From positions 2,126,453 through 2,190,452 of the forward strand of contig NC_015577.1 of assembly GCF_000214355.1 (NCBI RefSeq): DNA of 64,000 bases, read 5' to 3'. Numbering within the stretch: position 1 is the stretch's first letter; every line of letters begins with the position of its first letter. Below, piece by piece: positions 1-64,000 of this stretch. The notes under the pieces were generated by a model. That model was not told the DNA's origin. It made no database searches and saw only the letters and a program-made list of their open reading frames with translations. Origin of the DNA: Leadbettera azotonutricia ZAS-9 (GTDB taxonomy: Bacteria > Spirochaetota > Spirochaetia > Treponematales > Breznakiellaceae). The position numbers and the translations under genes were made by a program.

Positions 1-1
1 C

Positions 2-1369
2 AATGCCATCAGGGAGGTCATGGCCTGCGCAGAAGCTTTTGACCGCATCGGTTTCCCCGAAGGGAATTTCGCCCTGTCCATGGCCTGCCTCTACCTTGCG
101 ACAGCCCCCAAATCCAATACCACTCTGGCCTTTTTCGATGCCCTTGCGGAAGTTGACAAGGAAGACGCGGAAGTGCCCAACCACCTGCGGGACGCAAGCA
201 GAGACGCCGAAGGCTTCGGCCACGGCGAAGGCTATATCTATCCTCATGCGTACCGGGATCACTGGGCAGCCCAGCAGTACCTCCCCACGGCTCTCAAGGG
301 CAAAACCTTCTATGCCCCTTCGACAGTAGGCTACGAAGGCCATATACGCGACGAAGTCCAGAAGAAGCGGGAAGTCCAGGCCGCAGTGATTTTAGGCGAC
401 ATGAGCGAGAATGCAGCCAATGCCGCGGAAGGCGAAATCCTCACCTGGTCCGCAGCTTCGAAAGGCCGCGAAGGCTGGTTCAAGCGGCTCGAATCGGGCC
501 GCAGCAGCCTGCTCCTTTCCGACAGGGACGCCATTCTGGGGGCTTCCGAAATTTCCCGGCACCACCGCATTCTAATTGCCCAGGCCAACGACGGCCTCCT
601 CCTCTGGGAAAGCCTGAGACGCGCCCCCGAAGGTCTCTGCGCCGCCCTGGTCGATACCGAAGCCGCAAAAGAAGCCCTGCTTCGTTTTGCAGCGGCTTTG
701 GATGAAGCTGAACAGCCCTTAATTAAGGTTCAAACCCCCGGGAACATGCCGGGCAATCTGCCTGATCCAAAAGAAGCGGAAGAAAATTTTTCCACATCCC
801 AATTCGATCATATCTTTGCCCGCGAACCCTGGCGCAGGGTTGCTCCGGGGCCCGGGGCCTTTTCAGCCTTTGCCCTGCAGGCCAAAAAACTCCTGGCCCC
901 AAAAGGCACTATTGTGCTGCTCCAGTCCCCTCCCCTTTTGGGCGAAAGGATTTCAAGGATATTGAGTGAAGAAACAATCGCCCAGGGAAGCGCAAAGAAA
1001 ACAGCCCCCGTCCCTGCAAGCCTCGTCAAAAAACTTAAAAAGGCAGAGGAGAGCTTCTTTAACACTTTAGGCGACGATGCGGCCCGCTGGAATTGGGATG
1101 CCGCGCTGCTCGAAAAAAGCTTTACAGAAGCAGGATTCAAAACCTCCGTCACTCTGATAGAACAGAAAGAAGAACGCCTTCTTACCGCAAAGGATCTCCA
1201 GGCCTGGTTCGATCCTGCCCGCTCAAGCTGGGGCAGCAGCATCTTCCAGGCTCTGGGGGAAAAAGATTTCTACACCCTCAGGGATGCCTTGCAGGAACGC
1301 GTCAAGGAAGGCCCCATAGCCTGGCAGTGGAAGAGCGTGCTGATGAGCGCATCCGCTGCCAGGGAATAG
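2..1369 (+). CDS. rarA: RarA/MgsA-type AAA+ ATPase, C-terminal part, with a methyltransferase-like tail (5' truncated)
   Basis: The reading frame is open from the window edge, so the AAA+ motor domain with its Walker motifs lies outside. The visible start (AFDRIGFPEG, then LYLATAPKSN) and the later YLPTALKGKTFY and GYEGHIRDE segments are the conserved C-terminal tetramerisation region of RarA/MgsA, a protein that acts at stalled replication forks. After about residue 150 the protein continues for roughly 300 residues that ordinary RarA lacks. That part contains an FDHIFAREPW segment and a strand-like GTIVLLQSPP, which look like a Rossmann methyltransferase fold without a clear SAM motif. The tail assignment is inference. 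The first internal ATG, at 20, is not the real start. The gene is convergent with the next one, with only 9 bp between their stop codons. Confidence 0.8.
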   Translation, partial: NAIREVMACAEAFDRIGFPEGNFALSMACLYLATAPKSNTTLAFFDALAEVDKEDAEVPNHLRDASRDAEGFGHGEGYIYPHAYRDHWAAQQYLPTALKGKTFYAPSTVGYEGHIRDEVQKKREVQAAVILGDMSENAANAAEGEILTWSAASKGREGWFKRLESGRSSLLLSDRDAILGASEISRHHRILIAQANDGLLLWESLRRAPEGLCAALVDTEAAKEALLRFAAALDEAEQPLIKVQTPGNMPGNLPDPKEAEENFSTSQFDHIFAREPWRRVAPGPGAFSAFALQAKKLLAPKGTIVLLQSPPLLGERISRILSEETIAQGSAKKTAPVPASLVKKLKKAEESFFNTLGDDAARWNWDAALLEKSFTEAGFKTSVTLIEQKEERLLTAKDLQAWFDPARSSWGSSIFQALGEKDFYTLRDALQERVKEGPIAWQWKSVLMSASAARE

Positions 1370-1378
1370 CCAGTCAGT

Positions 1379-3739
1379 TCAGTTAGCGCTCCGGGCGGCG
1401 CTGGCTCCGGCGAGTTTGCCCGAGGTAAAGGCCCAGCCCTGGGCGAGACCGCCGTAAGTGACATAGGCTTTCTTCTCAGTGAGCAGGACCCCGAGGCAGT
1501 CCGTACCGGAAGCATAGAGCCCAGGTATTGGGGCGGTACTGCCTGAACGGAGAACCTGGAGGCTGGTGTTCACATCCAGGCCGCCAGTAGTGCTGTAGCA
1601 GTAAGGCGCCCCAAGGAATGCATAATAAGGGCCGCTGCTGCCCAGCGGAACGAGGAACTCCTTGGCTTTGTGGAAGTCTGCGTCAACCCCGGTATTGCAG
1701 TACCCATTGTACTTCTGTACCGTCGCCGCGAGCTTTGCCGGATCGATTTTTAACTGCCGGGCAAGACCTTCCAGGGTATCGGCCTTGCAGCTGATGCCGT
1801 GGGCAATCGCCGCATTGATAACCTCATCAATATTCGAGATGGGGTACCCCGTAGGAACCCCGCCCTGGCTTATAAAGGCCCCCACGGTTACAGTGTCGAA
1901 GCCTTTAGAGCGCACCTTGTCGATCTGATCCTGGGACCAGATTGAATAGAATTCAGGCCCGCCCTTCCAGGGTTCGAGGAAGCCAAGTCCCGACTCATCA
2001 CTGAACCGTTCAGCCCGTTTGCTCACCGAAAGGACATTCCCGCTGATGGCCATGATCATCGGTATATCGTTAAGGGCATAAGGTCGATCCTGGCCATTGA
2101 CCCGCACCGTGGTGGTTTCGAAATCGTGAATGAGTTGGCGGCCGCCGCCAATGTGAACAATAGGGGTCATTCCGATGTTGTAGGTTCCCGCGCCGATATT
2201 CAGGGCAGACTGGATCATCTTGCCGTCGTTCTGGTGCATACCGACCTGGTTCCAGGTACCCTGGAGGGGGAAGTACTTTTCGCTGAGCAGGGTGGAGGTC
2301 ATTTCTCCATTACCGGCAAAACCACCAGTGGCCAGCACTACTGATTTGGCGTTGATGATATACTCGGTACCATCTACACTCCTGGCTTTGGCTCCGACAA
2401 CCTTGCCCCCGGCCTGATCGTAGATCAGCTCGTAAGCTTCAGTCTCCAGCATGTATTTGCCGCCCAACTTGAGATAATCATCGTAGAGCTTGTCGAAGTA
2501 GGCGATGATCAGGTGCTTGTTGTCCATAAAACTGCCGTTATACTGGAATACCACGTAATAAGTCGCCGAGGGCTCCACCCCCAACTGGGGAAGGCCGAAG
2601 ACAAACCCGTGCTCATTGACAAGCCAGTCCAAGGTTTCCCCGGAGTGGTCCAGCATCAGGTCGAGGAGATCTTCCTTGGCATCTCCTTCGGTGTATTCAA
2701 GCCAGGCTTGCTTCAGCACTGACCGTTCCACATATACTGACTTGTTCCGCCGGGTGTCCGGCAGGGGACGGGCAAACACACCGAGCTGCACTTTGGCCAC
2801 CTCGTTGTTGTGGGCTGCCATAAACCGGGGCGGGTTGATCGCCATCATCTCGGAAGTCACCGATGAGGTACCGCCATACTTGCCCGCCTTGTCGATGGCG
2901 AGGACGCTGACGTTCCGGCCTGCCGCCTTTTGGGTTTCCGCCGCACTCATCGCCGCAGCAGAACCGCTGCCGCCCATACCGATTACCAATATGTCGTAAT
3001 CCAGGGTCCGGGTTACCCCGGTTACCTTGGCAGGGGTGACCTGGAAATTTTCAATCGCCGAGGGATCCGAGCCGCCGGCAGCCAGCGCCTGTTCAAGGGC
3101 AAGAGCCACACCGGATCTGATCCCGCTTGAGGAACCAGTTGCCCCGGTAATCGCATCAATGGAAATGGACTGCCCCTCAAGAATTCGGGGAATCAGCAGT
3201 TCCTTGGCACTCCGGAGTATTGGCAGGGTTTCATCATTATTCTTCACATCAATTGCGAGAATCCGGTTTTCACTGACGGTAACTGCCACTTCCATCCTGG
3301 TGTTTACCGAGAAAGCCCACACCGGGTTAGTGTAGGTTCCGGGAGCCATTTTGACATTGGCCAAAGCAAGGGGCTGACCAGTAGCGGCAGCATAAGCCCG
3401 GGAAGCGGCGGAGAGGATCGCCCGTGAGGTATTGGTCGCCCCGGATACGGAATCCACCTTAACGCTATTAACCGCCACCATGGCTGGAGGCAGCCGATCA
3501 ATAGCATTGCTACCAATCCCCTGGGTCTCTTGGGGTCCCAGGGCGGTCACATCGGTGATCCGACCATCCTTTACGGTCACCGTGACGGATACATCCCCGC
3601 CAAAGCCTTTGGCTATAGCAGTACTACTGCCAGTTCCCGAAACCGGCCCTGCAGTCCCCGGCAAATTGCGGCAGGCCGCTGAAAAAAGCGCGGCCATCAA
3701 CAGAATGATCGCTGCAAACCGCTTCAAATTTTTTTCCAT
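1379..3739 (-). CDS. FMN-binding, FAD-dependent fumarate/urocanate reductase-like lipoprotein
   Basis: This is probably an exported flavoprotein that passes electrons to an extracytoplasmic acceptor such as fumarate, urocanate or an acrylate. The N-terminus is a lipoprotein signal with lipobox FSAAC. Two FMN_bind domains follow, each ending in a flavinylation motif (SGAT near residue 100, TGAT near residue 200) that ApbE would load with FMN through the Thr. From about residue 248 there is an FAD_binding_2 reductase domain with the dinucleotide motif DILVIGMGGSGSA. Two FMN_bind domains are unusual; UrdA- and FrdA-like proteins commonly have one. An ATG at 3745 sits one base from the AAGGAG, whereas the ATG at 3739 has seven-base spacing, so I chose 3739. 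The electron acceptor cannot be read from the sequence. Confidence 0.85.
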   Translation of the reverse strand: MEKNLKRFAAIILLMAALFSAACRNLPGTAGPVSGTGSSTAIAKGFGGDVSVTVTVKDGRITDVTALGPQETQGIGSNAIDRLPPAMVAVNSVKVDSVSGATNTSRAILSAASRAYAAATGQPLALANVKMAPGTYTNPVWAFSVNTRMEVAVTVSENRILAIDVKNNDETLPILRSAKELLIPRILEGQSISIDAITGATGSSSGIRSGVALALEQALAAGGSDPSAIENFQVTPAKVTGVTRTLDYDILVIGMGGSGSAAAMSAAETQKAAGRNVSVLAIDKAGKYGGTSSVTSEMMAINPPRFMAAHNNEVAKVQLGVFARPLPDTRRNKSVYVERSVLKQAWLEYTEGDAKEDLLDLMLDHSGETLDWLVNEHGFVFGLPQLGVEPSATYYVVFQYNGSFMDNKHLIIAYFDKLYDDYLKLGGKYMLETEAYELIYDQAGGKVVGAKARSVDGTEYIINAKSVVLATGGFAGNGEMTSTLLSEKYFPLQGTWNQVGMHQNDGKMIQSALNIGAGTYNIGMTPIVHIGGGRQLIHDFETTTVRVNGQDRPYALNDIPMIMAISGNVLSVSKRAERFSDESGLGFLEPWKGGPEFYSIWSQDQIDKVRSKGFDTVTVGAFISQGGVPTGYPISNIDEVINAAIAHGISCKADTLEGLARQLKIDPAKLAATVQKYNGYCNTGVDADFHKAKEFLVPLGSSGPYYAFLGAPYCYSTTGGLDVNTSLQVLRSGSTAPIPGLYASGTDCLGVLLTEKKAYVTYGGLAQGWAFTSGKLAGASAARSAN

Positions 3740-3801
3740 GCTCATACTCCTTAATACGATTTGAAATTCAACTCTCGCAGATCAATTTGATTATATCATA
3801 G

Positions 3802-4692
3802 TTATCTGGTGCTATGCCCCTTCAAAAACTCATACCCCCTGCGCACCGCCTCAAGGGGCTCTTCGGAACCTTCGAATTCAAGGGATATAGTTCCCTGATA
3901 ATTGCAGCCCTTGATATAATCAAGGCACTGGGCAACCGACACCACCCCATGCCCCAGAATGGTACCCCGCAGATGGTTCCCGGCCCTGGTGGGGAACCAG
4001 GAATCATCGGGCTGGGGTTCTGCCCCGCTTTTCCAAAGAAAATCTTTGGCGTGAACATGGAAGGCATAGGGCATCGCATTTGCAAGAGCCTTTACGCTCT
4101 CCTCATCGGCGCACATGAAGTTGCCCATATCCACGAGGAGTCCGTAGTTGGGATGATCCACTGCCAGAACCAGCTTTTCCATACGCGCTGAATCCTGCAA
4201 AAAATAGCCGTGGTTTTCGGTCATGGTACGTATGCCCTGGCCGGCGGCATATTCGGTAATTTCCCGTATAGCCGGGGCCATGATCCTGATTGCGTCCCGC
4301 CAGTTTCTCCCCTTTGAAGTATCCTTTAATCCCCAGCAGGCGTCGTGGCGGAGATGCGAAGCGCCCAGGATTTTCGCTATGTCCACGCAGCCTTTGATGC
4401 GCTCAATTTCTTTCTTCGTATCCCCGTCAGAACCGTAAAGCAGATCTGCGCTTACTGCATAGCAGGTGATTTCAAGACCGGCCTTTTCGCAGGCTTTGCG
4501 CACATCAAGGGCAAAATCAGCGGTAGTTTTCCCCGAGGCTGTGCCCTGAAGGGCGCCCTTCAGGGCTGGGAGATCGGTAAATTCTATGGCGTCAAAGCCG
4601 ATTTTCTTTGCATATTCAATAGCGTCAAAAAGGGTAAAATTTCCTGCCTTGAAAAGTTTCGAGAAGCAATAGGAACTGATACCGATTTTCAT
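3802..4692 (-). CDS. Sugar phosphate isomerase/epimerase family protein (xylose isomerase-like TIM barrel)
   Basis: The AP_endonuc_2 / xylose isomerase-like fold is shown by the start MKIGISSYCFSK, the strand IGFDAIEFTDLP, the strand LLVDMGNFMC, the metal-ligand region AFHVHAKDF and the late strand GTISLEFEG. These enzymes isomerise or epimerise sugars or inositols at a divalent metal site. The exact substrate is not deducible. An upstream in-frame ATG at 4755 would overlap the divergent esterase gene, so the start is placed at 4692, where the family-typical MKIGISSY begins and GGGG lies a few bases upstream. The divergent partner at 4746 is a carbohydrate-esterase-like hydrolase, which hints at a shared sugar-catabolic role. 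Confidence 0.78.
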   Translation of the reverse strand: MKIGISSYCFSKLFKAGNFTLFDAIEYAKKIGFDAIEFTDLPALKGALQGTASGKTTADFALDVRKACEKAGLEITCYAVSADLLYGSDGDTKKEIERIKGCVDIAKILGASHLRHDACWGLKDTSKGRNWRDAIRIMAPAIREITEYAAGQGIRTMTENHGYFLQDSARMEKLVLAVDHPNYGLLVDMGNFMCADEESVKALANAMPYAFHVHAKDFLWKSGAEPQPDDSWFPTRAGNHLRGTILGHGVVSVAQCLDYIKGCNYQGTISLEFEGSEEPLEAVRRGYEFLKGHSTR

Positions 4693-4719
4693 TATACTAC
4701 CCCAATAAAATGTATTACC

Positions 4720-4725
4720 TATAAT
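4720..4725 (+). promoter_or_regulatory. Possible -10 box of the esterase gene
   Basis: TATAAT lies 20 bases upstream of the esterase ATG, in the 53-bp AT-rich gap between two divergent genes. No good -35 is seen 16-18 bases further up, so this is only a tentative call. The SD is AAGGGGGAAG, directly before the start codon. Confidence 0.3.
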
Positions 4726-4745
4726 ATAGTGCAAGGGGGAAGATA

Positions 4746-5567
4746 ATGAAAGCATTTACTTTGGATCTATGGGAAGGATTCAATTATCCGGGCGCAGGAG
4801 AGGATGGTTTCAGACCCACCCTGGACTGCTACATATTAAAAAGCGATGCCCCCCGCCCGGCCGTTCTGGTGCTTCCTGGTTCAGGGTATGTCCAGTGCTC
4901 CCCCAGGGAGGCGGAGGCCCTTGCCATACGATTCAATGCCGAAGGCTTCCACGCCTTTGTGTCCTGGTACAGCTGTACCCCGCGCCATCATCCGGTCCCC
5001 CTCCTGGATTCAGCCAGGGCTTTCACGATCATACGGAGCCATGCCAATGAATGGAAACTCAATCCCGACAAAGTGGGGATCATGGGCTTTTCTGCAGGAG
5101 GCCATCTGGCCCTTTCAGCCTCTGTTTTCTATGACCGCAGCTTTGCCGCGGCTCCGGGCATCGATCCCGCCTTTTCAAGGCCCGACGCCCTCATGCTCTG
5201 CTATCCTGTAGTAAGCTCCGGGGAGTTTGCCCACAGGGGATCTTTTGACGCCCTTCTGGGGCCAAACCCTGGGCCGGATCTCCTGGAACTTACTTCCCTG
5301 GAAAAGCAGGTGCACAGCAAAATGCCCCCTGTTTTTATCTGGCATACCTGGGCCGATGACGCGGTGCCTGTGGAAAACAGCATCTTCCTCGCTTCGGCTT
5401 TAAAGAAGGCCGCTATCCCCTTTGAGCTTCACATCTTCCCCGAGGGCAAACACGGCCTTTCCCTTGCAAACACCGAAACCTATGACGGGGATCCCGAATT
5501 CATCCTTCCCCAGGCAGCCCAGTGGTTTGGGCTCTGCATTAATTGGATAAAGAAGCAGTTCGAGTAA
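4746..5567 (+). CDS. Alpha/beta hydrolase, acetyl-xylan/carbohydrate esterase-like
   Basis: A 273-residue alpha/beta hydrolase of the COG0657/BD-FAE type. The oxyanion region is VLPGSGYVQCS, the nucleophile elbow is GFSAGG, the acid loop is WADDAVPVENS and the catalytic His is in EGKHGLSLA, so the Ser-Asp-His triad is complete and correctly ordered. No signal peptide is present, so it should act in the cytoplasm, probably deacetylating imported sugars or oligosaccharides. It is divergent from the sugar isomerase-like gene and convergent with the MATE gene, with 3 bp between stops. The exact substrate is inference from family and context. Confidence 0.8.
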   Translation: MKAFTLDLWEGFNYPGAGEDGFRPTLDCYILKSDAPRPAVLVLPGSGYVQCSPREAEALAIRFNAEGFHAFVSWYSCTPRHHPVPLLDSARAFTIIRSHANEWKLNPDKVGIMGFSAGGHLALSASVFYDRSFAAAPGIDPAFSRPDALMLCYPVVSSGEFAHRGSFDALLGPNPGPDLLELTSLEKQVHSKMPPVFIWHTWADDAVPVENSIFLASALKKAAIPFELHIFPEGKHGLSLANTETYDGDPEFILPQAAQWFGLCINWIKKQFE

Positions 5568-5570
5568 AAC

Positions 5571-6932
5571 TCACACATACACCGCCTTCTCGTCCAGTAC
5601 CTTAATCTCCCTGTGATAGACCCGGCGGAGAAAGACCGCCGACATAATGAGGGACATAACTTCCGCAATGGGGAAAGACCACCACACCAGATCGAGACCC
5701 CCAAAATGCGCCAGTATCCAGGCGGCCGGAAGCAGCACCACAAGCTGCCTGCATATAGAAACGATCATCGAAAGGCGGCTGTTGAACAGCGCCTGCAGCA
5801 CCGATCCCGTGACAATACAGAAACCCGCCACAGGAAAGCAGGTGCTGAGTATCCTCAAGGCATTTACCCCAATCGCCATCATGCTCGGCGAAGCGTTAAA
5901 AAGCGACAAAAGCTGCCTGGGGAAAACCATGAAGACAACAGTCCCTAAAATCATAATGCCCACCGCGTATGCAACAGAAATAATGATGGCCTTCTTGATC
6001 CTCTCCCTTTTTCGCGCGCCGAAGTTGTAGGCAATTATGGGAACAAGCCCGTTATTCAGCCCAAAGACAGGCATAAAAATAAAACTCTGAAGCCTGAAAT
6101 AAATCCCGAAAACCGCTGTTGCCGTGGACGAAAGGGCCAGCAAAATCACATTGAGACCGTAAGTCATAACCGATCCAATGGTCATCATAATAATCGAAGG
6201 AAATCCAACCGAAAAAATCCGCCTTATGGTAACTATGTGGGGGCGGAACTTTTTAAAGCTGATATACACATCGGGGTTATGCTTCAAATTGAAATAAATG
6301 GAAAGCCCCATGGAGATAATCTGGCCTATCACCGTGGCCAGAGCCGCTCCCCTCACCCCCATAGCGGGGAAGCCAAAAAAGCCAAAGATGAGGATGGGGT
6401 CAAAAATAATGTTGAAGACAGCCCCAACCCCCTGGGTTATCATGGTATAAAAAGTTCTTCCTGTGGATTGAAGGAGCCTTTCAAAGATAACCTGCCCGAA
6501 AATTCCAAAAGAAACCGTGCAGATCAGAAAAAGATAGTCATAGCCGAACTGGATTATCTCTTCGATATCTGTCTGCATGGCAAAATAAGCCCTGGTTCCC
6601 AGCAATCCGAAGATCAAAAAGACAAAATAGCTTAAGAACGCAAGGAAAATGCCGTTATTGGCCGCCCTGTTCACATCATCGCGGTTTTTTTCACCCAAGC
6701 TGCGGGAAAGCACCGCGTTCACACCTACCGAGGTCCCTACAGCTATGGCTATCATCATGTTTTGTATGGGAAACGCCAAAGAAACCGCAGCCAGGGCGTT
6801 TTCTCCCAGGCGGGCCACAAAAAGGCTGTCCACAATGTTATACATGGCCTGAACCAGCATGGAGATCATCATGGGGATAGACATGGAGAGGAGAAGCTTG
6901 TTGACCGGCATGACGCCCATCTTATTTTCCAT
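5571..6932 (-). CDS. MATE family multidrug/toxin efflux transporter
   Basis: A 453-residue polytopic membrane protein with the MATE layout of two similar six-helix halves. Characteristic segments are MSIPMMISMLVQAMYNIVDS near the N-terminus, RAANNGIFLA, GVGAVFNIIFDPILI and the second-half LNNGLVPIIAYNFGARKRER. MATE proteins export cationic drugs or metabolites by sodium or proton antiport. The start ATG at 6932 has a weak SD; an internal ATG at 6920 has GGA about 7-10 bases before it and is an alternative. The substrate cannot be inferred. Confidence 0.88.
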   Translation of the reverse strand: MENKMGVMPVNKLLLSMSIPMMISMLVQAMYNIVDSLFVARLGENALAAVSLAFPIQNMMIAIAVGTSVGVNAVLSRSLGEKNRDDVNRAANNGIFLAFLSYFVFLIFGLLGTRAYFAMQTDIEEIIQFGYDYLFLICTVSFGIFGQVIFERLLQSTGRTFYTMITQGVGAVFNIIFDPILIFGFFGFPAMGVRGAALATVIGQIISMGLSIYFNLKHNPDVYISFKKFRPHIVTIRRIFSVGFPSIIMMTIGSVMTYGLNVILLALSSTATAVFGIYFRLQSFIFMPVFGLNNGLVPIIAYNFGARKRERIKKAIIISVAYAVGIMILGTVVFMVFPRQLLSLFNASPSMMAIGVNALRILSTCFPVAGFCIVTGSVLQALFNSRLSMIVSICRQLVVLLPAAWILAHFGGLDLVWWSFPIAEVMSLIMSAVFLRRVYHREIKVLDEKAVYV

Positions 6933-6998
6933 ATATTATAGAGATAACCTATATAGCTCTTTTCGTCCATGAATTTCAGCATAAAAAATAAAAAAGGC

Positions 6999-7026
6999 TA
7001 AAGTATCCCTCCTTATGTACCGAAAA
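6999..7026 (+). promoter_or_regulatory. Sigma-28 (FliA)-type promoter of the first flaB gene
   Basis: TAAAGTAT (6999-7006), a 12-base spacer and ACCGAAAA (7019-7026) match the FliA consensus TAAAGTTT...GCCGATAA, with one extra spacer base compared with enterics. The same geometry recurs in front of flgN at 20733-20760, which supports both calls. The predicted leader is about 105 nt. Confidence 0.55.
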
Positions 7027-7139
7027 TCAGAATGGCGTGCTATCTTTCCGGCTTCATTCTGTCCGCGGCAGATGAGACAAAAAGGACGGCGCCGAACCAA
7101 AGCAAGGATGCTTTGGACTGACTATCAAGGAGGATGACT

Positions 7140-8000
7140 ATGATCATCAACCACAACCTGTCCGCTATGTTTGCGGATCGGTCCCTCAAGGTTACCCAAA
7201 ATAACCTTACCAAGTCCATGGAGAAGCTTTCCTCAGGACTCCGTATCAACCGCGCCGGCGACGACGCTTCGGGATTGGCAGTATCGGAAAAACTCCGCAG
7301 CCAGATCCGGGGCTTGAACCAGGCATCCACCAACGCTTCAAACGGCATTTCCTTCGTTCAGGTCTCTGAAGGCTATCTCCAGGAAACCCAGGACATAGTC
7401 CAGAGGATCAGGGAGCTTTCGGTTCAGGCTGCCAACGGCATCTATTCCGACGAAGACCGCATGTACATCCAGGTTGAAGTGTCCCAGCTGGTGGACGAGG
7501 TTGACCGCATTGCCAGTCATGCCCAGTTCAACGGCATGAATATGCTCACCGGACGTTTCGCAAGATTGACCGGGCAGAATATCGCCACCGCTTCCATGTG
7601 GTTCCACATAGGCGCCAACATGGATCAGAGGGAGCAGGTATTCATCGGCACCATGACCAGCAAGGGCCTGGGAATCCGCAACGTTGGGGACGAATCCTTC
7701 ATCTCCCTGGAAACCCCTGATGATGCCAACAGGGCCATCGGCGTTATGGACGCCGCCCTCAAGATCATCAACAAGCAGAGGGCCGATCTGGGCGCTTACC
7801 AGAACAGGCTTGAGCATGCGGTAGTCGGCCTTGATATAGGCGCCGAAAACATGCAGGCTTCCGAATCCAGAATCCGGGATACCAATATGGCCAACCAGAT
7901 GGTTGAATATACCCGGGATCAGATTCTGTCCCAGGCGGGGACTGCCATGCTGGCCCAGGCAAACCAGCGGACCACTTCGGTATTGCAGCTTCTCCAATAA
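7140..8000 (+). CDS. flaB: Periplasmic flagellar core protein FlaB (flagellin), copy 1
   Basis: A 286-residue flagellin, the usual FlaB length. The D0/D1 N-terminal domain contains [20 protein letters not shown] and the C-terminal domain contains [13 protein letters not shown]. Like other spirochete FlaBs it lacks a variable surface domain, because the filament lies in the periplasm. No signal peptide is present; export is by the flagellar type III apparatus. The ATG at 7134 abuts the AAGGAGG, so the ATG at 7140 (protein MIINHN) is the start. It heads a flaB-flaB-flaG-fliD cluster behind a sigma-28-like promoter, and its mRNA is an expected CsrA target, controlled through FliW at 16552. Which T. 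pallidum paralogue it matches cannot be settled by eye. Confidence 0.95.
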
Positions 8001-8272
8001 AGCACTATACTTTAATGTAGGGTAATCAGGGAGTCCCTGGGGTAAACCCATGGATTCCCGCGATTTGCCATGTTTTTTGACAGAATGCTCTTCTTGAGGG
8101 TGTGCAAACACTGCCCAAGGGCGGTATGGAACGAATATCAATCAATTGATGTCCGTTTCGTACTGCAGAAGGAAGCTCCAAAAGCAGCGGCGCGAACCTG
8201 CTTCTGTCTTCCCCACCTGAGGTACGGCTAAGGCTAGGGACAGCCTTGGTATTACAACTCAAGGAGGGCTAT

Positions 8273-9127
8273 ATGATTATTAATCACAACATGAGCGCCC
8301 TGTATGCCAATCGTGAACTTGGGATAACCCAGGGAGACGTGGCAAAGAGTATTGAAAAGCTCAGCTCCGGCCAGCGGATTAACCGCGCCGGCGATGATGC
8401 TTCCGGGCTTGCGGTTTCCGAGAAAATGCGGAGCCAGATCCGGGGGCTGAATCAGGCGGAGCGCAATATTCAGAACGGCGTGTCATTCATTCAGGCTACA
8501 GAAGGGTATCTCCAGGAAACTCAGGATATCCTTCACCGCCTCCGGGAGCTGTCTGTCCAGTCTGCCAACGGTATTTATACCGACGAAGACCGCATGCAGA
8601 TCCAGGTAGAAGTATCCCAGTTGGTCGATGAAATCAACCGCATTGCGAGCCATGCTCAATTCAACGGTATGAATCTTCTGACCGGGTCTTTTGCCCAGGA
8701 ATCCGCTGCTGGCAGGACAATGCTGCTTCAGGTAGGCGCCAATATGGATCAGAGCGAAAGGATCTATATCGGCACCATGACCGCTCAGGCACTTGGATTA
8801 CAGACCCCGCAGGGAGAGACTGGTAGCATTACCATCGCTACCCCTGAAGATGCCAACCAGGCAATTGGTTCCGTGGACGCCGCTTTAAAGCAGGTTTCCA
8901 AGCAGAGAGCCGACCTGGGCGCTTACCAGAACAGGTTTGAAATGGCAGCAGAGGGCGTGGGCATTGCAGCTGAAAATCTTCAGGCTGCCGAATCCCGAAT
9001 CAGGGACGCGGACATGGCTTCGGAGATGGTCAACTACACCAAGGACTCCATACTGTCACAGGCAGGGAATGCGATGCTGGCTCAGGCCAATGTCCGGACC
9101 CAGTCAGTGCTCCAGCTTCTGGGCTAA
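8273..9127 (+). CDS. flaB: Periplasmic flagellar core protein FlaB (flagellin), copy 2
   Basis: A 284-residue paralogue of the preceding flagellin. The D0/D1 domains are closely conserved ([21 protein letters not shown]-terminal [13 protein letters not shown]). The centre differs: copy 1 has [13 protein letters not shown] where this copy has [12 protein letters not shown]. The AAGGAGG five bases before ATG 8273 fixes the start; an in-frame ATG at 8246 has no comparable site. The 272-bp gap from copy 1 has no obvious sigma-28 box and includes an AGGGAGTCCCT dyad, so read-through from copy 1 or another promoter is likely. Treponemes build filaments from several FlaBs, so both copies are probably structural. 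Confidence 0.95.
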
Positions 9128-9178
9128 GGTTTTATCGGACGCTAAAGAGACCTCTGGACGTCGTCTTTTAAGCGTTGG

Positions 9179-9204
9179 GCAGGGAAAAGCGCGCCGCTCC
9201 CTGT
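9179..9204 (+). terminator. Weak hairpin between flaB copy 2 and flaG
   Basis: GCAGGGA pairs with TCCCTGT (one G-U pair) across a 12-base loop; TTTT follows only after CCGC. It may attenuate transcription from the highly expressed flagellin gene into flaG, but it is not a canonical terminator. Confidence 0.3.
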
Positions 9205-9265
9205 CCGCTTTTGGCAACGACTCCCGTCAAGGATTGATGGGATTTATTTTACAGGGAGGTATACT

Positions 9266-9658
9266 ATGGGTATGCAAATAGTGGCAGCATCCATCGGCAA
9301 TGTTAGTTCCGTTGCCCAGGAACTCCCGCAGGAAAGGGCCGTGCGCCAAGCACGGGTTGACGCGGAACAAAGAGCCGCCGCCATCGCACAATTTGAATCA
9401 ACCCTGCCGGGAAATGACAAGGGCGGCGAAACACGCCGGATAGACATCAAGGCTGCAACTCAGGATCTGGAACATATCAGCCTTGCCTTTAACAAAAAAC
9501 TCAAGTTCGTCGTGGATCACGAGTCCCAGGAGGTTATCGTTAAAGTTATAGACAGCCAAACCGATAAGGTGATCAAGGTGCTTCCGCCTGAAGAACTTCA
9601 GCGGCTCCATGATCGCATTAAGGAGACCATCGGCTTCCTCTTTGACGAAAGAGTCTAG
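9266..9658 (+). CDS. flaG: FlaG family flagellar protein
   Basis: A 130-residue protein ending in the FlaG core: LAFNKKLKFVVDH, EVIVKVIDSQTDKVIK and VLPPEELQRLHDRIKE. The first 60 residues are low-complexity and Ala/Gln-rich, as usual. FlaG proteins lie beside fliD and influence filament length; the mechanism is poorly known. The start follows AGGGAGG with 6-base spacing. Its position between flagellins and fliD matches the treponeme gene order. Confidence 0.88.
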   Translation: MGMQIVAASIGNVSSVAQELPQERAVRQARVDAEQRAAAIAQFESTLPGNDKGGETRRIDIKAATQDLEHISLAFNKKLKFVVDHESQEVIVKVIDSQTDKVIKVLPPEELQRLHDRIKETIGFLFDERV

Positions 9659-9675
9659 CCAGCCGGAGGATTAGG

Positions 9676-9702
9676 AAGGCCCCTAAAATTAAAGGGGGCC
9701 TT
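9676..9702 (+). terminator. Hairpin between flaG and fliD
   Basis: An 8-bp perfect stem AAGGCCCC / GGGGCCTT encloses an AT-rich 11-base loop. No U tract follows, so it may act as an attenuator or RNA-stabilising stem rather than a true terminator. Confidence 0.4.
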
Positions 9703-9747
9703 GGGGGGTCCGGGAACTTCCAGCGAAGCTCCCTACGGAAAGGGGAT

Positions 9748-11727
9748 ATGTCTGATGTTTATATACCGGGGGTAAAAAGCCGGTTCAATACAGAAAAAAT
9801 CATCGAAGACCTGATGAAGGTCGAACGGATCCCGAAGGACAGGGCGGAAAAGAATGTAGACCGCCTTACCACCGAGAAGGGATATTGGACGGACGTGGGC
9901 CGCCGCATGAGCGCCCTGCGGGACAGCGCCAGATCCCTCTACTCTTTTCAGAACCCTTTCAATGATCGCATAGTCAACTCTTCGGACGAATGGGCCATCA
10001 CGGGGACAGCCACCCGCGAAGCGGTGGAGCAGGAACGCTTTTTTACCGTAAAGCAAATAGCCCAGGCGGACCGTTTCCTTTCCACTCCCCTGGACGACAA
10101 GTTCAAGGTTGAGAGCGGAACGTATACATTCACTGTGGGCAAAGACGAAATCTCCTTCAATTTCAGGGGCGGTTCTTTAAAGGAATTCACCGAAGCATTG
10201 AACCGCCGGGGCCAGAACAAGATTCAGGCCAGCATCATATCGGTGACATCGGGATCCAAATCCCTCCTCATCGAATCCAAAGTTACAGGCGAAGAAAACC
10301 GCCTGGGCTTTAAGGACGCCGCAGAGCGCCTGGGCGAGCAGACAGGCATGGCGCAAAAATCCTACGACACCCGAAGAAGCATCATGGGGGAACCCATGAT
10401 GGTAAAGGCAGGGGAACAGGCTTCCATAGCTGTGAGCCCCGCTCTTGCCCCTTCTTCGTCCCTTGTCTTGCGTCTTGAAACCTCCACTGCCCTAAAAGCA
10501 TCCGAACCATGGAACCCTCCCAAGCCGCCTCCGGGGCCTTCCATTCCCGCAGCAGGCGCGGTTTCCTACGGCGGCATCGTCGTCGAGAATGATGCCTCCA
10601 AGGTGGAGCTTCCCTCATGGACGCCCCCCCAGCCGCCCAGGCGGGTAGACGATATGTCTGTCATATCCCTTGGCTTTTCCGACGGTACCACGAAAGAGCT
10701 CCCCGCACTGGCGGATTCAGCTTCCTTCAGCGGGCGCCAATACAGGCTGGACGAAATATCGGGAGGCAAGACCATTGTCTCCATCGACATAGCAAACAGG
10801 AACACCCACCGGGATGTGTCCTTGCGGAACATCGAGGTTTTCGATCCTTCCAGCGTAGGCGGCGTAAGGCCCCTCAATGCGATTTCCCAGGCCCAGGATG
10901 CCATCATCGCAATGGAAGGCATCGAAATAAAGCGTTCGTCCAACAATATCGACGATTTGCTTCCCGGGGTTACCCTCACTGTCAGGGCGGCCACCGAGAA
11001 GCCGGTAAAGCTCAACGTGGAGCCCGACCGCGAAGGGGTAAAGGACGCCATCATAGGCCTTGTGGGCAACTACAACAGGCTCATGGCCGAGATCAATATA
11101 CTTACCAGGACCGATGACAAAGTCATTGAAGAACTCTCCTATCTTACCAAAGAAGAGCAGGACGATTACCGTAAGCGGCTCGGGGCTTTTCAGGCCGATT
11201 CTACCTTGACCCAGTTCAGGAGTACCCTGCAGCGGGTTGCATCGGTGGCCTACCCTACTTCCTTGGAACGGGATTTGGCCCTTTTGACCCAGATAGGGGT
11301 AGGAACGGACATACGCAGGGGCGGCGCCAGCGCGGGCTACGATCCTTCCCGGCTCAGGGGCTATCTTGAAATTGACGAGAAAGCCCTGGACGCGGCCATT
11401 GCCACAAAGTTTGCGGGCATAAAGGAGCTTTTCGGCTACGATACCAACGGCGATCTTTTGGCCGACACAGGAGTGGCCTATTCCCTCGAAACCATGACAA
11501 AACCCTACGTGGAGACCGGCGGCTTTATAGCCCTTAAGACCGGCACTGTGGACAACCGCATCGATCAGGAAAAGCGGCGCATAGACACTATGGACAGGCA
11601 GCTTGCAAACAAGGAAGCGGATCTCAAAGTGCAGTACGGCCAGATGGAAAGCGCCTACAGCCGCATGGAACAAATGTCAGGCACCCTCGACCGCTTTAGC
11701 CAGCAGAACAGCAACAACAACAGGTAA
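9748..11727 (+). CDS. fliD: Flagellar filament cap protein FliD (HAP2)
   Basis: FliD caps the growing filament and folds incoming flagellin, here in the periplasm. The 659-residue protein has the FliD_N domain at the start (VYIPGVKSRFNTEKIIEDLM) and the FliD_C region in the second half, including LVGNYNRLMAEINILT and the LLTQIGVGTD segment. It ends in the usual coiled coil (about 600-655, KRRIDTMDRQLANKEADLK). A proline-rich insert near residues 250-300 (PWNPPKPPPGPS, SWTPPQPPRRV) is unusual and may be a linker. The SD is AAAGGGG. It is followed after 3 bp by the next gene, which implies translational coupling. Confidence 0.95.
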   Translation: MSDVYIPGVKSRFNTEKIIEDLMKVERIPKDRAEKNVDRLTTEKGYWTDVGRRMSALRDSARSLYSFQNPFNDRIVNSSDEWAITGTATREAVEQERFFTVKQIAQADRFLSTPLDDKFKVESGTYTFTVGKDEISFNFRGGSLKEFTEALNRRGQNKIQASIISVTSGSKSLLIESKVTGEENRLGFKDAAERLGEQTGMAQKSYDTRRSIMGEPMMVKAGEQASIAVSPALAPSSSLVLRLETSTALKASEPWNPPKPPPGPSIPAAGAVSYGGIVVENDASKVELPSWTPPQPPRRVDDMSVISLGFSDGTTKELPALADSASFSGRQYRLDEISGGKTIVSIDIANRNTHRDVSLRNIEVFDPSSVGGVRPLNAISQAQDAIIAMEGIEIKRSSNNIDDLLPGVTLTVRAATEKPVKLNVEPDREGVKDAIIGLVGNYNRLMAEINILTRTDDKVIEELSYLTKEEQDDYRKRLGAFQADSTLTQFRSTLQRVASVAYPTSLERDLALLTQIGVGTDIRRGGASAGYDPSRLRGYLEIDEKALDAAIATKFAGIKELFGYDTNGDLLADTGVAYSLETMTKPYVETGGFIALKTGTVDNRIDQEKRRIDTMDRQLANKEADLKVQYGQMESAYSRMEQMSGTLDRFSQQNSNNNR

Positions 11728-11730
11728 ACA

Positions 11731-12573
11731 ATGAACATTTTTATAAACGGCAGCCCCGCCGATATTACCCTGGAAACCGAAAAAACCGTGGGGGACATAC
11801 TTTTAGGCCTCGAAGCCTGGCTTACAGGCACGGGCAACCGCTTGAGCGGCCTGTCCATTGACGGAAAGGAAATAGGCGTCAAAGCCCTGGACGATTTCTT
11901 TAGCCGTGAAATTTCAGACATTAAAAACCTTGACATACGCATTTCGACCTGGCCTGCCCTCGCAGCCCAGGCTTTGAACGATCTGCGCGGGATCTGCGCC
12001 TATTGGGAAAACGCAGGCTTCGAAGATCGCAAGGCGCTGGTATCGGATTGGGAAAAAAGCGCAGCCTGCGTTTTTTTGGCTGCGGAAATAAGCGACATGG
12101 CAGGCTTTGCCTCAAGGGCCTTTAAAGGCGAGGGCCTTGCTCCCTCCCAGCTGAGCATACTCGCCGAGGAGCGCATCAGGGAGCTCTCCGATCCGGGGGC
12201 TGAAATTGAAAATGCGGCAAATGCGGTTCAGGGTATTGCAAGTCGGCTCGAAGATCTTCCCCTGGACATACAGACCGGTAAGGACGGGAGGGCCGCAGAA
12301 ACCATGCAGCTTTTTACCCGGCTGGGGGAAAAGCTCTTCCGCCTTCTTTTTGCGTTGAAATCCCGTGGCCTTTCCATCGAAGGTTTTACTGTAGACGGGA
12401 GTCCTGTAAAAAGCTTTATGGACGATTTCAGCGCAGCCCTCAAGGAGCTGACCGCAGCGTATGAAAACCGCGATTCTGTCCTTGTGGGCGATCTCGCGGA
12501 ATATGAACTGGCTCCAAGGCTTATAAAATTCTTTGAGGCGCTTAAAGAAGGCGCTTCATTAACGGTATCCTGA
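11731..12573 (+). CDS. Hypothetical protein coupled to FliD
   Basis: A 280-residue soluble protein that I do not recognise. It starts three bases after the fliD stop, so it is almost certainly co-translated with it. The first 65 residues (MNIFINGSPADITLETEKTV, then LSIDGKEIG) look like a small beta-rich domain. The rest is largely helical and Ala/Leu-rich, with no transmembrane segment, signal peptide or cysteine-motif cluster. Its position suggests a treponeme-specific flagellar accessory or export chaperone for FliD; this is inference from position only. Confidence 0.7.
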   Translation: MNIFINGSPADITLETEKTVGDILLGLEAWLTGTGNRLSGLSIDGKEIGVKALDDFFSREISDIKNLDIRISTWPALAAQALNDLRGICAYWENAGFEDRKALVSDWEKSAACVFLAAEISDMAGFASRAFKGEGLAPSQLSILAEERIRELSDPGAEIENAANAVQGIASRLEDLPLDIQTGKDGRAAETMQLFTRLGEKLFRLLFALKSRGLSIEGFTVDGSPVKSFMDDFSAALKELTAAYENRDSVLVGDLAEYELAPRLIKFFEALKEGASLTVS

Positions 12574-12637
12574 TCTACTGCTTTTCTTCCGATATATATA
12601 ATATAGAGTAATAGAGGAAAGAGGCTGGTTACATAGA

Positions 12638-13759
12638 ATGTTTGGGATTTATGGAAATTTAATGCTCTTGCAAAACCCTTCATACTTCAAAGAAGACGAT
12701 CCCATGGGGGCTATGATACTCCTCATCGGAATAGGGACCATCATTGTCATTGCGGTAATAGCCCACCTGGCGAGAAGGGGGGGCGCGGGCGCCATCCCGG
12801 TAAAGGGAGGGTCTTCTTCCGCAAGCCCCCGGCGTTTCAATGGTTTTACCCTTCACCGGATTTCGACAGCCTATAATCTTGACAAGGATCAGGCCCATCT
12901 TCTGGAATTTGTTTTCCGCAATGACGCTGTAGGCGATCCTGAGCGGGTTATGAGAAGCCCTGCCCTATTGGACAAGCATTTCAAGCGGGCCTATAAAGCC
13001 ATAGAGAGGAATGCGGAAACCGAGGAAGATGTCCAGCAGCAGCTGGTGCGGCTCTTTTCGCTCCGGAACACCATAGATTCGGCGCCTTCCTCAAGCAGCG
13101 GCGTTTCCACAAGCCAGATCGCGGAAAACACCGCGGCAGTGCTTTCGACAGGAAAGGACAGCTACTCTGTGCGGGTTATTTCGTCCAAGGGCGAGAACAT
13201 GGTGGTGGAAATACCCAGGAATGCCCTGGGAACGCCTGTGAAGCTTGCCAGGGCGACGAGTGTCAGCGTCTCGTTCTTTACCAAATCGAGCAAGGGTTTT
13301 GCCTTCGCTTCCAGGGTCGTAGGCACTGTGGATACTCCCAATGGCCCCGGCCTCCAGCTTGTCCATACAGGCAAACCCAAGGCCCTGGCCCAGAGGCGCT
13401 ACAGGCGCAAGCCGGTCGCATCAGGCTGCGTTTTCTATTTTGTGTATGTGGATACCGCCAAGGAAGGCCGCAAAAAGGTGAACAAACTCATTGTGGACTC
13501 CAGGCGTTTTACAGGCACTATACTGGATATTTCCATAGGCGGCTGTTCCATAAAAACCTCGGCCCCTGTGCAGGTAGGCTCGAGGCTCAAGATAGATGTG
13601 GATTACAGCGACGATTCCATGATCACCGTTCTGGGCCAGGTACTGAGATCCAACCGTTCCGGGGCAGTGGGGACCATCATTCATATTAAATTCCTTAAAG
13701 TACCCCGCAGGGCCTTCAACAACATAAACGCCCTGGTTTTCGGTTACGACAGTGATTGA
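12638..13759 (+). CDS. Membrane-anchored PilZ-domain protein (c-di-GMP receptor)
   Basis: An N-terminal hydrophobic helix (MILLIGIGTIIVIAVIAHLA) anchors the protein. A helical middle follows, and from about residue 250 there is a PilZ domain with both c-di-GMP motifs: QRRYRRKP (RxxxR) and DISIGG ([D/N]xSxxG). PilZ proteins bind c-di-GMP and change motility or secretion. An HD-GYP phosphodiesterase lies 1.5 kb downstream, giving a local signalling pair. The start is uncertain: ATGs at 12638, 12662 and 12704 all lack a strong SD, and the last would begin right at the membrane helix. The sequence TATATATAATATAG just upstream could hold a -10. Confidence 0.85.
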   Translation: MFGIYGNLMLLQNPSYFKEDDPMGAMILLIGIGTIIVIAVIAHLARRGGAGAIPVKGGSSSASPRRFNGFTLHRISTAYNLDKDQAHLLEFVFRNDAVGDPERVMRSPALLDKHFKRAYKAIERNAETEEDVQQQLVRLFSLRNTIDSAPSSSSGVSTSQIAENTAAVLSTGKDSYSVRVISSKGENMVVEIPRNALGTPVKLARATSVSVSFFTKSSKGFAFASRVVGTVDTPNGPGLQLVHTGKPKALAQRRYRRKPVASGCVFYFVYVDTAKEGRKKVNKLIVDSRRFTGTILDISIGGCSIKTSAPVQVGSRLKIDVDYSDDSMITVLGQVLRSNRSGAVGTIIHIKFLKVPRRAFNNINALVFGYDSD

Positions 13760-13801
13760 CCACGATATATAAAAAAAGCTAATATATTTGCATAGGTTGA
13801 A

Positions 13802-14068
13802 ATGAAGATAATAGAGATTAAGAACATAGTCCGGAAAGATACTCCCATTTATTACAGGCGCTTTTATACGGGCATCGCTGTGATTGAACTTATCGATAAA
13901 AATATCGAAGCGCCCCTGGAATTCCAGGTTGAGCATATGCCTACAGGCCAAATCGAAATAAGCATACTTAAGCTGGAAAATATCGATTATCCCCGGGTGC
14001 CCCTGCATAAGGAACTCAAAACCTATATAGGCGCCCTGGATTCCGATGGAAAGCTCCCTGCAACTTGA
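13802..14068 (+). CDS. Small conserved-looking hypothetical protein
   Basis: An 88-residue protein (MKIIEIKNIVRKDTPIYYRR) that I do not recognise. It has alternating charged and hydrophobic strands, including FYTGIAVIELIDKNIEAPLE, which suggests a compact beta fold. An SD-like AGGTTGA precedes the ATG. Its last 23 bases overlap the start of tsaE, so it belongs to the same transcription unit. There are no membrane segments. Confidence 0.7.
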   Translation: MKIIEIKNIVRKDTPIYYRRFYTGIAVIELIDKNIEAPLEFQVEHMPTGQIEISILKLENIDYPRVPLHKELKTYIGALDSDGKLPAT

Positions 14069-14516
14069 TCATCCTGCCATCCAAAAAAGCTCGTCCGCCG
14101 AAGAAACTATGGCTATCGGGGAAAGAATTGCCCCCCTCTTAAAACGCGGAAGCGTGCTGGTGCTTAAGGGTCCCTTGGGTGCAGGCAAAACCTGCCTTGC
14201 GAAAGGCATAGCCAAAGCCCTTGGAATAGAGGAAGAAGTGACCAGCCCCACCTATACCATAGTTTCGGAGTACGAAGCCCATTCGCCCCCCCTGCCCTTC
14301 TATCATATAGATGCCTACCGCCTTTCCGGGGATGACGATTTTGCCGCCATGGGAGGCGAAGAATACCTTGGGGGCGACGGAATCGCCGTTGTCGAATGGG
14401 GAGAGCGCATACCCAATGCCCTGCCCCCCCAGGCAATTTTTGTGGAAATTGAGATTGACAGCTCTTCAGGCAGCGGCGAAAGCCGGGTTGTCACCATAAA
14501 GCAGGGCAATTCATGA
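14046..14516 (+). CDS. tsaE: tRNA threonylcarbamoyladenosine biosynthesis ATPase TsaE
   Basis: TsaE is the ATPase that drives the TsaBD complex in making the t6A37 modification of ANN-decoding tRNAs. The Walker A motif GPLGAGKT is at residues 42-49, followed by the family signature SPTYTIV and the FYHIDAYRL (Walker B-like) and VVEWGERI segments. The 156-residue length is normal. It overlaps the previous gene by 23 bp and tsaB by 4 bp (ATGA), which indicates coupled translation. Confidence 0.95.
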   Translation: MESSLQLDHPAIQKSSSAEETMAIGERIAPLLKRGSVLVLKGPLGAGKTCLAKGIAKALGIEEEVTSPTYTIVSEYEAHSPPLPFYHIDAYRLSGDDDFAAMGGEEYLGGDGIAVVEWGERIPNALPPQAIFVEIEIDSSSGSGESRVVTIKQGNS

Positions 14517-15208
14517 ACATATTGGCCCTCGACACCACAGGATCTGTTCTTTCCGCTGCCCTCTCCTCCCCTGACGGCACAAGGCATGTGGAGATCGACG
14601 CCGGCTCAAGGCACTCCGAGCTCCTCATGGAGCTGATCGACTGGCTGTTCAAATCCGCTGGACTTAAAAAAGAAGAGCTTGAACTTGTAGCCTGCATGAA
14701 AGGCCCAGGCTCCTTCACAGGGCTTCGCATAGCCTATGCTGCCGCCAAAGGCCTTTCCCTTGCCCTGGGCATACCCATGGCAGCAGTCCCTACCCTGGAC
14801 TGCATAGCATACCCGTTTTCCATCTGGCCCGGCCTTGCAATCCCCTGCATAGATGCCAAAAAGAGCTGCTTTTATGCGGCCCTTTACAGGGGCGGCAAAA
14901 GGCTCACCGATTACCTCGACGCAAGCCCCGAAACCCTTGCGGAGGCAATTGCAGGAACCCATGATGAAACCCTGCTCAAAGAACCTATAGCGCTCTGCGG
15001 CCCGGGAGCTGAAATGCTCTTCCCCCTGATAGCCCGAATTCTGGAAAAACCAGAAAGACTCGCCATTTTTCCTTTATTTAGACGGGGAAATTCCTTGAGC
15101 TTATTGGAACTTGTCCAAATGAATGATATACTGCATTATAGGGAGAGAGAATTTTCCGGCCCTCTTTATTTGCGTAAAAGCGATGCGGAATTGAGCCTTA
15201 ATTTATAA
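14513..15208 (+). CDS. tsaB: tRNA threonylcarbamoyladenosine biosynthesis protein TsaB
   Basis: An ASKHA-fold protein (YeaZ family) that scaffolds TsaD and TsaE in t6A synthesis. It opens with MNILALDTTGSVLSAAL and has the conserved RHSELLMELIDWL and GPGSFTGLRIAYAAAKGL segments. It starts inside the tsaE stop codon. The length (231) is typical. tsaE-tsaB adjacency is common, whereas their position inside a motility/c-di-GMP cluster seems to be a treponeme trait. Confidence 0.95.
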   Translation: MNILALDTTGSVLSAALSSPDGTRHVEIDAGSRHSELLMELIDWLFKSAGLKKEELELVACMKGPGSFTGLRIAYAAAKGLSLALGIPMAAVPTLDCIAYPFSIWPGLAIPCIDAKKSCFYAALYRGGKRLTDYLDASPETLAEAIAGTHDETLLKEPIALCGPGAEMLFPLIARILEKPERLAIFPLFRRGNSLSLLELVQMNDILHYREREFSGPLYLRKSDAELSLNL

Positions 15209-15224
15209 TAAGAAGCTGGGGTGT

Positions 15225-16301
15225 ATGGCTGACGAGCAAATTGAACTCCAAGAACTCGACGACGACCTTGAACCTCTCGAGGTTCTGGAACTCGATGAAG
15301 AACCATCCTCAGAAATAGCCCAAAAATGCTCTTCCACGGAGTCCAGCCTCTTCAGCAACAGTATTTTTCCGGTGCTCCTTGTAGACAGGATGATGAAGAT
15401 ACTCTATGCCAACAAAGCCTGCGAAAACTTTTTTACCGGCTTTTTTGAGCTTGCGGGCAATTACTTCATCGATGTCTTCGGCAGAGCCTTTGAGATGGAA
15501 GACATACGCGCCATACGCGAGACCATTAGGGAGGGCACAAACGGCTATTCCTGGAAGGGTGTGGCAAAAATCAAATCCCGAAATGTAGCCACAGTCCAGA
15601 CCAGGGTTCACCTGTTTCCTGCAGAACTCGATTCCAAAGACCCCATGGAATTCGTGGTCCTTTTCGACGATGTCACCGAAGAACACAACCGCCCCTTAAG
15701 ATCGGTCTTTATGAGCCTCCTTGAAGCTTCAAAGCTCAAGGACAATGACACAGGGAAGCACATAGTCCGGGTCAGTTATTACGCAAAGCGTTTATCCGAA
15801 GAACTCTTCAGGGGCAAGAACCCCAAATACAACCGCATAGATGCCGACTTCATTGACAACATAGGTTTTTTGGCATCCATGCATGATGTAGGGAAAATCG
15901 GCACCCCCGACGATATCCTCAACAAGCAGGGCCCCCTTGCGGACTGGGAATGGACGCTCATGCGGGAGCATACCAAGAACGGCGCCTTCATCCTTTCGAC
16001 CTACCCTAACCCCATGGCCAAGGAGATAGCCCTTTCCCACCACGAACGCTGGGACGGCTCCGGCTACCCCTACCAGCTTTCAGGGGAGATGATACCCCTG
16101 GCTGCCCGCATCACCACCATCAGCGATGTGTATGACGCCCTCAGGATGGAGCGGAGCTACAAGCCGGCCCTTGCCCACGATGTCACTGTGCAAAAAATGC
16201 TGGAAGGGAAAGAAAGCCACTTCGATCCCTTCCTGGTGGATGTGTTTACGGGGATACATAAGGATTTTGAAAATATATTCGATTCGAATAAGGATGAGTA
16301 A
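15225..16301 (+). CDS. HD-GYP c-di-GMP phosphodiesterase with a PAS-like sensor domain
   Basis: The acidic N-terminus (Glu/Asp/Leu-rich, first 35 residues) is followed by a PAS-like domain (about 45-160; PVLLVDRMMKILYANKACEN). The C-terminal HD-GYP domain carries HDVGKIGTPDDIL and HHERWDGSGYP, the metal-binding and GYP signatures, so it should be an active c-di-GMP (or cGAMP) phosphodiesterase. No transmembrane segment is seen, so sensing is cytoplasmic. It follows tsaB after 16 bp and shares the block with the PilZ receptor at 12638. Confidence 0.92.
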   Translation: MADEQIELQELDDDLEPLEVLELDEEPSSEIAQKCSSTESSLFSNSIFPVLLVDRMMKILYANKACENFFTGFFELAGNYFIDVFGRAFEMEDIRAIRETIREGTNGYSWKGVAKIKSRNVATVQTRVHLFPAELDSKDPMEFVVLFDDVTEEHNRPLRSVFMSLLEASKLKDNDTGKHIVRVSYYAKRLSEELFRGKNPKYNRIDADFIDNIGFLASMHDVGKIGTPDDILNKQGPLADWEWTLMREHTKNGAFILSTYPNPMAKEIALSHHERWDGSGYPYQLSGEMIPLAARITTISDVYDALRMERSYKPALAHDVTVQKMLEGKESHFDPFLVDVFTGIHKDFENIFDSNKDE

Positions 16302-16318
16302 GTTTGCTGGCAAACTTA
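16299..16318. terminator. Bidirectional hairpin over two convergent stop codons
   Basis: TAAGTTTGC / GCAAACTTA is a perfect 9-bp dyad with a two-base centre. It contains the stop codon of the HD-GYP gene on one strand and of csrA on the other. The compact layout suggests a shared terminator, although no U tract is obvious. Confidence 0.4.
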
Positions 16319-16549
16319 TAGAGGTTCCCGCTTGACTCCGAAGTCCAGTTCAGGAATCACGATCGCCGATTCTGCGGCTGCCTTATTCTCGGCCTTGATA
16401 GCGTCAAAAACTTCCTGGCGGAAAACTTTTACTTTCTTGGGGGCGTCCACGCCGAGGCGCACCTGATCCCCCCGTATTTCGATGATGGAGATGGAAATAT
16501 CATCCCCAATCATTATTTTTTCGTTGATTTTCCTGGATAGTATAAGCAT
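16316..16549 (-). CDS. csrA: Carbon storage regulator CsrA (translational repressor)
   Basis: CsrA is a dimeric RNA-binding protein that blocks ribosome access at GGA-containing leaders, flagellin mRNA being the classic target outside the gamma-proteobacteria. [18 protein letters not shown], the [11 protein letters not shown] core and FRQEVFDAI are diagnostic. The 77-residue length includes a short extra tail. It lies 2 bp after fliW, its protein antagonist, as in Bacillus and other spirochetes. Confidence 0.95.
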
Positions 16550-16551
16550 GG

Positions 16552-17001
16552 CTACTTCCTTGCCCCGGCATTGGCGGTCTGAAGCTCGGCCATAATGTCA
16601 TGCTTGGTTTTCCAGCGCTGATCCGTAAGTATCACCTGAAGGCCCTGGCGGCTGTCGCGGTTGATCACCAGAGGCCCCTGGAGGTTGGCGGTCATGGGCC
16701 CTGACGGCGGTATTGTCACAATTGAAAAGATGAGGGCCTTGCCGGGATCAGCAATACCGATTGCTTTGAGTTCCTCATTGTCAATATTAGCCTCGAAGTC
16801 GGGCCTGAAGAGGAAGGGGTTGATAATGATAAAAGCCACCTGCTCGCTGTCCAGGGACTGGAGCCAATAATAGGGCTGGCTTTCCGCATCGAAAAGCACA
16901 TAATCCTTTAGGGTCTCAAAACCCAAAAGCCCATGGGGGAACGTTATTTTCTGGCGCTCGTCAACCTCTATCAGTCCCTTTGCTTTTGTCGCAACCTTCA
17001 C
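16552..17001 (-). CDS. fliW: Flagellar assembly factor FliW (CsrA antagonist)
   Basis: FliW binds CsrA and flagellin. When flagellin is exported, FliW is freed to sequester CsrA, which relieves repression of flagellin translation. The family segments [33 protein letters not shown] and [18 protein letters not shown] are all present. The length (149) is normal. It sits between flgL and csrA in the flgN-flgK-flgL-fliW-csrA operon, which puts sensor and repressor under the same promoter as the hook-filament junction proteins. Confidence 0.95.
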
Positions 17002-17024
17002 ATCAAACTCCTAATATCAGAATA

Positions 17025-18272
17025 TTATCGTAAAAAATCCAGCAAGGTGGGGGGCACTATTTTAGCCGCCGCCTGGAGGGCAGCCTTGTGGGCAAAATCC
17101 ATCATCGCCAGGTCCGTGGCAGCGTCGGCCATGTTTATAGCCGATTCCCTTGCCAGATAAGAGGCAGTATTGGGGATCTCCTGGTTGAGCCTTTCCCAAG
17201 CCTGATCGGCCCTTTCCTGCCTGCTCCCTATTTCGGAAAGCCGGGTTTCAAAGTTCTGCAGGGCAAGGTCTATGCCGCCTATGCCCTGGCTGCCCACAAA
17301 ATCCTGATCCCCCCTGAAAAGGCCATCCCGCAAGCGCAGCACCATATCAAAGGCTGAACCCCCCGAGACCCTTGCCCCGGCATGCCAGTTGGGTGCCGAC
17401 GGATCATTATTAAACTGGATAATGCCCAGTTCCTCAAGGGTGCGGGAACCCTGTTTGTCTTCAAGCTTTATAAGATGGGGATTGGTTCCCTCAAGGGCAA
17501 GTCCATGGCTATCAATATCAATATAAGCCTTGACCGGTGCGGACGATTCGTTGATCTTGGCGACCAGGGCAGGAAGGGTGTCGCCTGCGGTTACAGGAAT
17601 TTCCCTGCCGTCCACATAGAAAGCCCCTGATGCGGAAGCGCTCCAGTCGGTGGCGTCGGTGGTGGAGAAGATCTGCATTCTTTCCGCCCAGAAGGCCTCC
17701 CCTCCCCCTATGTCGAGCTGGGCATAGGTCTGGTCGGTTATCTCGGCGCTGCGGGCAGGGCCTGCGCCCCGGTATTCCACATTGACCACCATGGATTCAC
17801 CGCCCCCCTGCACTGTGCCTTCCACGATTCTGAAAGGTTCGGTAAAAGCCTTGTCGCCCGCGAACATCCGGTTGCCGTCAGGGCCTACGGAATTGGAAAC
17901 GGAGACTAGTTCTTTGAGGAGTTCATTTACCTCTACCGCCATATTGCGCAAATCATCCTTGGTATAGATGCCGTTGGCGCCCTGCACGGAAAGCTCCCGG
18001 ATTTTCTGCATCACATCCGTGGCCTGCTGCATGTAGATGTCCTGCTGGCGGTAATGATCCCGCGCGTAAAGGGTGTTTGTCTCGAAGCGCTCAAGCCGCG
18101 CAAGGTAGGACTCGTAGCGCACCGCGTGGGAGGCCGCCAGAGGATCGTCCCGCAGGTTCAGGATGCGCTTCTGGGTCGCAATCTGGGAATTGACCTTCGC
18201 CAGCCCTTCCTCCTGCCTGCGGAGCCTGTACTGTATATCGTTATTCGGCATGTCTGTTGCAACTCGTCTCAT
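17025..18272 (-). CDS. flgL: Flagellar hook-filament junction protein FlgL (HAP3)
   Basis: FlgL joins hook to filament. The flagellin-like N-terminal domain (residues about 1-120: RRQEEGLAKVNSQIATQKRI, then IRELSVQGANGIYTKDDL) and the C-terminal helices near the end (ATDLAMMDFAHKAALQAAAK) bracket a larger variable middle. The length is 415. AAGGAG lies about 10 bases before the ATG. It follows flgK after 19 bp. Confidence 0.93.
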   Translation of the reverse strand: MRRVATDMPNNDIQYRLRRQEEGLAKVNSQIATQKRILNLRDDPLAASHAVRYESYLARLERFETNTLYARDHYRQQDIYMQQATDVMQKIRELSVQGANGIYTKDDLRNMAVEVNELLKELVSVSNSVGPDGNRMFAGDKAFTEPFRIVEGTVQGGGESMVVNVEYRGAGPARSAEITDQTYAQLDIGGGEAFWAERMQIFSTTDATDWSASASGAFYVDGREIPVTAGDTLPALVAKINESSAPVKAYIDIDSHGLALEGTNPHLIKLEDKQGSRTLEELGIIQFNNDPSAPNWHAGARVSGGSAFDMVLRLRDGLFRGDQDFVGSQGIGGIDLALQNFETRLSEIGSRQERADQAWERLNQEIPNTASYLARESAINMADAATDLAMMDFAHKAALQAAAKIVPPTLLDFLR

Positions 18273-18291
18273 GTTATTATTGCTCCTTTAC

Positions 18292-20190
18292 TTAAACGCC
18301 CATGCGGTTGATGAGGGTATCCAGCATGGAATTCACCGTAGTGATGAACCTCGCGGCGGCTGAATAGCCGTGCTGGTATTTGATCATGTTCGCCAGTTCT
18401 TCGTCGATGTTCACGCCCGATACGGACTGGCGCATTTCTTCAAGCTGCTTCATGATGAGGTTCTGCGTTTCCAGGGCACGCTCGCTCTGCTCGCCCAAAA
18501 GGCCAATGCGCCCCACGGAATCCGCAAAATAATCGTCGAAGCTGCGGAACTGGCCCACCATGACTTCGGTATTCCTAATGGACGCGATTGCCATGGCGGC
18601 CTCCCCGTTTCCGGGATTGGCAGTCCTGCCATTTTCGCCGAACCCTGCCGCCACTGAAAGGGGGTCCCGCACCAGGGCGGGGTTCACTTCAACCCAGCCT
18701 GACGGATGGGCAATGGGGGCAAGCTCCCAGCTTTCGGCACCGCCCCTCAAGCTTGATACCGCGTCAGCCCTTCCCCAATCGTAAGAACCCTCGGCACCGG
18801 GCGCATTGAGAAGCCCCGCATAGCCAGTGAGGAAATGGCCTGAATCTTCGATATGGCGTATCACAAAGTCGGGGTTAGCGGCGTGGGAAGCCCCGGTTTC
18901 TGCAGGATTTCCCTTGAGGGTGAGGAAGCCGTCCCTGTTGATCCGTGCGGTAACTTCGGCCCCTGAATTGTTGATCCTGGCGACGATATCCGACACGGTG
19001 TCGGTGGGATAGTAATTTATCTGCCTCTGGCCGTCGGCTGCTGAAAGGGTGATGGTTCCTTCGAGGCCCGCCTGGGCCCTGGGTTCAAGGGCATTGGTTC
19101 CCGAAACCCGGAAGATGTAGGATGAATCGAATTCGCCATCTCCGTCCCTGTCGTAGTTGCCGTTCACATTGGGCACAAAGGAGTGCTCGGTGAAGAAGTC
19201 GATGCCGGTGACGCCGTTTGCGCCATAGGCTTTTTCATGGACTTCGTTTACAAGGCCCGCGAAGTTCATGGTCATATTGTCGAGGATCTGAATTTCCGAC
19301 TGGATTGTATGATCCCTGAGATCCAAAAGAGCGCCAAGGCTCCCGTTATGATCCCCATTGTGGAATTCAAGGTCTTCCCGAGTTTCGTTCCAGACAATGT
19401 CGGAATAGCCGGTGTCTGTATTGCGCGCAATGTCAAACTGCCGGCCTATCCTGCCCTGCACCAGCACAACCCCGCCGGTGTGGAGCATGAACTCGTCGGG
19501 GTCCCGTGTATCCACAGAGAGGTTGATCAGTGAAGAAAGTTTGTCCACCAGAAGATCCCGGCGATCCAGAAGATCGTTGGGATTATCCCCCTGGGCTTTG
19601 ACTTTCTGTATGTCGTCATTGAGGGCTGCTATGCGCTTGGTAATATCGTTGACCCTGCCCACGGTAAGGCGTATATCCTCATCAGTCTGATCCTGGAGAC
19701 GTTTCAGAGCATTGTAGCGCTCGTGAATGCCGTCCACCAGGGTCTTGCCCCGTTCGAGGACCGCCATGCGGGGGGCATTGTCCGCAGGGTGCAGGGAAAG
19801 CTCCTGCCATGAATTCCAGAATTCGTCCATCTTGCTGCGTATGGAATTCTGCCCCGGCTCAAGGTAGATATTTTCAAGCTCCCTGATATAGGGGTCACGG
19901 GTCTTCCAGTACCCTTCCCCGCCCGCCTGGGCCACGATGCGGCGGTCCAGGAGCTGATCCCGGAGCCGCTCGATGCGCTCGACCACCGTGCCCTGGCCTA
20001 TCTGACCGGGGGTTTCTTCCCTGTTGAGGCCCGGAAGGTAGATGGGTTCAAAGGGCGTAAATTCCACCCTCTGCCGGGAGTAGCCTTCGGTGGAGGCATT
20101 GGAAAGGTTGTGGCCTGTTACATTCAGAGCCTGCTGGTGGGCGTCGACCGCCCGTTTCCCGATTTCTATTGGCATGAAGGTAGATGTCAT
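18292..20190 (-). CDS. flgK: Flagellar hook-associated protein FlgK (HAP1)
   Basis: The N-terminal rod/hook-family motif is ALNVTGHNLSNASTEGYSRQ, and the C-terminus has the matching SGVNIDEELANMIKYQHGYS with a final helix ending in NSMLDTLINRMGV. The 632 residues are typical of spirochete FlgK. It forms the first junction layer on the hook. The SD is TAGGAG, 6 bases before the ATG. It is the second gene of the operon beginning with the FlgN-like gene. Confidence 0.95.
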   Translation of the reverse strand: MTSTFMPIEIGKRAVDAHQQALNVTGHNLSNASTEGYSRQRVEFTPFEPIYLPGLNREETPGQIGQGTVVERIERLRDQLLDRRIVAQAGGEGYWKTRDPYIRELENIYLEPGQNSIRSKMDEFWNSWQELSLHPADNAPRMAVLERGKTLVDGIHERYNALKRLQDQTDEDIRLTVGRVNDITKRIAALNDDIQKVKAQGDNPNDLLDRRDLLVDKLSSLINLSVDTRDPDEFMLHTGGVVLVQGRIGRQFDIARNTDTGYSDIVWNETREDLEFHNGDHNGSLGALLDLRDHTIQSEIQILDNMTMNFAGLVNEVHEKAYGANGVTGIDFFTEHSFVPNVNGNYDRDGDGEFDSSYIFRVSGTNALEPRAQAGLEGTITLSAADGQRQINYYPTDTVSDIVARINNSGAEVTARINRDGFLTLKGNPAETGASHAANPDFVIRHIEDSGHFLTGYAGLLNAPGAEGSYDWGRADAVSSLRGGAESWELAPIAHPSGWVEVNPALVRDPLSVAAGFGENGRTANPGNGEAAMAIASIRNTEVMVGQFRSFDDYFADSVGRIGLLGEQSERALETQNLIMKQLEEMRQSVSGVNIDEELANMIKYQHGYSAAARFITTVNSMLDTLINRMGV

Positions 20191-20211
20191 GATGTCTCCT
20201 ATATGTGGCGG

Positions 20212-20715
20212 TTAAATATGACGGTTGAAAACCATGCTCTTGAGGTCTTTGGATGCTTCCGCACCCTTGCTGGTGTAGAGCTTGCCGCCCCGGGCAGGAT
20301 AAACCGCCTCGAGATAGGCGGCAGCCATGGTCTTTGCCTCGCCAAGGTAGTTCAAAAAGGCCTCGTTCATGGCCCTGGTTTTGATGGCTTCCATCTTGAG
20401 GGTCCGGTAAAGCCCCGAAAGTTCCCGCCTTTCATCCTCGGGAAGCCGGGCAACAAGGGCATAAAAAGCCGTTTCTTCCTGATTTTGGGCCTTTTCGCCG
20501 ATTAAGCAGGCAAAAAGCCCGGCTCTTTCCTGCTCAAGGCTGCTGAATTCCATGCCCAGCTGGTTGATCTCGGCCATTTTCCAGTCAAAGTCGGCCCATT
20601 CCCGGGCTAAAACCGCCTGCCTCACCGAGTCCTGGACAGCGGATATCTTTTTAAAAAGGGCAATTTCCTGGCCCAGCACGGAAACGCAGCGTCCATAATC
20701 CCATTGCTTTTTCAT
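20212..20715 (-). CDS. flgN: FlgN-like flagellar export chaperone
   Basis: A 167-residue, almost entirely helical protein directly upstream of flgK and flgL, the known FlgN clients. Heptad-like Leu/Glu spacing (INQLGMEFSSLEQERAGLFA) fits the coiled-coil FlgN fold. Sequence identity in this family is always weak, so the call relies on size, helicity and position. It is first in its operon, behind a sigma-28-type promoter. Confidence 0.72.
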   Translation of the reverse strand: MKKQWDYGRCVSVLGQEIALFKKISAVQDSVRQAVLAREWADFDWKMAEINQLGMEFSSLEQERAGLFACLIGEKAQNQEETAFYALVARLPEDERRELSGLYRTLKMEAIKTRAMNEAFLNYLGEAKTMAAAYLEAVYPARGGKLYTSKGAEASKDLKSMVFNRHI

Positions 20716-20732
20716 ACAAATACCCCCTTTCT

Positions 20733-20760
20733 TTATCGGAATTTAAGGGAAAGGGATTTA
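20733..20760 (-). promoter_or_regulatory. Sigma-28 (FliA)-type promoter of the flgN-flgK-flgL-fliW-csrA operon
   Basis: On the minus strand, TAAATCCC (20760-20753), a 12-base spacer and TCCGATAA (20740-20733) give a 7/8 match to the FliA -10. The spacing equals that of the flaB promoter at 6999. The -10 lies about 18 bp from the flgN ATG, so the leader is very short. Confidence 0.65.
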
Positions 20761-20808
20761 GGGGATATTTGAAGTGAATTTTTCTATAGTTTGATGCGCA
20801 AAAAGCTC

Positions 20809-20839
20809 TTGACAATTTTGATCATTTCGGGCATATTAT
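20809..20839 (+). promoter_or_regulatory. Sigma-70-type promoter of the tRNA cluster
   Basis: A perfect -35 TTGACA (20809-20814) is followed by CATATT at 17-base spacing or TATTAT at 19, about 15-20 bases before tRNA-His. It is divergent from the flgN promoter. Confidence 0.55.
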
Positions 20840-20854
20840 TTTTGTTCGTTACAC

Positions 20855-20927
20855 GGTGGATGTAGCTCAGCGGTAGAGTTCCAGATTGTGGATCTGGCCG
20901 TCGCCGGTTCGAACCCGGTCATCCACC
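20855..20927 (+). tRNA. tRNA-His (anticodon GTG)
   Basis: The acceptor stem is GTGGATG / CATCCAC with the extra G-1 (20855) opposite C73, the tRNA-His identity feature. The anticodon loop TTGTGGA has GTG at 20888-20890, and the T loop is TTCGAAC. CCA is not encoded. Confidence 0.95.
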
Positions 20928-20963
20928 CTCGGTGGAAGGGTTCGACCCTATCTTCCAGAAAAT

Positions 20964-21037
20964 GCGTTCGTAGCTCATCTGGATAGAGCGACGGACTTCG
21001 AATCCGTAGGTAGCACGTTCGAGTCGTGTCGGACGCA
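20964..21037 (+). tRNA. tRNA-Arg (anticodon TCG)
   Basis: The acceptor stem GCGTTCG / CGGACGC contains one G-U pair, and A73 is the discriminator. The anticodon loop CTTCGAA has TCG at 20998-21000. The T arm is GCACG TTCGAGT CGTGT. CCA is not encoded. Confidence 0.93.
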
Positions 21038-21044
21038 GTACTTC

Positions 21045-21117
21045 GGGCCGCTAGCTCAGCTGGTAGAGCAGCAGACTCTTAATCTGCGGGTCCTGAGTTC
21101 GATCCTCGGGCGGCTCA
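21045..21117 (+). tRNA. tRNA-Lys (anticodon CTT)
   Basis: The acceptor stem is GGGCCGC / GCGGCTC with A73. The anticodon stem GCAGA / TCTGC encloses CTCTTAA with CTT at 21078-21080. It starts 7 bp after tRNA-Arg, so the two are processed from one transcript. Confidence 0.93.
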
Positions 21118-21187
21118 TTTGTCTTAAAAACTCAAGGGTTTTTAAGACTTAGGAGAAAAATATTCTATTTTCTCCATAGAAAGAATC

Positions 21188-21259
21188 GCGGGAATAGCTC
21201 AGTGGTAGAGCGCGACCTTGCCAAGGTCGATGTCGCGGGTCCGACTCCCGTTTCCCGCT
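21188..21259 (+). tRNA. tRNA-Gly (anticodon GCC), integration target
   Basis: The acceptor stem is GCGGGAA / TTCCCGC with U73. The anticodon loop TTGCCAA has GCC at 21220-21222. Its last 22 bases (from GGTCCGACTCCCG in the T arm) are repeated at 38980, the far end of the integrative element, so the element inserted here and restored the tRNA. Confidence 0.95.
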
Positions 21260-21273
21260 TTTATCTGGTAGGT

Positions 21274-21299
21274 CCGGAAAGATAACTTTCCGGGCTTTG
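21274..21299 (+). terminator. Rho-independent terminator after the tRNA cluster
   Basis: An 8-bp perfect stem CCGGAAAG / CTTTCCGG with ATAA loop is followed by GCTTTG. It lies inside the integrated element's left end, so it came with the element and now ends the tRNA transcript. Confidence 0.6.
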
Positions 21300-21306
21300 T
21301 AATGAC

Positions 21307-21331
21307 TAATTCCTTATGTCATAAGGAATTA
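21307..21331. repeat. 25-bp palindrome at the element end
   Basis: Arms TAATTCCTTATG and CATAAGGAATTA flank one central T. The identical site recurs at 39049-39073, and a version with matched changes in both arms is at 40419-40443. It is probably a recombination-protein binding site or a 5' UTR hairpin of the integrase gene. Confidence 0.7.
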
Positions 21332-21416
21332 GGGCTGGCGAGGAAAACTCGAAGCTTGTTAGTGTTAATCCATTGTTGCACAAATTGTAGTATTTTGTGC
21401 AAGGCGCAGGGTTACC

Positions 21417-22631
21417 ATGGCTCGAAGTTCCCTCTCGCTTTGGAAGCGTCCTACAACCGTTCCCCGCTCATTTGTCTACTATGTTCGTATATGGCTCCCT
21501 TCTGAAAAGCGGTATTCAACGCCCAAGTCGGCGGCTGTCCTGGCTGAAAATTTGGGGCTTGATATGTCCCAGCTCCCCCCTTCCACCAAAACCGGAGCGA
21601 GGAAAATTGGAGAAATTTGGCTTTTAAAGGGCGGCCTCAAAACACTCAAAAACAATCCCGACAATCCGCTTCTTGCCGATTTTTGCCTTGATTTCTGGAC
21701 TTGGGATAAGTCTGAATATGTCGAAGGAAAGATCGACCGGGAACAGCGTATAAGCAAGCGATGGTGCAAGGATAGCCACAATCGCATAGAAACGCACATT
21801 AAGCCATTAGTAACTGGAATACGCTTGCAGGAAGTGACTGCAAAATTTTTAGATCGAATTCAGCTGAAACTGAAAAAAACTACAAAATTGAGCACAAAAA
21901 CGATCAATAGCATTATGAACGCCGTCTTGACCCCTATCAGAGAGGCCCATAGGTTTGGGGTTATTGAAACCGATCCAACCCAAAATTTCCGAAGCTTGCC
22001 TTTGAATACTAAAAAGAAAGGCATTTTGACGACCAAAGAATTTTGCGCTTTATTGGCTAGTTCATGGCAAAATGAGCAAATTCGCCTTGCTGTCCTCTTG
22101 GCCCGTTATACTGGATTACGGATGGGGGAGGTTCTTGCCTTGGCTCCCAATGATTTTGATATTGATTATGAAGGGAAACCTGTTATATGGGTTCGGAAAA
22201 GCTGGTCAATTACAGAAGGGATAAAAAGCACAAAAACCGGAAATACCCGCGTAGTCCCAATAAGCGATGAACTCAAAAATGATTTATTGAAACTACATCA
22301 AAAAAATCCTCATGATGGCAGCTTCATTTTTTGGGGTGCTAATGAAAATACTCCCTTTACCCATAGAATGCTGGGAAGCGGCTTTTGCCATCAACTTGAA
22401 AAGATTGGTATTGATGAAGCAACACGGAAAGCCCGAAATATATCATTTCATTCACTTCGGCATATGTTTAATTCTACCCTCCGCGGTAAGATACCCGATC
22501 CAACTTTAAGGCTCGCAACAGGGCATGATGATCCGGATATGTCGGATCATTATGATCATCTTACTGACGAAAGACTTTCGGACATTAGAAACGCGCAAGA
22601 AAAATATATTTCTATAAAAAAGGTGGAATAA
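21417..22631 (+). CDS. int: Tyrosine recombinase (phage/ICE-type integrase)
   Basis: A 404-residue integrase directly downstream of its tRNA-Gly target. The catalytic domain shows box I Arg in LARYTGLRMGEVLAL, HSLRHMF (His-x-x-Arg), GHDDPDMSDHYDHL with the nucleophile Tyr, and an SAM-like N-terminal DNA-binding domain before it. All core residues appear present, so the enzyme should be active. The ATG at 21417 follows GGTTACC rather than a strong SD. A 124-codon 5' piece of the same gene is repeated at 39159. The gene's lower GC begins the AT-rich element. Confidence 0.92.
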   Translation: MARSSLSLWKRPTTVPRSFVYYVRIWLPSEKRYSTPKSAAVLAENLGLDMSQLPPSTKTGARKIGEIWLLKGGLKTLKNNPDNPLLADFCLDFWTWDKSEYVEGKIDREQRISKRWCKDSHNRIETHIKPLVTGIRLQEVTAKFLDRIQLKLKKTTKLSTKTINSIMNAVLTPIREAHRFGVIETDPTQNFRSLPLNTKKKGILTTKEFCALLASSWQNEQIRLAVLLARYTGLRMGEVLALAPNDFDIDYEGKPVIWVRKSWSITEGIKSTKTGNTRVVPISDELKNDLLKLHQKNPHDGSFIFWGANENTPFTHRMLGSGFCHQLEKIGIDEATRKARNISFHSLRHMFNSTLRGKIPDPTLRLATGHDDPDMSDHYDHLTDERLSDIRNAQEKYISIKKVE

Positions 22632-22642
22632 AAAATTTAAAT

Positions 22643-22843
22643 TTAAATGCTCATATAATTAGTAATAGGGAAAGTCTACATGACTTTATCTTAGTAACAA
22701 TGCATGATAAGGCAGAAATTTATACAGATGGTTGGAAAAAGAATCAGTCTCTTGATAATATTGGATATAAGCATAAAATCATTGTGGAAAAGAAAGGAAA
22801 AAAGGATATTATGTTGCTTCATGTCTATTTGGTAATTATTTAA
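22643..22843 (+). pseudogene. Fragment of an IS1595/ISXO2-type transposase
   Basis: The frame reads HIISNRESLHDFIL and then AEIYTDGWKKNQSLDNIGYK, which resembles the TDGW...L..GYKH region of ISXO2-like (IS1595) DDE transposases. Both ends are lost; the frame diverges after about residue 60 and stops at 22843. It is a short decayed remnant. The family call rests on a single motif region. Confidence 0.5.
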
Positions 22844-22989
22844 ATAAAAAGGCGGATGAAGGGAACCTTTCAAACCTCAAATAGTGTTTCAGGAAATAGG
22901 AGAGAAAAATAAAAATATAGCATCTTAGTCAAGTGCAGGGACCATAATTTTAATATTTTCATAACATTCTAAGCTTTTGATACATTTTT
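22844..22989. other. AT-rich intergenic stretch without recognised features
   Basis: Between the transposase fragment and the next minus-strand gene I see only AT-rich sequence and no convincing ORF, RNA or terminator. Confidence 0.5.
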
Positions 22990-23232
22990 CTATGTAAAAT
23001 CAGTTTCTATGATTTTTTCAAGAATTTCTGCAACATGATCAATGACTATTGAATCATGAATAATTTCGTCCGGCTTAATAGTATCAGATTTTGAAAACCT
23101 TATTAAAGAAATTTTAGAATTACAAATTTTTATTGAAATATCAATATCTCCAAATTTAGGAATTCCATTAGCGAGTTCTAAATTTAAATAAGCTAATAAA
23201 TCACTATAAAAACTAAAAATATTATTTTTCAT
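22990..23232 (-). CDS. Hypothetical protein, cut off from its operon by an IS
   Basis: An 80-residue protein (MKNNIFSFYSDLLAYLNLEL, ending IEKIIETDFT region) that I do not recognise. It is hydrophilic and probably small alpha/beta. Its ATG lies inside the 15-bp target duplication of the IS at 23242. If the IS is removed in thought, the upstream HTH gene ends TFKNEK-stop and this ATG overlaps that stop, so the two were a translationally coupled pair. The insertion has removed its upstream transcription. Confidence 0.55.
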   Translation of the reverse strand: MKNNIFSFYSDLLAYLNLELANGIPKFGDIDISIKICNSKISLIRFSKSDTIKPDEIIHDSIVIDHVAEILEKIIETDFT

Positions 23233-23241
23233 TTTTGAAAG
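23227..23241 (+). repeat. 15-bp target-site duplication, left of IS copy 1
   Basis: TTTCATTTTTGAAAG is repeated exactly at 24645-24659, immediately flanking the 1403-bp IS. Confidence 0.85.
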
Positions 23242-23316
23242 TGTCCTGCCCACGTTGAACTTGCCGAAAAGAAGCTAAGCATATAAGGTAGTAACAACAA
23301 GCCCGAGGAGAGGAAT

Positions 23317-23628
23317 ATGGGCAGAAGAAAGCGGTACAGTCCTGAGCAGAAGGTGAACATCCTGCGGGAGGTTCTGGAAGAGGGCAAGACGATGAGCGAG
23401 GCGGCGGCCAAGTACGAGATCCACCCGAGCATGATCCTGGCCTGGAGGAAACAGCTCTTCGAGGGGGCGCTCAATCTCTTTGAGATCAAGCGCACAGACA
23501 TAACCGAGAAGGCGCAGGGGAAGAAGTCCAAGGCGTTGGAAGCCAAGATAGCGGAGAAGGACAACGTCATAGCGGAGCTGGCCCAGGAAGTCCTGGAGCT
23601 AAAAAAAAAGAGAGTTGGCCAGAGTTAG
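23317..23628 (+). CDS. IS3-type transposase OrfA (copy 1)
   Basis: A 103-residue helix-turn-helix protein (RYSPEQKVNILREVLEEGK, EIHPSMILAWRKQLFEGA) with a C-terminal leucine-zipper-like helix; it recognises the terminal repeats. At 23601-23610 the run AAAAAAAAAG lets ribosomes slip -1 into the orfB frame, which stays open upstream of the orfB ATG, so an OrfAB fusion transposase is expected as in other IS3 members. Confidence 0.9.
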   Translation: MGRRKRYSPEQKVNILREVLEEGKTMSEAAAKYEIHPSMILAWRKQLFEGALNLFEIKRTDITEKAQGKKSKALEAKIAEKDNVIAELAQEVLELKKKRVGQS

Positions 23629-23639
23629 GGACAAGCAAG

Positions 23640-24593
23640 ATGAGCCTCGAGAAACGGCAGTTGATAGAGCGGGAGGTGCGGCGCCTTTGCCTAAAGACCG
23701 GCATAGCCATGCTGACCCTGGCAGGCTTCGCCGGGGTGCCGGAACGCACCTGGAGGGAATGGCAGGCACGGCGCAACCAGGAGACGAGGCATAACGGGCA
23801 TATACCCCGGGAGCATTGGCTGACCCCTGCCGAAACAGAGGCCATCGTTGCGTACTGCCAGAGCCGGATGAAGCTTGGATACCGGGTGTTGTGCTGGCAG
23901 ATGGTAGACGAGGATGTGGCGGCGGCATCCCCCTCCAGCGTCTACAACGTGCTGAAACGCAGCGGCTTGACGAAGAAGTGGGCAGAACTGGCCGAGGAGA
24001 AGAAAAAAGGGTTTGACCAGCCTCAAGGGGTACACGAACATTGGCATATTGATTTTTCATACATCAGGATTGACGGGGCCTTTTATTATTTCATCAGCGT
24101 TCTTGACGGATACAGCCGGATGATCCTGGGCTGGGACTTATGCCGGAACATGGACGGGCTTAATGCGGAGATTCTCATCTCCCGGACGCATGAAAGACAC
24201 CCGGAGGCCAGGCCGCGCATTATCAGCGACAACGGCGGCCAGTTTGTTTCGAAAGACTTTCGTGATTTGATAATGCTTCTTGAGCTGGAACAAACATTTA
24301 CCGCCCCGGCGCATCCGCAGAGCAACGGCAAACTCGAACGCTTCCACCGGACATTCAAAACCGAGCATGTGAGGCAGGCTGCTTATTTCGGCTATGAAGA
24401 TGCCAAAGCCAGGATGGGCCGCTGGATAAAATATTACAACGAAAAGCGGCTCCACGGCTCGATTTATTATTTAAGTCCCCTTGATGTTTTTGAGGGGAGG
24501 ACTTATATTCGTCTTGCAGAGCGCAGACAAAAACTGCATTCTGCATATATTCAAAGACAGAGCTACTGGCAAAATCAAAATGCCGGACTCTGA
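23640..24593 (+). CDS. IS3-type transposase OrfB, DDE integrase core (copy 1)
   Basis: A 317-residue catalytic subunit. The rve core has Asp in HWHIDFSYI, Asp in IISDNGGQF and Glu in NGKLERFHRTFK, an intact D-D-35-E set. An N-terminal helical domain (residues 1-110) includes a second HTH-like region. It may be translated from ATG 23640 or as OrfAB by frameshifting. The protein is identical in copy 2, so the duplication is recent. Confidence 0.93.
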   Translation: MSLEKRQLIEREVRRLCLKTGIAMLTLAGFAGVPERTWREWQARRNQETRHNGHIPREHWLTPAETEAIVAYCQSRMKLGYRVLCWQMVDEDVAAASPSSVYNVLKRSGLTKKWAELAEEKKKGFDQPQGVHEHWHIDFSYIRIDGAFYYFISVLDGYSRMILGWDLCRNMDGLNAEILISRTHERHPEARPRIISDNGGQFVSKDFRDLIMLLELEQTFTAPAHPQSNGKLERFHRTFKTEHVRQAAYFGYEDAKARMGRWIKYYNEKRLHGSIYYLSPLDVFEGRTYIRLAERRQKLHSAYIQRQSYWQNQNAGL

Positions 24594-24594
24594 A

Positions 24595-24840
24595 CTAGCT
24601 TATATGCTCCTTCAAAAAACGGCAAGTTCGGCTTGGGCAATACATTTCATTTTTGAAAGTAACTTCATTATTTTCAAGAAATTGAATGATATTATCTATA
24701 GATATTTTAACATTCCTTTTAGAAAGATATATCCTCGATAATTTTCCATCCGAACAAAGTCTTTGAACAGTCCGTTTTGATATTGATAATATTTCTGCTG
24801 CTTCATTATAAGAGAAAAGATATTTCTTAATTTCTAACAC
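24595..24840 (-). pseudogene. Excisionase-like HTH protein, 3' end replaced by IS copy 1
   Basis: A MerR/excisionase-type helix-turn-helix is visible: FSYNEAAEILSISKRTVQRL, then LSRIYLSKRNVKISIDNIIQ. GTG at 24840 is the start because AAGGGGTG lies seven bases upstream; the ATG at 24909 has no such site. The original protein would be about 66 residues ending TFKNEK. The IS inserted in the last codons, so the frame now ends in IS-encoded residues. The DNA-binding part is intact and may still work. In an integrated element such a gene commonly sets excision direction. Confidence 0.7.
24645..24659 (+). repeat. 15-bp target-site duplication, right of IS copy 1
   Basis: An exact repeat of 23227-23241. 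It codes for the end of the HTH gene on the minus strand. Confidence 0.85.
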
Positions 24841-24909
24841 TATTAAACACCCCTTGTTAGAATTATCATGATATACTGTAAAATTGATGTCAAGTTTATA
24901 AATGATCAA

Positions 24910-25267
24910 AAAGAAGTATAATTTAAATATGAAAATGCATAAATTTTTTAAATGAAATAATATCTCAATTATAGTAAATTATAAAAAATTTATATAAAAT
25001 TCATTTCACATCACCAAAATAAAATTAATATTTTTTCACATTTTGTATAATAATATATTGTGTTATGATTGTCAAGTAATTATTGATTATAGGTAAAAAA
25101 ATAAAATATTTTTTGATATTTTTATTGCTCTAATATTCGGTATTCCCCAGGTCTGACGGACAGTCCTCGGTTAAGCCACTTTATCTATTGTTAATACCAT
25201 ATGTGTGCAATATCTTTTTACCTTAGTCAAATGTATACCCATGAAAAATAAATTAATTTCAGAAGGA
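24910..25267. other. Very AT-rich noncoding stretch
   Basis: Upstream of the HTH gene, 358 bp of mostly A/T with no ORF that I would support. A short GC patch around 25145-25175 (CCCCAGGTCTGACGGACAG) has no recognised role. The HTH gene promoter must lie here. Confidence 0.5.
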
Positions 25268-25324
25268 TAAAGTACACTAAGTTACTAGGGGTTAACCAAG
25301 GTTAACCATTATTAAAATAGTAAT
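25268..25324 (+). repeat. Isolated copy of the array core repeat
   Basis: TAAAGTACACTAAGTTACTA followed by GGTTAACCAAGGTTAACC and the ATTATTA...TAGTAAT dyad matches the core of the tandem array at 27.4-28.6 kb. It is separated from the array by IS copy 2 and 0.6 kb. Confidence 0.9.
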
Positions 25325-25400
25325 ATAAAAAATATTTAGTATCAAACACTGTATTGCCCAAGCCGAACTTGCCGTTTTTTGAAGGAGCATATAAGCTAGT

Positions 25401-26354
25401 TCAGAGTCCGGCATTTTGATTTTGCCAGTAGCTCTGTCTTTGAATATATGCAGAATGCAGTTTTTGTCTGCGCTCTGCAAGACGAATATAAGTCCTCCCC
25501 TCAAAAACATCAAGGGGACTTAAATAATAAATCGAGCCGTGGAGCCGCTTTTCGTTGTAATATTTTATCCAGCGGCCCATCCTGGCTTTGGCATCTTCAT
25601 AGCCGAAATAAGCAGCCTGCCTCACATGCTCGGTTTTGAATGTCCGGTGGAAGCGTTCGAGTTTGCCGTTGCTCTGCGGATGCGCCGGGGCGGTAAATGT
25701 TTGTTCCAGCTCAAGAAGCATTATCAAATCACGAAAGTCTTTCGAAACAAACTGGCCGCCGTTGTCGCTGATAATGCGCGGCCTGGCCTCCGGGTGTCTT
25801 TCATGCGTCCGGGAGATGAGAATCTCCGCATTAAGCCCGTCCATGTTCCGGCATAAGTCCCAGCCCAGGATCATCCGGCTGTATCCGTCAAGAACGCTGA
25901 TGAAATAATAAAAGGCCCCGTCAATCCTGATGTATGAAAAATCAATATGCCAATGTTCGTGTACCCCTTGAGGCTGGTCAAACCCTTTTTTCTTCTCCTC
26001 GGCCAGTTCTGCCCACTTCTTCGTCAAGCCGCTGCGTTTCAGCACGTTGTAGACGCTGGAGGGGGATGCCGCCGCCACATCCTCGTCTACCATCTGCCAG
26101 CACAACACCCGGTATCCAAGCTTCATCCGGCTCTGGCAGTACGCAACGATGGCCTCTGTTTCGGCAGGGGTCAGCCAATGCTCCCGGGGTATATGCCCGT
26201 TATGCCTCGTCTCCTGGTTGCGCCGTGCCTGCCATTCCCTCCAGGTGCGTTCCGGCACCCCGGCGAAGCCTGCCAGGGTCAGCATGGCTATGCCGGTCTT
26301 TAGGCAAAGGCGCCGCACCTCCCGCTCTATCAACTGCCGTTTCTCGAGGCTCAT
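25401..26354 (-). CDS. IS3-type transposase OrfB (copy 2)
   Basis: Identical at the protein level to the copy at 23640, with all three catalytic acids present. It is read leftward. Confidence 0.93.
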   Translation of the reverse strand: MSLEKRQLIEREVRRLCLKTGIAMLTLAGFAGVPERTWREWQARRNQETRHNGHIPREHWLTPAETEAIVAYCQSRMKLGYRVLCWQMVDEDVAAASPSSVYNVLKRSGLTKKWAELAEEKKKGFDQPQGVHEHWHIDFSYIRIDGAFYYFISVLDGYSRMILGWDLCRNMDGLNAEILISRTHERHPEARPRIISDNGGQFVSKDFRDLIMLLELEQTFTAPAHPQSNGKLERFHRTFKTEHVRQAAYFGYEDAKARMGRWIKYYNEKRLHGSIYYLSPLDVFEGRTYIRLAERRQKLHSAYIQRQSYWQNQNAGL

Positions 26355-26365
26355 CTTGCTTGTCC

Positions 26366-26677
26366 CTAACTCTGGCCAACTCTCTTTTTTTTTAGCTCCA
26401 GGACTTCCTGGGCCAGCTCCGCTATGACGTTGTCCTTCTCCGCTATCTTGGCTTCCAACGCCTTGGACTTCTTCCCCTGCGCCTTCTCGGTTATGTCTGT
26501 GCGCTTGATCTCAAAGAGATTGAGCGCCCCCTCGAAGAGCTGTTTCCTCCAGGCCAGGATCATGCTCGGGTGGATCTCGTACTTGGCCGCCGCCTCGCTC
26601 ATCGTCTTGCCCTCTTCCAGAACCTCCCGCAGGATGTTCACCTTCTGCTCAGGACTGTACCGCTTTCTTCTGCCCAT
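26366..26677 (-). CDS. IS3-type transposase OrfA (copy 2)
   Basis: Identical to the OrfA at 23317, with the same A9G slip site before its stop codon, so it should also give an OrfAB fusion. Confidence 0.9.
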   Translation of the reverse strand: MGRRKRYSPEQKVNILREVLEEGKTMSEAAAKYEIHPSMILAWRKQLFEGALNLFEIKRTDITEKAQGKKSKALEAKIAEKDNVIAELAQEVLELKKKRVGQS

Positions 26678-26752
26678 ATTCCTCTCCTCGGGCTTGTTGT
26701 TACTACCTTATATGCTTAGCTTCTTTTCGGCAAGTTCAACGTGGGCAGGACA

Positions 26753-27380
26753 ACACAATCTGCAATGGTACACTATAGTTATTTCTTTTCCTTCTTTTGA
26801 ATATATACAAGGTGTTTAATTTTGAGTTCTTTAGTATACCTATGTCGGGATATAATAACACATTGCCTTCTATAATCAACGCTGTCATAAGTACTTGATG
26901 TATTCTTTCTTGAATTACCGCCACTGCAATTACCAAAAATTAAATGTTGAGAACATGATTTTGATGGATTGACGCAATCTTGATGTTGACTTCATCTTTC
27001 AGGCTTTTTGGGTTTCGGTAAGTAAGCTTATATGCGTATCAGGCCTGAATATTTTTTCTTGGAATTCTTTAAAAAAATTATATTTAAAATATATAGCCAT
27101 AATGATTCATAAAAATATAAAGAAAAAAAGATATTGTAAAGAAAAAAATTGATTCAACGATTTGTAAACATTTTGCAATTCTTTATAACATAAAGAATTG
27201 CATTAACTTTTTAAGGAAAAATGTTTACAGAATTTCTAATTGTAAACAATGTAAGTTGTTGTATTATAAGTAGTTGCGTCAAATTGTTTACAATCTTTAT
27301 CTTGCTATTATTAGTAATATGTGTATATCTGTTAATTTTTTGTTTGTAAAATTTTTTGTGTAATTGAAAATTAAAGCGTA
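26753..27380. other. AT-rich noncoding region with dyads
   Basis: No supported ORF; the 66-codon frame at 26736-26936 starts in sequence of unknown nature and runs into the IS. The right half holds a 12-bp-arm hairpin and four TTGTAAACA motifs, listed separately. Confidence 0.5.
27162..27294. promoter_or_regulatory. Cluster of TTGTAAACA motifs around a long dyad
   Basis: TTGTAAACA at 27162, its complement at 27222-27230, ATTGTAAACAAT at 27239-27250 and the exact complement ATTGTTTACAAT at 27283-27294. Between the first two lies a hairpin with arms GCAATTCTTTAT / ATAAAGAATTGC (27175-27201, AAC loop). The regular inverted pairs suggest binding sites for a dimeric or initiator protein. The function is unknown. 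Confidence 0.5.
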
Positions 27381-28630
27381 AAATTAATAACAGTAATGAT
27401 TAAATAGTGCCTTTCGGACTTTTGCTATACCCTGCCCCCTTGGGGCAATACCTGATCAAGAAAACAGATGATTACCGCTGGCTCATTGAGCGTTAAAGTA
27501 CACTAAGTTACTAGGGGTTAACCTAGGTTAACCATTACTAAAATAGTAATGATTCAATAGTGCCTTTCGGACTTTTGCTATACCCTGCCCCCTTGGGGCA
27601 AATACCTGATCAAGAAAACAGATGATTGGTGCTGGCTCATTGAGCGTTAAAGTACACTAAGTTACTAGGGGTTAAGTATACTTAACCATTATTAAAATAG
27701 TAATGATTAAATAGTGCCTTTCGGACTTTTGCTATACCCTGCCCCTTGGGGCAAATACCTGATTAAGAAAACAGATGATTGCCGCTGGCTTATTGAGCAT
27801 TAAAGTACACTAAGTTACTAGGGGTTAACCTAGGTTAACCATTACTAAAATAGTAATGATTAAATAGTGCCTTTCGGACTTTTGCTATACCCTGCCCCCT
27901 TGGGGCAAATACCTGATCAAGAAAACAGATGATTGGTGCTGGCTCATTGAGCGTTAAAGTACACTAAGTTACTAGGGGTTAAGTATACTTAACCATTACT
28001 AAAATAGTAATGATTAAATAGTGCCTTTCGGACTTTTGCTATACCCTGCCCCTTGGGGCAAATACCTGATTAAGAAAACAGATGATTGCCGCTGGCTTAT
28101 TGAGCATTAAAGTACACTAAGTTACTAGGAGTTAACCACGGTTAACCATTATTAAAATAGTAATAATTAAATAATGCTTATCAGACTTTTGCTATACCCT
28201 GCCCCGTGGGGCAAATACCTGATCAAGAAAACAGATGATTGCCATTGGCTCATTGAGCATTAAAGTACACTAAGTTACTAGGAGTTAACCACGGTTAACC
28301 ATTATTAAAATAGTAATAATTAAATAATGCTTATCAGACTTTTGCTATACCCTGCCCCGTGGGGCAAATACCTGATCAAGAAAACAGATGATCGCCATTG
28401 GCTCATTGAGCGTTAAAGTACACTAAGTTACTAGGGCTTAACCTAGGTTAAGCATTACTAAAATAGTAATGCTTAAATAGTGCCTTTCGGACTTTTGTTA
28501 TGCCCTGCCCTCTTGGGGCAAATACCTGATTAAGAAAACAGATGATTGCCATTGGCTTGGCAAAGGCATTAAAGTACACTAAGTTACTAGGGGTTGACCA
28601 TGGTCAACCATTACTAAAATAGTGATAATT
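27381..28630 (+). repeat. Tandem array of eight ~153-bp structured units
   Basis: The core TAAAGTACACTAAGTTACTA starts at 27494, 27648, 27801, 27955, 28108, 28261, 28414 and 28570 (spacing 153-156). Each unit holds four dyads: an 18-bp palindrome such as GGTTAACCTAGGTTAACC, ATTACTA-AAA-TAGTAAT, TGCCCC-(2-3 nt)-GGGGCA and GCTCA-T-TGAGC. Indels in the TGCCCC loop break any shared reading frame, so it is noncoding. The array lies just past the 3' end of the dnaE2-like gene. Confidence 0.93.
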
Positions 28631-28754
28631 AATATAGGCATGCACTTGAATAAAGTTATCCATTATTTTTATCTTCTTTTCTTTTTATGATTTTTTATTT
28701 GGGAACTACCCGGATTTAAGAGCGAGATGGCACAAAGGCCTTGTAAAGTGTTTA

Positions 28755-31718
28755 TCACTCTAAAATCTCAATCCTCTGTACCTCTACCGACACCGCTCCC
28801 CAATCCTCCGCAACCTTCCCGTAAACTAAAAGTGGTCGCTGATCAAAAAGTAAATGATTATACAGGTCATACACCTTGGGAAAAATTACTGTCTCATACA
28901 TAGCGGTCTCATCCTCAAATGTGAGGAAACTCATTGTCAAACCGTCCTTAGTCCATACTTCCTTTTGCGTAATAGGCCAGCCAATCAAACAAATATATTT
29001 TCCCAGAAAATCCCCAATCCTAAGCGCTTTTATACGCCGAGCAGCCATTACTTTATCTTTCCAGAGGGCAAGAGGATGAACATTTTTCAAAAAGCCCAAA
29101 GACCTAAATTCTTCCCATAATTCATTGTTGAAAGTTTTTTTATTTACAGGGGCCATTACAGCAGTACTTCCAGCCTTATAAATAGGGACAATCTCCGTTA
29201 AGAATAGTTCTTCCTGTCCCTTCCGGGTTGCCCTCGTATGAGCCTTTAAAAGTTCTCTTGCCTGTATTGTTCGTGGCAAACCATTGGCTATGCGATCAAA
29301 AACTCCAGCCGGGCATAAAGCTGTTATGTCATCTCGATCTAACTTAACGCGCCGCAGAAAATTATTGAGATTTATAAAATCCCCACCCCTCTCACGTTCC
29401 TTTATTATTGTTTCAGCTCCACTATGTGAAAATCCCTTAACTGCCATAAGACCTATAACAACCCTTCGTCCCTGTCCATAATACCGCCATTGGCTCAAGT
29501 TTATATCAGGGCCTTCAAGTAATAAGCCCATTCTTCTGCACTCGGAAATATAAGCATGGGATTTATAGTAACCACCCTGATTACTTAAGACCCCTGCCAT
29601 AAACTCCGCAGGGTGATGTACTCGTAAATATGCCGACTGAAAAGACACCATAGCATAAGAGGCAGAGTGAGGCTTACAAAAACTATACCCATCAAACGAA
29701 AGCATCATTTCCCAAATCTTTTTTGTTGCTTCTTCGCTAACCTCATTCCTTTTGCACCCTTCAAAAAATTGTTTTTCATAAAGAGCTAATTTTACTGCCC
29801 CTGCTTTTTTCGCTATTACCTTCCGAAGCTTATCAGCCTCCGCCTCATCAAACCCAGCCAATGCCACAGCAGTCTTGCTTACATCTTCTTGGTAGCAAAG
29901 TATTCCATAAGTTTCATCTAAAATCTTTGCCAAGCGAGGGTGGAGCGGCTCCCATTTTCCCCCTTTTAAACGTCTGATGTATTCATTTATAAACTTATTA
30001 GCCGCAGGTCGTATTATCGAGGAATGAATTACAATGTGTTCAAAATCACCAGCTCCTGTTTTTTTCTGCAATAATCTCATAGCCGGACTTTCAATATAAA
30101 ATACGCCCATGCTATTTCCTACAGCCAAAGCTTCCACCGTCGCCTTGTCTTGAATAGGCCGCCAAGTGTGAGGATCAATACAGATACCCTGCTCCTCAAG
30201 ATTTCTAAGCGTATCTCTAATTACCGCCAGACTTCTATTCCCCAGCAAATCAATCTTTACAAACCCGGCCGCCTCTGTTCCTTCTTTTTCCCATGACAGC
30301 AAAGGGTAACCTTCCAAAGAATTTTCAATCGGAATTCGGAAATGTATAGGGTTTGGGGTGATCACCAGCCCTCCACAGTGCATACTAAGTCCATGCGGAA
30401 GTCCTTCAATTTTTTTCGCAATAGACAATATCTCTGTCCAAAGTGGATCATTTATATCTGACTTATCCCCAAAATGAAACATCTGCTTTTCTATCCGTGA
30501 AATTTCCCCATCGCCAAACCCGTAAGCCTTCGCCGTTTCCCTCAGTGCAGAACGCGACCGAAAAAAATTGTGATTGGCTACCCTTGCGCAATGGTCTGAT
30601 CCGAACCGTTCAATAACTTTCTTAATAAGCTCATCTCGTTCGTCCCAAGCAAAATCAACGTCAATATCAGGAGGGTCAGATCGTGCGGGGTTCAAAAACC
30701 GCTCAAAATAAAGATGGTGTGCAATAGGGTCAACATTGGTAATCCCAAGCGAATAGGAAACAATAGAAGCGGCCCCCGATCCCCTGCCACAGGTTCGGGA
30801 AGCCATTTTAACAATATCGTCCATCACTAAAAAATAAGGGGCAAAGCCCTTGCGCTCGATTATATCAAGTTCATAATCAATCCTTGCTAATTCACTATCC
30901 CCCAATTCCCCATATCGTTCCACAGCCCCCTCAATCACTCTATTGTATAATTCTTCCCCAGCGGATACACCAGTTTCATACCCAGGAAATACCCAGCCAT
31001 CAAATAACTCATTATAAGTGCAGGATTGGGCAATCTCTCTTGTCCCCTCTGCTGATTCCGGCCATGACATGAGCCGTCTTTCAATCAATGAAGAATTGGA
31101 AAGCACAAAACCCTCTTTGGTAACACAATCAGTATCTTCGAGTGTACCAACGGTCTTTCCCAAATCTATAGCCCTTAAAACCCTGTGAACATTATAGTCC
31201 TCTTTTTCCAAAAAAGCCGAATTGTCTAAAAATGCCAAAGGAATACCCAGCCTTTTGTTAAGGCCTGCGGCTTTAATGGATTGGGGGGTAATCCCCCCAT
31301 ACAGATATTTAACCTTCCCAGCCAGCGAAATTAATAAAGCTTCATCTTCCGAAACTAGCCTCAATCCGGCAGAATTTTCACACAACAGCATAATAGGGTC
31401 ATATCTCTTTTTATCTCTGTTCCTAATAGTCAACAGTTCACAAATACGCGCATACCCCTGTTTGCTCTCAACAAAACAATATATCAGCCCTTTACCTTCT
31501 ATAGTCAGACAGACCCCAATAACTGGTCTAATCCCTGCTTCCTTAGCCTTTTCCAAAATATCAGGTAGCCCATATAAATTATCCCTGTCAGCAATACCAA
31601 TACTCGTAACGCCAAGAGCTTTGCATTTTTCTATAAGTTCAACAGGCCTTCTCATTCCATATAAAAACGAGTATGCTGAACACAGCCCTAAGCGTTCTTC
31701 GAGTGTAGGTTCAACCAT
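28755..31718 (-). CDS. DnaE2/ImuC-like error-prone DNA polymerase III alpha subunit
   Basis: A C-family polymerase of 987 residues, shorter than replicative DnaE (about 1150) and close to DnaE2. The catalytic acids are intact: PDIDVDF with D351 and D353, and D490 in GFVKIDLLGN. The finger region GRGSGAASIVSYSLG is present. The N-terminal PHP domain has lost its HxH motif (LGLCSAYSFLYG), so no PHP nuclease is expected. The C-terminus keeps an HhH region and an OB fold (GKYICLIGWPITQKEVW). It overlaps the ImuB-like gene by 8 bp, as expected if that protein recruits it to lesions. This is not the housekeeping replicase: it lies on an integrated element with lower GC. Confidence 0.85.
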   Translation of the reverse strand: MVEPTLEERLGLCSAYSFLYGMRRPVELIEKCKALGVTSIGIADRDNLYGLPDILEKAKEAGIRPVIGVCLTIEGKGLIYCFVESKQGYARICELLTIRNRDKKRYDPIMLLCENSAGLRLVSEDEALLISLAGKVKYLYGGITPQSIKAAGLNKRLGIPLAFLDNSAFLEKEDYNVHRVLRAIDLGKTVGTLEDTDCVTKEGFVLSNSSLIERRLMSWPESAEGTREIAQSCTYNELFDGWVFPGYETGVSAGEELYNRVIEGAVERYGELGDSELARIDYELDIIERKGFAPYFLVMDDIVKMASRTCGRGSGAASIVSYSLGITNVDPIAHHLYFERFLNPARSDPPDIDVDFAWDERDELIKKVIERFGSDHCARVANHNFFRSRSALRETAKAYGFGDGEISRIEKQMFHFGDKSDINDPLWTEILSIAKKIEGLPHGLSMHCGGLVITPNPIHFRIPIENSLEGYPLLSWEKEGTEAAGFVKIDLLGNRSLAVIRDTLRNLEEQGICIDPHTWRPIQDKATVEALAVGNSMGVFYIESPAMRLLQKKTGAGDFEHIVIHSSIIRPAANKFINEYIRRLKGGKWEPLHPRLAKILDETYGILCYQEDVSKTAVALAGFDEAEADKLRKVIAKKAGAVKLALYEKQFFEGCKRNEVSEEATKKIWEMMLSFDGYSFCKPHSASYAMVSFQSAYLRVHHPAEFMAGVLSNQGGYYKSHAYISECRRMGLLLEGPDINLSQWRYYGQGRRVVIGLMAVKGFSHSGAETIIKERERGGDFINLNNFLRRVKLDRDDITALCPAGVFDRIANGLPRTIQARELLKAHTRATRKGQEELFLTEIVPIYKAGSTAVMAPVNKKTFNNELWEEFRSLGFLKNVHPLALWKDKVMAARRIKALRIGDFLGKYICLIGWPITQKEVWTKDGLTMSFLTFEDETAMYETVIFPKVYDLYNHLLFDQRPLLVYGKVAEDWGAVSVEVQRIEILE

Positions 31719-32928
31719 ACACCGCTCCCGGCAACAGGGGAATTGTACTGTACTTTTTCTGTACCACCATTACCATTCCTGTAGTCAAAGAACCAATCCC
31801 ATACCTATTCCGTATCTTGTCTTTTGCTTCCTGTAGCTTCCGTTGCTTTTCCTCTTGCTCAACCTCAAAAAGATCCGGGCACCACCCAAGAGGCCGCAGA
31901 TCTTCAAGGCTTACGCCAATAGACTTTATTCTTAAACGCCTTACCACAATAGCGCGATATATCTTTTCGGCCGCTTGTGCTATATTCTTATCAGTGATCC
32001 AGTAGCCGCCCTTTTCAATATCCTGTACCCAAGCCCCATCAGAGTAGGTAGCCTTGAACCGAATACGTGCGGTTCCTAATTTCTTACCACGCATTTCAAT
32101 TCCCGTAATCTCCGAAAGATGGACAATCCCGGCCTTTATTATCTCCGCTTCCGTTACATCCTCTGCAAACTCCAAAACCCTTTCAATCTTTTTTTCCCCA
32201 AGCTCTCCGCTTTCCACAGGGCTGGTATCAATCCCCAAAGCCATATCACGCAGTTTTAGACCATATTTGCCAAAAAGCGAAAGAGCCTCCCCATCAGTGA
32301 GCGCCGCCAGTTCCCCAATCTCCCGATACCCTGTAACCGCCGCAGTCTGCATAAGCGAAACCCCCATGCCAGGGAGCAACTTCAAACTCTGATGTGCTAA
32401 AAAGGACGCTTCCATACCATTCTGTATCTCTATACGGCCTGTCGGCCTGATTACCCTGCTTGCAATCTTCGTAACCAGTTTATTGTTTGCCACCGAAACT
32501 GTAGGCCGCATACCAGTCTGTTCATGTATTTTTTTTAATATACGCCCAGAGCAAGCAAACGGAGCCCCAAAAAGCGTATCCGTTCCTGTCAGGTCGAGGT
32601 ATAGATTTCCCAGTCCGTCATTCTCATAAAGAGGGGCATACACCGCAGCAATTTTTTCCAGTTCCCTATTCATAACTGTATAAGCAGAAGGATCAGGAGG
32701 CAACACCAATAAATTTTTAACACATTTTTCCGCATTGGAAAGAGACATGCCTCTCGTAATCCCTTCCTGTAACGCTTCATGGGATAAATCCAATACTAAA
32801 GCCCTGCCGCATGTCGATCCGGAAATGACAAATGGCCTTCCAAGCAAAGCTTTATCCTTCGCCGAGGCCACCATAGCGCGAAACCCGATGCAATTGAGAT
32901 GGCATATAGTTCTAGGCCTGTTGCCCAT
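31711..32928 (-). CDS. ImuB-like, catalytically dead Y-family polymerase homologue
   Basis: A 405-residue DinB/ImuB-fold protein. Against E. coli Pol IV (D8, D103, E104) the acids are replaced by N12 (CHLNCIGF), G107 and N108 (GLGNLYLDLTG). It therefore cannot catalyse, which is the hallmark of ImuB, the platform that brings DnaE2 and the clamp together. The HhH region (LKLLPGMGVSL) and little-finger domain are retained. It overlaps both neighbours (17 bp with DUF72, 8 bp with dnaE2), so the three are one translational unit. The usual partner ImuA is not present. The name is by analogy. Confidence 0.8.
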   Translation of the reverse strand: MGNRPRTICHLNCIGFRAMVASAKDKALLGRPFVISGSTCGRALVLDLSHEALQEGITRGMSLSNAEKCVKNLLVLPPDPSAYTVMNRELEKIAAVYAPLYENDGLGNLYLDLTGTDTLFGAPFACSGRILKKIHEQTGMRPTVSVANNKLVTKIASRVIRPTGRIEIQNGMEASFLAHQSLKLLPGMGVSLMQTAAVTGYREIGELAALTDGEALSLFGKYGLKLRDMALGIDTSPVESGELGEKKIERVLEFAEDVTEAEIIKAGIVHLSEITGIEMRGKKLGTARIRFKATYSDGAWVQDIEKGGYWITDKNIAQAAEKIYRAIVVRRLRIKSIGVSLEDLRPLGWCPDLFEVEQEEKQRKLQEAKDKIRNRYGIGSLTTGMVMVVQKKYSTIPLLPGAVYG

Positions 32929-33715
32929 ACAGGCCTGCCTTTTCCAAAATCTTCATCAATGATTGGGCATTTTGAACCGCCTGTCCCTTGGCGTGATTAT
33001 TGAAATAAACCAGAATTTTATCTGCTTCCAATGCCACCATCTTTAGCCGGTCAACCCACTCGCTCAATTCCTGATCCTCGTAAAGATAATCATACCGGGC
33101 AACCTCATCAGACCCCCACCAGGCATCCTTGTTCCGTCCATGGAGCCGGATATAGGAAACAGGGGCTGTTACTAAATCCATCGAAGGCGGCAAATGAGCC
33201 AATTCCGGCATATCAAGGGACACAAGGCTAATCCCTCGCTTCTTCATGCCTTCTATCAGCTTGTCATTGAACCATTCATTATTCCTGAATTCCACTGCCA
33301 AAGGTACGCCGCTAAAAAAGGACAAGAGGCTATCCAGATACCGCCTGTTTTTTTCTTCATATTTGAACGAATACGGGAACTGAACCAAAACTGCCTCCAA
33401 GCGCCCAGCCCTTAAGACCGGATCTATGGCTTCCCGGAAGGTTTTCGCGTCCTGCTCCCACTTGGCAGGGTCGATTTTGTGGGTCAGGCTCTGGTGGGCC
33501 TTTACAGAAAAGGTCAGACTAGCTCCCCCGTCAACCAGCATTTTGGCCAAATTTTCCGCCTTGGGCATGGAATAATAGGTATAGTCCAGCTCTACCGTCC
33601 TAAAACGCCTTGCATACAGGGATAGAAAGTCTTTTTTCGGCGTACCCTCGGGGTAAACCACCCCCAGCCAGTCTGTGTAATAGAAGCCACATGTTCCTAC
33701 AAGAATTTTCGACAT
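32912..33715 (-). CDS. DUF72 (YecE family) TIM-barrel-like protein
   Basis: A 267-residue DUF72 protein: start VGTCGFYYTDWLGVVYPEGT, then FSVKAHQSLTHK, PLAVEFRNNEWF and the late ILVYFNNHAKGQAVQNA. The biochemical role of the family is unknown. It is the first gene of a three-gene overlapping operon with the ImuB-like and DnaE2-like genes, occupying the slot where imuA would be. The upstream 185 bp hold AT-rich promoter-like sequence, but I cannot assign boxes or a LexA-type operator. Confidence 0.88.
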   Translation of the reverse strand: MSKILVGTCGFYYTDWLGVVYPEGTPKKDFLSLYARRFRTVELDYTYYSMPKAENLAKMLVDGGASLTFSVKAHQSLTHKIDPAKWEQDAKTFREAIDPVLRAGRLEAVLVQFPYSFKYEEKNRRYLDSLLSFFSGVPLAVEFRNNEWFNDKLIEGMKKRGISLVSLDMPELAHLPPSMDLVTAPVSYIRLHGRNKDAWWGSDEVARYDYLYEDQELSEWVDRLKMVALEADKILVYFNNHAKGQAVQNAQSLMKILEKAGLYGQQA

Positions 33716-33900
33716 AGGTAAAATATACTATATGTTTGTATAGGCTTGCAAGAGGGGAAATTGTCCTTTTAAGGTTTGCGGATAATATTTGTCTGATTCA
33801 ATAGGATTTGCTTTCATCATAAGTTTTGGAAGGATGATAGAAATCGCAAATATCGCTTATGCTTATTTGAAAAAGATGAAGAAGGTATTACCCAAAAAAT
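33716..33900. other. AT-rich spacer upstream of the polymerase operon
   Basis: Contains the presumed promoter of the DUF72-imuB-dnaE2 operon. An ATATAGTATAT dyad lies about 10 bp before the DUF72 start and could be an operator for the XRE regulator just upstream. No SOS box was recognised. Confidence 0.35.
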
Positions 33901-34251
33901 TTATATATAACCAGATTTTAAGAATTTTTCAAACTGCAAGAAAATATCTTCTTTGATTTTTTTCTGTATATTCCGCTCTAAAACCATAAATGCTTCTGTC
34001 ATAGAATCTGGCTCTTGATTTGCAGTACTTTTTTGGTATGGAACTAATAGCTGATAGGTCTCCACCTGTAATGCAGACGCTAATTTCGTTAAGGACTTAT
34101 CACTGACCCACCTGCGGCATCCTTCAATATCGTTTATGCTTTGAACAGACAATCCTGCTTTTTCAGCCAATTTTTCTTGTGAAAACTTTAACATATTTCG
34201 CCTTTCTTTAACATTTGCTGCCAAAGTTTTGCGTATTTTGGTAATTTCCAC
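33901..34251 (-). CDS. XRE-family transcriptional regulator
   Basis: A 116-residue protein with an N-terminal Cro/CI-type HTH at about residues 15-70 (RRNMLKFSQEKLAEKAGLSV, SINDIEG, LASALQVETYQLLVP) and a helical C-terminal tail that may dimerise. It lies directly upstream of, and co-oriented with, the DUF72-imuB-dnaE2 operon, so it is the best candidate repressor of that operon. It is separated from it by 185 bp. This is the usual layout for lysogeny-type control in mobile elements. Confidence 0.85.
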   Translation of the reverse strand: MEITKIRKTLAANVKERRNMLKFSQEKLAEKAGLSVQSINDIEGCRRWVSDKSLTKLASALQVETYQLLVPYQKSTANQEPDSMTEAFMVLERNIQKKIKEDIFLQFEKFLKSGYI

Positions 34252-34301
34252 TATAAGTTACTCCTAGAACCTTTCACATTATGCTTTATATTCATACGTA
34301 A

Positions 34302-35700
34302 TGCCTCAAAATAAAATCTAACCGAAAGGAACGGCTGCCTCACAATAAAAATCTAACCGTGGCTAAACATCTTCAAGAGCCGAAGCAGCAAGGGACTTCT
34401 GGCTCTGAAGCTCGAAGAGAGCCATCAGTGCATGGTTGACCAGGCGTTTCTGTTTGACCGGATTGAGACGGGCAGCCCTGCGTCGAAGCTCGTCCTTGAA
34501 TGTATCAGGAAGGTCAGGGGATTCCAAGAGGCGCCTGTAGGGCGACTTGGGTTTGTCGTACACCTTCTTGACCCTGGCCCCTATCCGCTCCTTGGCGATT
34601 ATTTTTTCTGAAGGGTAAAAATAGTTGAGCAGGGGACAGAGATGGCGGTAGACCTCGGCCAGGGCGTCTCTGGCCTGGAGGGTGTCATAGCGATAGTACC
34701 CCACGGTCCTGCGGACGGTCATGTCGTTTTTCTGCTCCACGAAGCAGTTGTCGTTCTTGTGGTAGGAACGGCTGCGGGTGAACTGGACGCGGTGTTCGTC
34801 ACACCATGCCTTGAGCTGGTAATTAATGAACTCCCCGCCGTTATCGCTGTCGATGCCCAAAAGGGGGAAGGGAAACTGGGAGGGGAAGAGAGACACCTCC
34901 TCTTTAACCCAGCGATGGGCCTTGTTGAGGAGGGCGCGGAGCTCCACCCAGCCTGAATAGACATCGGTGGCATTGAGGGTACAGCAGAACTCGCCTGAGG
35001 CGTTTCCGCCGTCATGAACCACCGTATCCAGCTCAAAAAAGCCCGGTTTCCTCTCATCCCAGGCATAAAAGACACGGATGGGGATCTGGTGCTTGAGGAG
35101 GCCGCCGGGCCGTGTGGCGCTCCGTCCTTTTAATTCCAGCTTCTTCCGTTCAGGCTTGAGCTTCCGGTCGATGGTGGCGGGGCTTATGGCAAGCAGCTGC
35201 GCCTTTACCTCCTTGGTGATGCCAAACTCCTTGCAGGGATTGAGGAAAGGCATCTGTTCCCGGAGGAAGGGGGAAAGCCTTTTCCCGCACATGTAATCAA
35301 AGAACTCCCAAATCAGTTTGAGGGCTTTTATCGTTGCCGCCTGGTAGACCGGCTTCCGCCCTCCCCCTGCTTTTCGTTTTTTAAACGCATCGGCCTTGAG
35401 CTTAACAACCCTTCCGGCCAGTCTGACCAGTTCCGTTCTCCCCCAATTCGCCAAAAGGTGCAGGGCGTATTTCCGGTTGTACCCTGTGTTCTGGACAAAC
35501 TCGTCCAGGATAGCGGTCTTGCCCTTTTTCCCGGCTTTGCGATACCGCATGCTGATTTCTCTGGCAAGCGCCTGTTTCTCTTTCATCGTTAACCCCATTG
35601 AGCCCTCCGGTACCCTTGTTACCGGATATAGGCTACATAATTTGGGTTAGAATTTTATTATGAGGCATTCCCTGTTTTGGGTTAGATTATTTATGAGGCA
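34302..35700 (-). mobile_element. Insertion sequence with doubled terminal repeats (about 1.4 kb)
   Basis: Each end has two copies of a TGCCTCA...AATCTAACC box: 34302 and 34336 on the left, and (reverse complement) 35700 and 35667 on the right. One DDE transposase gene lies inside. I see no clear target duplication. The family is not identified. Confidence 0.82.
34363..35598 (-). CDS. DDE (integrase-core) transposase
   Basis: A 411-residue transposase. The N-terminal helical region includes a TGYNRKYALHLLANWG helix-turn-helix. The rve-type core has Asp in GFFELDTVVHDG, Asp in LGIDSDNGGEF and Glu in NCFVEQKNDMTV. All three acids are present, so it may be active. GGAGGG lies 5 bases before ATG 35598. 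It resembles ISNCY-type single-ORF transposases rather than IS3. Confidence 0.88.
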   Translation of the reverse strand: MGLTMKEKQALAREISMRYRKAGKKGKTAILDEFVQNTGYNRKYALHLLANWGRTELVRLAGRVVKLKADAFKKRKAGGGRKPVYQAATIKALKLIWEFFDYMCGKRLSPFLREQMPFLNPCKEFGITKEVKAQLLAISPATIDRKLKPERKKLELKGRSATRPGGLLKHQIPIRVFYAWDERKPGFFELDTVVHDGGNASGEFCCTLNATDVYSGWVELRALLNKAHRWVKEEVSLFPSQFPFPLLGIDSDNGGEFINYQLKAWCDEHRVQFTRSRSYHKNDNCFVEQKNDMTVRRTVGYYRYDTLQARDALAEVYRHLCPLLNYFYPSEKIIAKERIGARVKKVYDKPKSPYRRLLESPDLPDTFKDELRRRAARLNPVKQKRLVNHALMALFELQSQKSLAASALEDV

Positions 35701-35710
35701 ACGCGTCATA

Positions 35711-35739
35711 TTGACAAGTAGCTTAAAATAATGTATTAT
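35711..35739 (+). promoter_or_regulatory. Consensus sigma-70 promoter
   Basis: TTGACA (35711-35716), exactly 17 bases, then TATTAT (35734-35739), starting 11 bp outside the IS end. It would drive the lipoprotein pair at 35910 through a leader of about 165 nt. Confidence 0.75.
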
Positions 35740-35796
35740 GTTGCTATAAGCGGAATTTTTATCATATTGAGGTTTAGCTAAAAAGCGAGTGACAAA

Positions 35797-35847
35797 ATGA
35801 TAGCAGATGTTCTGATGACCATGATCTCCTTGGCGTTGTTGGTCTAA
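35797..35847 (+). CDS. Possible 16-residue hydrophobic leader peptide
   Basis: ATG at 35797 opens a 16-codon frame (MIADVLMTMISLALLV) inside the long leader of the lipoprotein mRNA. It is hydrophobic, like small type I toxins or leader peptides, but has no strong SD. It is too short to judge by sequence alone. Confidence 0.2.
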   Translation: MIADVLMTMISLALLV

Positions 35848-35909
35848 AAAGATAAAAACCTGCTAATAGCTTTTTCACCGGCTGACTGTTTTTATAGGAG
35901 GAGAAAGGT

Positions 35910-36860
35910 ATGAAAAAGGTAAGATGTGTTTCTGTAATTTCAGTGGTAATGCTAGCTTTGGTATTGATCGGTTCTTGCTCTACGCCCTTGGATGATGATA
36001 AGGAAGTGGAAAAAGGTACGGCTACGATAGCAGTGTATAACAATTATTTTTATAATTGGTATGATCATGGGAAATATACCGTGGCTGTGGAGAAAGGACA
36101 AAAATTGCCTGCTTTGTCGAATCCTCCTGTGATTGAGGGCTTGGCCTTCAAGGGCTGGACAAAGAATTTAAATGATATGGGCGAAAAAGGGTTCAGGGAA
36201 TTGTACAATTTCAATGACACAGTGGAAGGGGATTTTGCGCTGTACGCTTTGCATGAGAATTATGTCAGCCTTGATAGTGCCGACAGCAGTTATTTCACGC
36301 TTGAAAAGATGTACGATAGATTGAGCAAGATTGTAAGCTGGTCTTGGCTGAATACGAATGAAAGTAGCTTTCATCCTAATTATTATTATAATCCGTCAGG
36401 AAACAAGGATGCAAATAATGGGAATAGAATTCATATTAATTTTACCAAGTACGGAAGCGATTATTATTTGAGCGTGGATTTGACGGCGAAATTGTTGAAG
36501 CCGTTGGATTTGTCTTTTGGCACGTACAATTTTGTAGGGAATGATACCATTCGCATAGGCTTTAGTACTGCCATAAATAGCGATGTAGTGAAGAACGGAG
36601 GTTATTTGCAGATTCCTTTGAAGCTTGATCGTTACCTTGGCGACATTGAGCCTAATTGGGATAGCTTTGTACTTCTGGATGGTGAAAGTCCCGTGCAAGT
36701 GGGGCATTACACTAATGCCTTTGCGCAAGGGCTGTATGCCAAATTGGCAGAAAGAGGTCTCAATACCTTGAATTTTTCGGGCTATGGGCATGAAAAATTG
36801 ACCATATACGATGGCACAGGCTATATCGGTTCTTTCAGTTATTCGTTGACTGGATTATAG
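35910..36860 (+). CDS. Lipoprotein with an InlB/Flg_new-type repeat domain
   Basis: The signal peptide ends in lipobox LIGSC (Cys near residue 24), so it is a lipid-anchored surface or periplasmic protein. Residues about 40-115 fit one Listeria-Bacteroides repeat (VEKGQKLPALSNPPVIEGLA, FKGWTKNL, then GDFALYALHENY), a small beta-grasp domain common in secreted proteins. The remaining 200 residues are Tyr/Asn-rich beta sequence that I do not recognise. The SD is AGGAGG. A small lipoprotein follows after 9 bp. Low GC suggests cargo of the element. Confidence 0.78.
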   Translation: MKKVRCVSVISVVMLALVLIGSCSTPLDDDKEVEKGTATIAVYNNYFYNWYDHGKYTVAVEKGQKLPALSNPPVIEGLAFKGWTKNLNDMGEKGFRELYNFNDTVEGDFALYALHENYVSLDSADSSYFTLEKMYDRLSKIVSWSWLNTNESSFHPNYYYNPSGNKDANNGNRIHINFTKYGSDYYLSVDLTAKLLKPLDLSFGTYNFVGNDTIRIGFSTAINSDVVKNGGYLQIPLKLDRYLGDIEPNWDSFVLLDGESPVQVGHYTNAFAQGLYAKLAERGLNTLNFSGYGHEKLTIYDGTGYIGSFSYSLTGL

Positions 36861-36869
36861 GAGGAAATT

Positions 36870-37067
36870 ATGAAGTATTTTTGGGCGTTGTTGGGTGCGG
36901 TTCTGATTATATCCTGCAATAATGGCATTAATGGCCCTACCAATGAAAAAGTTGAAAAAATCGACAAGTCGGTCAAGACTTCCATTGATGGCGGCGAGTA
37001 TATCGATGTTACTCTTGTTGGTGTAAAGGCGCAAGGCAAACCGACGATTTTGATGTCGGCGGTATAA
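36870..37067 (+). CDS. Small lipoprotein
   Basis: A 65-residue protein with a signal peptide and lipobox IISC (Cys near residue 16), followed by a short charged stretch and a beta-like end (EYIDVTLVGVKAQGKPTILM). TAGGAGG precedes the ATG. It is co-transcribed with the larger lipoprotein. The function is unknown; the two may interact. Confidence 0.6.
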   Translation: MKYFWALLGAVLIISCNNGINGPTNEKVEKIDKSVKTSIDGGEYIDVTLVGVKAQGKPTILMSAV

Positions 37068-37133
37068 TCTATAAAGCGTTTGTCAGGTATTCCTGACAGA
37101 CTTTGTTTATAAAAAAATCCCGATATTCTTGTT

Positions 37134-38360
37134 CTACATCAACACCTCCGGTATGGATGTGTAAGTTTTTCCATCAAGTAGCCGTTCAAGCTGATCCATG
37201 CCGATTTTCCGGTTTTCCATTTTCACAAGGTTTTCCAGTATCTTGCCATGCGTCCAGCCGGAAGCGTCCCATATTCGGGCCGACTGTATCTGCCGGAAGG
37301 AAAAATGATTGTGCTGTCCGGTCATGACCTTGACCCTGAAATCCATATTTTCAGCCCATAGTTTGGCAATTTTCTCGTTGACCAGCTTCATATCGGAAGT
37401 ATGAAAATTCCGCTCTAGCGTATGCTTCTGGACTTCCAATAAAACGGCTTCCATGTTATCGGCGTTAAGCTCTTGGGCAAGGGTGTAGCCTGTCCGCTTG
37501 GCAAAATGGCTAATGCACTGCAATCCTGCTTTGCCGCCGGGGATCATGTTCAAGCCTTTCTGGTACAGGGAAGAAAGGGAGCGGTTCTCTACTTCTGTTT
37601 CTTCAAGGTCAAGGGCTTGGGTTTCGGTAAGCCCTGCCCTTTCCACAATATGTTCCAGCACTTTGATTTTGAAGAATTCTCCCCTCAATGCCCGATGGAA
37701 CAGAAGGTTTGAACCCTTCATGGTGGCGTAGCAATGCTGTTTGTACCGTTCCTGCCATGTCCGCTTTGTTATGCCCACATAAATAGAGGATTTCTCCTGA
37801 TGGGCTTTCTGTGCCCTGTATAGCCCTTTCTGGTTAATGTCGGGAAGGGGATTTTGCATGAGGGGGTATGCTGTTTCGTACTGGCTTTCTTCGGGAAGCA
37901 GGGTATGGGAATAAAGCTGGTATGATCCCTGTTTCAGCACCGCCGTCTCGCCAAACCCAAAAAGGTACTCCATAGGTACAATGAAGGAGTTAAGTACCCC
38001 CTTATGGTGGAAACCCACGACAAGATGATTTCCGGTATATGAGGCTGGCGTTTTTTCCTCATAGTCAACGATGATGCGGTAATCCCTGGCCTTATGGAGT
38101 GTCGAGATTTTGTGGTCTGTAGAGGGATCAAAGTAGATGGTGATATTCAAGGTCGGATACTTGGTCTCGCTTGCGGCCCCTGGCCTCCATTCTTCCTTGA
38201 GGGTGCTTTCGGTTGCGGCGTTCCGGTAGTTTTCAAGCATTTCCTTAAGTTTGCCGGGGTTGTTGCGGTCGATGCCGTCAATCGCTTTTTGCAGTTCCCC
38301 ATACGCTTTTTTGTTGAGGGGGAACAAAAGTTTTTCAAAAACCGATGAACTGAATTTCAT
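37134..38360 (-). CDS. GIY-YIG nuclease-domain protein
   Basis: 408 residues. The GIY-YIG core runs from about 178 to 275: GLY (179-181), YVG (194-196), the conserved Arg in TKRTWQERYKQH and the metal-binding Glu in LDLEETEVENR, followed by the common NMIPGGKAG loop. The flanking domains, an N-terminal 170 and a C-terminal 130 residues, are not recognised. Such proteins include homing and mobile-element nucleases and DNA-repair enzymes. It is divergent from an XRE gene near the right end of the element. Role unknown; element maintenance or defence is possible. Confidence 0.8.
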   Translation of the reverse strand: MKFSSSVFEKLLFPLNKKAYGELQKAIDGIDRNNPGKLKEMLENYRNAATESTLKEEWRPGAASETKYPTLNITIYFDPSTDHKISTLHKARDYRIIVDYEEKTPASYTGNHLVVGFHHKGVLNSFIVPMEYLFGFGETAVLKQGSYQLYSHTLLPEESQYETAYPLMQNPLPDINQKGLYRAQKAHQEKSSIYVGITKRTWQERYKQHCYATMKGSNLLFHRALRGEFFKIKVLEHIVERAGLTETQALDLEETEVENRSLSSLYQKGLNMIPGGKAGLQCISHFAKRTGYTLAQELNADNMEAVLLEVQKHTLERNFHTSDMKLVNEKIAKLWAENMDFRVKVMTGQHNHFSFRQIQSARIWDASGWTHGKILENLVKMENRKIGMDQLERLLDGKTYTSIPEVLM

Positions 38361-38517
38361 ATAAAACTCCTGTATAATAAAATTAAATATAACTATAATA
38401 TTATTATACTTTTATTTAATTTCTGTCAAGAGTAAATTCAACAATTTTTTAATTTTTATTTACAAAAGCTTAAAATTTTTATACTATTCAATATGCGAAG
38501 GATAATTACGGTACATT

Positions 38518-38814
38518 ATGGGAATTAGCTATAAACCTTTTCATCATTTGTTGATTGAAAAGAATCTTAAAATGAAGGAAGTGATGGAAAGAGCAAAAAT
38601 CAGTCCGCCTACTATCGTAAAATTATCAAGGAATGATTATGTTGGTCTGCGTGTTATAGAAAAACTATGTGGGGTATTGGATTGTAAGCCGGAACAGATT
38701 TTTGAAATCGTTATAGGCCACGATACGGTTACCCCTATAAAGAAAAGAATTCCCAAGGAGCAACCGTCCCCATCATCAAAAATACCCGATATTACGAAAA
38801 AAGAGAAACATTAA
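38518..38814 (+). CDS. Small XRE-type HTH regulator
   Basis: 98 residues with an HTH_26/Cro-like domain (FHHLLIEKNLKMKEVMERAK, ISPPTIVKLSRN, LCGVLDCKPEQIFEI) and a basic, Lys/Pro-rich tail. It is divergent from the GIY-YIG gene and lies 165 bp from the right attachment site, so it could control either. Confidence 0.82.
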   Translation: MGISYKPFHHLLIEKNLKMKEVMERAKISPPTIVKLSRNDYVGLRVIEKLCGVLDCKPEQIFEIVIGHDTVTPIKKRIPKEQPSPSSKIPDITKKEKH

Positions 38815-38979
38815 GAACCAATATAGAAAGCGTGTTGTATTTTTTGTAGTACAAAATACAGGTCTTACCTGTCATTTTTTGGCACTATCTTGCATTACTT
38901 ATTGACATAATTTGTTATATGATATAGAATTATGTCGTTATCTGGCACTAACTAGCACTACCAAAGATGAAGGGAATTT
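38815..38979. promoter_or_regulatory. Right-end attachment region with repeated GCACTA
   Basis: GCACTA occurs at 38882, 38945 and 38955, and a GTATTTT / AAAATAC dyad lies near 38840-38865. Such short direct repeats next to an attachment core can be integrase arm sites. No gene is seen. Confidence 0.4.
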
Positions 38980-39530
38980 GGTCCGACTCCCGTTTCCCGC
39001 TTTTGTCTGGTAGGCCCGGAAAGATGACTTTCCGGGCTTTTTAATGACTAATTCCTTATGTCATAAGGAATTAGGGCTGGCGAGGAAAACTCGAAGCTTG
39101 TTAGTGTTAATCCATTGTTGCACAAATTGTAGTATTTTGTGCAAGGCGCAGGGTTACCATGGCTCGAAGTTCCCTCTCCCTTTGGAAGCGTCCTACAACC
39201 GTTCCCCGCTCATTTGTCTACTATGTTCGTATATGGCTCCCTTCTGAAAAGCGGTATTCAACGCCCAAGTCGGCGGCTGTCCTGGCTGAAAATTTGGGGC
39301 TTGATATGTCCCAGCTCCCCCCTTCCACCAAAACCGGGGCGAGGAAAATTGGAGAAATTTGGCTTTTAAAGGGCGGCCTCAAAACACTCAAAAACAATCC
39401 CGACAATCCGCTTCTTGCCGATTTTTGCCTAGATTTCTGGACTTGGGATAAGTCTGAATATGTCGAAGGAAAGATCGACCGGGAACAGCGTATAAGCAAG
39501 CGATGGTGCAAGGATAGCCACAATCGCATA
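38980..39530 (+). repeat. Right copy of the 551-bp direct repeat (attR plus a second integrase start)
   Basis: Nearly identical to 21238-21788, from GGTCCGACTCCCG of the tRNA-Gly 3' end through the palindrome (39049-39073) into the integrase gene. A simple attR would carry only the tRNA part, so this is the left end of a second element that was integrated in tandem and then mostly deleted. Confidence 0.92.
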
Positions 39531-39542
39531 TTCCGCTGTTAA
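39159..39542 (+). pseudogene. int: Truncated integrase gene (5' 124 codons)
   Basis: Matches the N-terminus of the integrase at 21417 with only a few base changes up to CAATCGCATA. The match then ends, and the frame stops four codons later. It has no catalytic domain, so it is inactive. It marks the deletion point of the second element. Confidence 0.92.
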
Positions 39543-39569
39543 AGGCCTTCGCCTCTTGGACGGGAGCAT

Positions 39570-40277
39570 TTACACCTTAGCCATCTCGATAATAAACGCA
39601 TGGGTCTCTTCTTCCGCACTAAGTGTTATATTTTCTTCGGTTATTTCAACCGCATCACGCATGGACAATTGAATATCATTAAGCTTGGCGCTGCCCTCTA
39701 TCAATACAAGATACGCTTGCCGGTTTTTTGCAACTTCAAAATCCAGAGTCTTTCCTTTTGATACGATTGTCGCATAGGCATTAATATCCGCATGAATCTT
39801 AATGGGCGCCTCGCTCTTTTTGTTGTCAGTTCCTGATGCAATAGGCAGCCAGGTATCACGCCTATCCTCAAAAACAAACCGGTAATCTCCGTAATTTGGC
39901 TTATACCCGTCTTTGTCCGGAAAAATCCATATCTGCAAAAAGCGAAGGCCCTTTTTGCCCAGGTTGTATTCACTATGAAGAACTCCGGTTCCAGCGCTCA
40001 TATACTGAACCTGTCCCCGGGTCAGGGTTTGCTTGTTTCCCATACTGTCCCCATGGGTCAATTCTCCATCAACAACATAGGAAATAATTTCCATATTCTC
40101 ATGGGGGTGTGTATCAAAACCCATCTGCGATTCCACCATATCATCATTTATAACCCGTAATATTCCAAATTGAATATTTTCCGGGTTATAATATTCAGCA
40201 AAAGAAAAATGGAAATGGCTGTCCAGCCAGCCGTGAACGCCCCGTCCCATTTTTGCATGATCAATGTAACGTACCAT
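39570..40277 (-). CDS. Pirin family protein (YhaK-like bicupin)
   Basis: A 235-residue pirin. The metal site is complete: H57 and H59 in HPHENMEI, H101 and E103 in VLHSEYN. Further family marks are VVDGELTHGDS and KGLRFLQIWIFPD. Pirins are cupin proteins with quercetinase or redox-sensing roles; the cellular role here is unknown. It lies between two remnants of the integrative element (39530 and 40419), so it may be stranded cargo, although its codon use looks host-like. Confidence 0.92.
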   Translation of the reverse strand: MVRYIDHAKMGRGVHGWLDSHFHFSFAEYYNPENIQFGILRVINDDMVESQMGFDTHPHENMEIISYVVDGELTHGDSMGNKQTLTRGQVQYMSAGTGVLHSEYNLGKKGLRFLQIWIFPDKDGYKPNYGDYRFVFEDRRDTWLPIASGTDNKKSEAPIKIHADINAYATIVSKGKTLDFEVAKNRQAYLVLIEGSAKLNDIQLSMRDAVEITEENITLSAEEETHAFIIEMAKV

Positions 40278-40644
40278 GATGAACCATCCTGTTTTTATGA
40301 TTTAATTTCTCTTTTTATAAGATACTTAATTTAAGAATAGAAATCAAGTTTTAGAGGGGACAGCTTTAGAGGGTGAGGCCGTTTCAATCATGCTCCATAA
40401 TGATTCATAAAAATACGTTAATTCATTATGGCATAATGAATTAGTGTTTTTAAAAGGCGGCCTCAAAACACTCAAAAATAATCCAATATTATTATTTCAC
40501 CTGGTTTTATAGGATTAAGATTTATGCGTTTTTTTCTAAAATGTCTTGTTTATTTATTATTTTGCTATCATTATTACAGTAATTCATAGGAATCAACAGG
40601 CCCCTGGAGCGTATGTGTCCTCCCTACGAATCAAGGGGTGATAT
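40278..40644. other. Noncoding gap before the autotransporter
   Basis: Holds the third element remnant (40419-40484), CCATAATGATTCATAAAAAT at 40395 (also at 27097 inside the element), and the autotransporter leader with AAGGGGTG before its ATG. I could not fix a promoter. Confidence 0.5.
40419..40484 (+). repeat. Third, decayed remnant of the element's left end
   Basis: A palindrome with arms TAATTCATTATG / CATAATGAATTA (one compensated change from the 21307 site) is joined directly to 38 bp matching integrase positions 21621-21658 with three mismatches. About 290 bp between them are deleted. Confidence 0.75.
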
Positions 40645-43600
40645 ATGCTTCCATCAGGTTCTGATTCAAAGGGAAATTTTAGTCGTTTCTGGGCATTTTT
40701 ATTGATCCTCTTGATGATTAGTCCCGCCGGAGTGCTTCCGGTCTATGCGGACGAGTATGCCTATGTGTGGAACGGAAGCCCCGGCAGCAATTGGAGCACC
40801 TCCGGAAACTGGAGGGTGGGTGATGAGGAGCCTCCAGAACATGTCGGCCCTCCGGAGAGTGGTGATAGCGCCGCAATCGGTAGCGGTGGCAGTGCAGTGG
40901 TTTCCAGCTCCGACGGGACGGCTCAGACTGTTACCGTTGGCGGCGGCTTAACGGTCTTAGGTAGCAGCTTGATCGTTGGCAATGGCGGGGTTGCGGTTAA
41001 TGGGGGTAGCCTTACCCTTACCGGCGGCAACCTAAACGTTGGCGGCAGCGGAATTGCGGTTAACGGGGGCAGTTTTACTCTTACCGGCGGCAGCCTTTTG
41101 GCTGGTACGGTTACTACTGACAGCTCGGGTGTAATCAATATCGGCGCCGCAGCCGGCAGCACTGCGGTAGCAGTAAGCGGCAGCACTTTAGACGGCAGCA
41201 CGGAGTTTTCCGGCACAGGTGGTACCCTACAGTTCAACAGTACCGGTTTAACCTTTAGCAATGCTATCAATGGCAGCCTGAAGCTTGTACAAACTGCGGG
41301 GACTACCATCCTTACCGGTAATAACAACTATACCGGGGGAACCACTATAGGCACCGGAGCAACCCTGCAAATAGGCAATGGTACTACCGGAAGCATTGCA
41401 AATGCCGGTTTGATTGACAATAGTGGTACCCTGATCTTTAACCGCAACGCTACGGTTACCCATAGTGGTGTTATCAGTGGAAGCGGCGCTTTGACCCAGG
41501 CGGGATCAGGGACACTGATACTGACCGGGTCTAACAACTATGCTGGGGTCACCACCATCACCGACGGTCTAATCCAATTTACTAACGCCAATAGGGGCGT
41601 CGGCAATACCGACGCCAATAACTTAGGACTGGGTAAGATTACCCTTAACGGCGGCGGCCTTCGATGGGACAGCAACACATATGATTTATCCGGCAGATTG
41701 AACGCCATCGGCTCAGGCGGGGCAACCTTTGACACCAACGGAAATAACGTAACCCTTGGAACTGCCCTTACCGGCACAGGCGGTATTACCAAAGACGGCA
41801 GCGGAACTCTTATCCTTACGGGGGCTAACACCTATACCGGAGGAACCATTATTTCAGCCGGCGGTACTTTGCAGATAGGCAATGGCGTTTCCGGTGCCGG
41901 TGATACCGGAAGCATAGCCAATAGCAGCGGCATTATCAACAATGGCGCCCTGATCTTCAACCGTTCCGGTACCGTCGATTACGGTAAGGTAATCAGTGGA
42001 ACCGGAACCCTGACCAAACAGGGTACGGGCATCCTCACTTTGACTGGGGCTAATACCTATGGCGGGGGAACTACTATTACAGGCGGCCTTATTAATTTCG
42101 CCAATATTGGCAATTTTGGGGATACCACCTCACCAGCTTATGATCACAATATTACCCTCAACGGCGGCGGCCTCCAATGGGCAACCGGCAATACCACTAA
42201 TATATCCGATAAGCTCTACGGCGTTATCGGCACTGAGGGCGGAACCTTTGACACCAATAATAATGGCCCCATAACTCTTGCCACCGTCCTGTCGGGGGGT
42301 GGCTCCAAGGGCATTACCAAAACCGGCGGCGGAACCCTTATCCTTTCGGGGGCTAACCGCTATAACGGGGGAACCACCATCAACGGCGGTTTAATCCAAT
42401 TTACTAACGCCGATTGGGGTACCGGCTCTGACGCCAATAACCTAGGACTGGGTAATATTACCCTTAACGGCGGCGGCCTTCGTTGGGACAGCAACAACTA
42501 TGATATCTCCGGCAGATTGAACGCCATCGGTCAAAGTGGCGGGACCTTCAATACTGACATCAATGTAAACTTTGCCAAGCCCATTACCGGTCCTGGTACT
42601 CTTAACACTAACCTCAATTATTATGTTATCACCAAGGCCGGCACCGGGACTCTTTCGTTCAGCGGCAGCGGCGCCATTGCCGATACCCTGGGCCTTAACC
42701 TGCTCGCCGGTACCCTGGACATTTCGGGCATTGGCGAGTTCGATGCGACCGAGGTTCGGGTCAAGTCCCTGTCCGGGGCTGGCGCCTTGTTTTTAGGTGA
42801 TGTCATGGATAGCAGCAATAGAATTATCGTGGGTCATGATCCGGCAGTGATCGGTGGTACTCCGATAGCGGACGGCGGCGGCAGCTATGGCGGAGCTATT
42901 TCCGGCATTGGAGGGCTTACCAAAACCGGTACCGCTCTCCTGACTCTTACCGGTACCAGCTTCTATACCGGCGGCACCGAAATTCTGAAGGGTCTTATCA
43001 ACTTCAGTGATCCGGCTAATTTTGGTACTACCACCCTATTGCAAGACAAGATTATCCTTAATGGCGGCGGCCTCCAATGGGCAAGCAGTTACAACGGCGA
43101 CGATATATCCAGTGCACTCAACGGCGCTATCGGTATTAACGGCGGTACCTTTCATACCAATAATAATTTACCCATCACCCTGAGTACTCCCCTGACAGGG
43201 GGCGGAACCTCCTTCGACACCGGCATTACCAAAGACGGCGGGGGGACCCTCGTCCTTACCGGGCTTAATACCTATTCCGGGGGAACCCTTATTAAGGGTG
43301 ATAGTACCAAGGGTAGTTTTATCCAATTTAGTGACGCCGACAGGGACAAGGACAACAAGGATCGGCCCAATAATTTAGGACTGGGTACTATTACCCTCAA
43401 CGGCGGAGGGCTCCTTTGGGGCGCGAACTACAATTATGACATATCCGAAAGGGAGATCACCGTCGTTGGAAGCGATTTAATCGGTGGAACCTTTAACACC
43501 AACGGCAACACCATACTGCCCTTTGCAAAAGCCCTTACCGGCTCCGGCGCTGTTACCAAGATGGGCGAGGGCAGCCTTACCTTTACTGTTATTAATGAAT

Positions 43601-46600
43601 ATGAGGGGCTTACCACAGTAAAGGGAGAAGCGGCAGAGAATGTCAGCACTCTGTTCCTGACCGGCGGCGGTTCCATAGCTGCTTCCAGCGGCTTAACTCT
43701 GGAGGATCACGGCGTCTTTGACATTAAAGATATCACCAATTCTACCACCATTCAGGCTCTGAACAGTACATCTGGTTCTACCCTTGTAGAGCTAGGCAAC
43801 AATAATCTTACCATAAGCAGGTTGGTAGGTGACCTGGGCGTTTACGCCGGGGCGATTGATAGTACCGGTACTCTTCCAGATGGAGGCAGCCTGACCAAGT
43901 CGGGGGCCGGCAAACTGACCCTCTACGGTGATACTGACTTGAAGGGAGGGGCAACCATTGAGGCCGGTACACTGCAATTCGGCAATCACACCGAGACTGG
44001 GAACTTATACGGAAACATACGCAACGATGCCGCTCTGATTTTTGACCATGGTAATGATCTGGAATACGGCTTGGGCGGAGCGAAAGGCGACAGCGCTATA
44101 AGCGGAAGCGGAACCCTGACCAAACTGGGCGTGGGAACTCTGAAGCTGACCAATATAAACGGATATTCTGGTATAACCACCATATCGGATGGTATCCTGA
44201 AACTTTCAGGCATCGGTTCCATTGCGGCTTCCAACGGTCTCAATCTGGCCGCCAACAGCAGCAAATTTGACATTGCCGAAGTTACCCCCAGTGGCGCTTC
44301 CATTAATAATTTGAGCAGTTCTGCGGAAGCGGTAAACTCGCAAATACTGCTCGGCGGCAAAACCCTTTCAGTGAACGAGGCCAGTGGCGCCATCTTTGCG
44401 GGAAAGATAATCGGGATCGGAGGCAGCCTGACCAAACTGGGCGCGGAAACTTTGACGCTGACCAATGCCAACAACACCTATACCGGAGCAACTACCATAT
44501 TAGCCGGTACCCTGAAACTTTCAGTCGCCGGTTCCATTGCCGATTCCACCGGCGTGTCTCTGGCTGCCGACAGCACCTTTGACATTGCAAGCGTTACCAG
44601 CAGCGCTTCCATTAAAAATTTGAGCAGTTCTGCAACAAGTTCCAAGATACTGCTTGGCGACAAGACCCTTTCCGTGAACGAGGCCATCGGCGCCGACTTT
44701 AAGGGGATTATAAGCGGAGTCGGAGGCAAACTGACCAAACTGGGCGCTGAAACCCTGACCCTGACCAATATAAACGAGTATTCTGGCACAACCACCATAT
44801 CAGATGGTACCCTGAAACTTTCAGGCGATGGTTCTATTGACAAGTCCATCGGTCTCAATCTGGCTGCCAACAGCAGCAAATTTGACATTGCCGATGTTAC
44901 CACCAGTGGCGGCGCTTCCATTAAAAATTTGAGCAGCGCGTATGCAAACTCGCAAATACTGCTCGGCGACAAAACTCTTTCCGTGAACGAGATCAACAGC
45001 GCCACCTTTATGGGAAAAATAAGCGGAGACGGAGGCAATCTGACCAAACTGGGCGAGGGAACTCTAACGCTGACCAATGCCAACAACACCTATACCGGTC
45101 TTACCGCCATATCAGCCGGTACCCTGAAACTTTCAGGCGATGGTTCCATTACCGATTCCACCGGCGTGGATCTGGCTGCCAACAGCACCTTTGACATTTC
45201 GGGCGTTACCACCAGCGGCGGCGCTTCCATTAATAATTTGAGCAGTTCTGCGGAAGCGGTAAACTCGCAAATACTGCTCGGCGGCAAAACCCTTTCAGTG
45301 AACGAGGCCAGTGGCGCCATCTTTGCGGGAAAGATAAGCGGAATAGGAGGCAGCCTGACCAAACTGGGCGCTGAAACCCTGACCCTGACCAACGAAAACA
45401 CCTATACTGGTCTTACCAAGATATCGGATGGTACCCTGAAACTTTCAGGCATCGGTTCCATTGCCGGGTCCACCGGTGTGTCCCTGGCTGCCGACAGCAC
45501 CTTTGACATTTCGGGCGTTGACAGCAGTGCTTCCATTAAAAATTTGAGCAGTTCTGCAACAAGCTCCAAGATACTGCTTGGCTACAAGACCCTTTCCGTG
45601 AACGAGACCATCGGCGCCGACTTTAAGGGGATTATAAGCGGAGTCGGAGGCAATCTGACCAAACTGGGCGCTGAAACCCTGACCCTGACCAATATAAACG
45701 AGTATTCTGGCACAACCACCATATCAGATGGTACCCTGAAACTTTCAGGCATCGGTTCCATTGCCGAGTCCATCGGTCTCAATCTGGCTGCCAATAGCAG
45801 CATCTTTAACATTGCCGAAGTTACCCCCAGTGGCGCTTCCATTAAAAATTTGAGCAGCGCGTATGCAAACTCGCAAATACTGCTCGGCGACAAAACCCTT
45901 TCCGTGAACGAGATCAACAGCGCCACCTTTATGGGGAAAATAAACGGAGACGGAGGCAATCTGACCAAACTGGGCGAGGGAACTCTAACGCTGACCAATG
46001 CCAACAACACCTATACCGGTCTTACCGCCATATCGGCCGGTACCCTGAAACTTTCAGTCGCCGGTTCCATTGCCGATTCCACCGGCGTGTCCCTGGCTGC
46101 CGACAGCACCTTTGACATTTCGGGCGTTGACAGCAGCGCTTCCATTAATAGTTTGAGCAGCTCTGAGGTAAGCTCTAAAATACTGCTCGGCGGCAAAACC
46201 CTTTCCGTGACCGAGGCCATCGGCGCCGAATTTAAGGGAATTATAAGCGGGGCCGGTGGCAGCCTGACCAAACTGGGCGCGGAAACTTTGACCCTGACCA
46301 ATGCCAACACCTATACCGGCCTTACCGCCATATCGGCCGGTACCCTGAAGCTTTTTGGCAGCGGTTCCATTGACAAGTCCACCGGCGTGTCCCTGGCTGC
46401 CAACAGCTCCTTTGACATTTCGGGTATTGACAGCAGCGCTTCCATTAATAATTTAAGCAGCTCTGAGGTAAGCTCTAAAATACTGCTCGGCGGCAAAACC
46501 CTTTCCGTGAACGAGGCCAGCGACGCCATCTTTGCGGGGATTATAAGCGGAGACGGAGGCAGCCTTACCAAACTGGGAGCGGAAACTTTGACCCTGACCA

Positions 46601-49600
46601 ATGCCAACACCTATACCGGCCTTACCGCCATATCGGCCGGTACCCTGAAACTTTTTGGCAGCGGTTCCATTGACAAGTCCACCGGCGTGGCTCTGGCTGC
46701 CAACAGCTCCTTTGACATTTCGGGTGTTACCACCAGCGGCGGCGCTTCCATTAATAATTTGAGCAGTTCTGCGGAAGCGGTAAACTCGCAAATACTGCTC
46801 GGCGGCAAAACCCTTTCCGTGACCGAGACCAGCAGCGCCATCTTTGCAGGGAAGATAAGCGGAACCGGAGGCAGCCTGACCAAACTGGGCGATGAAACCC
46901 TGACCCTGACCAACGAAAATACCTATACTGGTCTTACCAACATATCGGCCGGTACCCTGAAACTTTCAGGCGATGGTTCCATTGCCGATTCCACCGGTGT
47001 GGCCCTGGCTGCTGACAGCACCTTTGACATTGCCCATGTTACCACCAGTGGCGGCGCTTCCATTAATAATTTGAGCAGTTCTGCAACAAGCTCCAAGATA
47101 CTGCTTGGCGACAAAACCCTTTCCGTGAACGAGGCCAGCGACGCCATCTTTGCGGGGATTATAAGCGGAGACGGAGGCAACCTGACCAAACTAGGCGATG
47201 AAACCCTGACCCTGACCAATGCCAACACTTATACTGGCCTTACTGCCATATCAGCCGGTATTCTGAAACTTTCTGGCGATGGTTCCATTGCGGCTTCCAA
47301 CGGCGTGACCCTGGCTGCTGACAGCATCTTTGATATTGCCGATGTTACCGCCAATGGCGGCGCTTCCATTAATAATTTAAGCAGCTCTGAGGGAAGCTCG
47401 CAAATACTGCTCGGCGGCAATACCCTTTCCGTGAACGAGGCCAGCAGCAATACCTTTGCGGGGATTATAAGCGGGACCGGCAGCCTGACCAAACTGGGCG
47501 CTGAAACCCTGACGCTGACCAATATAAACGAATATTCTGGCATAACCACCATAGGGGCCGGTACTCTGAAACTTTCAGACACCGGTTCCATTGCCAATTC
47601 CACCGGTCTCAATCTGGCTGCCAACAGCAGCATCTTTGATATTGCCGATGTTACCACCAGCGGCGGCGCTTCCATTAAGAATTTGAGCAGCGCATATGCA
47701 AACTCGCAAATACTGCTCGGCGGCAATACCCTTTCCGTGAACGAGGCCAGCAGCGATACCTTTGCAGGGATTATAAGCGGAGACGGAGGCAGCCTGACCA
47801 AACTGGGTGCGCAAACTCTGACGCTTACCAATGTAAACGAATATTCTGGCATAACCACCATAGGGGCCGGTACCCTGAAACTTTCAGGCATCGGTTCCAT
47901 TGCCGATTCCACCGGCGTGGCCCTGGCTGCAAACAGCAGCTTTGACATTTCCGGCGTTGACAGCAGCGCTTCCATTAATAATTTGAGCAGCTCTGCGGTA
48001 AGCTCCAAAATACTGCTCGGCGGCAAAACCCTTTCTGTGAACGAGACCATCGGCGCCGAATTCAAGGGGATTATAAGCGGAACCGGAGGCAGCCTGACCA
48101 AACTGGGCGCAGAAACTCTGACACTGACCAATGCCAACACCTATACTGGTATTACCGCCATATTAGCCGGTAAACTGAAACTTTCAGGCGATGGTTCCAT
48201 TGCCGATTCCACCGGCGTGGCCCTGGCTGCAAACAGCAGCTTTGACATTTCGGACGCTAATAGCGGCGCTTCCATTAATAATTTGAGCAGCGCCTATGCA
48301 AACTCGCAAATATTGCTCGGCGGCAATACCCTTTCCGTAACCGAGACCGGTTCCGGCACATCCTTTGCGGGGATTATAAGAGGGGCCGGAGGCAGCCTGA
48401 CCAAACTGGGCACGCAAACTCTGACCCTGACCAACGAAAACACCTATACCGGGACGACCGCTATATCAGCCGGTACCCTGAAACTTTCAGGCATCGGTTC
48501 CATTGCCGATTCCACCGGCGTGGCCCTGGCTGCCGACAGCGCCTTTGACATTTCGGGCGTTAATAGCGGCGCTTCCATTAATAATTTGAGCAGCTCTTCG
48601 GCAAGCTCCAAAATACTGCTCGGCGATAAAACCCTTTCCGTGAACGAGGCCGGCAGCGGCGCCTTTGCGGGGATTATAAGCGGAGACGGAGGCAGCCTGA
48701 CCAAACTGGGCGCGCAAACTCTGACCCTGACCAACGAAAACACCTATACCGGGACGACCGCTATATCAGCCGGTACCCTGAAACTTTCGGGCACCGGTTC
48801 CATTGCCGATTCCAACGGCGTGGTCCTGGCTGCCGACAGCAGCTTTGACATTTCGGGCGTTAATAGCGGCGCTTCCATTAATAATTTGAGCAGTTCTGAG
48901 GCAAGCTCCAAAATACTGCTCGGCGGCAAAACCCTTTCCGTGAACGAGGCCAGCAGTGCCGACTTTGCGGGGATTATAAGCGGCGCCGGAGGCAGCTTGA
49001 CCAAACTGGGCGCTGAAACTCTGAACCTGAGCAATGCCAACACCTATACTGGTCTTACCACCATATCGGCCGGTACTCTGAAACTTTCAGGCGATGGTTC
49101 CATTGCGGCTTCCAACGGTCTCAATCTGGCTGCCAACAGCAGCTTTGACATTTCGGGTGTAAGCAGCAGCGGCGCTTCCATTAATAATTTGAGCAGCTCT
49201 GCGGGAAGCTCGCAAATACTGCTCGGCGGCAAAACCCTTTCTGTGAACGAGGCCAGCGACGCCATCTTTGCGGGAATTATACGCGGAGCCGGAGGCAGCC
49301 TGACCAAACTGGGCGCGCAAACTCTGACCCTGACCAACGCCAACACCTATACTGGTCTTACAACCATATCAGCCGGTACTTTGCAAATAGGCAATGGCGG
49401 AACTACAGGAAGTATCGTCACTGGCGGTTCGGTTGTCAACAATGGAACCCTTATCTTTAACCGTTCCGACGATATTAGTCACAACGGTGTTATCAGCGAA
49501 AGCGGCGCACTGACCCAGGAAGGAACAGGTAAATTGACCCTGACCGGAGTTAACACCTATACCGGCGCAACCACAGTTTCAAGCGGTTCCCTTTCCCTCA

Positions 49601-52600
49601 CTGGATCGGGTTCCATCGCCGATTCCAGCGGCCTTAACCTTGTTGCAAGCAGTAGTACGTTTGATATTTCGGGTATAACCGATAAAACTTCCCTTAAGAG
49701 TTTGGAGGGCGAAGGCACTGTTACCATGGGCGAAAAAAGCCTGGATGTGGTATCGGGCGATTTTTCCGGCGCTATCACCGGTTCCGGTACGCTTACCAAG
49801 ATCAGCGATAGTACTGAATTGGGCGGCATCCTGATACTCAACGGGTCTGATAATACTTACTCCGGGGGTACTGTCATTACTGGCGGATATATCGAATTTG
49901 ACAGCCTGCTTAATTTCGGAGCCGGCAATATCACCCTTAACGGCGGCGGCCTCAGATGGAAAAGCAATTGGTCTTATAATCCCGATAATGAAGGATCCCT
50001 TGATCCCGATGCATCCGGAATCCTGAACGATATAGGCGGTTTTGGCGGACACTTCGATACCAATGGCAATACTATAGAGTTCAATAATAAAATTAATGGA
50101 ACGGGAACTCTTTATAAGGAAGGCGATGGTGTTCTGATCCTCAAAGCCAATCTGACGTATACCCGTTACATAATTAATGGCGGCACTCTGAGGTTCGGCC
50201 AGGAGGGAGAAATAGAAACCGATATTGATGTAAGCGAAGGATCAGCTTTGTTTATCAATCCCAGCCAAGAAAACTTGTATAGTGGAGTCATTTTCGGTGA
50301 GGGCAGTGTGGAAAAAGACGGAGATGGTATAGGGATTCTTACCGGGGACAACGATTATTCAGGCGGTACAACCATTACCAACGGTACCCTGCAGATAGGC
50401 AACGGTGGGGAAACAGGGAGTATCACGGGCAATGTAACCGATAACGGCGTCCTTGCCTTTAACCGTAAAGATGACATCACCTTCCAGGGCGACATCACCG
50501 GCGAGGGCGTCCTCACCCAGATCGGCGGGGGTGTTCTTGTCCTTACCGGGGACAATACCTACAAAGGTGGTACAACCATAGAAAGCGGCATCCTGCAAAT
50601 AGGCAACGGCAGGGAAACAGGAAGCATCATAGGCGATGTAACCAATAACGGTGTCCTTGCCTTTAACCACGATGATACCAATTCTCCCATTGTCTTTAGC
50701 GGCACTATCAGCGGTACTGGCGCTCTCGTTAAGGAAGGCACGGATGTTCTTGTCCTTACCGGGGACAACGACTACAAAGGTCCTACCACCATAGAAAGCG
50801 GCGTCCTGCAAATCGGCAACGGTGAGGATAAGGGAAGCATCATTGGCGATGTTGAAATAGCTACTGGCGGAACCCTGGCCTTTAACCACGGTAAATCCGA
50901 ATCAGAGCCTGAAACACCCGTTACCATCATCTACGATGGCAAAATCAGCGGCTCAGGCAGTCTGATCCAGACCGGCGAAACTCTTGTCCTTACCGGGGAC
51001 AATGACTACAAAGGCCCTACCACTATAACCAGCGGCGTCCTGCAAATAGGCAACGGCGGAGAAACAGGAAGCATCACCAGCGATGTGGTTGAAATAGCAA
51101 CTGGCGGAATCCTGGCCTTTAACCACGGTAAATCCGAATCAGAGCCTGAAATCCCCGTCATCATCACCTACGATGGCAAAATCAGCGGCGAAGGCAGTCT
51201 GATCCAGACCGGCGAAATTCTTGTCCTTACCGGGGACAACGACTACAGCGGCCCTACCACCATAGAAAGCGGCGTCCTGCAAATCGGCAACGGTAGTACC
51301 ACAGGAAGCATCACCAGCAATGTGGTTGAAATAGCAGAGGATGGAATCCTGGCTTTTAACCGTTCCGACGGCATTACCTACGATGGTATCATCAGCGGCG
51401 AAGGCAGCCTGATACAATCCGGCGGCGGTACTCTTGTCCTTACAGGAAATAACACCTATGAGGGACCTACAGTAGTAAAGGCCGGAATCCTGGAACTTAC
51501 CGGTTCCCTTGAATCATCAGAACTGACCCTGTATGGCGGCGCCGACTTTATAAACCATAGCAGCGATTTTACGCTGGATAATAAAACCCTTACTCTTGAT
51601 GGCCTCAATGCCGGATATTCCGGCGACCTGAGCATCAAGAACGGCACCCTTAACTTCTATCTGCCGGTCGGCACAACAGCAAATGCTACCATCCTTAATG
51701 TGGACAGCGCGGATGTGAGCGATGCCACTGTTACTGTAACTTTCGGCGGCGGCAATACGCCTATGGTACGGGGCGATTCGGTGGTGCTTATACAAAGCAA
51801 CAGTCTTACCGGGGAAACTGCCAATGCCGCTACAGCGGCTCCGGGCGTGCGGGGAGTCACCCTGCTTTATTCCTTTGATATTGCTGCGAAGGGGAACCAA
51901 TTGCTGGGAATCCTGGCGTCTGTGGGAACCGACCCCCGGACCAAGGTGCTGACCCAGGGTTATCTGGGAAGCCTTGCCCTGCTGAACCAGGGCGCCGATC
52001 TTATTGCCGGAGCGGGAATCAAAGAGACCCTGCGGGATAACAAGGGCGGCTTTTCGGCCATTGTCCAGACCTCCGGGGGCTGGTCACGGTACACTACCGG
52101 TTCATCCCTGGACATGGGCAGCTTTAACCTCCTCAGCGGGGTGGGCTGGGGTACACAGGCCGGCTTTGGTCAATTGCTCCTGGGGGCGGCGGTCGAATAC
52201 GGAATGGGCTCATATTCCACCGCAAACGAGATCACGGCAATTTCCTTTGAGGGTGATGGAAAAACCTATTTTGTCGGGGGCGGAATATTCGGCAGATCCG
52301 ATTTTACTTCCTTTAAATCGGGAAATATTTACGCCGAATTGTCCGGCCGCATCGGATGGGCCGGCAATACCTATAACTCCAGCTTGCAAGACGTGGTTAC
52401 AAACCAGAAAGCAAGCTATGAAGCGGGCGCCCTGTACTTCGGTCTCCATGCCGGCGCCGGGTATCTCTGGAACGTCAACGACAGCGCGAAGCTGGATATC
52501 TTTGGGAAATACTTCTGGACCCGTCAGGGCGCGGAATCCCTTACCCTTACCACCGGGGATCCCATTGATTTCGACGATCTCAATTCCCACCGCCTGCGGG

Positions 52601-52872
52601 GCGGCGCAGGGTTCTCCTATTCGATTAACGAGCAGTTTAAGCCCTTCGCTTCCGCTGCTTATGAATATGAGTTATCAGGCGAATCAGCAGCCAGCACCAG
52701 CGGGTACGATATTGACCAGTCCTCCATAAAGGGCGGCTCCGGCCTTGGAGAACTCGGCTTGAGCTTTACCCCCAGAAACCTGAATAAACTTTCCCTGGAC
52801 TTCAGCGTGAGCGGTTACTTTGGCAAACGTCTTGGAGTAAATGGCAAACTGGCAGGCAAGTTTTCTTTCTAG
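40645..52872 (+). CDS. Giant autotransporter adhesin-like protein (4075 residues)
   Basis: A type V secretion protein. The signal peptide (residues 1-35) ends PVYA before DEYAY. A passenger of about 3750 residues is built from autotransporter-associated beta-strand repeats (GTLTKLGAETLTLTN..., TYTGLTTISAGTLKLSG), predicting a very long beta helix. The last 280 residues form the outer-membrane barrel (FSAIVQTSGGWSRYTTGS onward), ending in the required terminal Phe (GKFSF). No frameshift is seen through 12.2 kb, so the gene is under selection. AAGGGGTG precedes the ATG. A role in adhesion or cell-cell contact is inference from the family. Confidence 0.93.
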   Translation: MLPSGSDSKGNFSRFWAFLLILLMISPAGVLPVYADEYAYVWNGSPGSNWSTSGNWRVGDEEPPEHVGPPESGDSAAIGSGGSAVVSSSDGTAQTVTVGGGLTVLGSSLIVGNGGVAVNGGSLTLTGGNLNVGGSGIAVNGGSFTLTGGSLLAGTVTTDSSGVINIGAAAGSTAVAVSGSTLDGSTEFSGTGGTLQFNSTGLTFSNAINGSLKLVQTAGTTILTGNNNYTGGTTIGTGATLQIGNGTTGSIANAGLIDNSGTLIFNRNATVTHSGVISGSGALTQAGSGTLILTGSNNYAGVTTITDGLIQFTNANRGVGNTDANNLGLGKITLNGGGLRWDSNTYDLSGRLNAIGSGGATFDTNGNNVTLGTALTGTGGITKDGSGTLILTGANTYTGGTIISAGGTLQIGNGVSGAGDTGSIANSSGIINNGALIFNRSGTVDYGKVISGTGTLTKQGTGILTLTGANTYGGGTTITGGLINFANIGNFGDTTSPAYDHNITLNGGGLQWATGNTTNISDKLYGVIGTEGGTFDTNNNGPITLATVLSGGGSKGITKTGGGTLILSGANRYNGGTTINGGLIQFTNADWGTGSDANNLGLGNITLNGGGLRWDSNNYDISGRLNAIGQSGGTFNTDINVNFAKPITGPGTLNTNLNYYVITKAGTGTLSFSGSGAIADTLGLNLLAGTLDISGIGEFDATEVRVKSLSGAGALFLGDVMDSSNRIIVGHDPAVIGGTPIADGGGSYGGAISGIGGLTKTGTALLTLTGTSFYTGGTEILKGLINFSDPANFGTTTLLQDKIILNGGGLQWASSYNGDDISSALNGAIGINGGTFHTNNNLPITLSTPLTGGGTSFDTGITKDGGGTLVLTGLNTYSGGTLIKGDSTKGSFIQFSDADRDKDNKDRPNNLGLGTITLNGGGLLWGANYNYDISEREITVVGSDLIGGTFNTNGNTILPFAKALTGSGAVTKMGEGSLTFTVINEYEGLTTVKGEAAENVSTLFLTGGGSIAASSGLTLEDHGVFDIKDITNSTTIQALNSTSGSTLVELGNNNLTISRLVGDLGVYAGAIDSTGTLPDGGSLTKSGAGKLTLYGDTDLKGGATIEAGTLQFGNHTETGNLYGNIRNDAALIFDHGNDLEYGLGGAKGDSAISGSGTLTKLGVGTLKLTNINGYSGITTISDGILKLSGIGSIAASNGLNLAANSSKFDIAEVTPSGASINNLSSSAEAVNSQILLGGKTLSVNEASGAIFAGKIIGIGGSLTKLGAETLTLTNANNTYTGATTILAGTLKLSVAGSIADSTGVSLAADSTFDIASVTSSASIKNLSSSATSSKILLGDKTLSVNEAIGADFKGIISGVGGKLTKLGAETLTLTNINEYSGTTTISDGTLKLSGDGSIDKSIGLNLAANSSKFDIADVTTSGGASIKNLSSAYANSQILLGDKTLSVNEINSATFMGKISGDGGNLTKLGEGTLTLTNANNTYTGLTAISAGTLKLSGDGSITDSTGVDLAANSTFDISGVTTSGGASINNLSSSAEAVNSQILLGGKTLSVNEASGAIFAGKISGIGGSLTKLGAETLTLTNENTYTGLTKISDGTLKLSGIGSIAGSTGVSLAADSTFDISGVDSSASIKNLSSSATSSKILLGYKTLSVNETIGADFKGIISGVGGNLTKLGAETLTLTNINEYSGTTTISDGTLKLSGIGSIAESIGLNLAANSSIFNIAEVTPSGASIKNLSSAYANSQILLGDKTLSVNEINSATFMGKINGDGGNLTKLGEGTLTLTNANNTYTGLTAISAGTLKLSVAGSIADSTGVSLAADSTFDISGVDSSASINSLSSSEVSSKILLGGKTLSVTEAIGAEFKGIISGAGGSLTKLGAETLTLTNANTYTGLTAISAGTLKLFGSGSIDKSTGVSLAANSSFDISGIDSSASINNLSSSEVSSKILLGGKTLSVNEASDAIFAGIISGDGGSLTKLGAETLTLTNANTYTGLTAISAGTLKLFGSGSIDKSTGVALAANSSFDISGVTTSGGASINNLSSSAEAVNSQILLGGKTLSVTETSSAIFAGKISGTGGSLTKLGDETLTLTNENTYTGLTNISAGTLKLSGDGSIADSTGVALAADSTFDIAHVTTSGGASINNLSSSATSSKILLGDKTLSVNEASDAIFAGIISGDGGNLTKLGDETLTLTNANTYTGLTAISAGILKLSGDGSIAASNGVTLAADSIFDIADVTANGGASINNLSSSEGSSQILLGGNTLSVNEASSNTFAGIISGTGSLTKLGAETLTLTNINEYSGITTIGAGTLKLSDTGSIANSTGLNLAANSSIFDIADVTTSGGASIKNLSSAYANSQILLGGNTLSVNEASSDTFAGIISGDGGSLTKLGAQTLTLTNVNEYSGITTIGAGTLKLSGIGSIADSTGVALAANSSFDISGVDSSASINNLSSSAVSSKILLGGKTLSVNETIGAEFKGIISGTGGSLTKLGAETLTLTNANTYTGITAILAGKLKLSGDGSIADSTGVALAANSSFDISDANSGASINNLSSAYANSQILLGGNTLSVTETGSGTSFAGIIRGAGGSLTKLGTQTLTLTNENTYTGTTAISAGTLKLSGIGSIADSTGVALAADSAFDISGVNSGASINNLSSSSASSKILLGDKTLSVNEAGSGAFAGIISGDGGSLTKLGAQTLTLTNENTYTGTTAISAGTLKLSGTGSIADSNGVVLAADSSFDISGVNSGASINNLSSSEASSKILLGGKTLSVNEASSADFAGIISGAGGSLTKLGAETLNLSNANTYTGLTTISAGTLKLSGDGSIAASNGLNLAANSSFDISGVSSSGASINNLSSSAGSSQILLGGKTLSVNEASDAIFAGIIRGAGGSLTKLGAQTLTLTNANTYTGLTTISAGTLQIGNGGTTGSIVTGGSVVNNGTLIFNRSDDISHNGVISESGALTQEGTGKLTLTGVNTYTGATTVSSGSLSLTGSGSIADSSGLNLVASSSTFDISGITDKTSLKSLEGEGTVTMGEKSLDVVSGDFSGAITGSGTLTKISDSTELGGILILNGSDNTYSGGTVITGGYIEFDSLLNFGAGNITLNGGGLRWKSNWSYNPDNEGSLDPDASGILNDIGGFGGHFDTNGNTIEFNNKINGTGTLYKEGDGVLILKANLTYTRYIINGGTLRFGQEGEIETDIDVSEGSALFINPSQENLYSGVIFGEGSVEKDGDGIGILTGDNDYSGGTTITNGTLQIGNGGETGSITGNVTDNGVLAFNRKDDITFQGDITGEGVLTQIGGGVLVLTGDNTYKGGTTIESGILQIGNGRETGSIIGDVTNNGVLAFNHDDTNSPIVFSGTISGTGALVKEGTDVLVLTGDNDYKGPTTIESGVLQIGNGEDKGSIIGDVEIATGGTLAFNHGKSESEPETPVTIIYDGKISGSGSLIQTGETLVLTGDNDYKGPTTITSGVLQIGNGGETGSITSDVVEIATGGILAFNHGKSESEPEIPVIITYDGKISGEGSLIQTGEILVLTGDNDYSGPTTIESGVLQIGNGSTTGSITSNVVEIAEDGILAFNRSDGITYDGIISGEGSLIQSGGGTLVLTGNNTYEGPTVVKAGILELTGSLESSELTLYGGADFINHSSDFTLDNKTLTLDGLNAGYSGDLSIKNGTLNFYLPVGTTANATILNVDSADVSDATVTVTFGGGNTPMVRGDSVVLIQSNSLTGETANAATAAPGVRGVTLLYSFDIAAKGNQLLGILASVGTDPRTKVLTQGYLGSLALLNQGADLIAGAGIKETLRDNKGGFSAIVQTSGGWSRYTTGSSLDMGSFNLLSGVGWGTQAGFGQLLLGAAVEYGMGSYSTANEITAISFEGDGKTYFVGGGIFGRSDFTSFKSGNIYAELSGRIGWAGNTYNSSLQDVVTNQKASYEAGALYFGLHAGAGYLWNVNDSAKLDIFGKYFWTRQGAESLTLTTGDPIDFDDLNSHRLRGGAGFSYSINEQFKPFASAAYEYELSGESAASTSGYDIDQSSIKGGSGLGELGLSFTPRNLNKLSLDFSVSGYFGKRLGVNGKLAGKFSF
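44100..49400 (+). repeat. About 17 tandem ~306-bp units inside the autotransporter gene
   Basis: The phrase LTKLGAETLTLTN or a close variant recurs 18 times here at about 100-residue intervals. The DNA repeats nearly exactly, with whole-unit similarities between non-adjacent copies (for example the units near 44500 and 45650). It should be prone to expansion and contraction. Confidence 0.92.
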
Positions 52873-52902
52873 CACTGCAAGCATTTTGTTAAGAACAAGA
52901 GA

Positions 52903-52922
52903 CCTCGGGGCTTGCCCCGAGG
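52903..52922 (+). terminator. Hairpin terminator after the autotransporter gene
   Basis: An 8-bp perfect stem CCTCGGGG / CCCCGAGG with CTTG loop lies 30 bp past the stop and 20 bp before the convergent TPR gene's stop. The U tract is missing, so it may work in both directions with Rho or RNA processing. Confidence 0.5.
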
Positions 52923-52942
52923 ATCTCGCAAAATCCTTTCGC

Positions 52943-53605
52943 TCAGTATCTATTCCAGAAGCTTGAATCTTCTGCTTCAAGAATTCTATCGACGTTATTG
53001 CAGTATTCCAAAAGCTTGTCCGTTTTCTCAATTAGTATATGAATGTCATTTATGCCTTTGATTTCATCAGCCATTTGGGAAACAAATTTTATATCGCCAT
53101 TTGTATTCACTATCCTTATAATCCCTTTTATAAGCCTGTAAACCAAAAGGACAGGCGAAATAAGTATTGCAACAGCAAGCAAAAGCCATTTATTCATTCC
53201 CCTTTCATCTTCGCCTTTGGCAAAAAGCAAAAATTTGGCAAGAGTCCAGAAGGAACCCAAAAAACCTGCAAAAAAAACCACCAAGACCGCTCCATGGCGC
53301 CCTCCAATCAAGGGTTTTCCGATTGATAATCCGAGAAGCGCGCCAACTACCATTATGCTTATGCTTTTGGCTTTTCTCTCGCGGTATTCCCTATAGCCGG
53401 CAATTTTTATTGTGCAAGCTTGAATGAAATCGGCAACGGAACTGAAACAATCATTTTTAATGCCATATACACAACCACGTTCATAGAAAGCGGGAGCGTA
53501 ATTCGGGTTAAGCGTTATGGCCTGGTTGAAATCGGCAAGGGCGCGGTCATAATCCTTTTTTTCGAGATTCGCCTCGCCGCTCCGATAGAAGTCCATGTAG
53601 TCCAT
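52943..53605 (-). CDS. TPR-repeat membrane protein
   Basis: The N-terminal 60 residues hold TPR units (YDRALADFNQAITLNPNYAPAF). Three or four transmembrane helices follow (ISIMVVGALLGLSIG, GAVLVVFFAGFLGSFWTLAKFLLF, WLLLAVAILISPVLLVYRLI), and the C-terminus is helical and soluble. The start at 53605 (MDYMDFYRSG) fits the TPR beginning and has AGGA upstream; an ATG at 53662 would add 19 residues of non-conserved type. Function unknown; TPRs suggest protein-protein contacts at the membrane. Confidence 0.7.
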   Translation of the reverse strand: MDYMDFYRSGEANLEKKDYDRALADFNQAITLNPNYAPAFYERGCVYGIKNDCFSSVADFIQACTIKIAGYREYRERKAKSISIMVVGALLGLSIGKPLIGGRHGAVLVVFFAGFLGSFWTLAKFLLFAKGEDERGMNKWLLLAVAILISPVLLVYRLIKGIIRIVNTNGDIKFVSQMADEIKGINDIHILIEKTDKLLEYCNNVDRILEAEDSSFWNRY

Positions 53606-53791
53606 GGCATTTTCCTGTCCTTTCCCCAATGATATATATGGACCACCTGTAAGGCAGGACATAACCGGGGATTAGTTTAAGCCATGCATATCATACTGTC
53701 AATCTATTAGCATATTTAACACACTGATAGTTTTATTTAAACGGGTTTTATGAATTTTAATCTCCAAAACCTCTATTACCTTGCGGTTTAT

Positions 53792-53842
53792 TCATCTTAT
53801 CTGATGAATTTACCGAATTAAACTCATCTTATCTGATGAATT
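53792..53842. repeat. Paired 19-bp direct repeat with internal dyad
   Basis: TCATCTTATCTGATGAATT occurs at 53792 and 53824. Each copy is itself a dyad (TTCATC / GATGAA or nearly so). It lies about 190 bp upstream of the TPR gene and could be an operator pair. Confidence 0.5.
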
Positions 53843-53890
53843 CAAAAATGCCTGTTTTTTGCGGGTTTATTTGTGCTGAGGGGGTTAATA

Positions 53891-53910
53891 CCCCGCGGCT
53901 TGCCGCAGGG
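53891..53910 (-). terminator. GC hairpin with CTTG loop downstream of the EFR1 gene
   Basis: CCCCGCGG CTTG CCGCAGGG (one mismatch) lies 9 bp beyond the stop of the minus-strand gene at 53919. It resembles the hairpin at 52903. Confidence 0.45.
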
Positions 53911-53918
53911 TTATCGGT

Positions 53919-54707
53919 TTATTCTTTATATTTTGCTTTATTGCATTCCGACAATTCTTTATAATTTATTTCAGGATGTGTATAGCGCATTTTTCCCTGG
54001 GTCTTGTTTTTGTAATTGATTGCCTTTTGCGGACAATATTGAATGCATGCCATGCATTGTTCGCACGTATGCTTAAATTCCGGTCTGTTTTCCTTTATTT
54101 CTATATTGTTTACCGGGCAAACTTCTTTGCAAATACCGCATCCGATACAGCTGCTATGGACGGTGTAATTTTTATCCTCATCATGCAAAGAGTTTATTGA
54201 TTTTTCATAAAATTGATTAATTCTTTTGCTCATTTTTCCAATAGTATTTGTCTGTTTGTTTTTTATTGAGTCAACAATTGGCATTAATTTCTTTTCGGAT
54301 TTTTCCAGCAGTTTTTTGAATTTACCGGGCATAGTAAAATTTATAATATAGTTTGAAAAAACTTTCAGCGTTTTCCCGTATTTTAGTTTTATGTTTTTAT
54401 CGAACAGCATTTTGTTCAATAATTTCAGGCCGTTGCCCGCAAAACCACCGTAAGTGGCAATCGCATAAAAATAAGTGTCTTCATTATTGTTTATCACCAT
54501 GCTTGAAATAAAAGCTTTCACATTTTTGGGTATGCCCCAAAAATAAATCGGATAAATAAATCCTATGCTTTCATATTTTTTATTGATAACAATTCCTGTG
54601 TTTGATCCTGTTGGAACAATTTCGCATTTATTGATTTTATTTGAAATTATTTTTGCAATTTTCAAAGAATTTCCCGTTCCGGTAAAGTAAAAGATTATAT
54701 TATCCAT
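53919..54707 (-). CDS. EFR1-type flavodoxin/ferredoxin fusion protein
   Basis: 262 residues. The N-terminal flavodoxin-like domain begins IIFYFTGTGNSLKIAKII, with the FMN phosphate loop TGTGNS. The C-terminal ferredoxin domain has two 4Fe-4S motifs, CIGCGICKEVCP and CEQCMACIQYCP. It is a cytoplasmic electron carrier (EFRO family) whose partner is unknown. ATG 54707 overlaps the stop of the FemAB-like gene by 8 bp and has AAGGAAA upstream; the longer frame to 55109 only shadows that gene. Its low GC contrasts with its GC-rich neighbour and suggests recent transfer. Confidence 0.9.
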   Translation of the reverse strand: MDNIIFYFTGTGNSLKIAKIISNKINKCEIVPTGSNTGIVINKKYESIGFIYPIYFWGIPKNVKAFISSMVINNNEDTYFYAIATYGGFAGNGLKLLNKMLFDKNIKLKYGKTLKVFSNYIINFTMPGKFKKLLEKSEKKLMPIVDSIKNKQTNTIGKMSKRINQFYEKSINSLHDEDKNYTVHSSCIGCGICKEVCPVNNIEIKENRPEFKHTCEQCMACIQYCPQKAINYKNKTQGKMRYTHPEINYKELSECNKAKYKE

Positions 54708-55884
54708 TAGTGTTTCCTTGGGGTTTTGCTTCCTTTTCCCCTCGCCCTTTCCTGCGGCTCCTCCAGCCTTTGCGCAAAGTCTCCGCAGCCCTGAAGGCTC
54801 CGGCAAACAGGGGCCTGTAGGCAAAGTCCCAGCTTCCCGGTCTGTGTATGATGCGTCCGCCGAAACCGGTTTTGAAACGGTAGAGCCCTGCCATGGGGTG
54901 GCCCGGGTCCGCGTTGGGAGGTATGCCGAAAAGATCGTACTCCGCGCAGCCTGCTGCTTTGGCGTCTTCCATAGCCTTGAGCTGAAGGCTATAAGGCGCC
55001 ATGAGGTTGCGTTTTCGATCCGAGGAAGCGCCGTAAAGATAGACCGCTTTTTTCCCCCGGTGAAGCACCACGATGGCTGCCAGGGTTTCTCCTTCGTGAT
55101 CCGCCACATAGAGGCGAAGGTCCAGGCCGGGGCCGTCTGTTTTTGCCTGATATTCCCGGCACTGGGAAAAAAGGGTGCGGTAATAGTCTATGCCGTGGAT
55201 GACAATGCCATCCCGCTTGGCTGTCTGCCTAAGAAGCGAATAAAAAACATCCAGGCCCGATTCATCGGCCTGGCGCACAGTAACGCCTTTTTTTTGCGCA
55301 AGCCGGGCATTGTAACGCCACTTGGATTTCAGGTTCTCCATGAGGGACTCCATGGACTGGTTCAGATCCATGAGCACTGTATCCGGGGGCTGCACATCGG
55401 CCCCGGCCCGCACAAAAGGAAGCCGAATATCAGGAGGAGGCGCGCAGGCCCCTTCGCTGTACCAGGGGGGATCAAAACGCACAAATGCAGTGTTCTTGGG
55501 GAGAAAGGGCTTTAGGGCTTTGGCAAGCTCAATCAAGGCCTGGTTTCTGGCTTCGTCATCCTGGGGAAAACCCGGGGGAAGCTCGGGGCCCCAGGGCACA
55601 TAGGCGAAAGAGATCCCCAGGGCAAGAGGGCGGCGTATCACCAGCAAGGGCTTTGGAGCGGTACGGGAATCTTTTGCCGGGGATGCTGGCTGGCTTTCCT
55701 CTTCGGATTCGCAATTCCACTCGATCAGGAACGAGCGGGCATTCCAGCCGAAGCGGGCTTTGAAGCTTCCCCAAAACCCGGACTGCAAAAAGGATTCGGA
55801 GCTGTCGCAGAGAGAAAGCCCTGCATTGGTACAATTTGCCAAATACCGGGCCAATTTAATGCACTTCACCCTGGGAAATCGCAA
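54700..55884 (-). CDS. FemAB/FemX-like peptidoglycan bridge aminoacyltransferase
   Basis: An acyltransferase of the FemABX fold (paired GNAT domains): SMESLMENLKSKWRYNARLA, VFYSLLRQTAKRDGIVIHG, then AVYLYGASSDRKRNLMAPY and AEYDLFGIPPNADPGHPMAG. Family members add amino acids from aminoacyl-tRNA to lipid II or cell-wall peptides. The adjacent metG may be incidental. The start is uncertain: 55884 is a TTG without SD, while GTG 55869 or TTG 55854 are alternatives, all overlapping the metG end. The last residues overlap the EFR1 start. Confidence 0.85.
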   Translation of the reverse strand: MRFPRVKCIKLARYLANCTNAGLSLCDSSESFLQSGFWGSFKARFGWNARSFLIEWNCESEEESQPASPAKDSRTAPKPLLVIRRPLALGISFAYVPWGPELPPGFPQDDEARNQALIELAKALKPFLPKNTAFVRFDPPWYSEGACAPPPDIRLPFVRAGADVQPPDTVLMDLNQSMESLMENLKSKWRYNARLAQKKGVTVRQADESGLDVFYSLLRQTAKRDGIVIHGIDYYRTLFSQCREYQAKTDGPGLDLRLYVADHEGETLAAIVVLHRGKKAVYLYGASSDRKRNLMAPYSLQLKAMEDAKAAGCAEYDLFGIPPNADPGHPMAGLYRFKTGFGGRIIHRPGSWDFAYRPLFAGAFRAAETLRKGWRSRRKGRGEKEAKPQGNTNG

Positions 55885-58204
55885 CAGTGCGCACGGGCTT
55901 GCCGTTCAAAGCAAAAGCCCTGCCGCCAACTGCAACGGTATTATCCTTAACCTCTATGGGTATGGAGAAAAAGGTATCAATGTCGATTTCTTCAGGAACG
56001 TTCCGGGCTTCCAGTCCATCGAGGGCAACCCTGGTTCCTGTGGGCGTATCCCCGGCGTCAAGCACTTCGACACGCTCAGTGCCCTCGCCCTGCTCATTCG
56101 GCGGGCCCTTATGATCCGATGCCGCCAGGAGCATTCCCCTGCTTTCAATGCCCCGCAGTTTTGCGGGTTTAAGATTATAGGCAACAATGATGTGCTTGTT
56201 TAAGAGTTCTTCTTCTTTGTAAAAGGGCACAAGGCCCGAAACGATGATCCGTTCCTCCAGGGCGCCATCGGCACCGGCTATCTCAAGGGTTTCAATATAG
56301 AGCTTATCGGCCTTGGGGTGCCTTTCGATCTTCACGATTTTTGCAACCCTGAGATCCATGGTCTTGGCAAAACGCAGATCCACAGGTTCCAAGGGAACCT
56401 CGGGAGCTGCCTGTGCGGCTGTAGAAGATGCGGCCGATTGCGCAGGCTCGGCATTTACAGCAGCCTTGGCTTCCGCCCTTTCCTTCTGGCTCCCCGAATA
56501 CCTGTCCCGCAGTTCCGCAATCCTGTCGTCTTCAAGTTTAGCAAAGAGGACTTCGCTCTTCACTACCTCGCCCAGGCCCTCGAGTCTGCCTATGCTATCC
56601 CAGGAAAGGACCGCGGGGGTTTTCTTGTACACCAGATCTTTTCCGAAACTGAGGCCGAAGAAAGACGCGATCTGCTCAGCTGCCTGGGGCATATAGGGTT
56701 GTATCAATACTGCGAGGTCCCTTACCACATAGGAAAGATCCCGTATCAAGGCATCCGCCGAGGGGGGATCTTCGGTGCGTTTTTTCCAGGGCGCGGCGTC
56801 CTGGAAGGTTTTATTGGCAAAGGAAGAAAGCTCAAAAATCGCGCGGAAGGCATCGCGCTCGTCGGCGCGGTCGAGTTTTTCGGTGATGTCTTTTTCGTAT
56901 TCCCTCACCTTGTCCCAGAAGGGGCCCGAACCGGCAGCGCCCAAGCTGGCAGCGCCAACCGGGATCTTTCCGCCATAATAGCGGGTTACAAAGGAGAGTG
57001 TGCGGTTGACCAGGTTGCCCAGGTTGCCTATGAGTTCGCTGTTCACCTTTTCGCCGAAATCCTTCCAGGTAAAGAGGGAGTCGGACTTTTCGGGGCGGTT
57101 GTAGAAAATGTAAAAACGCCATACATCAGCAGGGATTCCTGTTTCCATCACATCAGTACCGAATACGCCTATGCCCCGGGACTTGGAAAATTTTCCGCTT
57201 TCGTAATTGAGGTATTCGGTGCTGGACATGTGGTGGAGCATAGTCCAGGAATCTCCTGAACCCAAAAGACTCGAAGGGAATATCACCGTGTGGAAAGGGA
57301 TATTGTCCTTGCCAATGAACTGGAAAAGCTCCGTTTCGTCGGGGCTCTTCCACCAGTAGTCAAGGAATTTTCTCCAGTCCCCTGTATGCTCATCCCCCAG
57401 GTTGCCGGTGATGGAGATGTACCCTATGGGCGCGTCAAACCACACGTAGAAAACTTTGTTTTCAAAGCCTTCCTTGGGAACAGGTATGCCCCATTTAAGA
57501 TCCCTGGTGATGGCCCTCTCGTGGAGGCCGTCCCTGATCCAGGCTTCGGTCATCCTGACGGCATTGTTTGCCCAGAATCCTTTAACGGAAGCGGTCTTAA
57601 TCCATTCTTCCAGGCGGTCTTTTATTTTGGGGAGATCGATATAGAGGTGTCTGGTTTTTTCCAGTGAGGGGGTGGCGCCGCAGCTTGAGCAATGGGGGTC
57701 TTTCAATTCTGTCGGCTCCAGGAGCTTGCCGCAATCCTCGCACTGATCCCCACGGGCATTGGGTGAACCGCAATGGGGGCACACGCCCCGGACATAGCGA
57801 TCTGCCAAAAAGCGTTTGCAGGAGGCGCAGTAAAGCTGCTCTATGGTGCGTTCCACAATATAGCCCCTGGCGTCGAGCTTTTTAAAAATATCCTGGGTCA
57901 CTTCTGTCTGTATGGGGGTGGAGGTACGGCCGAATTTGTCAAAACCTATGTGGAACCAGCTGTAAATATCATTGTGGATGGCCCAAAAGCGGTCGCACAA
58001 TTCCCGGGGGCTGATGCCCTCCTCGGCCGCCCTGGTTTCGGTGGCAGTGCCGTATTCGTCGGTGCCGCAAACATAGAGGGTCTCGTAGCCCCTGAGCCTG
58101 CAAAAGCGGGCAAAGACATCGGCGGAAAGAACCTGTATCAGGTTCCCCAGGTGGGGGACATTGTTCACATAGGGCAAAGCTGAGGTAATAAGTCTGCGTT
58201 TCAT
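55856..58204 (-). CDS. metG: Methionyl-tRNA synthetase with C-terminal tRNA-binding domain
   Basis: Charges tRNA-Met. The class I motif PHLGN (HIGH equivalent) is at residues 17-21, and KFSKSRG is the KMSKS loop. The zinc knuckle has four Cys pairs (CASC, CPHC, CEDC, CSSC), the two-knuckle MetRS1 form. After an Ala/Glu linker, the last 110 residues are the EMAP/Arc1-type OB fold (FAKTMDLRVAKIVKIERHPKAD). The length (782) is normal for this architecture. ATG at 58204. Confidence 0.97.
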   Translation of the reverse strand: MKRRLITSALPYVNNVPHLGNLIQVLSADVFARFCRLRGYETLYVCGTDEYGTATETRAAEEGISPRELCDRFWAIHNDIYSWFHIGFDKFGRTSTPIQTEVTQDIFKKLDARGYIVERTIEQLYCASCKRFLADRYVRGVCPHCGSPNARGDQCEDCGKLLEPTELKDPHCSSCGATPSLEKTRHLYIDLPKIKDRLEEWIKTASVKGFWANNAVRMTEAWIRDGLHERAITRDLKWGIPVPKEGFENKVFYVWFDAPIGYISITGNLGDEHTGDWRKFLDYWWKSPDETELFQFIGKDNIPFHTVIFPSSLLGSGDSWTMLHHMSSTEYLNYESGKFSKSRGIGVFGTDVMETGIPADVWRFYIFYNRPEKSDSLFTWKDFGEKVNSELIGNLGNLVNRTLSFVTRYYGGKIPVGAASLGAAGSGPFWDKVREYEKDITEKLDRADERDAFRAIFELSSFANKTFQDAAPWKKRTEDPPSADALIRDLSYVVRDLAVLIQPYMPQAAEQIASFFGLSFGKDLVYKKTPAVLSWDSIGRLEGLGEVVKSEVLFAKLEDDRIAELRDRYSGSQKERAEAKAAVNAEPAQSAASSTAAQAAPEVPLEPVDLRFAKTMDLRVAKIVKIERHPKADKLYIETLEIAGADGALEERIIVSGLVPFYKEEELLNKHIIVAYNLKPAKLRGIESRGMLLAASDHKGPPNEQGEGTERVEVLDAGDTPTGTRVALDGLEARNVPEEIDIDTFFSIPIEVKDNTVAVGGRAFALNGKPVRTVAISQGEVH

Positions 58205-58250
58205 GGTGCTGCTATTATGAAGGACTTAAGGCGCTCAGGTCAATTGCCGC

Positions 58251-60029
58251 CTACGAATTAATCTTGAGGGAAAAATCCGCTTCCCATGATTTGCCCGGAT
58301 CAAGGGAAAGGGACAGCATGGGAAATATGGTGGTGAACTGGTATTCTGGGCCTTCCCACTCATGGATAACCCTGGCGTCAAAATGGCGGTTCGATTCCAG
58401 GGCAAGGATGGTTTCATTTTCAACATCCCCAAATTCCAGGCCGTTCATATCCCTTAAAATTTCGCCCGGCTGCAACGCCTCTTTTGCTCCTTCCCTGACG
58501 GCAAAGATACGCAGAAAAGCTTCGTCATTCTTGGGGAAAGAAAGATCGAGCCTGGGGATAAAGATGAATCTCTCGTTTTCGGAACCTGTGTTTTTAAGGA
58601 CATAGCGCACTGAAAGCACATTCTTTTTAATCTGCCAACACTTATCAATCTCGATAGCGCCAAAGGGGCAGCCCGGCACAGGGGGAAGATGGAAGAAAGC
58701 CTTCCTGCGGGGGCGGTCGATCTCGGCAGCCTCGAACAGTTCCGCCCCGCAGCAGCGGGCCATGGGCATATTCCCGGCATCAGGGACAGTACCCAGGGGT
58801 GCAAGGAAATCGGTAAAAGCCTGGCGGGCTTTTTTGTCCCCCGAATGAGGCGAAAAAGCATCAAGGTAATTCCAGGCTTTGGGGAGATAGTCCAATTCGA
58901 AGATGCCGGCTCCCTCTGCCTTTATATAGCAATTGAGCTTGTCGTCCTGGAAGAGATACTCCCCTTCCCCGTCAAGGTCGTAATCAAAAATCGAAAGCGA
59001 AGGGGTGAACTTCCCCTTTTCCCTGGCTATCTTTTCAGCTTCCAACAGGGCCTGGTACGCTGCCTTGCGCAGGGACGAAGAAATTTGAGGGTGATCAAAG
59101 AGATGGCTATCCTGGGCTTTCCAGAGTTCTTCCAGGGCTGTCCGCTTCCGCACCTTGTCCCCCCTGAGCTGATTAATCACCCCATGGGTATAGATTGTTT
59201 TGGAATAAAGGCCATTGGCGACAGGGCAATCCACCAGGATCCGGCGGGGGCTATTCGCGGAAAAGTAGCGTTTTTCAGAAAACCGGAGGCTCTTGTGAAT
59301 TTTGGCCGAGGTGGTAAAATCGATATCAGCATCCTGGCTGGAAAGGAATTCGAAAAACTTCTGATACCCTGTTTCGCTGTTGTTGCCCTGGGCAAGGAAT
59401 ACCGTGACCAGACGCTCCTGCTCCGGCCACAGGGCTGTCCTCAGGGATTCAAAAGCCGTTTCATCCTGGATAAGCCCCTTCCCCAGCCCAAAGGAAACAG
59501 GGAAAACCGTGATAAGCTTGCCTTGATCTTCGGTTATGCAGGGCTGCACAAAGCCTTTCGCCTTCGGATCTGCTTCAAAATACCGATCATCCAGAAAAGT
59601 ATAGCTCATGCCGCAGGCGGTCAAAGGGCCTACCAGGTTCTGTTCCCAGCAGCCCCGGGGAATCCAGCAGCCCTGGGGCCGCTTTCCGAACTGCTTTCGC
59701 AAATAGGTCGTGAACATTTCAATCTGGCCTACCTTATCGGCAGGCGCCAAAAGGGGCATCATGGGCTCGTAAAAGCCGCCCCCCAGCAATTCAGCCTGCT
59801 TCCTTGCCAAAAGCTCTTCGAGGATCATAAACAGCTCAGGGTGCCGCCGCTCAATCCAGTAGAGCAATACCCCCGAATAATGAAGGACCATGTTTACCCT
59901 GGGAAAGGTATACAGGGTTGTGATGAGGGGCTTTATTTCAGCGTTATAGAGGGCCTCAAACTTATCTTCCCCACTCCCATTGGGCAGATGGCCATGAACC
60001 CCCAAAACAATATGTATCTTAAAACTCAT
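58251..60029 (-). CDS. GH57-like protein lacking the catalytic residues
   Basis: The 592 residues have the GH57 amylase/4-alpha-glucanotransferase layout: barrel start IHIVLGVHGHLPNGSGEDKF, GGGFYEPMMPLL, and a C-terminal beta domain (DUF1926-like). In the nucleophile motif, GVWLTERVWQ of T. litoralis is here GCWIPRGCWE, so the Glu is Arg125. The DDGEKFG acid motif is FLAQGNNSE, so the Asp is lost too. Both residues are needed for catalysis in known members. It may bind glucan or regulate a true amylase. It lies 46 bp upstream of metG. Confidence 0.8.
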   Translation of the reverse strand: MSFKIHIVLGVHGHLPNGSGEDKFEALYNAEIKPLITTLYTFPRVNMVLHYSGVLLYWIERRHPELFMILEELLARKQAELLGGGFYEPMMPLLAPADKVGQIEMFTTYLRKQFGKRPQGCWIPRGCWEQNLVGPLTACGMSYTFLDDRYFEADPKAKGFVQPCITEDQGKLITVFPVSFGLGKGLIQDETAFESLRTALWPEQERLVTVFLAQGNNSETGYQKFFEFLSSQDADIDFTTSAKIHKSLRFSEKRYFSANSPRRILVDCPVANGLYSKTIYTHGVINQLRGDKVRKRTALEELWKAQDSHLFDHPQISSSLRKAAYQALLEAEKIAREKGKFTPSLSIFDYDLDGEGEYLFQDDKLNCYIKAEGAGIFELDYLPKAWNYLDAFSPHSGDKKARQAFTDFLAPLGTVPDAGNMPMARCCGAELFEAAEIDRPRRKAFFHLPPVPGCPFGAIEIDKCWQIKKNVLSVRYVLKNTGSENERFIFIPRLDLSFPKNDEAFLRIFAVREGAKEALQPGEILRDMNGLEFGDVENETILALESNRHFDARVIHEWEGPEYQFTTIFPMLSLSLDPGKSWEADFSLKINS

Positions 60030-60131
60030 TTTGGCTCAAAGTATCCTACAACTTTAGCCCAAATTCCCCATTCTGAAAAGCGGATAGCAGCGGATAGCGG
60101 GGGAAAATAGCCAATAATGTGAAAATACTTC

Positions 60132-60713
60132 CTAAAAGTTTTCGAGAATCCCAAAACATATCCAGGCTCCGGAGGCAAATATCATAGAGAGGAGGCCCAT
60201 GGATATTATGGCCAGGGGGCTGTCCCTCAAGCTGCGGGGAACCCATTCCAAAAGGGATCTTCGCTGTATCTCCCCCAGGATGAGCATGGCCAACAGGCAT
60301 CCCATGGAAAAGGAAAAGGAGAGCAAAAGCGCTTCCGGAATGCTCACTGCCAGATGGTTGGTCAATAAAAGCGATGCCAGGGCCAGGCCGTCATAGGCTG
60401 TCAGGGCGGAAAAGACCCTTACCTTCTCCGTTTTAGGGTAAATTTTGTCCCATACTGCCTCGATCCCCATGCAGGCCAGGCTTGTCAGGGGGAAAAGGAG
60501 GAAATATTCCAAAAACCCGCCGGAAAGGGATCTGAGCATATAATGGCAGACTATCCAGAGGATAAAAACAGACACAAAAAGGCTCCCGGATTGAAAAAGG
60601 GGTATCTTCCCCTGTCTGGATGCCTCCGATATGCCCCTGCAGCCCAGGGTGAACTGGAATATAAGGTTAAGGGAAAGGCCGGAAAAAACCGCAAGCCCTG
60701 CAAGAACCATCAT
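60132..60713 (-). CDS. rnfA: Rnf complex membrane subunit RnfA
   Basis: A 193-residue, six-helix protein with RnfA/NqrE-type segments (GCRGISEAS, LTAYDGLALASLLLTNHLAV, SMGCLLAMLILGEIQRR). RnfA and RnfE form the membrane core of the ion-pumping ferredoxin:NAD oxidoreductase. Its ATG overlaps the rnfE stop by 4 bp. It is the last gene of the rnfC-D-G-E-A set in this window; no rnfB follows. Confidence 0.85.
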   Translation of the reverse strand: MMVLAGLAVFSGLSLNLIFQFTLGCRGISEASRQGKIPLFQSGSLFVSVFILWIVCHYMLRSLSGGFLEYFLLFPLTSLACMGIEAVWDKIYPKTEKVRVFSALTAYDGLALASLLLTNHLAVSIPEALLLSFSFSMGCLLAMLILGEIQRRSLLEWVPRSLRDSPLAIISMGLLSMIFASGAWICFGILENF

Positions 60714-61327
60714 TTGCCCTCCCTATAATGGCGGAACAAGGCTACCATATAGCCCAAAAGCAAAAGCCCCCCTGAAGAAACAGACAGTATCCGTATAGGG
60801 AAAAACCCTTCCCCATTATCGGCGCTGAAGAATTCCACAATCCCACCTGGCCCGCCCGGGAAGGAGAGGCTTCCCATTCCCAAAGGCTCCCGAATTAGGG
60901 ATAAAGCGATGATGAGCAGGGCCAGGCTGAGGGCTTCGAGAAAAACCCGGGGTATGGATTCGTCCAGTTCAAGACCTTCCAAATCCTCAAAAATGCCTGA
61001 GCCTATGCAAATCGGGGGTATTAAAACCAGGAAAAACCAGGTTGACAATGTCAATAACGGATTGAGAAGAAACCCAAAGAGTACGTAGATGCTGGAGACA
61101 AGGCCCAGGAGGAAAAGAAGTATAATGGTTTTTCCTCTTTTCGGCATAATGCTTTTAGCCGCGAAAAAAGCCAGGGCGCTGAGGCAATAGACCCAGAGCA
61201 GGGCTCCGGCACAAAAAACCGCGAACGCAAGCCGCGAAGAAGCCATGACCAGGAGGCCAGCCCCTACCAGGGTGCCAAGGGGGCTGTAAGAGCCCCAGAA
61301 TACCGGGCTTTGTATGCGCTGGTTCAT
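60710..61327 (-). CDS. rnfE: Rnf complex membrane subunit RnfE
   Basis: Polytopic protein of about 205 residues from ATG 61327 (MNQRIQSPVFWGSYSPLGTL). It contains the family-type FLLNPLLTLSTWFFLVLIPP, CIGSGIFEDLEGLELDE and REPLGMGSL. The start overlaps the rnfG stop (ATGA); the longer frame to 61456 only shadows rnfG. It is the structural partner of RnfA. Confidence 0.85.
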   Translation of the reverse strand: MNQRIQSPVFWGSYSPLGTLVGAGLLVMASSRLAFAVFCAGALLWVYCLSALAFFAAKSIMPKRGKTIILLFLLGLVSSIYVLFGFLLNPLLTLSTWFFLVLIPPICIGSGIFEDLEGLELDESIPRVFLEALSLALLIIALSLIREPLGMGSLSFPGGPGGIVEFFSADNGEGFFPIRILSVSSGGLLLLGYMVALFRHYREGK

Positions 61328-61773
61328 TCCTTGCCCCCCTCGATACGGCGTTTGTAGACATCCAGCGTGCCCGAAGGCAGCCTGAACTTTGCCGCATTGC
61401 TGTTTAGGGGCACTATATCCTCGACCTTGCCGCTGGCATTGACCACTGCCGCGCAAGGCAGAAAATTCCCCTCCGCAATCAGGGAAAAAACCAGGACCTT
61501 ATACCCCTCTTTGCCTTTTAAGCTGAACCAGCTGCCTATGCGGGGGGTCTCAATATCCAGATCCTTGAATTGTATAGGCTCGTCAAGTTCTCCAAAACGT
61601 TTGGATTCTTCAACCTGGCTTAAGGCTCTGTTCACGGAACGGAGGAGAAACTGGGCCCTGAAATTTTGGGTCAGAAACCAGCAGAGGGCCGCAATCAGGA
61701 CGATCCCCGCTACCCAGCCTACAAATATGGCTGTGTCCTTGAGCTGGGGTATGAGGGATTTGCGGTCGCTCAT
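61324..61773 (-). CDS. rnfG: RnfG-like subunit, short and with a degenerate flavinylation site
   Basis: One transmembrane helix (TAIFVGWVAGIVLIAALCWF) and a periplasmic domain; position in the operon identifies it. At 149 residues it is shorter than usual RnfG (about 200). The expected SGATxTS FMN-attachment motif is reduced to PSGTLDVYKR near the C-terminus. Whether FMN is still attached to that Thr is unclear. It overlaps both neighbours by 4 bp. Confidence 0.72.
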   Translation of the reverse strand: MSDRKSLIPQLKDTAIFVGWVAGIVLIAALCWFLTQNFRAQFLLRSVNRALSQVEESKRFGELDEPIQFKDLDIETPRIGSWFSLKGKEGYKVLVFSLIAEGNFLPCAAVVNASGKVEDIVPLNSNAAKFRLPSGTLDVYKRRIEGGKE

Positions 61774-62861
61774 GAGCCGCTCCGTTTGTCATAGAAATGC
61801 CTGGCTTCAAAGGCCCTGACTATGGGGAGAAGGGCATTTACCACGAGGACCGCAAAAATAGCGCCGTAGGCTTCGCCCCCGTAAAACCTGAAGAAGAAGG
61901 CCAGACAAGCCCCCGCGATGGAAGCCCCCAATATGCCCCAGTTGGATTTGGCAGCCGTTGCGGGATCTGCCGCCAGGATAAAAGCCACAGGAAGCACCCC
62001 CCCTGTGGAAAGGGCAAAAATCATGTCCCCTCCCCACCATGCGCCCCCGAATACAAAGGCGCCGGCAAGGCGCACCAAAAAGGCAAAAACCCCGAGCCAA
62101 ACCGCAGGTATCCAGGCGCGGTTAACCTGGGTCGCGGTGATGATAATGGTCCCGGCCAAGAGGGCAAGGACACCCCTGTCCGCGATTATCCCCGGCGCCC
62201 CTGCCGCAAAGAGATCCAGATAGCCTCCGGGGAGTTCAGCCCCGGTAAGGGAAAAAACCGTGTCATTGAAAAAAGACCGGATAACCGTGTCCAGATTGCT
62301 GGCCTGGGCAAAAACACCCCCGGAATCTATTTTCAGTATGCCTAAAGGAGAACCCTGGGGATTGGCAAAACCCCGGGAAAGGCTCTCCGCCAAAAGCGAA
62401 AGGGGCGAGCCTTCCAGGGCTTTGCCAAAAGCCCCGGGCGAGGCAAGGCGTATGAAAAGCCAGCCGCCGGCCGCGGGGTTAAGCCAATTGGCCCCCAGGC
62501 CCCCGAAGCTGTGCTTTACCACTGCAATTGCAAAGACAGCCCCCAATATTGCGTAAATCGGGGAAATAGTATTTGGCAAAAGCAACGCAAGGATCAGGGC
62601 AGTGGCCACGGCGCTTCCGTTCTTTAGCTGCGAAGCCCTCCCGCTTTGGTAGAGTATGAGGAATTCGGCAAGCAGCGCGGCAGCCACAGCAGAAAAGGCA
62701 ATCAGCAATGAAAAAAACCCATCCGAAAGGCTGGACTGTATCACAGCCATAAAAGCGCAGAGGCTTACCAGCCACATGCGCCCCACAGTGGGGCGGGCAA
62801 GGTTTACCTGGGGCTTTTGGGATTGCAGTTTTTCGTATAAGGCGCTGGTGCTTTCTGCCAT
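61770..62861 (-). CDS. rnfD: Rnf complex membrane subunit RnfD
   Basis: Polytopic NqrB/RnfD protein of 363 residues from ATG 62861, which shares one base with the rnfC stop. Family segments: RPTVGRMWLVSLCAFMAV, LLLPNTISPIYAILGAVFAI, HSFGGLGANWLNPAAGGWLF, ILAADPATAAKSN and the terminal GEAYGAIFAVLVVNALLP. The covalent-FMN motif (SGAT) normally found in the loop after the third block is not visible; the region reads EGSPLSLLAESL. Confidence 0.85.
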   Translation of the reverse strand: MAESTSALYEKLQSQKPQVNLARPTVGRMWLVSLCAFMAVIQSSLSDGFFSLLIAFSAVAAALLAEFLILYQSGRASQLKNGSAVATALILALLLPNTISPIYAILGAVFAIAVVKHSFGGLGANWLNPAAGGWLFIRLASPGAFGKALEGSPLSLLAESLSRGFANPQGSPLGILKIDSGGVFAQASNLDTVIRSFFNDTVFSLTGAELPGGYLDLFAAGAPGIIADRGVLALLAGTIIITATQVNRAWIPAVWLGVFAFLVRLAGAFVFGGAWWGGDMIFALSTGGVLPVAFILAADPATAAKSNWGILGASIAGACLAFFFRFYGGEAYGAIFAVLVVNALLPIVRAFEARHFYDKRSGS

Positions 62862-64000
62862 CAATTCCCCCTGAGGGCTGAAGAAGTAATAGCCGAGCTC
62901 AAGGGCAGCCGCGAAGGGCATACCACTTCGCAGCAGCCGCAGCCGTGGCACTCTGCCGCCCGGGAAGAGAGCACATCCTGGCTGGGGTTTTCCTTAAGCC
63001 CGGAGCTTGACCTTGTGCGCTTGTACAACTCCTCCGGATCGAGCCCCACAGGACAGACATTGCGGCATTCACCGCAGGAAATACAGCACCCCGAAGGACT
63101 GGGGGCCTTTTGGGCTTCGAGGATGGCAAAAATAGCATAGCTTGTCTTTACCACAGGCTCGTCGAGATCCGCAACGGCCTTGCCAATCAGGGGGCTGCCC
63201 GAGGCTATGCGCATGGGCTTGTCCACGAAGCCCCCGCACTGCGAAAACACCTCCCCGATGCGCGAGCCAATGCGCACCTTCATCACCTGGGGTTTTTTGA
63301 CCGCCGAGCCCCCCACAGCCACATACCTGTCCAGTATGGGTTTCTTTAATTTGATCGCGTCATGGACAGCCGCGAGCGTTGCGGGCCCAAGTATAAAAAG
63401 CGAGCCAAGCTCCAGCCCTTCCTGCTTGCCATAGCTGCGAAGGACCAGCTCAAGCTCGCGCCTGTTCCGCTGGGGATAACGATCCCCTACCAGGGCCAAA
63501 AACGAAGGAGGATCCCAATTCCCTGCTTCTGCAAGGAAACGCTCCCCCAATTCTTTTTCGCGGTGGGAAACCGCATAGATAATGCGGCTGGCCCTGACTG
63601 TTCTGGCTATGATGCGGCTCCCCTCAACAACCGCCTTTAAGCGTTCGTTGCAGAGAACATAATCGGCCGCGAGCCAGGGATCGTCAAAGACACAGCGGAC
63701 CACCAGGGTGATGGACTCGCTCTCGTTCCTGAGGGATGCAATGATATCCGAAACCGGGCGGCCCAGGCCCTCCATTTCCACCACCCCGAATTCTGCAATG
63801 ATGCGCTGGAGGTCGTAAGGGAGCATCCCTTGCCAGGGGTAGACATCTTCTTTCTTGCCGAGTTTTTCGAAGCTCCCTTCCATGCGTATCACCAGGGCGT
63901 CGTTGGTTTTGCCATCAGCCATTTTCCATGAGACCATTTTGATAACCCTGCCGGGCACTGTGGCATGTATGTTGGCGGATCCCATGCCCTGGCCCCTGCC
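62861..64000 (-). CDS. rnfC: Rnf complex subunit RnfC, 5' end beyond the window
   Basis: The frame remains open to the right edge, so the first part is missing; ATG 63983-63985 is internal. The visible part starts in the barrel-sandwich segment (HATVPGRVIKMV), has the NADH/FMN-binding region (ALVGDRYPQRNRRELELVLR, YVAVGGSAVKKPQVMKVRIG) and ends with two 4Fe-4S motifs, CISCGECRNVCP and CHGCGCCEVVCP. RnfC is the peripheral NADH-side subunit. The first gene seen of a tightly overlapping rnfCDGEA operon. Confidence 0.92.
   Translation of the reverse strand, partial: GRGQGMGSANIHATVPGRVIKMVSWKMADGKTNDALVIRMEGSFEKLGKKEDVYPWQGMLPYDLQRIIAEFGVVEMEGLGRPVSDIIASLRNESESITLVVRCVFDDPWLAADYVLCNERLKAVVEGSRIIARTVRASRIIYAVSHREKELGERFLAEAGNWDPPSFLALVGDRYPQRNRRELELVLRSYGKQEGLELGSLFILGPATLAAVHDAIKLKKPILDRYVAVGGSAVKKPQVMKVRIGSRIGEVFSQCGGFVDKPMRIASGSPLIGKAVADLDEPVVKTSYAIFAILEAQKAPSPSGCCISCGECRNVCPVGLDPEELYKRTRSSSGLKENPSQDVLSSRAAECHGCGCCEVVCPSRLPLSSAITSSALRGN

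Follow-up and report, generated by a model that had tools for sequence, protein, structure and literature searches.

A tandem array of hairpin-and-block units on a tRNA-Gly integrative element of Leadbettera azotonutricia resembles MobV-family origins of transfer

Why does a noncoding 153-bp unit stand eight times in tandem in the chromosome of Leadbettera azotonutricia ZAS-9, each time with a palindrome whose sequence changes while its arms stay matched? We investigated this array in the 64,000-nucleotide stretch of DNA that surrounds it (hereafter the window; G000:C1:2126453-2190452). A first-pass annotation, made from the sequence alone, had read the palindromes as selected for pairing or for symmetric protein binding and had offered an iteron or centromere array, or a multi-copy structured RNA, as the function. 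Our analysis supports a cis-acting array that serves an element and is selected for pairing, but the iteron, centromere and RNA proposals fit less well. Instead, the array is probably an oriT/RSA-like site for a MobV-family relaxase, amplified in tandem on an integrative element that lacks its own relaxase ("iOriT"). OriT-only elements depend on the relaxases of others.

Invariant blocks and changing hairpins

The tandem array occupies 27392-28637 (TRF: 8.1 copies, 153-bp period, 91% matches). It consists of eight units of 153 or 154 bp that start at 27407, 27560, 27714, 27867, 28021, 28174, 28327 and 28480, and a higher-order period of 307 bp is visible, with haplotypes common to several units. 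The array is noncoding, as first described, in that it contains no ORF of at least 45 aa. Collapse of the assembly, which had been named as a possible artefact, is not seen as its source: the genome is one contig of 3,855,671 bp and the units differ from one another. A whole-genome search added a ninth, solo copy of 58 nt at 25268-25325, between two IS3-type insertion sequences, which shares with the array units exactly a 58-nt core. Together, array and solo copy form the only such locus in the genome. The solo copy, the invariant block described below and the surrounding integrative element were all absent from the first-pass annotation.

All nine cores read on the minus strand as a hairpin, CC and TAGTAAC/TTAGTGTACTTTA. 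They lie at 27494..27551 (core 1), 27648..27705 (core 2), 27801..27858 (core 3), 27955..28012 (core 4), 28108..28165 (core 5), 28261..28318 (core 6), 28414..28471 (core 7), 28570..28627 (core 8) and 25268..25325 (the solo core, with hairpin and nick-like block). Core 1 illustrates the layout, with the block at 27494-27515 (minus strand CCTAGTAACTTAGTGTACTTTA), the hairpin at 27516-27533 and a second dyad at 27534-27550. The two main parts of the core behave very differently: none of the 22 columns of the block (TAAAGTACACTAAGTTACTAGG) varies across the nine cores, whereas 9 of the 16 columns of the hairpin arms do (Fisher P 7e-5).

How do the arms change? Nearly all arm changes in the 18-nt hairpin are paired, and its central two bases vary freely. 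Cores 2 and 4 have the same hairpin, GGTTAAG-TATA-CTTAACC; core 7 carries a paired C-G/G-C change and core 8 a paired change from A-T to G-C. On the minus strand, 100% of 56 hairpin cells are paired, three pairs are changed on both sides and both-side changes number 4; on the plus strand one cell is unpaired. In the covariation test over the units that had been suggested, none of 500 minus-strand shuffles reached the observed percentage paired, number of both-side-changed cells or covariation score, and slid controls scored far below the hairpin. If the changes were placed at random over the 16 arm sites, all three changed haplotypes would be symmetric with P about 8e-7. The positions first reported for four palindromes (27516, 27670, 28436 and 28592) are correct, and their description as co-varying holds to the extent that paired changes far exceed chance. 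However, two of the eight array hairpins, at 28130 and 28283, are imperfect palindromes with a one-sided outer G-to-A change, a G-T wobble on the minus strand in cores 5 and 6, and a non-symmetric centre, AC. The centre of the solo hairpin is AA, such that two-fold symmetry of the centre is lost in three of nine copies. What is conserved is the two arms and their pairing, not the 18-bp two-fold symmetry that had been proposed.

The paired changes amount to about three independent events, because cores 2 and 4, 5 and 6, and 1 and 3 share haplotypes by duplication. Template switching at quasi-palindromes can also yield matched changes without selection. Unit 7 (28414-28480) is suggestive of this process: a matched change recurs a third time, in GCTTAA further downstream, giving three copies of that motif and two mutually exclusive hairpins, both perfect there. 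The alternative 13-bp hairpin, formed by the second arm and the downstream dyad, was rejected, as it is 86.5% paired, has covariation within the range of shuffles and is perfect in unit 7 only. The second dyad (ATTACTA/TAGTAAT) had been listed as a matched pair but has one-sided changes only, and the strand implied by G-U-compatible changes differs from dyad to dyad. Taken whole, most units have folding energies no more than about 1 sd from those of shuffles, and the best of the rest, units 7 and 8 apart, lie near -2.4; these two fold more stably than their shuffles (z down to -3.8), and the DNA-hairpin energies are ordinary against shuffles.

We found no DNA relatives of the array in the 199 other genomes of the family, including the other treponemes in which a search had been suggested, or in plasmid, phage, viral or GTDB contigs. 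The covariation test could therefore not be extended with units from these genomes. One weak match (G024, L012) lies inside a rodA-like gene and is due to chance. Adjoining the array is an AT-rich noncoding tract (about 27000-27390, 27% G+C) with TGTAAACA/TGTTTACA inverted motifs and, at 27174-27202, an inverted repeat with a 13-bp stem, a possible operator or origin region.

An integrative element in tRNA-Gly

The array sits in an integrative element of roughly 17.7 kb in tRNA-Gly. A 25-bp repeat, comprising the 3' end of the tRNA and the following bases, lies at 21238..21262 (attL-like, plus strand) and again at 38980..39004 (attR-like, plus strand), and behind both repeats nearly the same sequence leads into an integrase. 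Behind the first repeat this is an intact tyrosine recombinase (21417..22631, plus strand; PF00589, 1.5e-14), and the copy behind the second is truncated (39159-39542). A PF00589 integrase together with a directly repeated tRNA 3' end is the layout expected of an integrative mobilizable element of the iOriT kind. An excisionase-like HTH_17 protein is encoded at 24595..24909 on the minus strand (PF12728, 3.3e-09; TIGR01764 just under cut-off), and the 3' end of its gene is disrupted by an IS3-type insertion. The two IS3-type copies with rve matches, at 23242..24644 (plus strand) and, inverted, 25350..26752 (minus strand), are 1403 bp long and 100% identical. The copy at 23242 is flanked by a direct repeat of about 13-15 bp (CATTTTTGAAAG; window 23229-24657), unusually long for IS3, where a few bases are usual; at the second copy, a 4-bp flanking repeat (ACAC) is possible.

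The element also carries Xre-type regulators, a weak GIY-YIG-like protein (37134..38360, minus strand) with 97% identity to its counterpart on a sister MobV element elsewhere in this genome, and a DUF72/imuB-like/dnaE-like module. Of the ORFs scanned between 21.2 and 39.0 kb, none was found to encode a relaxase. The module, a translesion polymerase set at window 28755-33715, has a second imuB-/dnaE-like copy in the same genome (about 59% and 73% identical), and imuB- and dnaE-like genes stand side by side in many genomes of the family (L038, L039, L040 and others). We considered whether the array belongs to this module. The module is widespread in relatives, but the array is in none of the twelve loci checked, and the neighborhood is therefore incidental.

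Further along the window, at 40645-52872, a 4075-aa ORF contains internal tandem repeats of 300 bp and 237 bp and is autotransporter-like by appearance only. In a 4,059,867-bp genome of the comparison set (G038:C1; L073 6972-7415 and 9120-9190), a tRNA-Met is followed at once by a noncoding tandem array of another kind (169 bp x 2.6). Each of its units holds the tRNA 3' end and an inverted copy of it, and the array borders on a decayed integrase with about 50% identity to that of this element; the array looks like tandem att-like repeats.

A sister MobV relaxase and its candidate oriT

If the element has no relaxase of its own, which relaxase could act on it? The only Mob_Pre relaxase found in the genome is a MobV protein (5.7e-30) on the sister element (L069, G000:C1:2096000-2115900), about 40 kb from the array. 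Its HxxR and HxDExxPHxH motifs were found, and the classical motif II (NYDL-like) was not. A MOBP relaxase in the genome was considered and is not supported. Such relaxases are infrequent in the treponeme family, with Mob_Pre carried by 3 of the 200 genomes searched. At L069 15700-19660 (G000:C1:2111700-2115660), the sister element encodes ParA, a small possible partner protein and the intact MobV relaxase, and a tandem duplication of about 1.2 kb has copied the 3' part of mob along with a candidate oriT.

This candidate, directly after the sister mob gene, is a hairpin, GGGACTTT-GAA-AAAGTCCC, with TAGTAAGTTAGTG. The hairpin runs at once into TAGTAAGTTAGTGG, in the same geometry as the array cores, and the nick-like sequence behind it reads TAGTAAG/TTAGTG. 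Over CCTAGTAAsTTAGTG, the array block and the sister site agree at 14 of 15 bases; the hairpin arms of the array differ from those of the sister. When the 22-nt block was used to scan related loci, the sister site was the one place that stood out, with 17 of 22 bases identical, a similarity that is weak alone, as about 3% of shuffled queries equal it at that locus and eight loci were scanned. Anchored at TAGT, the two agree at 15 of 20 bases, a score reached by 1 of 712 background TAGT sites. With up to one mismatch, CACTAAsTTACTAGGG occurs in the source genome only in the array, the solo copy and the sister site; two of the 199 other family genomes have one match each, and the reversed control matched four times.

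In a different genus, a plasmid-like contig (G015:C66, L079) has the hairpin arms of the sister site and TAGTGGG just upstream of its mobV. The exact pattern GGGACTTTN{3,5}AAAGTCCCTAGT had no match in GTDB contigs, TTACTAGGGACTTTN{3,5}AAAGTCCC had none in viral contigs, and blastn of the G015:C66 site against plasmids gave none, so the assignment of the sister site as a candidate oriT rests on this one cross-genus match and on geometry. Plasmid matches to the sister site in Lactococcus, Lactobacillus and Agrobacterium were set aside, with E of 1-4 and no annotated mob gene adjoining in the two regions opened.

Do the array cores share the anatomy of other MobV sites? We used a composite motif consisting of a perfect stem of at least 7, a loop of 2-6, a gap of 0-3 nt and TAGT[AG]N[GC][TC], in which C was admitted because the array sites have it; with G required, the array sites fail. 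This motif matches every one of the nine cores, the two sister copies and three MobV loci, and 663,540 bases of related background gave 0 matches. The loose motif gave one further match in the window, at 28477 on the plus strand, which arises from the alternative hairpin of unit 7. Thus, a hairpin 0-3 nt before a nick-like motif, as expected of a MOBV-type oriT, is present in all nine copies. Other features of such sites differ. The strict MOBV nick motif is TAGTRNG/T, but the copies read TAGTAAC/T, with C for G at one position: all nine copies have C immediately before the presumed nick, where the sister and published MOBV sites compared have G. Moreover, the array does not adjoin a mob gene. 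Upstream of mobV in Glaesserella and in G015:C65 we found hairpin-G-TAGTGAGTAC, and other mobV upstreams have a hairpin, 0-3 nt and TAGTG(A/C)GT. The motif was not found upstream of mobV in Acinetobacter and Allocoleopsis, and in Paracoccus and B. subtilis TAGTGAGT/TAGTGCGT is present without a perfect 7-bp stem.

Competing explanations and known systems

These features can be accommodated in one model. The integrase would first excise the element. A relaxase, most likely the sister-element MobV, would bind the extruded hairpin, nick in or near TAGTAAC/TTA and pilot the strand through a conjugation system present in the same cell. That relaxase may also recombine two sites, which would explain unit duplication, deletion and the solo copy. 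What we observe directly is the anatomy of the sites, their pattern of invariance and covariation, the integrative element, the lack of a relaxase among its scanned ORFs and the likeness to MobV oriTs in geometry and nick region; nicking, mobilization in trans and amplification by a relaxase we infer. The sister MobV is the likely helper, and the two elements also share the 97%-identical protein. This reading leaves unexplained why eight copies would be needed and what the remaining dyads of the 153-bp unit do.

Could the array instead bind a replication or partition protein? Under this explanation, which we consider unlikely, the palindromes are dyads recognized by a dimer that the element encodes (Rep, a ParB/CopG-type protein or an HTH repressor) and lie beside the AT-rich tract. 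The regular 153/154-bp spacing, the invariant 22-nt block, the inverted motifs of the adjoining tract, the HTH proteins in the element and ParA on the sister element would all suit it. However, there is no rep gene in the element and no par gene among its scanned ORFs, 153 bp is long for iterons, and arms that change with pairing kept around a center that is asymmetric in three of nine copies are the reverse of what binding by a sequence-specific dimer would lead one to expect. Pairing with free loop positions speaks for an RNA, as do several further dyads per unit and the good folding of units 7 and 8. Yet a multi-copy small RNA, with the unit as a transcribed hairpin gene or processed repeat, seems slightly more doubtful still. 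Most units fold much like their shuffles, there is no excess of promoters or terminators and no Rfam family, the G-U-compatible changes imply different strands in different dyads, and the solo copy holds the 58-nt core only.

A selfish or neutral satellite, in which unequal crossing-over amplifies the unit and template switching or gene conversion produces matched changes without selection, is about as improbable, or a shade more so. It draws on the 307-bp period, the shared haplotypes, the small number of independent paired events and unit 7, where the matched change at three places is more than one hairpin needs. A mutational process would not, however, on its own predict a 22-nt block that is unchanged in nine copies while the hairpin beside it changes, and that block resembles the sister MobV site. 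Recombination cassettes or transposon ends, namely integron attC sites, REP/RAYT hairpins or IS200/IS605 ends, also combine a changing hairpin with a fixed flank, and the tandem layout is cassette-like. This reading is largely refuted and very improbable: the RYYYAAC/GTTRRRY boxes of attC are not conserved across units, no integron integrase exceeds the curated cut-off, the genome has no Y1 transposase match (PF01797), the copies lie at one locus only and the units lack an ORF of at least 45 aa. No rival accounts at once for the fixed block, the paired hairpin and the likeness to MobV sites, but neutral mutation may suffice for the covariation taken by itself.

Within the oriT-like explanation, a functional tandem array is a tentative further step. 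A hijacked MOBV origin would have been amplified to nine copies, with hairpins diversified and pairing kept, that compete for the relaxase of a neighbor or accept several relaxases, and copy number would change by relaxase-mediated recombination. If true, the nine copies, with their fixed nick block and diversified hairpins, would let the determinant of oriT specificity be tested, the array would allow a test of whether copy number improves hitch-hiking, and MOBV mobilization would be extended to the treponeme family.

How does the array compare with known systems? In the partial literature searched we found no natural tandem oriT array, although several oriTs on one plasmid are known. MOBV oriTs of the pMV158, IMESag-rpsI and pBBR1/pMOS2 types (PMC5863519, PMC5090054, PMC3832669, PMC3632715) share with the array a 7-9-bp stem, a short loop and a gap of 0-3 nt before a nick-like TAGT-N-N-(G/C)/T on the hairpin's own strand, and a Mob_Pre relaxase in the same genome. 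In pMV158 the hairpin is followed by TAGTGTG/TTA and in MobSag by TAGTGCG/TTA (PMC5863519, PMC5090054); the published pMOS2 site is TAGTAAGTGC (PMC3832669), and an 8-bp inverted repeat with a 3-bp spacer is the typical MOBV structure (PMC3632715). Unlike these origins, the array has eight tandem copies and a solo copy, C before the presumed nick, a location away from the relaxase gene and a hairpin sequence that differs between copies.

The iOriT class (PMC11389934) has, like this element, an integrase, a directly repeated tRNA 3' end, a candidate oriT and no relaxase found. A tandem array of sites is not described in the literature searched, and mobilization of the present element is a prediction. 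Relaxases are known to recombine repeated oriT sites, as documented for Mob02281 of pBMB0228 and the Mobs of pE194 and pT181 (PMC4902927); for the sister relaxase and the array sites, such recombination may be the mechanism by which units are gained and lost. Finally, the oriT mimics of the Staphylococcus pWBG749 family combine an identical oriT core with an IR2 hairpin that has diverged between subtypes (PMC4652767, PMC8136818), and they resemble the array in this fixed core, diverged hairpin and presence of several oriTs on one replicon. Their relaxase comes from another element, and their oriTs recombine during transfer, as shown for pWBG749 (PMC4652767, PMC8136818); we propose the same for the array. 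Those mimics rely on SmpP (MOBP) and have their two or three oriT variants dispersed, whereas the array sites are tandem, MOBV-like and carried on an integrated element.
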